Virus record (IMG/VR): IMGVR_UViG_3300036761_000941
Location: 1-23,910 of that record
Reading direction: 5' to 3' (one strand)
From: a virus
DNA length: 23,910 nt
Shown: positions 1-23,910 of the stretch, piece by piece
How positions within the stretch are numbered: position 1 is the first letter of the stretch
Layout of the letters: each line of letters starts with the position of its first letter
Made by a program: the position numbers and the translations under genes
The notes under the pieces: model-generated
Seen by the model: only the letters and a program-made list of their open reading frames with translations
The model's database searches: none
What the model was told of the DNA's origin: nothing

Positions 1-1
1 A

Positions 2-52
2 GAGGCTGAACCCAACCTCGTCAAAAGGGAGGGCGGAAGCTTAAATTCATAG
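2..52 (+). CDS. 3' end of an upstream gene (partial)
   Basis: An open frame enters from the left edge and ends at TAG 50-52, giving a C-terminal tail EAEPNLVKREGGSLNS. The stop overlaps the purine-rich run (51-60) that serves as ribosome site for the next gene. This is the usual stop/Shine-Dalgarno overlap in this genome. A second frame is also open from the edge to a stop at 42-44, so the reading frame is not certain. Nothing can be said about function from 16 residues. Confidence 0.35.
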   Translation, partial: EAEPNLVKREGGSLNS

Positions 53-71
53 GGGAGGGACTTCTAGGGCT

Positions 72-350
72 ATGGACTTTAGTGCATTGCTCGGACTTCT
101 CACTGATCCCAAGGTACTCGTGCTTGTGTCACCGCTGATCGTTAGCGGAGTGAAGGCGCTGACAGACAAGCTGCCTAAGTGGGCGTACCCGGTTCTGTCG
201 GTTCTCGTCGGTGCTGTGCTATCGGCTCTCGGCGGACCTTCAGCGTCTATTCTCAACGGCGCGCTCGCTGGAGCGGCTGGCGTCGGTGTCCGCGAACTCG
301 TAGATCATACCAAGACGGCAGTCGGCCTCCCCGGTGGCGCTGCGAAGTAG
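72..350 (+). CDS. Small hydrophobic membrane protein, putative holin
   Basis: A 92-residue protein. Residues about 14-30 and 38-54 are hydrophobic membrane segments separated by a short charged turn (TDKLPKW). A third, weaker Ala/Gly-rich stretch spans about 58-73, followed by a polar tail (RELVDHTKTAVG). Size and topology fit phage holins, which make the inner-membrane hole that lets the endolysin out. This rests on topology only, because holins have no catalytic motif. No endolysin is visible next to it. The start is preceded by a GGGAGGG run at 53-59. Alternative: a virion-associated or superinfection-exclusion membrane protein. Confidence 0.5.
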   Translation: MDFSALLGLLTDPKVLVLVSPLIVSGVKALTDKLPKWAYPVLSVLVGAVLSALGGPSASILNGALAGAAGVGVRELVDHTKTAVGLPGGAAK

Positions 351-400
351 TTCGAACTTCAACTCCGGGAAGGGCGATCATTGACACAGCGGTTGTACAG

Positions 401-426
401 GCGTGGGGTTGGACTCAATCCCACGT
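401..426 (+). other. Stem-loop in the portal gene leader
   Basis: Bases 403-411 (GTGGGGTTG) pair with 416-424 (CAATCCCAC) around a GACT tetraloop: nine pairs, one of them G-T. The stem can extend by 402-425 (C-G) and 401-426 (G-T). It lies in the 112-base gap between the membrane protein and the portal gene. No U-tract follows, so it is not a standard intrinsic terminator. It could be an RNA-processing or translation-control hairpin. The portal ATG 37 bases downstream has no obvious Shine-Dalgarno sequence. Confidence 0.5.
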
Positions 427-462
427 CTCATGCGTGTGTCTCTGGCAGCGTAATAACGACAG

Positions 463-2439
463 ATGCCTCGCGAAGACCTTAAAAACTTTGCACAGAAGCG
501 TGCGTCGGCAAGTGTTCGCCCACACTATGTTGATTTAACTGATCCCGAAACTGGCAAATCCGGGGGAGCGGGTAGTCATCCGTTCCAAAAGTCAGCGACA
601 GGTGTCTCGAATCAATTCGGAGGGGCGTCCGTCATTCGGACGAACGCCAAACCGTACCACCCCCTCTTCTCTTCACCGGACCGGATGCAACTCCCGGTCC
701 AACTTGCCCAACTCAACCAGTACTGGCGTTTGTTCTACAACGTCGATCCCGTCATCGGCGGTGTCATGGACATGCACTCAGAGATGCCGTTCTCGAACGC
801 TTCTCTGATCATGGATCAGGTGGGTGACAACTCGAAGGAGATTCTGCACGCCTTTGAAGACATGATGACGGAGACTGAGCTGCTCTCCTGGCTCCCCCGC
901 ATCACGAAGGAATACCACATCATCGGTGAGGTGTTCCCCTATATGTTTTGGGATCAAGACGAGGGCATCTGGTCGCATATCACGATCCATAACCCCGACT
1001 ACGTTGAGGTGGTGGATTCGCCGCTGATTGACGACGATGCGATTTTGACTCTGCGCCCGTCTCAGGACATGCGGAAGATTCTTCAGAGTACGGACCCACG
1101 CTACATCCGCCTACGGCAGAAGCTGCCGGCTGAGATTGTGACCATGCTTGCGGGCGGTAAGAACCTCCCGCTCGATCCATTGAATGCGTCCCACATCAAG
1201 CGGACGGCGTTCCCGTATGACATCCGGGGCACGTCGATTATGGGTCGGATGTTCCGCATCCTGATGTATGAGGATGGAGTGTTCAACGGGCAGATTCAGC
1301 AGGCACAGCGTCACGCGCTGCCTCTTCGTGTCTTCAAGCTAGGCGACGCGAACCAAGGCTGGATGCCGACCCCAAGCAACCAAGAAGATTTCGCGCAGCT
1401 TCTGGCTGAAGTTGAAGTCGATCCGCTTGCAGCGATCATCTACTCCTACGCTTTGCAAGTGGAGTATCATGGTATCGAGGGGAAGCAACTCAAGATCACA
1501 CAGGAGTGGGATATCATTGAGCGTGCTAAACTGGTCGCCCTTGGGGTGTCGAAGGCGTTCCTCCATGGTGAAGTGACCTACGCAAGCGCGAACGCCGGGT
1601 TGCAAGTTCTGATGATGCGCTACCGGACGTATCGGGACATGCTCCTGAACGATTGGGTTTATAAAAAGGTATTCTCCACGATGGCTGAGCTTCGCGGCTT
1701 CTATCGGAATGAGAAGAAGTCGGACCCGGAATCGGCGCTCCCCGAGACGCGAGACCCTGCCCTGGAGAAGAAGACGATGTGGCTCCGGGATCGCCTGCGC
1801 GACATCAAGGGGATCAAGGACCCCGATGAGCAGGCGTATGAGTACGTCAAGATGAAACCGATTATCGACGCGCATAACGCGGCGACGCACCGCAGGCCAC
1901 TCTACATGAACCGCACCGCAGGGGCTCAGCGTTCGAAGGTTAAGAAGAATAAGCACCTCCTCTACCCAACCATACAATTTGAGAAGCGCTTGGATGTACG
2001 GCAGGACGAGAACATCTTGAACCTGTGGTTGCAGATGGCGCAGGCAGGCTGGGTCAGTCCCCGCACGGTTGTACAGGGTGCGGGTCTCGACTACGACTCT
2101 GAAATGGCGACTATCGGAGAGGATGCTGCGGGTATCATGCGTAACCAGCTACTCATGCAGGCTATGGGTGGCGGTGAGGGCGGTGGCGGTGGGGGCGGTT
2201 CTCCGATGGGCGGTATCGGCATCGGACCCGACGCGACGGGTCTTGGCCCTGAGGGTGGAGAAGGGGCGGCACCTGGAATGGGTGGTGGGGATCCAGGACC
2301 CGCCGCGGGTGGACCAAAAGCAACTGTCAAGTCCCAGCAGCGGAAGATCACGGCGTCGTCTCTGCCGGGAGATATCCGAGGCGAGATTGAAGCACTGATT
2401 CGCGATGACGGCAATGTTGATATTTTCGTGAAAGGCTGA
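463..2439 (+). CDS. Portal protein
   Basis: A 658-residue protein that I read as the portal, the dodecameric ring at the capsid vertex through which DNA enters and leaves. The N-terminal third has the feel of large-phage portals (a YWRLFYNVDPVIGGVMDMHS stretch at about residues 87-106, then an alpha/beta core). The middle has the long helical region typical of portal stems and wings. Residues about 568-620 are an extreme Gly/Pro/Met-rich linker, followed by a short charged tail ending VDIFVKG. The position upstream of protease, scaffold and capsid genes supports the call, although a 5.5 kb island separates them here. The ATG at 463 lacks a clear Shine-Dalgarno site. Assignment is by pattern and context, with no invariant catalytic motif to check. 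Confidence 0.75.
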   Translation: MPREDLKNFAQKRASASVRPHYVDLTDPETGKSGGAGSHPFQKSATGVSNQFGGASVIRTNAKPYHPLFSSPDRMQLPVQLAQLNQYWRLFYNVDPVIGGVMDMHSEMPFSNASLIMDQVGDNSKEILHAFEDMMTETELLSWLPRITKEYHIIGEVFPYMFWDQDEGIWSHITIHNPDYVEVVDSPLIDDDAILTLRPSQDMRKILQSTDPRYIRLRQKLPAEIVTMLAGGKNLPLDPLNASHIKRTAFPYDIRGTSIMGRMFRILMYEDGVFNGQIQQAQRHALPLRVFKLGDANQGWMPTPSNQEDFAQLLAEVEVDPLAAIIYSYALQVEYHGIEGKQLKITQEWDIIERAKLVALGVSKAFLHGEVTYASANAGLQVLMMRYRTYRDMLLNDWVYKKVFSTMAELRGFYRNEKKSDPESALPETRDPALEKKTMWLRDRLRDIKGIKDPDEQAYEYVKMKPIIDAHNAATHRRPLYMNRTAGAQRSKVKKNKHLLYPTIQFEKRLDVRQDENILNLWLQMAQAGWVSPRTVVQGAGLDYDSEMATIGEDAAGIMRNQLLMQAMGGGEGGGGGGGSPMGGIGIGPDATGLGPEGGEGAAPGMGGGDPGPAAGGPKATVKSQQRKITASSLPGDIRGEIEALIRDDGNVDIFVKG

Positions 2440-2457
2440 AGGTAAAAGGGGTAGACG

Positions 2458-4194
2458 ATGAAGCGTACATTCCTGAGGTCCCTCGCAATCCTTCTCGGCA
2501 TTGCCACGTTCACCTTGGGTGCGACGGGGAGCGTTGTGACCTCCTCGAAGGCTGAACTGCTCGCCAAGGGTACGAGCCCCCGCACCCGGTACTTGGACGA
2601 TGGGGGAGACGATTATACTACTACGGTCACTGGTGGGGTATTCCGCATCGACAATCTCGACGGCCCTGACTTCCTTAACGTTCCTCCGACCGGCAGTATC
2701 GGCGTGGAGTTGAACGCTCCCACTTCGCTGGTGGTCACACCTTTCCTCGTGGGTGGTTCACTTGCTAATGGGTCTTACTACTACGTGGTCACAGCCCTTG
2801 ATGGATTTGGGGAGACTGTTGCCTCCAACGAGGTGCTGTGTACTATTTCGGGTGGTGGGGGGACCGGCCGGTGTGACTTGACTTGGACGGCAGTGTCACC
2901 TCCGGCGCAGACGTACCGTGTGTACCAAGGCGTTCTCCCGACTCAGGAAGACAACTATAAAGATGGTATTGTCGTTGCAAGTTACAGTGCGCTGACCAAT
3001 CCTCTTCCTGACTGTGGTCCTGCTCCATCTTGCGTGCCTCCGACTGCGACGACGGCGTACTTCATCCGCATGGCGCCTGACGGCGTTCACTTCTCGGATG
3101 GGACTATACAGAATACGGCGGGCGGTTCGGCTGCTTGGCAGATTCCAGCCTTTACCAGCAACATTGTCTCTGCACAGAGTGGCAACGTCGGCATTGGGAA
3201 TGGGACGAGCTTCGTCCCTGATGCGAAGCTGACGGTTCTGGGTAATGGCATCGACCTCAACGATTGGGGCGCTCTTCGTCCGCTCGCTGTGGACAACATG
3301 CAGATGCGGTCGAATTACAAGATTTCGACTGATCGGCTGTGGGATGTAAGCAAGTCCACCTGGACTGTGGTTGCGGGAGACGGCTCTGATGAGTTTGCAG
3401 TTTACCGAGCCCCAGCGACGGCCGGCGCTCCGGTTTACGCAGTGAAGCTCACCGTTACGTCTACGGTGTTCGCTAGCAAGAACTTCAGCGCGGTGTTTGG
3501 CGCTTCCACTCTCAGTGCTGGATCATACACGTTCCAGGGATCGAGTACGGACCTGAACATCAACGCCGGCCTCGGCGGTACATCTTCGCTCAACTTCAAC
3601 GTGGCGGGTGGCAAAGGTTTCGTCCTAAGCGCGGACGGCTTGAATACGCAATTCGATTACAGCGGCACGTTGAGTTTCAACGCCCCGGTGGGTGGCAGTC
3701 AGGTCGCCTCGATTAACCCTACGGGTCTCATCTTCGGCGCCGAAGGACTCACATCGAATGGTGATGTTGTGGTGGCGGGGCGTGCGCGTGCGAGCTTGAT
3801 GGGTCAAGCTTGTGCGCTTGAAGCTGTTGACATCCAGGCCACTGGAACATTTACGCTCACGCCGTCAGTGACGATAACGGCTGGTGGGAGTAACCACGTC
3901 CGTGTTGAGGCAGGGTTCAATGGGTTTTATCACTCGCAAAACTCCGACCAGAAGGACTTTCAGGCGTCCCTCCTTCGGTCCGCGACTACGATTGATGCTG
4001 GTGATGAACAGCGTGTAAATCCGGTTGCTGCGGGCACACAGGAGGTTCCGGTCTCGTGGCATTTGCAAGCCATCGACCTCCCGACTGCTGGGTCTGTTTC
4101 TTACCACGTCCAGGTCGCGGCGCCATCGGGGACGTGGAACGCGTCAAACTACTTGAGGGGCACGGTGAAAATCTGCGCCTATGAGATTCCGTAA
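2458..4194 (+). CDS. Fibre-like protein with signal-peptide-like N-terminus
   Basis: A 578-residue protein with AAGGGG (2446-2451) six bases before the ATG. Residues 1-25 (MKRTFLRSLAILLGIATFTL then GATGS) have the basic, hydrophobic, small-residue pattern of a signal peptide. Residues about 88-185 look like an Ig/FN3-type module common in phage fibres (NGSYYYVVTALDGFGETVAS, then TYRVYQG). The middle is Gly/Ser/Thr/Asn-rich beta sequence. The last 110 residues form a possible knob-like beta domain ending KICAYEIP. I infer a tail fibre, spike or adhesin subunit. The apparent export signal is odd for a virion protein, because virions assemble in the cytoplasm. Its TAA overlaps the ribosome site of the next gene. 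Confidence 0.55.
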   Translation: MKRTFLRSLAILLGIATFTLGATGSVVTSSKAELLAKGTSPRTRYLDDGGDDYTTTVTGGVFRIDNLDGPDFLNVPPTGSIGVELNAPTSLVVTPFLVGGSLANGSYYYVVTALDGFGETVASNEVLCTISGGGGTGRCDLTWTAVSPPAQTYRVYQGVLPTQEDNYKDGIVVASYSALTNPLPDCGPAPSCVPPTATTAYFIRMAPDGVHFSDGTIQNTAGGSAAWQIPAFTSNIVSAQSGNVGIGNGTSFVPDAKLTVLGNGIDLNDWGALRPLAVDNMQMRSNYKISTDRLWDVSKSTWTVVAGDGSDEFAVYRAPATAGAPVYAVKLTVTSTVFASKNFSAVFGASTLSAGSYTFQGSSTDLNINAGLGGTSSLNFNVAGGKGFVLSADGLNTQFDYSGTLSFNAPVGGSQVASINPTGLIFGAEGLTSNGDVVVAGRARASLMGQACALEAVDIQATGTFTLTPSVTITAGGSNHVRVEAGFNGFYHSQNSDQKDFQASLLRSATTIDAGDEQRVNPVAAGTQEVPVSWHLQAIDLPTAGSVSYHVQVAAPSGTWNASNYLRGTVKICAYEIP

Positions 4195-4204
4195 GGAGAT
4201 GAAG

Positions 4205-4579
4205 ATGAGGAAGATATTCGCATCGTTGGTCCTCGCTGTCTTCTTGACGGCTTCCGCATTCGCGGCTGACCCGACGCACACCTATACGTTTCCTGTACGA
4301 CTCCACGACTACCCACTGGTCGCTACCTTGAGTGTGTGGGAAGCAGAAAACACCTGGCGGGTGGACTTTGTGGATGCTTCCCATGGTGAGGAGCAGGTCG
4401 TCCCTCACCCTTCGTCGATGTCGTTCGGCGGTTCGTTCACGGATGCGGATGGAATGCGGACGTTCTCGACCGACTACGCTCACGCGAGCATTTTCTTCAA
4501 GAAGGATGGGAACGCGCTCACGTTTGATCACGCCTCAGTTCACTTCGAGATGGAGAAGGTGACAGTACTCCCAAACTAG
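4205..4579 (+). CDS. Small secreted protein, unknown function
   Basis: A 124-residue protein from the ATG at 4205. I prefer this start over ATGs at 4181 and 4199 because AAGGAG (4193-4198) lies exactly six bases upstream. The first 20 residues, MRKIFASLVLAVFLTASAFA, are a textbook Sec signal peptide with an AFA cleavage site. The mature part (about 104 residues) is predicted from composition to be a single beta-rich domain with no Cys and many aromatic and His residues. I recognise no family. Together with its two signal-bearing neighbours it suggests an exported protein set. It could be a small surface or periplasmic protein, or a fibre accessory protein. Confidence 0.6.
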   Translation: MRKIFASLVLAVFLTASAFAADPTHTYTFPVRLHDYPLVATLSVWEAENTWRVDFVDASHGEEQVVPHPSSMSFGGSFTDADGMRTFSTDYAHASIFFKKDGNALTFDHASVHFEMEKVTVLPN

Positions 4580-4580
4580 A

Positions 4581-5222
4581 ATGGAAAAGGTCCTGCATAT
4601 TTACGCTCCGATCCGGGGAACGATCTCGCCTGCTGCTGGGACTTTGAACCCTGGGGACATCGTGACAATAGACACGAACATTCCTGCGACGGTGGTCTAC
4701 ACGCGCGATGGCAGCGAACCACACTTGGGGGCGTTCGGGTCTTTGCGGGCCGACGCACCTGTGGAGGTTGAACTGCGGGTATCAACCCGCATTCGCTTCA
4801 TGGCATTCGACAATCGTTTGGGGCAGGAGACCAATGCGACGAAGACACAGGAAGCGATGTTCGAGATAGTACGTAAGAACCCTATCGAAATTTTCCGCGA
4901 CACGACTAACTTCTACCGCCGCCTGGTCAAGAGCATCGTGGATCAGAACTTCTATCTTACAGAGGGGAAGTGGGTGGTGCCAGTCGGTAGCCGACCGTTC
5001 ACTTACGTGTTTGTGAACCGTGAGGGGTTTCCAATTCTTCTGCGCGTTCTCCACAATGGGGTGGACGTGTTCAACCAATTCCCTATCGTGGGATTGAATG
5101 AGGCGAAAGAGATTCCGATTCGTCCCATATCTGGTGAGAACATCATCGAAGTCCAAACACATCGCGCTGGTTCGACAGCGCTCTACGACATCGGAAGATA
5201 CGGCGTGGACACGTACGCCTAG
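4581..5222 (+). CDS. Protein with chitobiase C-terminal-like domain
   Basis: A 213-residue protein whose ATG follows the previous stop by one base, so translation is probably coupled. Residues about 20-95 resemble the chitobiase/beta-hexosaminidase C-terminal domain (CHB_HEX_C type). They carry a PGDIVTI segment, then VVYTRDGSEP (residues 38-47), the family's characteristic 'YT-DGSEP' turn, then RIRFMAFD. This is a non-catalytic Ig-like module often found in extracellular and surface proteins. The C-terminal half (VRKNPIEIFRDTTNFY onward) has no family I recognise. Unlike its neighbours it has no signal peptide. Probably a structural or tail-associated protein. The domain call is from motif only. 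Confidence 0.5.
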   Translation: MEKVLHIYAPIRGTISPAAGTLNPGDIVTIDTNIPATVVYTRDGSEPHLGAFGSLRADAPVEVELRVSTRIRFMAFDNRLGQETNATKTQEAMFEIVRKNPIEIFRDTTNFYRRLVKSIVDQNFYLTEGKWVVPVGSRPFTYVFVNREGFPILLRVLHNGVDVFNQFPIVGLNEAKEIPIRPISGENIIEVQTHRAGSTALYDIGRYGVDTYA

Positions 5223-5253
5223 CATGCAAAACAAAAAAGAATCGGAGGCGGTG

Positions 5254-7443
5254 ATGCGTAAATTCATATCGGCACTTGTGGCATTGACCGCGTTTTTGAT
5301 GATGGCGAAGCCGGTCTACGCGGTGACGAACTTCCCGGGAGCGGTGGATGCCACTGTCCTTTTTGGTACGGCGGTCTTCGGGCAACCCGTGAAGAAGGAG
5401 ACGATCAACAACCTCCGCGATGCAGTCATTGCATTGGAGACAAAGGTTGGTGTGAATTCTAGCATAGTTACGACGACTTTAGACTATCTGCTCAAGAGCG
5501 CCGCGAGTGTTAATCCTGGTCATCTACACACAGGCGCTTCGTTGTCGGCCATCGACGCGAGCACTATCACGATTGGGACTTTGGGCGATGCGCGCTTGTC
5601 CGCGAACATCGCTCGGCTCAACGGTACAAACACGTGGTCTGCCACGCAGACTTTCAGCGCGGGTATCAACGTCACGGGTACGGCCACAGCGACGTTGTTC
5701 AGCGGGAGTGGCGCTAGCCTGACGAGCATCCCTGAGACCGCTATTACCAACGGAGCCCTGCTCGCCCGTGTGGGTGACACTGAGACCGTCAATGGCAGTT
5801 GGACTTTTAATTCACCTCCCTTCGCATCAGGCACAAACTTCTCTAATATCCCTGAGGGGGCGATCCTTGACGGAACCTTCCTGGCGCGGGTGGCGGCCAA
5901 CGAGTCGATCGCGGGTACGTGGTCTTTCGTTGGCAACATCGCCAAGATCAGGAACGTTTCGCTGCTCTGGCCTGCGTCGAATAGCGCAGGAACGTTGACG
6001 AACGATGGGTCCGGAAACCTTAGTTGGGCTGCTGCCGGCGGCGCAGGATTTTTTCAGGGGGGGAATTCCTTTACGGCGCCTGCTGTCCTCGGGACAAATG
6101 ATGCTTTCGATCTTGTTTTTGAGAGAAGTAATGTTAGCATTGCGACGATTCAAGCCGCTGGGTTTAACCCCTTCACGGACAACACCTTTGCACTCGGCAC
6201 ATCTGCTCTGCGTTGGTCTTCCCTCCACCTCGGTCCCTCTTCGCTGGTTATCCATAACGATGCGACCAACACCGATAAGACGACTTTCGCCTATTCAGGA
6301 GGGCTTGTTCTGTGGAACGCTACAGCCGGGACACCACTCAAGATGAGTGCGTCGGCCGTAGCTGGAACATCACCTCTCCAGTTCACGGCAGACACGACAT
6401 CTGGAACCGCTTCGACCAAGCAGTTCTTCTTCCAGATGGCGAATACAGGGGCTCCGAATGTCAATCCGCTGCGAGGTGTCTACATCGCGGAGCCAGCGAA
6501 CGCTTTCACGGGCGCTCAAAGCAACCTCTTTGTGGAGGATGCGACTAAGGCGAGCGGCGTGAAGTATTCGGCTGAGTTTGCTGGTACGACCTCTGTCTAC
6601 AAGAATTTTGAGATAGGTGATGCGAACGTGGGCGGTGCTCGCCTTGCGATAGACAATGGTGCTGGCTCGCACGGCGCAGCCGGCACGATCATCGAGAAGT
6701 TGAAGCAGCACGCTTCGCAGTCGGGGAACGTCTTCCAAGTCCAGACTTCAAGCGATAACGTTCAGTGGGCGATTGGTGCGAACGGCTTCACTGTCATGGG
6801 TGGTGTGAATGCTACGATAGGTACTGATCGCCTGCGGCTCATCGGATCGACCGCTGACAGCACTGCCAACGCTCTTTTGGTACAGTCCTCGGCCGCATCG
6901 GGGAGCCTCTTCACGGTTCGTAACGATGGACAGTCTTTGTTTGGCGGTACTGTTATCGCTGGTACGGACAACTCGTTCGACATCGGTAACTCCACCACCG
7001 GGTCTTTCCGCACTGCGTACTTTGACACGTCGGTTGTGTCACCCCTCTTCACGTTCGGGGGGGCTCTCTCCGTCACGACGACTGCATCAAACGGCGACAT
7101 CACTCTCGACGCGGACGGCACTGGCAACATCATCGCCAGTGATCTCTTTCGTCCATCCGGCGACAATACCATTGACCTCGGTTCCTCGTCCTTCTCGTGG
7201 AAGACTCTCTACGCGGACACGTCTGTGTTGACACCGCTTGTGTCCTTCGGGGGAGCGTTGTCGATCACTACGACCTCGGCAGGTAGCATCACGATCACGC
7301 CTAACAGCGGCAGCAGCGTTCTGCTGGGTGCGTCGGCCGGTAACAACCAGGCTGCGCTTTGCATTGCAGATGCAAGTGGGACTATTGGACACTGCACCAG
7401 CACTGTGGGTGCGGGTGGCCTCTGCACCTGCGTCGCGAACTAG
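5254..7443 (+). CDS. Large tail-fibre-like repeat protein with signal peptide
   Basis: A 729-residue protein. The ATG at 5254 is chosen because GGAGG (5244-5248) sits five bases upstream and the first 23 residues (MRKFISALVALTAFLMMAKP then VYA) form a clean signal peptide with a VYA cleavage site. The mature N-terminus has a fibre-type segment (PGHLHTGASLSAIDASTI). Two 40-residue repeats follow at about 154 and 194 (SIPETAITNGALLARVG versus NIPEGAILDGTFLARVA). Three copies of a 'DN-x-DLG-S-W-LY' motif lie at about 308, 571 and 637, the last two as long tandem repeats. Such repeats are typical of trimeric beta-helical tail fibres. The C-terminus is Cys-rich (CIADASGTIGHCTS) and lacks a recognisable S74 chaperone domain. 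Two G7 tracts lie inside the gene. Confidence 0.6.
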   Translation: MRKFISALVALTAFLMMAKPVYAVTNFPGAVDATVLFGTAVFGQPVKKETINNLRDAVIALETKVGVNSSIVTTTLDYLLKSAASVNPGHLHTGASLSAIDASTITIGTLGDARLSANIARLNGTNTWSATQTFSAGINVTGTATATLFSGSGASLTSIPETAITNGALLARVGDTETVNGSWTFNSPPFASGTNFSNIPEGAILDGTFLARVAANESIAGTWSFVGNIAKIRNVSLLWPASNSAGTLTNDGSGNLSWAAAGGAGFFQGGNSFTAPAVLGTNDAFDLVFERSNVSIATIQAAGFNPFTDNTFALGTSALRWSSLHLGPSSLVIHNDATNTDKTTFAYSGGLVLWNATAGTPLKMSASAVAGTSPLQFTADTTSGTASTKQFFFQMANTGAPNVNPLRGVYIAEPANAFTGAQSNLFVEDATKASGVKYSAEFAGTTSVYKNFEIGDANVGGARLAIDNGAGSHGAAGTIIEKLKQHASQSGNVFQVQTSSDNVQWAIGANGFTVMGGVNATIGTDRLRLIGSTADSTANALLVQSSAASGSLFTVRNDGQSLFGGTVIAGTDNSFDIGNSTTGSFRTAYFDTSVVSPLFTFGGALSVTTTASNGDITLDADGTGNIIASDLFRPSGDNTIDLGSSSFSWKTLYADTSVLTPLVSFGGALSITTTSAGSITITPNSGSSVLLGASAGNNQAALCIADASGTIGHCTSTVGAGGLCTCVAN

Positions 7444-7451
7444 GAGAAGTC

Positions 7452-7919
7452 ATGGCTGACACCTTTACCGTGAACTACAAGCTGCGCCTCCCGCAGCTCG
7501 GCAAGAAACCCTGGAAGTCGGATTGGGATAACAATTTTACGAAAATCGACCAGCTTCTTGGTGGGTTGATCATCGACGGGTCTGTGTGTGCTAAGTGCGC
7601 AACCTCTATCGACCCCACAGCGATTAGCGCGTTTATCGAGTCCACAACGGGTGACTTGACGGGTGCGGCGTCTATCCCCGCAGGAGAGACGGCTGAGATT
7701 CGTATCGACCACTCAGCCGACATAGTGTTCGACTTCCCACTAGACCCGATATTCCTGGCTCCAGTGGGCGTCAACTGCATCCTTGTGGGGGACAGGACCG
7801 TGGCGTTGAACGCTTCGGAGTACGGGGGGGTGTTCGTCGTCCGTGTTGAGAACCACACTGGGAGTACGCTGCTTGTTACGAGCGTTACTTGGCTACGTAA
7901 AGGATTCAAGTTGTCGTAG
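7452..7919 (+). CDS. Phage tail-associated protein, unknown role
   Basis: A 155-residue protein starting MADTFTVNYKLRLPQLGKKP. The ATG at 7452 is chosen because AGGAGA (7442-7447, overlapping the upstream TAG) precedes it. The opening (FTVNYKLRLPQLG...W..DWDNNFTKIDQLLG) resembles the N-terminus of small phage tail and fibre-adjacent proteins. The rest is a beta-rich domain that I read as a fibre tip or capping domain. A G7 run (7824-7830) lies in the gene. It is the last gene of the island between portal and protease and is translationally linked to the large fibre-like gene before it. Confidence 0.45.
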   Translation: MADTFTVNYKLRLPQLGKKPWKSDWDNNFTKIDQLLGGLIIDGSVCAKCATSIDPTAISAFIESTTGDLTGAASIPAGETAEIRIDHSADIVFDFPLDPIFLAPVGVNCILVGDRTVALNASEYGGVFVVRVENHTGSTLLVTSVTWLRKGFKLS

Positions 7920-7929
7920 GAATCGCGAA

Positions 7930-7944
7930 AAACAGTTGTAGTAT
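7930..7944 (+). promoter_or_regulatory. Recurring AAACAGTTGTAGTAT element upstream of the head operon
   Basis: The sequence AAACAGTTGTAGTAT lies in the 39-base gap before the small gene at 7959. Its 13-base core AACAGTTGTAGTA is repeated exactly at 16574-16586, and 12 bases recur at 8875-8886. TAGTAT (7939-7944) could act as a -10 box, but no -35 is seen at standard spacing. The ribosome site AGGAGA (7945-7950) follows directly. Likely a phage promoter or regulator site; the function is inferred. Confidence 0.45.
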
Positions 7945-7958
7945 AGGAGAATACGACG

Positions 7959-8159
7959 ATGGGATTCATCAAAACCGCAGAGACTGAGACTTCCGCAGTG
8001 CTGGACGAGCAGGGCCGGGTCAACCGGGTGTTCGATCGCCTGGGCAAGGACGAGGCAACGGAATTGGAAATCCTCCGTGCCGCCCGTGCTCTGGGCGTGA
8101 CGGTGGGAACCCTCCGTGAACACTGCGACGTGACCCCCGACGGCCTCAAGCGCCGCTAA
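7959..8159 (+). CDS. Small conserved-looking head-operon protein, unknown function
   Basis: A 66-residue acidic/basic helical protein. AGGAGA (7945-7950) lies eight bases upstream. The C-terminal half (ATELEILRAARALGVTVGTL then REHCDVTPDGLKRR) looks like a helix-turn-helix-like or small helical-bundle segment ('LG-V-T-VGTLREH'). This hints at nucleic-acid or protein binding but is not enough to name a family. It is the first gene of the protease/scaffold/capsid group and its TAA overlaps the AAGGAG of the protease gene. It could be a small regulator or a head assembly factor. Confidence 0.5.
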   Translation: MGFIKTAETETSAVLDEQGRVNRVFDRLGKDEATELEILRAARALGVTVGTLREHCDVTPDGLKRR

Positions 8160-8170
8160 GGAGAACGTGG

Positions 8171-10354
8171 ATGTTTGTGAAGCTGGGGATGGTGGCGGTG
8201 GAGAGCGTCCTGAGCAGGGACGAATTCACTACGCGCCTGGCGGACCGCAAGATCGTAGAGTACGACCCTGAGTACGTTTACGTGGTGGTTCGAGCACTTA
8301 CAGCCGATAAACCTAATTCAAACGGCGACTGCTTCCCGCACGATGAACTGGTGCGCCTGGACCCGGTGCTCCATCGTCCAGTGTACGCTTCCTTCATCGG
8401 GAAGGGCGTCTACATCAACCACCAGCACACCGACGATCCTCGCTACGCCAAGGGCATCATCCTCGACTCGCGCTACGTCGAAGGCAACAAGGAAGACAAG
8501 TATGTTGAGCTTCTCCTGGGCATTGACAAGCAGAAGGACCCAATCTTCGCTCGTGATGTTGAGAGGGGATTGATCAATAAGTTCTCGATGGGTGCTTCGG
8601 TGCAATTCACCAAGTGCTCCGTCTGTCAGAACGAGGCTCGCCGCAAGGAAGAGTTCTGCGAGCACATTGCCAAGCACAAGATGCGCAGCGTTAAGGCTCA
8701 GGACGGGTCTGAAAAGCTCGCCTACGAACTTTGTTACGGTGTAACCTACAACGAGATTTCGGCGGTCTCTGACCCTGCGGATGAGACGGCGCAACTTCTG
8801 CACCGAATTGCCAATTCCACCACGAACACGGAAAACCGCAGCGGAAGTGGCGATAGCGCAAATCCATCCCACGGAACAGTTGTAGTCTTGAACGACATCA
8901 ACGCTCGTTTGAAGAGACTGGAGGCTGCGATAATGGCTAATCGAAGGACTGCTGCTCCCCTACCCTCTGCGGCACCGACGCCTCCGGCGGCAGGACCTGC
9001 CGGACCTGGCTTGGGTGATGATCCGATGGGTGGAGCGCCCACGGATGACCTGATGATGGAGGGCGAGGAAGGCGGTGAGGTGGTTGAGGTTCTCAAGATC
9101 GTGGAAGACCTTGTGACCCATCGCGTGCCTGCGGCCGATGCCGTTCAAGCCCTGGAGCAGATTCTTGGTGGCGACCCCACGGGTCCTACCGACGCACCCG
9201 GTGCAGAGATGGGTGCTCCCGAGCCGCCGCCTGTCGATATGGCCGGTCCGACCGCTGCCGCGTTCAGCACCTGGCTCAGGAAGGTTTCCAAGAGCGTGAA
9301 GGAGAGGTCCATGAAGACCGCTGATGATAAGTCCCCGAAGGTGGACAACCAGTACCCTTACAAGAAGCGTCAGTCCGACCCGAAGCAGTTCCCGAACCCT
9401 GGGCACGACAGCCGGCATGAGAGTCGTCCTGCGGGGGATTTCGCGAGCGACTCCAAGGAGTACGGGAAGCTGACTAACGTGTCGGCCGAGTTCACGTCCA
9501 ACAAAGACCGCCGACTCTCTGGCTGGAGAATTCTCGACGGCGAGACTCCTCTGTACATGGTCACGGGTGGTAACGCCTGGGGCGCTCATCTGAATGAGCA
9601 GTGGGAGCGCTTCGCAAGTCGGGAATACGGCACTGCGCTTGTATCGGCGATTCTCGAAGATGGTCTGGACGAGACGATGACGCGCGTCAACGCCATTAAG
9701 GCGGGTGGCACGACTCCGAAGAATGCGAACGTGCTCGACAACGAGAAGCTTATCCAGGCTGCGGAGGCGAAGGCTGCCGATGTGGCGCAGGAACTGAACG
9801 AGGATTTCGTGGTCCGCTTTGTGGAGGGCATGAAACTCGCTCTGAAGTTGCAGGACAAGAACGTCTTCGACAACCCGATCAAGGGAGCCGCGTGGGAAGT
9901 CCTCACGGCGAACGGCTTCGACGGAAAGCTGGCAGAGAAGATCGCCAGTGGTGCCGTGATCGAGGCGCACTTCGACGAGGCCATGCGCAAGGCGCTGGAG
10001 TACACGGAGATGTCGCCGGAGTCTTTCGAGGAAGTGAAGGCGCAGGCTGAGTCTATGACCGCTCGATCGGTTACGGCTTCGGTTGATACCGAGCACGGTG
10101 CTGGGGCGATCAGTGAGGCTGAGGCTCTTGCGGCCATGGAAGAGTCAACCCTGGAGCATCTGAATCGGCGTGCTAGTCGCAACGTCGGCGGTGTGAAGAT
10201 GCAGCACCCGGGTGAGACTCCGAGCAAGGGTTATGATGCGTCGATCTCGGCGGCTGTCCGCATGGGAAATTCGACAATATCGTCTGCCCCGACCAATGCT
10301 GAAGGGAATCGTCCGCCGGCATCAGCGTACGGTAAGCCTCGGGCGACCGCGTAA
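8171..10354 (+). CDS. Prohead protease fused to scaffold-like C-terminal domain
   Basis: A 727-residue protein. Residues 1 to about 215 look like a prohead serine protease: YINHQHTDDPRYAKGIILDS (81-100) supplies the catalytic His, and NKFSMGASV (136-144) contains the Ser-Met-Gly nucleophile motif. A Cys/His knuckle follows (C149, C152, C163, H165), and then YNEISAVSDPADETA (193-207), the usual end of the fold. Such proteases cleave scaffold and capsid proteins during head maturation. After residue 235 comes a possible coiled coil (LNDINARLKRLEA), a Pro/Ala/Gly-rich acidic stretch, and a long helical region. I read this as the internal scaffold, giving a protease-scaffold fusion. It starts at ATG 8171 behind AAGGAG. 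An in-frame ATG at 8933 appears able to make the scaffold alone. Confidence 0.75.
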   Translation: MFVKLGMVAVESVLSRDEFTTRLADRKIVEYDPEYVYVVVRALTADKPNSNGDCFPHDELVRLDPVLHRPVYASFIGKGVYINHQHTDDPRYAKGIILDSRYVEGNKEDKYVELLLGIDKQKDPIFARDVERGLINKFSMGASVQFTKCSVCQNEARRKEEFCEHIAKHKMRSVKAQDGSEKLAYELCYGVTYNEISAVSDPADETAQLLHRIANSTTNTENRSGSGDSANPSHGTVVVLNDINARLKRLEAAIMANRRTAAPLPSAAPTPPAAGPAGPGLGDDPMGGAPTDDLMMEGEEGGEVVEVLKIVEDLVTHRVPAADAVQALEQILGGDPTGPTDAPGAEMGAPEPPPVDMAGPTAAAFSTWLRKVSKSVKERSMKTADDKSPKVDNQYPYKKRQSDPKQFPNPGHDSRHESRPAGDFASDSKEYGKLTNVSAEFTSNKDRRLSGWRILDGETPLYMVTGGNAWGAHLNEQWERFASREYGTALVSAILEDGLDETMTRVNAIKAGGTTPKNANVLDNEKLIQAAEAKAADVAQELNEDFVVRFVEGMKLALKLQDKNVFDNPIKGAAWEVLTANGFDGKLAEKIASGAVIEAHFDEAMRKALEYTEMSPESFEEVKAQAESMTARSVTASVDTEHGAGAISEAEALAAMEESTLEHLNRRASRNVGGVKMQHPGETPSKGYDASISAAVRMGNSTISSAPTNAEGNRPPASAYGKPRATA
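8875..8886 (+). promoter_or_regulatory. Copy of AACAGTTGTAGT element inside the protease gene
   Basis: AACAGTTGTAGT, identical over 12 bases to the elements at 7931 and 16574, lies inside the coding sequence. It falls exactly at the junction of protease and scaffold regions, about 47 bases before the internal scaffold ATG (8933). Its position suggests an internal promoter or control site for the nested scaffold product. It is followed by CTTG rather than the TATAG/TAGGG seen at other copies. Confidence 0.35.
8933..10354 (+). CDS. Nested in-frame scaffold protein (internal start)
   Basis: An in-frame ATG at 8933 (Met255 of the protease ORF) is preceded by a perfect GGAGG at 8920-8924, eight bases upstream. 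Starting here gives a 473-residue product (MANRRTAAPLPS...) that contains only the scaffold-like part, with no protease residues. The arrangement matches the known lambda logic, in which Nu3 scaffold starts inside the gpC protease gene in the same frame. Expression of this separate product is an inference from the ribosome site and domain boundary. The region contains Pro/Ala/Gly-rich, acidic and long helical segments, as expected for a scaffold. Confidence 0.45.
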   Translation: MANRRTAAPLPSAAPTPPAAGPAGPGLGDDPMGGAPTDDLMMEGEEGGEVVEVLKIVEDLVTHRVPAADAVQALEQILGGDPTGPTDAPGAEMGAPEPPPVDMAGPTAAAFSTWLRKVSKSVKERSMKTADDKSPKVDNQYPYKKRQSDPKQFPNPGHDSRHESRPAGDFASDSKEYGKLTNVSAEFTSNKDRRLSGWRILDGETPLYMVTGGNAWGAHLNEQWERFASREYGTALVSAILEDGLDETMTRVNAIKAGGTTPKNANVLDNEKLIQAAEAKAADVAQELNEDFVVRFVEGMKLALKLQDKNVFDNPIKGAAWEVLTANGFDGKLAEKIASGAVIEAHFDEAMRKALEYTEMSPESFEEVKAQAESMTARSVTASVDTEHGAGAISEAEALAAMEESTLEHLNRRASRNVGGVKMQHPGETPSKGYDASISAAVRMGNSTISSAPTNAEGNRPPASAYGKPRATA

Positions 10355-10380
10355 CCGAAAGAACGCAAATTTTTCCGGGA

Positions 10381-10396
10381 AAACAGTTTAAGTAAT
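10381..10396 (+). promoter_or_regulatory. Diverged copy of the AAACAGTT element before the decoration gene
   Basis: AAACAGTTTAAGTAAT in the 72-base gap between protease/scaffold and the decoration protein matches the core element with two changes (TTTAAG for TTGTAG). It lies 46 bases before the start at 10427. It probably provides or controls extra transcription of the two abundant head proteins that follow. Function is inferred from recurrence and position. Confidence 0.35.
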
Positions 10397-10426
10397 AGAC
10401 ACCCAAGACCTGGGAGGGAATGAGAG

Positions 10427-11188
10427 ATGGCACTGAAGGTAATCACTCCGAGCGCGAATACGGGTTTCGATCCGGTCGGCGCTGACGACTATCGGTCGGG
10501 TATGATCGCGGCTCGCGACAATGACGCCAATGTTGTTGTTTGCGGTTCCGTAAACGACCCCGATGCCGGCACCAAGCCGATCGGTGTCCTGGGCGAGGAT
10601 AGACTTTCGGCAGCCCTCCAGACGACCACGCAGAAGGACGAGGAACTTACGGTTCCGGCGGCTGTCACTACGCCGGCTGTCGCCCTGTCGAAGGACGCCA
10701 TCGTGCCGAATTCCCAGCGTCTGTTCAATGTCACCCTGGACGTCGCTCTGGTGGAGGGCACGGACTACACACTCGTCGATGCGACGGGTGTCGTCACGTT
10801 CATCAACACGGGTAACGTCGATCCGGGTAATATCGTCCAGGCGACGTACACGTTCAAGCTGAACGATACGTTCGAGCAGAATTTCCGCGGTACAAACTTC
10901 AAGGGCAGTGGGGATGATACGGAAGGTAGCAAAAAGGCGACCGTCTGGAAGGGCTGGGGTGAATTCGAGACCGATCAGTTCGTCACCGCTGTTGCCTACA
11001 CGCCTGGTGATCTGCTTCGTGTGACTCTGGTCGGCCACAGCATGGGTGCCGGTCTTCTGACTAACGAAGCCGCGGGCGCAAATGTCGCCGTTGGCCCTTC
11101 GGCCACTCTCGGCATTGCTCGTGTGACTAAGGTTCCGACTGCGAGCGACCCGTTCATCGGATTCGAATTCGTCCCGGCGGCTGCGTAA
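10427..11188 (+). CDS. Probable capsid decoration protein
   Basis: A 253-residue protein immediately before the major capsid gene, with a strong GGGAGG ribosome site. The sequence is beta-rich, lacks Cys after the first 50 residues, and has a repeated Gly/Thr/Val pattern (TDYTLVDATGVVTFINTGN). This resembles Ig-like beta domains of virion surface proteins. Its position between protease/scaffold and major capsid protein is where decoration or head-stabilising proteins usually lie. Its codons look similarly optimised to those of the capsid gene, which suggests high expression. There is no catalytic motif. Alternative: a minor capsid subunit. Confidence 0.55.
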   Translation: MALKVITPSANTGFDPVGADDYRSGMIAARDNDANVVVCGSVNDPDAGTKPIGVLGEDRLSAALQTTTQKDEELTVPAAVTTPAVALSKDAIVPNSQRLFNVTLDVALVEGTDYTLVDATGVVTFINTGNVDPGNIVQATYTFKLNDTFEQNFRGTNFKGSGDDTEGSKKATVWKGWGEFETDQFVTAVAYTPGDLLRVTLVGHSMGAGLLTNEAAGANVAVGPSATLGIARVTKVPTASDPFIGFEFVPAAA

Positions 11189-11237
11189 GCAGACGACGAG
11201 AACAAGGCAAAAGCAAGAGACTAACGGAGGTTAAGAG

Positions 11238-12398
11238 ATGGCTGCTGTAAATCCCTACGTGAGGAATGAGGAAGCCCGCAAGAAGGTTGCGGCACTTCTC
11301 AATCCCGAGTCGCCCAAGGCGTTCGGCGGTGTGACCGCGACGGGCGCTACCGTCAAGTCCGCCAATCGGATGTTCGACGGCAAGAACGAAACTAACGCCT
11401 GGGACAAGAAGGACGCCCTCCGTCAGGCTCAGCATCTGCTCGACCTCGTGGCAAAGGGTGAGGAGCGCATTGGCACTCCCAAGTCCGTCACGGCGTCCAG
11501 CATCTCGCCGTCCGAGCGAGCCGACATCTTCCTTCAGGCCTTCTCCGACCCGAGTGGTCAGGGCTTCGCCAAGATCGGTCAGGAGCTTCTTCTGCCCATC
11601 AAGGAAATCATCGACTATGAGGGTTTCGCCCGTCGAATCCTCAAGACGTACACCCTGGCTCAGGGGCAGGTGAACCGTATCGACCGTGACGTGGACGTTG
11701 CAGCCTTCGTCGTGTCGAGTGACGGTCGTGCCGTCGAGACGCGGGTTTCGGATCGGTACATCTTCCCGCCGGAGTTCGAAGTGACGGCCTTCCCGTCGAT
11801 TCGAATCTCGGAAGTCTTCCAGAAGCAGTTCGATGTTCTGGATCGCGCTCAGGATCGTGCCAAGCAGGCGATCATGCGTCAGGAGGACCAGGGTCTCATC
11901 TCTGTCCTGACTGCCGCTGCTCCGAACTTCAACGATGTGGTGAGCTTCTCCTCGCTCAACCTCCAGGCCCTGGAGTCCATCCGCTTTCAGGTCGAGCGGC
12001 ATCGTCTCGTGTGCTCGAAGTTCCTCATCAACCGTCGGGAGCTTTCCGACATGGTGATCTTCCTCAGTCAGCAGGTTGATCCGGTGACGGAGCGTGAGTG
12101 GCTCATGATGGGCTACGTCGGCCGCATCCTCAATGCGGACATCATCACGACTGCCGGCACTCGCGTCGGTCAGGGCGGTCTCGGTCGCCTTGCGGTCAAC
12201 TGGGAAATCGTGCCTCCGGGCAAGGTGTTCGCGGTTGCTGATCCCGACTATCTCGGTGTGTTCCCCGTCCGTGTGGAACTGATGGCCGAGCCGGCTAACA
12301 AGTTTGTGTTCGGCGAGCCCCGGTACGCATGGCTCTTCTACGAATTGATCAGTCAGGTTGTTATCAACCCTCGTGGAGTAGCCCTCGGCACCAAGTAG
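11238..12398 (+). CDS. Major capsid protein (HK97 fold)
   Basis: A 386-residue protein behind GGAGG (11226-11230). Length, gene order and layout fit an HK97-fold capsid subunit: a charged helical N-terminal arm (residues 1-100), an extended E-loop-like region with many Arg/Asp residues (about 145-185), and a helical P-domain (QKQFDVLDRAQDRAKQAIMR). The C-terminal A-domain has the segment VGRILNADIITTAG and the ending PRYAWLFYELISQVVINPRG, typical of large-phage capsids. The N-terminal segment may be removed by the prohead protease. It uses strongly preferred codons and is followed by an intrinsic terminator, both consistent with the most abundant virion protein. Confidence 0.8.
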   Translation: MAAVNPYVRNEEARKKVAALLNPESPKAFGGVTATGATVKSANRMFDGKNETNAWDKKDALRQAQHLLDLVAKGEERIGTPKSVTASSISPSERADIFLQAFSDPSGQGFAKIGQELLLPIKEIIDYEGFARRILKTYTLAQGQVNRIDRDVDVAAFVVSSDGRAVETRVSDRYIFPPEFEVTAFPSIRISEVFQKQFDVLDRAQDRAKQAIMRQEDQGLISVLTAAAPNFNDVVSFSSLNLQALESIRFQVERHRLVCSKFLINRRELSDMVIFLSQQVDPVTEREWLMMGYVGRILNADIITTAGTRVGQGGLGRLAVNWEIVPPGKVFAVADPDYLGVFPVRVELMAEPANKFVFGEPRYAWLFYELISQVVINPRGVALGTK

Positions 12399-12439
12399 GC
12401 CGAAGACCTCCGCTGGGTGAAACAGCGCAGAATGGAGAA

Positions 12440-12468
12440 GGGTCGCCCGCAAGGGTGGCCCTTTTCTT
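12440..12468 (+). terminator. Intrinsic terminator after the major capsid gene
   Basis: GGGTCGCCC (12440-12448) pairs with GGGTGGCCC (12453-12461) around a GCAA tetraloop. The nine-pair stem includes two G-T pairs and is followed at once by TTTTCTT. It lies 42 bases after the capsid stop and is the clearest rho-independent terminator in the window. Confidence 0.85.
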
Positions 12469-12551
12469 GACCTTCGAACAGGACCTTGACATCATGATAC
12501 TCAGAGAAGATATAGCCTACTGCGCCCCGTGCAAGGCGGCTGTGTAATGAC

Positions 12552-12785
12552 ATGGCGGAAAGACTCGGCGCTTGCCCCCACTGCAAGAAGGAGTTCGAGG
12601 ACAAGCGTGACAAGTACACGCACCTCCAGCGCTGGGGCTGCAAGCAGATGTATGACGACCTCACGGTCTACGCCGCCCCGCTCTGTGCCTGCGGTTGCGG
12701 TCACAAGGTAGAAGCAGCGAAGCGCGACCCTAGCAAGTTCAACAAGTACGTCAAAGGCCACAACAAGCGTGGCAAGGAGAACTAG
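12552..12785 (+). CDS. Small zinc-finger-like protein
   Basis: A 77-residue basic protein with two candidate metal sites: C8-X2-C11 with H24 and C30, then a CACGCG cluster (C45, C47, C49) with H70 in a KYVKGHNKRG tail. The 'C-C-C-G...GHN-RG' ending recurs in small phage and HNH-adjacent proteins, but no HNH catalytic His-Asn pair is evident. Probably nucleic-acid binding. It is the first gene after the capsid terminator. The start at 12552 has no good Shine-Dalgarno site, and a TTGACA at 12486 with an AT-rich stretch downstream may supply transcription. Confidence 0.6.
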   Translation: MAERLGACPHCKKEFEDKRDKYTHLQRWGCKQMYDDLTVYAAPLCACGCGHKVEAAKRDPSKFNKYVKGHNKRGKEN

Positions 12786-12788
12786 ATT

Positions 12789-13550
12789 ATGGCACAGCCT
12801 CAGTTGACTTCGAGCGAGCGTGAAGCGGCGGCACAGGATCGTATCCGCTCGTTCCTCAGTGACCTCTACGGCGAGGAGGAGATGCTCATCGTCCGCAACA
12901 CCACGCAAGGGGTGGTGTCTATCGGCTTTGGTGAGTTGGGCGACAAGGGCGGTAAGGCCATTGATCGTTCGAAGCTTCCCATCGTTCTGACCGACGAGTT
13001 CCCCCGCGACACCTGGATCAAAGCGGCGGACTTCCGTCGCGCCGTCGCGAAAGGCTGGCTCATTCCGGTCAGCCGCAAGGAGTACGAGAGTGAGCTTCTC
13101 GCGCACCGCGACCACCTTGCGCAACTGAACCGCCTCACGTCGAAGGACAACCCCGGGATCACGCATCAAGCTAATGGACCTGATGTTTGGACGGAGAATC
13201 CGTCTGGTGAGCCGATGGTGATCGACGAGGACTCGTCGCAGTTGGCGCCGGCTTCGCGCGACAAGCGGACGCAGCAGTACATGGAGTACGAGTCGCAGCA
13301 GGAGCGCGGCGACCGCCCACCTTCGAACACTCCGCCTGGAGTGGCAGTGATCGGGGACAATCTGTCGTCTCGTTCCCTTGCATTCTGCGAGGAGCAGAAG
13401 CGGGGGAGTATCACCAGCCAACAGGCCATTGAGTGGTTGGATGGTGAGGAGAAGATTCTCAACGACGCCGATCTTACCTACGTCATCGCCCACTCGACTT
13501 TCGATAGCGTCAAGTCCGTCGCTCGCCGCATCCTGGCGGATCGCTCATAG
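12789..13550 (+). CDS. Phage protein of unknown function, probable head-completion region
   Basis: A 253-residue protein; AAGGAG (12774-12779) precedes the ATG by nine bases. It is charged and helical at the N-terminus (SSEREAAAQDRIRSFLSDLY). A beta-type middle (VRNTTQGVVSIGFGELGD) and a long disordered Ser/Pro/Gln-rich linker (about residues 135-190) follow, with a short helical C-terminal domain (SLAFCEEQKRGSITSQQAIE). This order, globular domain then linker then small helical domain, is seen in several virion-associated proteins next to capsid genes. I do not recognise a named family. Its TAG ends two bases before the next start. Confidence 0.5.
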   Translation: MAQPQLTSSEREAAAQDRIRSFLSDLYGEEEMLIVRNTTQGVVSIGFGELGDKGGKAIDRSKLPIVLTDEFPRDTWIKAADFRRAVAKGWLIPVSRKEYESELLAHRDHLAQLNRLTSKDNPGITHQANGPDVWTENPSGEPMVIDEDSSQLAPASRDKRTQQYMEYESQQERGDRPPSNTPPGVAVIGDNLSSRSLAFCEEQKRGSITSQQAIEWLDGEEKILNDADLTYVIAHSTFDSVKSVARRILADRS

Positions 13551-13552
13551 CC

Positions 13553-13876
13553 ATGGCTGGCGAGGGTAGTTTCCGCGACCGGCTCATTGGAGCACTGCCT
13601 CACGCGCTTCGGGCGGGGGTGCAGCAGCGCGTCGCAGGCGAAGCGAATCCTCCGAAGATTCGCAAATTTCATCTCAAGCGCAAAGTGGATGAGTCGGGGG
13701 TCTCGGGTACGGGTATCGTCGCGGTAGGTGTTGTGTTGCCTTCTAAGAGGTGTGTGATAGAGTGGACCTCTAAGCGAACACAGGCCAACTCCCTCGGCAT
13801 CTATGACAACATGGAAGACGTAGAAGCCGTCCATGGTCATGAGGGAGCAACGGAGATCGTCTACGACGAGGAGTAA
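13553..13876 (+). CDS. Conserved small phage protein (GTGIVA...HGHEGAT type)
   Basis: A 107-residue protein starting two bases after the previous stop, so probably translated by coupling; no ribosome site of its own is seen. The core (residues about 47-107) has a pattern I associate with a widespread small phage family of unknown function: SGVSGTGIVAVGVVLPSKRC, then a Trp-containing strand, then YDNMEDVEAVHGHEGATEIV. It looks like one beta-barrel-like domain with an acidic end. The first 40 residues are basic. Recognition is from memory of the pattern and should be treated as moderate. Confidence 0.55.
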   Translation: MAGEGSFRDRLIGALPHALRAGVQQRVAGEANPPKIRKFHLKRKVDESGVSGTGIVAVGVVLPSKRCVIEWTSKRTQANSLGIYDNMEDVEAVHGHEGATEIVYDEE

Positions 13877-13900
13877 AGTAGCTCATGAGACGAGGTGAAC

Positions 13901-14161
13901 ATGCTCACTAAGACGATCGTCATTAACGGTAAATCCAGGGACACAACGCCTGTTGAAGTGTCGGAGGCGACAAGACCCTGGACCGACTTCCTCCTTGCAG
14001 ACGGGACACGGCTTCGCGTTCACGTCGTCATCGACGCTGTGCATCGTCTGGTGGGGGAGTATGATGCCCGGGGCTACCCGATGTACTACGTCAACTCTCG
14101 CACTGTCTCGTCGAGTTCCTCGCCTGAGGAACTTCGCAATCCTCCGCAGGCGGTAGTCTGA
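13901..14161 (+). CDS. Small conserved phage protein, unknown function
   Basis: An 86-residue protein. I choose the ATG at 13901 over the in-frame GTG at 13895 because GAGG (13892-13895) is then five bases upstream. The centre (FLLADGTRLRVHVVIDAVHR followed by a GEYDARGYPMYYV stretch) is a compact beta domain. The pattern 'LADGT-x-VxPV...EYD--G-P-Y-V-S' is one I have seen in small hypothetical proteins of phages and environmental bacteria. Function unknown. Its TGA overlaps the next ATG by one base (TGATG), so the two genes are translationally coupled. Confidence 0.55.
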   Translation: MLTKTIVINGKSRDTTPVEVSEATRPWTDFLLADGTRLRVHVVIDAVHRLVGEYDARGYPMYYVNSRTVSSSSSPEELRNPPQAVV

Positions 14162-14379
14162 TGGCCTCGAACGAACGCGAGGATGCGCATGTCCGTGATC
14201 GCAAGCAGCATCAGGAGCGCTGCCCTGGATGCTTGGGGACCAAGACGCACTTGGTTCCTGGGAGTATCCCAGGAGAGTATTTCATGGGCTGCGATGGCTG
14301 CGGACACACCTGGGTGGGGAGGGATTTCCCCATGAATGAGCAAGGTGAGATGTCTCCTCCCATACCCGAGTTAAAGTAG
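14161..14379 (+). CDS. Small zinc-ribbon protein
   Basis: A 72-residue hydrophilic protein with two CXXC knuckles, C21-PG-C24 and C44-DG-C47, 20 residues apart. This is the standard spacing of a four-Cys zinc ribbon, and GHTW follows the second knuckle. Such modules usually bind nucleic acid or mediate protein contacts. The ATG overlaps the preceding TGA. An 80-base gap with a hairpin follows, so it probably ends a small operon (12552-14379). Confidence 0.6.
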   Translation: MASNEREDAHVRDRKQHQERCPGCLGTKTHLVPGSIPGEYFMGCDGCGHTWVGRDFPMNEQGEMSPPIPELK

Positions 14380-14412
14380 TCCTCCTGCCCCTCTGCCCCG
14401 CTGTTTTAGCCA

Positions 14413-14424
14413 AAAGAGTTGTAT
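14413..14424 (+). promoter_or_regulatory. AAAGAGTTGTAT element with adjacent hairpin
   Basis: AAAGAGTTGTAT is a one- or two-change copy of the recurring AAACAGTTGTAG element. It is 47 bases upstream of the gene at 14460. Directly downstream, CATAGGG (14427-14433) pairs with CCCTGTG (14441-14447), with one G-T pair, and the GAGG ribosome site follows at 14447-14450. The string TTCATAGGG also occurs at 46-54 in front of the first gene of the window, which suggests a shared control region. Confidence 0.35.
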
Positions 14425-14459
14425 TTCATAGGGACCTTTGCCCTGTGAGGTATTAACGA

Positions 14460-15605
14460 ATGCCAATCCTAACCTTACCCGTTACATGTCCTGGCGTCAG
14501 CAGTGAGATCAGGGTTACGAAGGGAACGGCGAAGTCGTTTGAATTCGGCGTCGGCACTGACCTGACGGCAGCTACGGTCCGCATCGACGTGCGCCGTCGC
14601 ATCACGGCTCCCGACATCCTGATCACGAAGGGGATCACGATCCTTGCGCCTGCGACGGATGGGAACGTGCGCCTTGACTTCGTGCCGGCTGATTATGCCG
14701 CTGTGGCGTCGGGCACGTATGTCTTCGATATCATCAAGACTGTGAGCGCAGTCGATACGGTTCTCTTCTCTGGTCGGTTCTTTCTTGAACCCTTTGATCA
14801 GGCCTTCATTGGTTTGATTGAGCCGATCTTGAAGCTCGCCATCGTGGGGACGAGTGAGCGCTTCAGTCTGGAAGTGCGCGACGAGTTGGGGGTCCTTGGG
14901 AATCCCGTCGAGCTACAGGTCGTGGTTCTCGACCCCGCCGACCAGCGCGTCCTCTTCCTCCAGAAGGATGTGGATGTTTCTCTCATAAACCCTGAAGGGG
15001 GCATCTTCTATTTCGATTTCCAGTCGAACCGTGATGGGGACTTCCTTGCGATCTGGACGTACCGCTTCGAGGGTGAGGAGCCGCAGACGGTGGTCAAGAA
15101 TGTGCGCTGGGTGAATCCAGCCATGTTCCGCATGATCCCTGAAGTGCGGCTCTATATCGACAAGTCCCGCAAGGCGAGCAATCGGACCATTGCCTTCAAT
15201 GCGCCAGATGTGTGCGAGTACATCGCGAACAGTGTGCGAGAGTTCAATGCGCAGTCCCCGACCACCGACATCAAGCTAGAGAGTTTTGACGGCGTGTTCA
15301 ACATCTACAAGTCGGTGATTATCGAAGGGGCCATCATTCAAGCGCTGGTCGCACAGGGACTCCTCGCAGTCGATCAGGACTTCCAGTACAACGACAACGG
15401 CATCAGTTTGGCGATTGACCATAGCGCGAAGTTGCAGTCGTGGTATACGACGATCCTCAATCAGTACATCGCAAAAAAGTCGCTCTACAAGAAGAATTTT
15501 TTCGTGCCGACCGTGTACGCACGGACGATTGTTGGGCAGGCGTTCAGCTTGGGATTGGCTAAGGTGCCGGCAAGCACGCTGTCCCGGTTCAGGGGATGGA
15601 TTTAA
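14460..15605 (+). CDS. Virion structural protein, unknown role (baseplate/adaptor-like)
   Basis: A 381-residue protein with GAGG (14447-14450) nine bases before the ATG. Residues 1 to about 110 look like a beta-sandwich of the kind found at the N-terminus of upper baseplate proteins (TAATVRIDVRRRITAPDILI then TYVFDIIKT). A second beta domain spans about 125-220. The C-terminal 150 residues are helical with conserved-looking aromatic and basic residues (LQSWYTTILNQYIAKKSLYK). That region resembles connector or neck subunits. It lies between small head-region genes and accessory genes. A structural role is inferred from composition and context; no named family is certain. Confidence 0.45.
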   Translation: MPILTLPVTCPGVSSEIRVTKGTAKSFEFGVGTDLTAATVRIDVRRRITAPDILITKGITILAPATDGNVRLDFVPADYAAVASGTYVFDIIKTVSAVDTVLFSGRFFLEPFDQAFIGLIEPILKLAIVGTSERFSLEVRDELGVLGNPVELQVVVLDPADQRVLFLQKDVDVSLINPEGGIFYFDFQSNRDGDFLAIWTYRFEGEEPQTVVKNVRWVNPAMFRMIPEVRLYIDKSRKASNRTIAFNAPDVCEYIANSVREFNAQSPTTDIKLESFDGVFNIYKSVIIEGAIIQALVAQGLLAVDQDFQYNDNGISLAIDHSAKLQSWYTTILNQYIAKKSLYKKNFFVPTVYARTIVGQAFSLGLAKVPASTLSRFRGWI

Positions 15606-15662
15606 CTATGGAGATGCGTATTTATGATGGCTCAGCCGTCCTTGCAGTCTTCGAGGTCTGTC

Positions 15663-15935
15663 ATGCGGATCGAGTTCGATTCCCCGCTTGACTTCGACCG
15701 AGTTAAGTGCGAAATTTGTGGGAAGGAAGACGATGACTGGCACGTCATGCACTTCTTGGCTGATGGACTGTGGCGGAAGCTGAGCAAAGGGCGTACTTTA
15801 CGTGAGCAAGGTATTGATGAAGTAGACTCGTCACGTCTGTATTGCATACACGTTTGCACGGAGGCGGTGCTTCGGACGTTTATGTCCTTGTCCGAGATTG
15901 AAGGCTTCCTCGCCACACTTCGGGGAAGGAGATAG
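15663..15935 (+). CDS. Small Cys/His-rich protein
   Basis: A 90-residue protein beginning MRIEFDSPLDFDRVKCEICG. I prefer the ATG at 15663, which has GAGG (15653-15656) six bases upstream. An in-frame ATG at 15624, with GGAG ten bases upstream, would add 13 low-complexity residues. Possible metal ligands are C16-X2-C19, H27, H30 and C61-X-H63-X-C65, so it may be a zinc-binding domain. The rest is helical. No family recognised. Its TAG overlaps the AAGGAG region that serves the next gene. Confidence 0.55.
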   Translation: MRIEFDSPLDFDRVKCEICGKEDDDWHVMHFLADGLWRKLSKGRTLREQGIDEVDSSRLYCIHVCTEAVLRTFMSLSEIEGFLATLRGRR

Positions 15936-15939
15936 CGCC

Positions 15940-16560
15940 ATGTGTCGCGAGGGCTTGATTGTGGGTGGATTCGCCTCAGTCAAGTGGTATTACAAGCCGC
16001 TCCAGTGGGGGCTTCAGAAGGAGGGGTTCGATGTGGAATTCATCCATCCCGCCCCTCGCTTCGATGTCTTCGGCATCAATGTCTGGCCGCTTGAAGTCTT
16101 CCTCGCCAACGCGATCCCTGCCGTCAACGCGATCCCCGGTGATCTGTTCCTTGTCGGTCACAGCTTGGGGGGTATTCAGTCCATTTTGCTGGCAGACCTC
16201 TTCCCCGACAAGATCAGGAAGGTTTTCGCCATTGGCACTCCAGTGTGGGGTTGTCCGCTTCAGATGTATGAGGACGCTATCCGCACAATGCTCAATGTTC
16301 CGCAAGGCGAGTTGGAACGTTTCCGCCAGGAGATTGTCCCGCGCAATGCGAAAAAGATCGTCACGGTGTCTTGTGAAGATGACATCCTCGCGCCTCGTCC
16401 GAAATGTGCAATTGAGGGCGCGACGAACTACGTCGTGACGGCGGACGAGACGGGCAGATCGTCGTCCCACCTGCTCCTGCCGTATTTGGCCGCTACTATT
16501 CGGATCATCTCTGAGGAGACCCGAGCGATTATTGACACTCCTCTTATCCAACCCGCCTGA
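15940..16560 (+). CDS. Alpha/beta hydrolase (lipase/esterase), possible lysis esterase
   Basis: A 206-residue protein. The ATG at 15940 is eight bases after AAGGAG (15926-15931). The nucleophile elbow is G73-H74-S75-L76-G77-G78. An Asp at 147 or 148 (CEDDILAPR) and H177 (SSSHLLLPYL) complete a plausible Ser-Asp-His triad in the correct order. There is no signal peptide and no membrane segment. The early segment (LIVGGFASVKWYYKPLQWGL) matches the opening strand and loop of lipases. Phages of mycolic-acid bacteria encode such hydrolases as LysB, which releases the outer lipid layer during lysis, and that is one possible role here. Alternatives are a virion esterase for surface polysaccharide or an intracellular esterase. 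Confidence 0.75.
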   Translation: MCREGLIVGGFASVKWYYKPLQWGLQKEGFDVEFIHPAPRFDVFGINVWPLEVFLANAIPAVNAIPGDLFLVGHSLGGIQSILLADLFPDKIRKVFAIGTPVWGCPLQMYEDAIRTMLNVPQGELERFRQEIVPRNAKKIVTVSCEDDILAPRPKCAIEGATNYVVTADETGRSSSHLLLPYLAATIRIISEETRAIIDTPLIQPA

Positions 16561-16561
16561 G

Positions 16562-16590
16562 TTGCCTTCCTGAAACAGTTGTAGTAGGGT
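16562..16590 (+). promoter_or_regulatory. Leaderless-type promoter for the MazG-like gene
   Basis: TTGCCT (16562-16567), a 17-base spacer, TAGGGT (16585-16590), then six bases to ATG 16597. This geometry is identical to the promoters at 18373 and 18755. Transcription would start at or next to the A of the ATG, giving a leaderless mRNA. The recurring AAACAGTTGTAGTA element (16573-16586) occupies the spacer and runs into the -10 box. Confidence 0.55.
16573..16586 (+). promoter_or_regulatory. AAACAGTTGTAGTA element
   Basis: An exact 13-base repeat (AACAGTTGTAGTA) of the element at 7931-7943. It lies inside the spacer of the promoter of the gene at 16597. The overlap suggests either an operator controlling that promoter or an alternative phage-specific promoter. 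Confidence 0.45.
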
Positions 16591-16596
16591 ACAAGG

Positions 16597-17043
16597 ATGA
16601 GCTTGAAGCGCAAGCGCCGTGAGGAAGTGAAGGGTCCATCATGGGCAGCATTGAGAAGTGCAGCCGCCAAAACCGCTCGCACACGTGGTGATGGTACAAA
16701 CCCGAAGGACGCAATTGCTTCCAACAAGCCCCCGCTGGCACTTGTTCCAACCGGGCTACTGATACCCCTATCTCGGGTCATGGAATTGGGTGCTAAGAAG
16801 TACGGCCTGTGGAATTGGCGGGCTACGAAGGTTCGCTATTCTGTCTACATCCATGCGGCGATACGGCACATCCTCTCCGCGATGGATGGAGAGGACCTCG
16901 ATCCTGAGTCGGGTCAGCCTCACATCGCTCACGCCGCTGCCTGCGTAGCGATACTCCTCGATGCGGCATCGGTGGGGACTTTGGTGGATGATCGAGTGAA
17001 GGGGGCAGCGGCACGGTTGATCGTAGAAGCTACCAAGAAGTAG
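16597..17043 (+). CDS. dATP/dGTP diphosphohydrolase-like protein (MazG superfamily)
   Basis: A 148-residue protein. After a basic N-terminal tail, residues 35-120 show the pattern of the phage dATP/dGTP diphosphohydrolase N-terminal family (formerly DUF5664): NPKDAIASNKPPLALVP (35-51), LGAKKYGLWNWR (64-75), then AAIRHILSAMDGEDLDPESG (87-106) and HIAHAAACVAILL (109-121). The acidic residues and His in the helices are the expected metal-binding positions of an all-alpha NTP pyrophosphohydrolase. Family members hydrolyse purine dNTPs and can shift the nucleotide pool. Whether this one acts in base modification or only pool control is unknown. It has its own leaderless-type promoter. Confidence 0.7.
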   Translation: MSLKRKRREEVKGPSWAALRSAAAKTARTRGDGTNPKDAIASNKPPLALVPTGLLIPLSRVMELGAKKYGLWNWRATKVRYSVYIHAAIRHILSAMDGEDLDPESGQPHIAHAAACVAILLDAASVGTLVDDRVKGAAARLIVEATKK

Positions 17044-17054
17044 TCGGAGGACAC

Positions 17055-18167
17055 GTGGCAAAAAGAGCCGAGTCCGACGCAGACGGTAAAAGTCTACTCA
17101 AGCGCATCGCAGGGCTGATTCAGCGCACGGCCAAGAAGTATAAGGTCGCGCCCTACGATGTTACGTCCACGCAGTTTTGGTCCGTCGTGGGCGAAAAGGT
17201 CGATGAGTGGCAGGTGCGGAAGCTTGGAGGTTTCACCGGCATTCGCGATTTGGAGTTCCCCGCTCCTCCTGAACGAGTGGAGAGCAACGCGATCCTCCCT
17301 CGCATGCGGCAGAAGACGTACAAGTACAAGCCTCCACGCTTGGAGAACTTCACCGTCCATGACAGCGCCAAACTTCGCGACCTCTTCAAGCTTGCCAAGC
17401 TGAAGGATACAGACACGTTCAACGTGTTGGTTCAGCCTGATACGCACGTTCCGGAGCACGACGAAGTGGCGGTGAATGCCTTCCTCAAGTTTGCTGACTG
17501 GTACAAGCCACACGGCTACGTGAACTTGGGTGACTTCATGGAGATGGGTTCGGTGTCGCATTGGGACCCAAAGGACGCAAGACCCCGGCGCTTCGTTCCT
17601 GAAGTGAAGGCGGCGAAGGAGCTTCTTGGGCGGATCGACAAGGCGCTGGGACCGCAGTGCATCTACAAGCGCTTCCTCATTGGCAACCATGAGGATTGGC
17701 TCGAACAGTACCTCATTACCCGTATGTCTGAAGTGTACGACGGGATCGAAGAGGTGGGTGTGAACTTGCGCGTGCAGGATTTCCTCGGTCTGAAAGACCT
17801 TGGCTACCGGGTGATTCCTCTCAACGAGATTTTACGCTTGGGGGAGCTTCACTTCATCCATGGTTTCTACACCAATATCCATCATGCCAAGAAGCACCTC
17901 GAAGTGTTTGGGTGCAATCTGATGTACGGGCACCTCCACGACGTGCAGTCTTATTCGGGTGTGTCGGTCAAGGGGGTCCATGAGTCGATGAGCATTGGCT
18001 GCCTGCGGCTCCTCAATGCGCCCTTTATGAAGGGCCGCCCGAACAACTGGAGCCACGCCTTCGCGATCATTGAGTACCGGATTGATGGCACGTACACTCG
18101 GCTCGTTCCCCTCATCGTGGATGGGAAGTTCTCCTTCTACGGAAAGGTATTCGATGGGAGGGTGTAG
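17055..18167 (+). CDS. Calcineurin-like metallophosphoesterase
   Basis: A 370-residue protein starting at GTG 17055, four bases after GGAGG (17046-17050). All five metallophosphoesterase motifs are present: D129-T-H131, G159-D160...E163, G210-N211-H212-E213, a HFIHG segment (266-270), and G292-H293-L294-H295. These bind the two catalytic metals. The enzyme could hydrolyse phosphomono- or diesters, and the substrate cannot be read from sequence. The first 70 residues form a basic helical domain (SLLKRIAGLIQRTAKKYK, then a VDEWQVRKLGGF stretch) that looks like a small nucleic-acid-binding module. This would fit a nuclease or DNA/RNA phosphatase. The gene runs directly into an ATT-started small gene. 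Confidence 0.8.
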   Translation: MAKRAESDADGKSLLKRIAGLIQRTAKKYKVAPYDVTSTQFWSVVGEKVDEWQVRKLGGFTGIRDLEFPAPPERVESNAILPRMRQKTYKYKPPRLENFTVHDSAKLRDLFKLAKLKDTDTFNVLVQPDTHVPEHDEVAVNAFLKFADWYKPHGYVNLGDFMEMGSVSHWDPKDARPRRFVPEVKAAKELLGRIDKALGPQCIYKRFLIGNHEDWLEQYLITRMSEVYDGIEEVGVNLRVQDFLGLKDLGYRVIPLNEILRLGELHFIHGFYTNIHHAKKHLEVFGCNLMYGHLHDVQSYSGVSVKGVHESMSIGCLRLLNAPFMKGRPNNWSHAFAIIEYRIDGTYTRLVPLIVDGKFSFYGKVFDGRV

Positions 18168-18169
18168 CG

Positions 18170-18376
18170 ATTCGCGTCGTTATCGGTTCACCTGAGTACA
18201 TTACCGACGTGGGGATCGGTGAGCTTGTTTACGACGACTTGACTCGTGACCTCGCAGCTATCGTTCGGATCGAGGCAGATGGTAACAGTTTTGGGGTGTG
18301 GATCGACCACCCGTACCTTGGCGGCGCCCGCCATCCGTGGGAAGTGACTCCGTTGGGACCTTGGCGCAGCATTTGA
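18170..18376 (+). CDS. Small phage protein with apparent ATT start codon
   Basis: A 68-residue frame from ATT 18170 to TGA 18374-18376. There is no ATG, GTG or TTG near its beginning. The first alternative, GTG 18209, lacks a ribosome site and would remove the opening strand. A strong GGGAGGG (18156-18162) lies seven bases before the ATT. The translation has coherent protein character: RVVIGSPEYITDVGIGELVY, then an IVRIEADGNSFGVWIDHP stretch, then GGARHPWEVTPLGPW. This is a small beta domain with a 'YLGG-RHPWEVTP' ending that I associate loosely with small phage proteins. It fills what would otherwise be a 240-base gap, and its stop lies inside the next promoter's -35 box. A -1 frameshift from the upstream gene is a less likely alternative. 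Confidence 0.6.
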   Translation: MRVVIGSPEYITDVGIGELVYDDLTRDLAAIVRIEADGNSFGVWIDHPYLGGARHPWEVTPLGPWRSI

Positions 18377-18401
18377 CAATCGTGCTGTGCTAGTGTACTC
18401 T
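18373..18401 (+). promoter_or_regulatory. Leaderless-type promoter
   Basis: A perfect -35 TTGACA (18373-18378), a 17-base spacer, TACTCT (18396-18401), then six bases to ATG 18408. There is no ribosome site between the -10 and the ATG, so the mRNA is predicted to be leaderless. The TGA stop of the preceding gene (18374-18376) is contained in the -35 hexamer. Confidence 0.75.
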
Positions 18402-18407
18402 TCGACG

Positions 18408-18758
18408 ATGATCCGCCGCAACTGTGAACCGCGTTACGACATCGGCCACCGGGGTCGCCTGGGCGTAGAGACGAACTACGCCGAGCAGTTGCTTGAAGGC
18501 GGCGGGCGGGTCGTTGCGCACAAGGCATCCGTCTGTCGTCAGGATAAGACGAAGAAGAGCCCTCGCCCCTGTCCGCTCCACGGTCGCACGCAGCACCACA
18601 TGCGCGCATGGGCGCAGAACTGGCGTGACGACCGGGGTGTCATGGAGCGCATCTGCCCGCACGGCATCGGGCACCCCGACCCCGACGACCCCGCTTTCCA
18701 GAAGAACGAGTACGAAGGCGTTCATGGATGTGATGGCTGCTGCCGCCCGCCTGCTTGA
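18408..18758 (+). CDS. Cys/His-rich phage protein (CPHGIGHPDPD...HGCDGC type)
   Basis: A 116-residue protein. The ATG at 18408 is chosen over upstream GTG 18387 because it sits six bases after the -10 of a clear promoter. The C-terminus (residues 82-112) has ICPHGIGHPDPDD and VHGCDGCC, with C83, H85, H89, H106, C108 and C111 as possible zinc ligands. I recall this 'C-HG-GHPDPD...HGCDGC' signature from many small actinobacteriophage proteins of unknown function. A second Cys/His pair (CPLHGRTQHH, 55-64) lies in the basic middle. A nucleic-acid or regulatory role is plausible. Its TGA lies in the -35 box of the following promoter. Confidence 0.6.
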   Translation: MIRRNCEPRYDIGHRGRLGVETNYAEQLLEGGGRVVAHKASVCRQDKTKKSPRPCPLHGRTQHHMRAWAQNWRDDRGVMERICPHGIGHPDPDDPAFQKNEYEGVHGCDGCCRPPA

Positions 18759-18783
18759 CATTCGCCAATCCCTGTGGTAAGAT
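18755..18783 (+). promoter_or_regulatory. Leaderless-type promoter of the RNA-repair operon
   Basis: TTGACA (18755-18760), a 17-base spacer, TAAGAT (18778-18783), then six bases to GTG 18790. This is the best sigma-70-like promoter in the window. The upstream gene's TGA (18756-18758) lies within the -35. No Shine-Dalgarno site separates it from the start codon, so the kinase/phosphatase mRNA should be leaderless. Confidence 0.8.
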
Positions 18784-18789
18784 AGCCGC

Positions 18790-19722
18790 GTGAGGACAAT
18801 CCTCCTCCTCGTCGGCATCCCGGCTAGCGGGAAGTCCACCTTCGCGAAGGAGCACGTCCGCAAGGACCCGACCTACAAGCGGGTCAACAAGGACGAGCTT
18901 CGCTTCATGGTTCATGACGAGGACTTCAAGGGCTTCGACCGGAAGAAGGAGGACTTCATCGTCAAGGTGAGGGATGATCTGATCGTCCGTGCCCTCGATG
19001 AGGGCTACAACGTCCTCGTGGACGACACGAACATCGCGGGCAAGCATCTCGCCCGCGTGCAGGAGATCGCGGAGAAGTGGGGAAGGGAGCACAACGAACC
19101 CGTCACGATCGAGGAGAAGCTGTTCGATACTCCGCTGGAGGAGTGTCTGCGGCGGAACAAGGCGCGAACGGGACCTCGGCGGGTTCCCGACAAGGTGATT
19201 AAGGACATGCACCGTCAACTGAATCAGGACAAGGGGGTTCGTCCCTACCGCCCTTTCGTTGTAGGTCTGCCGGAGTGCATCGTCACCGACATGGACGGCA
19301 CTGCCTCCTTCCTCAACGGTCGGAACCCCTACGACGCCAAGGGTTGCATCAACGACTTGTCGAACGAGCCCGTCGTGGGGCTGCTGCACGACCTCATGCA
19401 CCGTTACGCTATTGTCGTAGTGACCGGCCGGGAGGACAAGGACCGCGAGGAGACGGAACAGTGGCTTCGTAACCATGGTCTGCGCTTCGCGGGCGCTCAT
19501 GACGGTCGTGAGGACGGTGCTCGTGTGACGGGTATTGTGGCGGTCCACATGCGCAAGACGGGCGACAAGCGAAAGGACTCCATCATCAAGCGCGAAATTT
19601 ACGAGGCGCACATCCTCCCGCACTTCAACGTCAAGTTCGTGCTGGACGACCGCAATCAGGTCGTGGACGCCATACGGGACATGGGCATCGCGGTTTTCCA
19701 AGTTGCACCTGGAGACTTTTAG
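18790..19722 (+). CDS. pseT: T4-type polynucleotide 5'-kinase / 3'-phosphatase
   Basis: A 310-residue protein, close to the 301 of T4 PseT, with both domains. The kinase has P-loop GIPASGKS (9-16), NKDELR (33-38, with the catalytic Asp35 and Arg38), VDDTN (77-81) and RTGPRRVPDKVI (126-137). The phosphatase of the HAD type has DMDGT (167-171, nucleophile Asp167), VVTGRED (210-216) and FVLDDRNQVVDAIRDMGI (283-300). It ends QVAPGDF like the T4 enzyme. It heals broken RNA or DNA ends by phosphorylating 5'-OH and removing 3'-phosphate or 2',3'-cyclic phosphate, readying them for ligation. In T4 this repairs tRNA cut by host anticodon nucleases. It starts at GTG six bases after a -10 box and leads an operon with a RlaP-type gene. 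Confidence 0.92.
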   Translation: MRTILLLVGIPASGKSTFAKEHVRKDPTYKRVNKDELRFMVHDEDFKGFDRKKEDFIVKVRDDLIVRALDEGYNVLVDDTNIAGKHLARVQEIAEKWGREHNEPVTIEEKLFDTPLEECLRRNKARTGPRRVPDKVIKDMHRQLNQDKGVRPYRPFVVGLPECIVTDMDGTASFLNGRNPYDAKGCINDLSNEPVVGLLHDLMHRYAIVVVTGREDKDREETEQWLRNHGLRFAGAHDGREDGARVTGIVAVHMRKTGDKRKDSIIKREIYEAHILPHFNVKFVLDDRNQVVDAIRDMGIAVFQVAPGDF

Positions 19723-19723
19723 G

Positions 19724-20200
19724 ATGACAGCACAGGAAGCGGTAGAGGACGCAGTAGTCGTCCTACGAGGGAAGATACGTCGCCTCCAGCCTGACCAGGG
19801 ACGGATATCCAGGCGGAACGCTCGACGGGCGGTGTGGGGCGCCATGAAGGCGCTCCGCAACGCTCTCCAGTCGCACTACCCTCGGATCGAGCGCACCCCT
19901 GACGATGCCAGTACCCGGAGCTACGTCGTGGACATCTTCGAGAAGGCGCACCGTGAGGGCCGGCGTCTCTTTGCTGACCGATGGCGTCTTGTTCGACACC
20001 ACGACTTTGGACTCTATGAACGTCGCCCACCGAACTTCCCGGATTTCATGACTTTCCGGTCGGGAATTTACACCCTTGCGCCGATGAACGTCCGTGACGC
20101 TACGAGGGCTGCACTCTGGTGTAAGAATCATCGGGTTGACACTATCTTCCGTCTGCGACGCCATGGTGATACGGAAGGTCTCGTCGCGGATATTCTATGA
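19724..20200 (+). CDS. Basic protein of unknown function in RNA-repair operon
   Basis: A 158-residue protein. The ATG at 19724 lies two bases after the kinase stop, with GGAG (19711-19714) nine bases upstream. It is Arg-rich, with a helical N-terminal half (LRGKIRRLQPDQGRISRRNA then RRAVWGAMKALRN) and a more mixed C-terminal half (FPDFMTFRSGIYTLAPMNVR). No family recognised and no enzyme motif visible. The high positive charge suggests nucleic-acid binding. Its end overlaps the next start (ATGA at 20197-20200), so it is co-translated with the RlaP-type nucleotidyltransferase. Its placement between two RNA-end enzymes makes an RNA-related role the natural hypothesis. Confidence 0.6.
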   Translation: MTAQEAVEDAVVVLRGKIRRLQPDQGRISRRNARRAVWGAMKALRNALQSHYPRIERTPDDASTRSYVVDIFEKAHREGRRLFADRWRLVRHHDFGLYERRPPNFPDFMTFRSGIYTLAPMNVRDATRAALWCKNHRVDTIFRLRRHGDTEGLVADIL

Positions 20201-21177
20201 ACCGCAGCGTCATCACTGAGCACTACAAGGGGGACCTCCCCTGGCTGGTTGAATCAACCATCTTGCTCGTCAAGGGGGGATCGCAGGCTCTTGGCACGAA
20301 TACTCCTGAGAGCGACCTTGATGTAGACGGCATCTGCATCCCGCCGAAGCGGTATTTCACAGGCTACCTGCATCGCTTCGAGCAAGCGGTGCAACATGAG
20401 CCTGACGTGGTGATCTACGACCTCCGGAAGTATTTTCAACTGGCCGCTGATTGCAACCCGAATGTCATCCAGGCGATGTGGGTGGACCCGAGTGACTACC
20501 TCTTCATCGACGATTTCGGCCGGTGGCTCATCCAGCACCGCGCGGATTTCCTTTCGCGGAAGGTCAAGCACACCTTCTCCGGCTATGCCTTCGCGCAGTT
20601 GAAGCGTATCAAAACACACCGGAAGTGGTTGCTCAATCCTCCGAAGGACAAGCCAGGGCGGAAAGCCTTTGGTCTCCCTGAGACGACGCTTGTCTCGGCG
20701 GATCAGCGCGGCGCTATCGAAGCCCTCGGACCGATGGCGTTGCAGCAGGTAGGCGTGAACGTCATGCAGGTGTACGAGCGTGAGCGGGCCTACCACAACG
20801 CCATGACCGAGTGGAGTCAGTACCTCAACTGGAAGAAGACCCGCAACCCGAAGCGTGCCGAGCTTGAGGCGAAGTTCGGCTATGATTGCAAGCACGCGAT
20901 GCACCTCGTCCGCCTCATGCGGATGTGCCGAGAGATTTTGGCTACGGCGAAGGTACAGGTGCGCCGTCCTGATTGGGAGGAGCTTCTTGCGATCCGCAAT
21001 GGCGCCTGGGAGTATGATCAGCTTGTGGAGTGGGCTGAGCAGCAGGATAGCGAATTGACGGAATTGACGAATATCAGCCCGCTCCCGCAGGCGCCTGATC
21101 GTGTATCTTTGGATCGTCTTTGCCGACGGATAGCGGAGGCTCATTTCTCAATTGTGGTAGATTCTCGCTTCGACTGA
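20197..21177 (+). CDS. RlaP-type nucleotidyltransferase (polymerase beta superfamily)
   Basis: A 326-residue protein starting within the ATGA overlap. Residues 26-44 (KGGSQALGTNTPESDLDVD) are the polymerase-beta nucleotidyltransferase signature: G28-S29 and the catalytic pair D40-X-D42. The following GICIPP...DVVIYDLRKYFQLAADCN and NPNVIQAMWV match the RlaP family (RNA-ligase-associated pol beta; formerly YcgL-like). A third acidic residue lies in VVIYDLRK. The C-terminal 200 residues are helical and basic. Family members are predicted to add nucleotides to RNA ends during repair. Adjacency to PseT strongly supports an RNA-repair role. No RNA ligase is present in this window; it may be elsewhere in the genome or supplied by the host. 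Confidence 0.75.
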   Translation: MNRSVITEHYKGDLPWLVESTILLVKGGSQALGTNTPESDLDVDGICIPPKRYFTGYLHRFEQAVQHEPDVVIYDLRKYFQLAADCNPNVIQAMWVDPSDYLFIDDFGRWLIQHRADFLSRKVKHTFSGYAFAQLKRIKTHRKWLLNPPKDKPGRKAFGLPETTLVSADQRGAIEALGPMALQQVGVNVMQVYERERAYHNAMTEWSQYLNWKKTRNPKRAELEAKFGYDCKHAMHLVRLMRMCREILATAKVQVRRPDWEELLAIRNGAWEYDQLVEWAEQQDSELTELTNISPLPQAPDRVSLDRLCRRIAEAHFSIVVDSRFD

Positions 21178-21183
21178 CCTGTC

Positions 21184-21192
21184 AAATAGTTG
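21184..21192 (+). promoter_or_regulatory. Weak copy of the AAA-AGTTG element
   Basis: AAATAGTTG in the 22-base gap before the GTG at 21200 matches the first half of the recurring element (AAACAGTTG, one change). It is followed by AAAGGG, which may serve as a very close ribosome site. Listed because of position; alone it could be chance. Confidence 0.2.
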
Positions 21193-21199
21193 AAAGGGT

Positions 21200-22225
21200 G
21201 TGGCAACCCGATTAGGCGGTCAACTCGACGCAAACAGCCTCGTCCGTCAGGTCAACACTTCCCCGTCGAATGACGTATGGATTAGTCAGGCCTCGGTTAT
21301 CGAGGAGTGGGGTCTTGGGGAGCAGGACGTTTGGCAGCGGCTCGTGGATCGGCACAACGAGCTTCTTCAGACAGGTGGCGTCCCATCGTCCCTGTGGCGG
21401 CAGTTGGAACAGGGGCTCGTCTGCACGTGTGACAAGTCCGAGACAGGTCAGGGTAGCTCGCGCTGCCCAGTGTGCAACGGGGTGAGCTTTGTTGGGGGAT
21501 ACGAGAAATTCGGGTACTCCACGATTTTCATCGCAGGCAACACACCTGGGATCACGCTCTCGGACGTGGTTGTGGCGCAGAAGACACCCTTCCAGTTCGA
21601 GCTTGCGTCGGGGAAGACAACGGGGTATGTCCTCTCGCCCCGGTTCCAGATCACGGAGAGTCTTGCCTTCACGGGTATCCAGACCTCGGGCTTTGATGGC
21701 CTGCGCAAGCTGACGCAGAATAGCATCAAGGTAGAGTATACGACGAACGACACTGATTTCTTCGACATCAGTGTGCTTGATCCATTGAATGAGCCTGCGC
21801 TCAACGTCCGATTCAAGATCACGCTTACCCGCCTTACGGCACAGGACAACCCATTCGTAACGATCCTTCGTGCCCGTTGGCAGATGCAGCGGGACACGCA
21901 GATGTTCATCAGCAAGCGGAGCTTCCCTGAGCAGCGGTGGTTGGAGAGCTTTGGCGTTCGTGTGAAGCTCGACGGCATCACATGGTGGACGACGCCTAAC
22001 CTGGGCATCGTCGGTCAGACTCCGATCCTCCTCCAGGAGGATGACCTCTTTGAGATCAGAGAGGGGGTGTACAAGCCACAGTCTTTGGACGAAGAGGATT
22101 TTCCTGTATCGGGTCGTTTCAAGCCGACGAACGTGACGTTTGTTGAGCCGAAGGGAAGGTTCCTGAGTCAACGTTTTTCGATAAGGATGATGCAGCGCGA
22201 CGAACCTGAATTGAGCGTTTTTTAG
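21200..22225 (+). CDS. Zinc-ribbon virion structural protein
   Basis: A 341-residue protein from GTG 21200. A GAAAGGG run ends only one base upstream, so the ribosome site is unusually close. After a helical N-terminus come C75-X-C77 and C89-X2-C92 in CTCDKSETGQGSSRCPVCNG, followed by SFVGGY. This is a zinc ribbon of the type seen in some large-phage baseplate or connector proteins. The remaining 240 residues are beta-rich with no enzyme motif (SIKVEYTTNDTDFFDISVLD; ITLTRLTAQDNPFVTILRAR). I infer a structural role at the neck or baseplate, with low certainty on which. It resumes the structural genes after the accessory block. Confidence 0.5.
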   Translation: MATRLGGQLDANSLVRQVNTSPSNDVWISQASVIEEWGLGEQDVWQRLVDRHNELLQTGGVPSSLWRQLEQGLVCTCDKSETGQGSSRCPVCNGVSFVGGYEKFGYSTIFIAGNTPGITLSDVVVAQKTPFQFELASGKTTGYVLSPRFQITESLAFTGIQTSGFDGLRKLTQNSIKVEYTTNDTDFFDISVLDPLNEPALNVRFKITLTRLTAQDNPFVTILRARWQMQRDTQMFISKRSFPEQRWLESFGVRVKLDGITWWTTPNLGIVGQTPILLQEDDLFEIREGVYKPQSLDEEDFPVSGRFKPTNVTFVEPKGRFLSQRFSIRMMQRDEPELSVF

Positions 22226-22227
22226 CT

Positions 22228-22914
22228 ATGTGGTGGATTACGGCGGCGGATGCGCTGCGAAGTCTCTATCTCCGGTTGGTGAAGAAGTACCATCCCGATT
22301 TGGCATTGAGTCAGGTGGACAAGCAGCAGCGCCACGAGATGATGATTGCCATAAATAAAGCATGGGAGGGTGAAGATTCCGCCACACTCCAAGCGATAGA
22401 TGCTACGGGGAAGGTCCCTCCACCGCCCTCGCGCTCCCAGCCCTGGCCCGGTGCCCGACCGTCGCCTGAGTGGGAAAGGACTCCTGGTTCCGGGGCGCCA
22501 CGTCGCCCCCGCCCTCGCTCTCAATCGAATTATGGTGAGGGGATGGCGGAGGGAAAAGCGAAGGACCTTCGTCTGTGGGCGAAGTATCTGCGTGGGGTTG
22601 CTACGGAGATGGCTTCCTTCGGTTATACTGAGGCGGATATTAACACATCCGCCGGAGGACCCGCTGTCGATGGGGAAGTAAACGGTTACTTTTTTTCTCC
22701 TGGGAAGGAGTTCGGCGCCTATATTCAAGCGGGAAGTTCACGCAGCAGACCCTCTCCTATCATGGCACGTTGGACAGCACGGGAAGTGCGTGGAAAGCAC
22801 ACACAAACTGGACCAAATCAGTGGTTTCCTACGATCCCTCACCCGCGCATGATGGCTATACGGCTAAACGCTATTGCAGAACGACAGAATCGTGAGAAGG
22901 CGTCGGAGTATTAG
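22228..22914 (+). CDS. J-domain (DnaJ-like) protein
   Basis: A 228-residue protein beginning two bases after the previous stop. Residues 6-47 form a shortened J domain: helix II with the invariant HPD tripeptide (LYLRLVKKYHPDLA, H22-P23-D24) and helix III (QQRHEMMIAINKAWE). Helix I is almost absent. HPD activates the ATPase of Hsp70/DnaK. A Pro/Ser/Arg-rich linker (about 62-100) joins a C-terminal domain (KAKDLRLWAKYLRGVATEMA; then a GEVNGYFFSPGKEFGAYI stretch) that I do not recognise and that may select the client. A phage J protein could recruit host DnaK for virion assembly or replication. Translation probably couples to the upstream gene, as no strong ribosome site is seen. Confidence 0.65.
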   Translation: MWWITAADALRSLYLRLVKKYHPDLALSQVDKQQRHEMMIAINKAWEGEDSATLQAIDATGKVPPPPSRSQPWPGARPSPEWERTPGSGAPRRPRPRSQSNYGEGMAEGKAKDLRLWAKYLRGVATEMASFGYTEADINTSAGGPAVDGEVNGYFFSPGKEFGAYIQAGSSRSRPSPIMARWTAREVRGKHTQTGPNQWFPTIPHPRMMAIRLNAIAERQNREKASEY

Positions 22915-22917
22915 GAT

Positions 22918-23367
22918 ATGGCCTTGCACAACTTCGGCATTGTGGACTACACTCGCCTCTATCGAGGCGCCCAGCCCGACGAGAAGGGTTACACCGACCT
23001 GTGGCAGTTGGGGGTGCGCGAGATCATGACGTTGAACTCGGCGGACCCGAACAGCTTTGGGTGGAGTGGGACGGTACTCGCACGAGTCATGAATGGGATG
23101 GAGTCGTTGCTCGAAGTCGAGAAGATCGTAGGGGACCTGAGGCGTTCAATCGAAGTGGGACGGACGGTGTTTGTTCACTGCACGCACGGGCGTGACCGCA
23201 CGGGTTGTGTTATCGGGGCCTACCGTATCATTGAATGTGGATGGAACTTCGCGAAGATGGAAGAAGAACGGTTGCTCTACGGTGAGAAATTCGTCCTTGA
23301 AGTGGTAGATGAGAACGTTATGCAGGTGCTTCATGCCCTCGCGAAGAAAAAAGGACTGGATTACTAA
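22918..23367 (+). CDS. Dual-specificity/tyrosine phosphatase
   Basis: A 149-residue single-domain protein. The PTP loop HCTHGRDRTG (87-96) has nucleophile C88 and R94 in the CX5R spacing, preceded by hydrophobic VFV. The N-terminal LYRGAQPDEKGYTDLWQLGV (14-33) and IMTLN (36-40) match the substrate-facing start of DSP-type phosphatases. An Asp in SADPN (41-45) may be the general acid. It should dephosphorylate phosphotyrosine, phosphoserine/threonine or another phosphate ester; the substrate is unknown. It has no signal peptide and acts in the cytoplasm. The gene follows the J-domain gene by three bases and its TAA overlaps the next ATG (TAATG), so the three genes form a coupled unit. Confidence 0.8.
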   Translation: MALHNFGIVDYTRLYRGAQPDEKGYTDLWQLGVREIMTLNSADPNSFGWSGTVLARVMNGMESLLEVEKIVGDLRRSIEVGRTVFVHCTHGRDRTGCVIGAYRIIECGWNFAKMEEERLLYGEKFVLEVVDENVMQVLHALAKKKGLDY

Positions 23368-23910
23368 TGGCTACTCGTGGCGGCGCCTTCGCTTGGACGG
23401 AGCGTGCTAAGGATGTGCTGGTACAGGAGATCAGGAATTACCTGTCCCTGAATTACGCGAACGTCCTCAGTGAAATGCCGCAGATCGAGCGGTACGGGCT
23501 CGCAGGCCAGACTTCGGCTGAGAGCTTCGTCAATGTCTTCACTGCTCTCCCACACAAGGAGCAACGGCTTCCTCACGTCGCGATTATGAGCGCACCCGGC
23601 ACTGAGCGGAAGATGGGCATTGGTCGGCAGGTGATTCAGACGTTTCACGACCCTGATACAGGGCTGCCGACGATCCGTGAATGCTTCGGCGGCGACCTAA
23701 ACATCGTCATCGAGATCGCCTGCACGGACACGAACCAGCGGTCGGAATTGTTGGACATCATCTACAGCTTCTTCGTCGTGTACTTGGAGCAGTCGAGTTA
23801 CTCCATCCTGGGCGATGGTACGCCTGATCCTGTGACACAGGTGCCTCGGCTCTACCAGTTGATCCTCAAGAGCCAGGCGTCTATCGGGGGTGAGACGGAT
23901 CAGCCTCGCC
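23367..23910 (+). CDS. Structural (neck/tail-completion-like) protein, 3' truncated by window
   Basis: The frame opens at ATG 23367, inside the TAATG overlap, and runs 181 codons to the window edge without a stop. It begins MATRGGAFAWTERAKDVLVQ. The segment FGGDLNIVIEIACTDTNQRS then ELLDIIYSFFVVYLEQ resembles the core of phage head-tail joining or tail-terminator proteins (a beta strand, then 'TDTN-R-EL-DI-Y' into a long helix). No enzyme motif is seen. The structural role is inferred from pattern and its position at the resumption of structural genes. Confidence 0.5.
   Translation, partial: MATRGGAFAWTERAKDVLVQEIRNYLSLNYANVLSEMPQIERYGLAGQTSAESFVNVFTALPHKEQRLPHVAIMSAPGTERKMGIGRQVIQTFHDPDTGLPTIRECFGGDLNIVIEIACTDTNQRSELLDIIYSFFVVYLEQSSYSILGDGTPDPVTQVPRLYQLILKSQASIGGETDQPR

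What the first reader, a model, noticed from the sequence alone, without database searches (positions are those of the whole stretch)
2458..7443. Island of signal-peptide proteins between portal and protease
Three of the four proteins encoded between 2458 and 7443 begin with export signals (clear at 4205 and 5254, probable at 2458), and two are long fibre-like proteins. Portal and protease genes usually adjoin, so this is an insertion in the head cluster. Virion fibres assemble in the cytoplasm, so Sec signals are unexpected. The proteins could be exported adhesins or surface-altering proteins made by the infected cell, or fibres captured from bacterial secreted proteins.
Basis: partly seen in the sequence, partly recalled or inferred. 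Interest (0 to 1): 0.7.

Follow-up and report, generated by a model that had tools for sequence, protein, structure and literature searches.

The report
Phage fibres carrying bacterial export signals
A giant bacterial virus carries a gene cassette in which virus-type fibre proteins bear the address label that cells use to ship proteins outside, which suggests the infected cell exports viral fibres, perhaps to hide its own surface from other viruses.

Summary
Between portal (463-2439) and protease (8171-10354) of a jumbo-type phage fragment lie four genes, three with Sec-type signal peptides: A 2458-4194 (weaker), B 4205-4579, D 5254-7443. C 4581-5222 has none. Shine-Dalgarno sites support these starts.

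D is the key. Directly after its predicted cleavage site (KPVYA|VTNFP) begins a phage-fibre N-terminal module. In 90 of 94 module genes from other viral contigs no signal was found (3 of the 90 are cut at the N-terminus). D matches an HMM of signal-less modules at E 7.6e-19, from residue 25. Five other viral contigs carry a signal in front of the module. Only 2 of 10 pattern hits in 84,980 cellular genomes carry the module. D is best read as a phage fibre that gained an export signal.

In sister phages the slot holds fibre-like genes, none read in full with a signal. C's sister homologue lies beside Baseplate_J. The island is a variable appendage cassette.

Most likely: Sec-exported fibres binding the infected cell's own envelope (superinfection exclusion). 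Alternatively they dock on virions after lysis. Export and function are inferred; SignalP was unavailable, so I used a home-made rule.

The parts
463..2439 (+). portal protein, left border of the slot
   Evidence: phrog_16240 E 9.8e-88; 70% identical segment in sister contig L015
2458..4194 (+). A: long fibre-like protein (578 aa) with probable signal peptide; 6 Cys
   Evidence: residues 275-351 match a fibre-like ORF in the sister's slot (L007/L151, E 6.8e-6), whose own N-terminus is cut by the contig end
2458..2523 (+). predicted signal peptide of A (cleavage about residue 22; alternative after SSKA, residue 32)
   Evidence: 173 of 5000 shuffles reach the score; the alternative site is read by eye
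4205..4579 (+). B: small protein (124 aa) with signal; no match in the phage collection; low-confidence all-beta model
4205..4264 (+). classic signal peptide of B (MRKIFASLVLAVFLTASAFA; the rule cleaves at 18, by eye 20)
   Evidence: 3 of 5000 shuffles; Shine-Dalgarno AAGGAG
4581..5222 (+). C: no signal peptide; CHB_HEX_C_1 domain; homologue of a baseplate-operon protein of the sister phage
   Evidence: Pfam E 4.4e-8; 44% over 196 of 213 residues to L155 16128-16730, next to Baseplate_J
5254..7443 (+). D: signal-peptide phage fibre (729 aa)
5254..5322 (+). signal peptide of D (MRKFISALVALTAFLMMAKPVYA|V)
5326..5556 (+). phage-fibre N-terminal module of D, residues 25-101; the HMM match starts at the second residue after the predicted cleavage site
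   Evidence: HMM of 44 signal-less modules, E 7.6e-19 at Z=100; 51 of 82 tblastn alignments start at residue 25, 57 of 82 at 25-27
7360..7431 (+). C-terminal cluster of all four cysteines of D
7452..7919 (+). E: small structural-type protein, no signal; its homologue follows the portal directly in the sister phage
   Evidence: 73% to L004, 44% to L015 13434-13886
7959..8159 (+). F: small conserved protein upstream of the protease
8171..10354 (+). head maturation protease, right border of the slot
   Evidence: phrog_18299 E 1.2e-33

Best explanation
The island is a variable appendage (fibre) cassette in the portal-protease slot of a jumbo-type myovirus, and here its fibres are addressed for Sec export. 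In D a Sec signal peptide stands exactly in front of a canonical phage-fibre N-terminal module, so signal peptidase I would release a fibre with almost its native N-terminus (VTNFP... against M-ATNFP...) outside the cytoplasm. A (fibre-like) and B (small protein) are exported the same way; C and E stay inside. Shown by sequence: the starts, the signals, the module, the junction, recurrence in other phages, the variability of the slot. Inferred: that export and cleavage happen, and the last step. I commit to this last step: the exported fibres bind the infected cell's own surface polysaccharide or receptors and mask them, giving superinfection exclusion and keeping progeny off cell debris. T5 does this with the exported lipoprotein Llp, and free T5 receptor-binding protein pb5 added to cells also blocks infection.
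For: Signals at A, B and D with ribosome sites. D matches the HMM of 44 non-redundant signal-less modules at E 7.6e-19, from residue 25, with predicted cleavage at 23|24; 51 of 82 tblastn alignments to module loci start at residue 25. Recurrence: 4 of 94 in-frame module genes of the first pattern scan and 4 of 4 of a subtype scan (three shared) carry a signal fused at the module start: five contigs in all (L057, L068, L082, L102, L143). Phage structural genes lie beside them by PHROG or Pfam hit in L057, L068, L102 and L143 and by eye in L082. L068's 42-kb contig has three signal-bearing long proteins within four consecutive genes, one with Laminin_G_3. Signal-peptide proteins also occur downstream of the capsid genes of relatives (sister L009 11346; Rctr197k L002 19125 and, by eye, 19703). 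All 4 complete signal-bearing module proteins have 4-8 cysteines, an even number, against 4 of 45 signal-less ones with at least 4. The sister contig (139.5 kb) has no copy of D's module, so a docking partner for D on its own virion is not evident. Precedent: PMC9586334 (passages).
Against: No experiment and no SignalP. A's signal is only probable. The cysteine contrast shrinks when only signal-less proteins of at least 400 aa are compared (4 of 11 have at least 4). 15 of 82 tblastn alignments start upstream of the cleavage site and 10 well inside the module, so the junction is not seen in every pairing. D keeps the whole module, which, if it is a virion-docking domain, would be superfluous in a cell-surface mask. 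Receptor and host are unknown. The window is a fragment, so a signal-less partner fibre cannot be looked for. A GTG codon sits right at D's cleavage site and could start a signal-less form, though its ribosome site is poor (-2.9).
Confidence: 0.5

Rival explanations
1. Exported fibres that dock on virions outside the cytoplasm: A and D are exported, fold in the periplasm or outside, and attach by the conserved module to virions as lysis releases them.
For: The module and its native N-terminus are kept at the cleavage site. The module looks like a shared docking piece: N-terminal, with different C-terminal parts, flanked by head and tail-fibre genes (phrog_240 head protein 14 of 97 scanned neighbours), and present twice in one locus (L041, L070, L080, L107/L099). 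In L068's 42-kb contig the fibre- or lectin-like genes that I could recognise by eye are the signal-bearing ones.
Against: No tailed phage is known to me to assemble fibres this way (recalled). The module is absent from the sister contig and Rctr197k. That the module is a docking domain is inferred only.
Confidence: 0.2
2. The hydrophobic N-termini are membrane anchors (uncleaved), holding fibre-like proteins on the inner membrane or cell surface.
For: L143, L057 and L068's contig also carry structural-type proteins with N-terminal hydrophobic segments (by eye and rule).
Against: B and D have clear A-x-A sites, and in D the module starts at the site.
Confidence: 0.1
3. Ordinary virion fibres: the signals are not used, or the working start lies downstream, for example at GTG 5323, which would give M-TNFP.
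For: A GTG codon lies exactly at the module start, and the slot holds fibre-like genes without a detected signal in relatives.
Against: Ribosome site -9.5 at 5254 against -2.9 at 5323. In the five signal-bearing relatives the residue there is Ala, no start codon. For B no such alternative was seen.
Confidence: 0.12
4. Fibres captured from bacterial secreted proteins.
For: Signal peptides as such are a bacterial trait (general knowledge; no call bears on it).
Against: 2 of 10 cellular pattern stretches carry the module, neither with a signal. C is a phage baseplate-operon relative. GC is not foreign.
Confidence: 0.05

Closest known systems
   Same: D carries the module (E 7.6e-19) with fibre-like sequence downstream
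   Different: D has a Sec signal in front of it, as five other viral contigs do; in 90 of 94 module genes of the scan no signal was found, three of them cut at the N-terminus
T5 Llp / T1 Cor superinfection-exclusion lipoproteins
   Same: phage-encoded, exported, Llp encoded next to the receptor-binding protein pb5; receptor blocking (PMC9586334, passages)
   Different: A, B and D have no lipobox cysteine and two are long fibres; no receptor known
Lambda Lom
   Same: signal-peptide protein encoded between tail spike and tail fibre genes, placed in the host membrane (PMC12309495, passage)
   Different: a beta-barrel outer-membrane protein, not a fibre
Rctr197k 051-053 cassette after its major capsid gene
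   Same: signal-bearing proteins, one long, in the head region of a relative (portal 44.8%)
   Different: other position and other proteins; a GQSNALG esterase-like motif (recalled) without Pfam hit

Membership tests
Phage-fibre N-terminal module family | sequence match to the module | tested here: met
   E 7.6e-19
Phage-fibre N-terminal module family | module at the (mature) N-terminus | tested here: met
   HMM match starts at the second residue after the predicted cleavage site; 57 of 82 alignments start at residues 25-27
Phage-fibre N-terminal module family | present in the virion | not testable with these tools
   needs virion proteomics
Sec/SPI-exported proteins | n-, h-, c-region with A-x-A-type site at the translated N-terminus | tested here: met
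   B and D clear, A probable; home-made rule
Sec/SPI-exported proteins | export and cleavage in a cell | not testable with these tools
   reporter or mass spectrometry needed
Superinfection-exclusion lipoproteins (Llp/Cor) | lipobox cysteine at the cleavage site | tested here: not met
   no Cys at the sites of A, B or D
Superinfection-exclusion proteins | blocks receptor or adsorption | not testable with these tools
   -
Bacterial secreted protein captured by phage | closest relatives in cellular genomes | tested here: not met
   for D's module only: 94 of 96 viral and 2 of 10 cellular pattern stretches; A and B were not searched in cellular genomes

The most novel reading that the evidence does not exclude
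A class of tailed phages makes part of its virion outside the cytoplasm: fibres with a conserved docking module are exported through Sec, folded and disulfide-bonded there, and clip onto virions at lysis. This arose several times by fusing a signal peptide at the module's native start.
Probability: 0.2. Interest if true: 0.85.

Novelty: new variant of a known kind. Interest (0 to 1): 0.6.

Why it matters
Fibres of tailed phages are taken to be made and assembled in the cytoplasm. A signal peptide fused at the native start of a fibre module, in a jumbo-type myovirus and again in phages with different capsid families, suggests that fibres are being sent elsewhere. Either receptor-binding proteins are re-used as exported receptor masks, an easily evolved route to superinfection exclusion, or part of the virion is assembled outside the cell. 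Both are testable on cloned genes.

Tried and rejected
Led nowhere: tblastn in 50,697 phage records of A and D (E limit 1e-5), of D's first 134 residues and B (limit 1) and of one canonical module (limit 0.01): no match, with BLAST's low-complexity filter on; viral-contig scans with the portal and with D alone. AlphaFold of B (pLDDT 51) and of D's module (pLDDT 56) was too poor for fold searches, so none was made. Pfam gave nothing for A, D or Rctr197k 053. One search wasted a scan through my frame slip in the pattern; one search is the corrected one.

Rejected: bacterial capture (see rivals); foreign base composition as evidence of recent insertion; cysteine richness as proof of export (length confounds); an early idea that the sister contig's two ends overlap (no exact overlap of 15-200 bases), so its slot is read as two ends of one contig with an unknown gap. 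My notebook entry still says the ends join; that is superseded.

Literature: searches (open PMC library, listings). Passages by find in PMC13282480, PMC3556154, PMC5723332, PMC7162821, PMC8144416, PMC12309495, PMC9586334, PMC3426561. None of what I saw describes signal-peptide fibres of tailed phages. [quoted passage not shown] Most subscription papers are not in that library.
Full report
What the window is. The window is a 23,910-base IMG/VR virus record and reads as the head module of a jumbo-type myovirus: holin 72-350 (PF06946), portal 463-2439 (phrog_16240), island A-D, E, F, protease 8171-10354 (phrog_18299), an unnamed gene 10427-11188 and the major capsid gene 11238-12398 (phrog_2522). 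Relatives by portal include Virus Rctr197k (44.8% over 57% of the portal) and Bacillus phage G. A sister contig carries contractile-tail sheath and baseplate genes; that this phage is a myovirus is inferred from that.

The signals. My rule flags A, B and D and one P-loop protein among 26 genes. The three have Shine-Dalgarno pairing of -7.3 to -9.5 kcal/mol. 22.8% of all start-like codons reach -6 and 7.3% reach -8, so this is support, not proof. By hand arithmetic, three such genes all falling in one chosen run of four of 26 would occur with chance 4/2600; the run was chosen after seeing it.

The slot. In 17 relatives' loci with both genes in view, portal and protease adjoin within 106-275 bp in 12 and are 1.5-2.85 kb apart in 5 (gaps measured to the first possible start). 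Two of the five (L019, L020) hold a long repeat-rich fibre-like gene there, without a detected signal. In the nearest relatives in which the slot can be read (capsid 83-84% identical), the portal end of one contig shows E's homologue directly after the portal and, one small ORF further on, a fibre-like gene (L015), and the protease ends show fibre-like genes, then F and the protease (L007, L008, L009); none of those with a readable N-terminus has a detected signal. In L004 (capsid 97%) the 245 bases in front of E show no D-like sequence. So the island occupies a changeable appendage slot. C's homologue in the sister (44% over 196 of 213 residues) lies directly behind the Baseplate_J gene, so the cassette mixes fibre and baseplate-type genes. 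A shares a segment of 60-77 residues with a sister slot ORF (E 6.8e-6).

The decisive comparison. D's sequence after the predicted cleavage site contains an ALETKVG...VTTTLDY motif. A DNA pattern for it found 96 stretches in 2.9 million viral contigs. 94 encode it in frame (78 of 80, 16 of 16; L046 and L071 do not); in 90 no signal was found. Of these 90, three (L038, L093, L113) are cut at the N-terminus; most of the rest start with the module itself (M-A-T-N-F-P or similar). Many are near-duplicates: 45 complete signal-less ones are non-redundant. The same pattern in 84,980 cellular species' genomes gave 10 stretches, 2 with the module in frame (L134, L141), neither with a signal; an eleventh check, whether those two are prophages, was not made. 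An HMM from 44 non-redundant signal-less modules finds D at E 7.6e-19, aligned from D residue 25; predicted cleavage is 23|24. Of 82 tblastn alignments between D and the module loci, 51 begin at residue 25, 57 at 25-27, 15 upstream and 10 well inside the module. The signal thus stands where the module's own Met-Ala stood.

Recurrence. Four of the 94 carry a signal in front of the module (L057, L068, L082, L102). A subtype pattern gave four stretches, all four with signals, one new (L143). The cleavage sites read AYA|AFP, AHA|ACNPVSPNFP, VWA|ANTFP, VWA|ANTFP and VLA|ANQFP. Setting: L057 and L102 have terminase (phrog_2) and a phrog_332 head-tail adaptor match, L102 also a major head protein (phrog_267); L068's contig a major head protein (phrog_9953); L143 a Phage_capsid_4 protein (at the cut-off) and an M23 peptidase, with terminase- and portal-like genes by eye; L082 structural-type genes by eye only. 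L068's 42-kb contig has three signal-bearing long proteins within four consecutive genes (a small ORF lies between the first two), one with Laminin_G_3. L057, L082, L102 and L143 share a subtype and may be one event; L068 and the window look like two more (inference, no tree was built).

Cysteines. All four complete signal-bearing module proteins have at least four cysteines and an even number (8, 8, 6, 4), against 4 of 45 signal-less ones with at least four (Fisher p 0.0003). Among signal-less proteins of at least 400 aa it is 4 of 11, so the contrast is partly length. D's four cysteines all lie in its last 27 residues.

Where the module usually sits. Of 145 neighbour genes listed, I scanned 97 against PHROGs: 14 match phrog_240 (head protein), 5 phrog_1357 (major head protein), 3 or fewer each several tail-fibre and tail-fibre-assembly families. 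In four non-redundant loci two places carry the module. A virion-docking role is a fair inference, not shown. The sister contig (139.5 kb) and Rctr197k show no match; both may be incomplete.

How it most likely works. The proteins are exported during infection and act outside (inferred). Masking the infected cell's own receptors is my choice: T5 blocks its receptor with an exported protein encoded beside its receptor-binding protein, and purified receptor-binding protein added to cells blocks infection too (PMC9586334, passages). Docking on virions after lysis is the bold alternative. It explains better why the module is kept, but no partner is seen in relatives.

Limits. No SignalP, no host, no full genome, no virion data. 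Structure predictions were uninformative.

Noticed in passing
L015 10001-13390: The sister phage's portal ORF is 1129 aa, with an insert after residue about 383 that reads like an intein with homing-endonuclease-like sequence (by eye; the two flanks match the window's portal)
   Followed up: no
L002 18780-21775 (Virus Rctr197k): Right behind the major capsid gene: two or three signal-bearing proteins, one long with a GQSNALG esterase-like motif but no Pfam hit, just upstream of holin- and spanin-like genes (by eye)
   Followed up: partly
L007 8104-8463 and L009 11346-11705: Small signal-peptide protein (119 aa) conserved in two sister contigs between capsid and later structural genes
   Followed up: no
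L152 16195-19122 and L153 113-1264: Two further signal-peptide proteins in one phage contig: a 975-aa repeat protein starting VVDLYQGGTG after its signal and a LamG protein, near the module-bearing one
   Followed up: partly
L143 6558-7181 and 7709-8089; L057 7079-7869; L157 9745-10170: Structural-type proteins with N-terminal hydrophobic segments near portal and capsid genes in contigs that also have signal-bearing fibres (by eye and rule)
   Followed up: no
L157 1104-2630: GroEL-like ORF, with a possible GroES-like ORF before it, in the 42-kb phage contig (by eye)
   Followed up: no
window 15940-16560 and 22918-23367: GHSLGG alpha/beta-hydrolase-like and HCTHGRDRTG phosphatase-like proteins among the later genes (motifs recalled; the first had no PHROG hit, the second was not searched)
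   Followed up: no
window 5323: GTG codon exactly at D's predicted cleavage site could in principle start a signal-less form; weak ribosome site
   Followed up: yes

Follow-up and report, generated by a model that had tools for sequence, protein, structure and literature searches.

The T4 enzyme Pnkp clears 2',3'-cyclic or 3' phosphates and phosphorylates the 5'-OH left by anticodon nucleases, and DNA ends are a further substrate. In T4, the pair pseT (Pnkp)/rnlA repairs tRNA against PrrC. Jumbo phages with RNA repair combining RlaP, PNK-HAD proteins and ATP-dependent ligases have already been described (PMC7824862). In that report, which cites earlier work of the same group, RlaP is predicted to restore the nucleotide(s) lost at an RNA break before sealing, for example the wobble base taken out by RloC, and nucleotide addition to RNA ends is there predicted for the family as a whole. 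Although many phages encode RlaP, our literature search found no report demonstrating its reaction. In bacteria, a Pnkp1-Rnl-Hen1 complex is known (PMC4411300).

The window analysed here takes in the whole of a linear record (23,910 bases) from a large bacterial virus, and is probably a fragment. It contains the genes of a T4-type polynucleotide 5'-kinase/3'-phosphatase (PNK), of an orphan basic protein (MID, for middle gene) and of an RlaP-family pol-beta nucleotidyltransferase (Table 1). The PNK is the same two-domain enzyme as in T4, homologous end to end. The T4 pathway, however, is devoid of RlaP and MID, whereas the genes studied here lie without ligase in the fragment, are inserted among structural genes and have their own promoters. 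The cassette shares with the jumbo-phage repair its enzyme families and the same predicted heal-refill-seal logic, but it differs by a direct and compact PNK-MID-RlaP operon, by the lack of a ligase and by the orphan MID. Pnkp1 is related to the PNK, but no Rnl or Hen1 was found in the window.

The Streptomyces phages BRock (gp106 zinc finger, gp109 PNK, gp110 RlaP) and GiJojo (gp105, gp107, and gp110 as zinc-finger homologue) also have nearly adjacent PNK and RlaP genes, with a zinc-finger homologue within about 1 kb of PNK and a ligase elsewhere in their genomes. They differ from the present locus by the opposite gene order, a short RlaP (about 230 aa) and the absence of MID. The loci L207 and L208 display the same order PNK-small gene-RlaP with overlapping genes, but they have an upstream ligase, small genes unrelated to MID and the short form of RlaP. 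The cooperation of PNK, RlaP and ligase (PMC7824862) and the occurrence of PNK-RlaP without an adjacent ligase in deposited phages are already known; the new element is a version that is compact, inserted and under promoters of its own, and that includes one orphan gene.

Genes and signals of the PNK-MID-RlaP operon

Table 1. Positions in the window of the cassette, its genes and its promoter-like sites.
Feature	Position	Strand	Characteristics
Cargo cassette, ~3 kb	18168-21199	+	flanked by metallophosphoesterase gene (to 18167) and virion structural gene (from 21200)
Promoter-like TTGACA-N17-TACTCT	18373-18401	+	6 bases before ATG 18408 (zinc-finger gene)
Small zinc-finger-like Cys/His-rich protein, 116 aa	18408-18758	+	conserved C/H motif ...CPHGIGHPDPDD...GVHGCDGCCR
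Promoter-like TTGACA-N17-TAAGAT	18755-18783	+	ends 6 bases before PNK GTG 18790
PNK, T4-type polynucleotide 5'-kinase/3'-phosphatase, 310 aa	18790-19722	+	GTG start; Pfam, PHROGs and PDB matches
MID, orphan basic protein, 158 aa, pI 11.04	19724-20200	+	position; no relatives found in the collections searched
RlaP-family pol-beta nucleotidyltransferase, 326 aa	20197-21177	+	PF10127, phrog_388

A preliminary description of this DNA had reported three consecutive genes, coding for a PseT-like end-healing kinase/phosphatase, a basic protein of 158 residues and an RlaP-type pol-beta nucleotidyltransferase. The three open reading frames are all present on the + strand at the positions given, and the three identifications are borne out by the data below. 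The PNK matches the Pfam families HAD_PNKP (1.1e-40) and AAA_33 (4.7e-21) and, over residues 1-310, the PHROGs family phrog_505, polynucleotide kinase (4.3e-80), and the structure of T4 Pnkp (1ltq; 1.8e-49 with phmmer). Its second-best solved relative is Pnkp1 (4xrp, 6.1e-39). In the kinase half, the residues K15, D35, R38 and R126, common to the relatives, are kept with the P-loop GIPASGKST. The phosphatase half has kept D167 and D169 (in DMDGT), R214, K267, D286 and D287 (the two latter in DDR 286-288). One chain thus contains the P-loop GxxxxGKS/T, the catalytic D/R residues and the HAD signature DxDGT that define the T4-type Pnkp.

The RlaP protein is recognized by PF10127 (1.8e-18; 67.6 bits, above the curated cut-off of 23) and by phrog_388 (2.8e-60). 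Its pol-beta motif is intact: in the alignment with relatives G28-S29, D40 and D42 are invariant and D70 is nearly invariant. In the structure model (pLDDT 95.8), the motif residues are localized at or beside three core strands (21-27, 42-47 and 70-75), in agreement with a pol-beta fold. A search by sequence found no solved relative. By fold, the best matches were kanamycin nucleotidyltransferase and HalB, with MntA further down, all with a low TM-score; the nearest solved folds are those of enzymes acting by adenylylation of antibiotics or proteins, or making oligo-dA. With TM-scores this low, the substrate is not readable from the fold alone. Most of the phage relatives measure about 370-390 aa; the present protein is shorter than these by about 60 residues in the middle. 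It ends with a helical domain containing the strongly conserved sequence R..N..R..E...G.D.KH..H..RL.

Of the proteins of the window that were compared, none is more basic than MID, with its 31 K/R against 19 D/E. Its frame stayed open in 93 of 20,000 shuffles, and its codon score (0.083) is weak but positive, comparable to that of other small genes of the window. As MID exactly fills the gap between its neighbours, with a one-base spacing on one side and an ATGA overlap on the other, we consider it as a real gene. No relatives were found in Pfam, PHROGs, NCBIfam, PADLOC or the PDB sequences, nor by tblastn in phage and plasmid records, nor by BLAST against all fetched loci. Pattern scans of viral contigs and species-genome contigs also recovered none, these scans requiring near-exact stretches of 8 residues that distant relatives may escape. 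The structure model obtained from the single sequence is poor (pLDDT 48).

The gap between PNK and MID amounts to one base (TAG 19720-19722, G 19723, ATG 19724) and not to two as first reported, whereas the reported ATGA overlap of MID and RlaP is found at 20197-20200. Of the single promoter previously proposed, the pattern before PNK is confirmed, but a second one of the same geometry is present at 18373. The arrangement TTGACA-N17-TANNNT-N6-RTG occurs twice in the window versus 0 in 100 shuffles. The region has no general excess of promoter-like sites (3 found versus 4.1 expected), so that the case for promoters rests on the paired geometry. Because the downstream promoter ends 6 bases before the start codon, the PNK mRNA is probably leaderless, its transcript starting at or within 1-2 bases of this codon. 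The zinc-finger gene, starting at 18408, is probably leaderless as well.

This zinc-finger gene is a fourth gene, immediately upstream, that the initial three-gene set had overlooked. Its product displays a weak match to RMF (0.018), and no family model was found for its family (CPHGxGHPDPD...HGCDGCCR), which has members in 29 phage records, the majority of them from phages of Gordonia, Streptomyces and Mycobacterium. Homologues are located beside PNK in several actinophages and directly upstream of PNK in the contigs L198, L202, L203 and L211-L213. Others, in the phages Forza, Bantam, Skog, Sixama and others, have no PNK nearby. Since homologues occur both with and without PNK, the zinc-finger gene is a frequent but not obligatory companion of the latter.

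Insertion among structural genes

That the whole block is inserted had escaped the preliminary description. Close relatives, according to the identity of the major capsid protein (MCP), are L101 (97%), L107 (91%) and L104/L106 (83-84%). L107 has its counterparts of both flanking genes next to each other (5899 and 5928; 28-bp gap), and the entire block is absent. Neither L104 nor L106 contains the cassette, and other genes occupy this stretch. Since the flanking genes adjoin directly in L107, the sequence comparison identifies the block as an insertion at a cargo site within the structural operon. The block is missing from each of the three relatives in which the site is covered, which favours a gain in this phage rather than a loss in the relatives. 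The GC content of the block (59.3%) is only slightly above that of the rest of the window (57.0%) and adds little to the case for insertion.

The metallophosphoesterase gene was considered as a possible member of the repair set. It was rejected and is regarded as a backbone gene, because L107, which has no cassette, still contains its homologue, and because the neighbourhoods of PNK or RlaP yielded no other. By eye, the stretch preceding the same structural gene in L104 and L106 (10850-12306 in L104) contains, in place of the cassette, one gene that is nucleotide-kinase-like and one that is 3'-5' exonuclease-like. A second cargo site is observed at 22228-23367, where a J-domain-like gene (DnaJ, 8e-4) is accompanied by a dual-specificity phosphatase (Y_phosphatase2, 1.6e-11, and a weaker PTP-SAK match); the genes flanking it adjoin directly in L104 and L106. 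The structural operon also includes at 16597-17043 a protein resembling the N-terminal part of dATP/dGTP diphosphohydrolase (9e-28), which is kept in L107. Concerning the structural genes of positions 1-16000, they resemble those of Virus Rctr197k (capsid 43%, portal 45%), which comes from a DAMO/AAA enrichment culture, and more distantly those of Bacillus phage G and of Erwinia jumbo phages.

Linkage of PNK, RlaP and RNA ligase in other phages

We have surveyed 50 whole records, 49 of which were chosen for the presence of RlaP, the last one being Rctr197k. Matches above cut-off were obtained for PNK in 19 records, for Rnl1-type ligase in 11, for RtcB-type ligase in 7 and for Rnl2-type ligase in 32, the Rnl2 profile being one that may also match DNA ligases, so that a lone weak match does not prove the presence of an RNA ligase. 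The genes of PNK and RlaP are at most 10 kb apart in 17 of the 19 records containing both (mean of 2.0 for random placement), although many contigs are mutually related and do not represent 17 independent cases. A match to Rnl1 or Rnl2 ligase is present in 19/19 of the records with PNK and RlaP. Among 80 loci anchored on PNK, RlaP was detected in the available flank of 36, of which 33 also contain a ligase. This association agrees with the preliminary description, which had seen in these genes a phage RNA-repair-type set.

The gene order is variable. In L207, an Rnl1 gene (8766-9992), PNK (9989-10873), two small genes and RlaP (11425-12108) have overlapping frames and form one operon. Gordonia phage Trax displays the order PNK-ligase-...-RlaP-...-Ro protein-tRNAs, and Vibrio phage D181 the order CCA enzyme, RlaP, Thg1, ligase, PNK; in both phages PNK, ligase and RlaP are at short distances from one another. 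In contigs of the L198/L203 type, the ligase is localized just upstream of the zinc-finger-PNK pair. As to the expected conservation of the three-gene order in other phages, the succession PNK-small gene(s)-RlaP does recur in L207 and L208; however, the two small genes are unrelated to MID, and no MID homologue was found in any collection.

No RNA ligase was found in the 23.9-kb fragment, and no tRNA gene in the window. The lack of an adjacent ligase had been considered notable, and a search for one elsewhere in the genome had been proposed. This view finds no support in that form, because only a fragment is available, and because distant ligases exist in BRock, GiJojo and the largest near relative, G044 (the contig of L104; 139.5 kb, MCP 84%). 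G044 contains two RNA ligases, of Rnl2 type at 51.2 kb and of Rnl1 type at 56.6 kb, whereas its capsid genes are far off, at 123-139 kb. By analogy with these ligases, which are far from the site corresponding to the cassette, the ligase of the present phage is probably encoded elsewhere in its genome, outside the 24-kb fragment. No match to PNK or RlaP was found in G044, and the ligase of this lineage can consequently do without the cassette.

Proposed role and alternative explanations

We interpret the block as an acquired cargo cassette for RNA end-healing, probably with nucleotide replacement, directed against host RNases that cut tRNA and acting with a ligase supplied in trans (probability about 0.7). 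Cutting of tRNA by host RNases produces ends with a 2',3'-cyclic phosphate and a 5'-OH, which the PNK, given its strong homology to T4 Pnkp, would turn into 3'-OH and 5'-phosphate. RlaP would then restore the lost nucleotides, such as the wobble base removed by RloC, following the prediction made in PMC7824862. Finally, an ATP-dependent ligase of Rnl1 or Rnl2 type, presumably encoded elsewhere in the genome, would join the ends. The cassette would in this manner add healing and refilling to a ligase already present in the phage. At this site, RNA-repair genes are cargo in one phage and are lacking in its close relatives, which suggests that lineages owning a ligase may gain healing and refilling later. 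With PNK, MID and RlaP in one operon and no ligase between them, the locus is also a convenient set for testing nucleotide replacement by RlaP.

Three other explanations were weighed. RlaP could adenylylate a host RNase toxin, as MntA/MNT do on HEPN toxins, or another protein, while PNK would heal the existing breaks. Pairs of a small gene and a nucleotidyltransferase gene overlapping by ATGA look like MNT-HEPN operons, and the MID/RlaP pair recalls them; the fold matches of RlaP include MntA (7bxo, 6m6u), MNT (7ae9), ANT(4') and HalB, all with low TM-scores. By sequence, however, the protein belongs to RlaP/phrog_388, whose members are found beside RNA ligases, CCA-adding enzyme and Thg1, and its C-terminal helical domain is unlike MntA, the solved chains of which have about 125 aa. 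Searches of Pfam, PHROGs, NCBIfam and PADLOC detected neither a HEPN domain in MID nor an MNT match in RlaP, and we hold this explanation to be unlikely.

That the block represents the decayed remnant of a repair module, which has lost its ligase and is itself being lost, could account for the empty position upstream of the zinc-finger-PNK pair, where contigs of the L198/L203 type have their ligase. But all genes are intact and tightly coupled, the catalytic residues are kept, the two promoters are of the same design and the ligases of G044 indicate that the lineage can hold one elsewhere; decay is quite unlikely. An action of PNK and RlaP on DNA or nucleotides during replication or packaging, rather than on RNA, appears very unlikely. 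T4 Pnkp is active on DNA ends and the dATP/dGTP diphosphohydrolase-like gene is situated just upstream (16597-17043), but the neighbourhoods of the relatives mostly contain RNA ligases, CCA enzyme, Thg1, Ro/TROVE protein and tRNAs, and the close relatives devoid of the cassette still replicate.

Within the cassette, MID and the zinc-finger protein may be RNA-binding accessories or unrelated passengers, and for MID the role of RNA-binding accessory is at most a fair guess. It is doubtful, although conceivable, that MID founds a new family of RNA-repair accessories and that the cassette constitutes a self-contained, leaderless 'heal and refill' module upgrading a ligase already owned. Examples would be a cationic adaptor by which cleaved tRNA is presented to PNK and RlaP, or an end-processing enzyme of a new type. 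A resemblance of MID to the small zinc-ribbon protein found beside PNK in L050, L070, L082 and L089, based on a WVxDxxxAxLYxK-like stretch, was rejected since 17 of 250 controls score equally. Small basic proteins (pI 9.0-9.6) are encoded between RlaP and PNK in L050, L070, L089 and L188, and their homology to MID is not detectable. In these four loci, which belong to a different phage group, a small zinc-ribbon protein whose C-terminus is basic and coiled is located immediately upstream of PNK, in the order RlaP-zinc ribbon-PNK.
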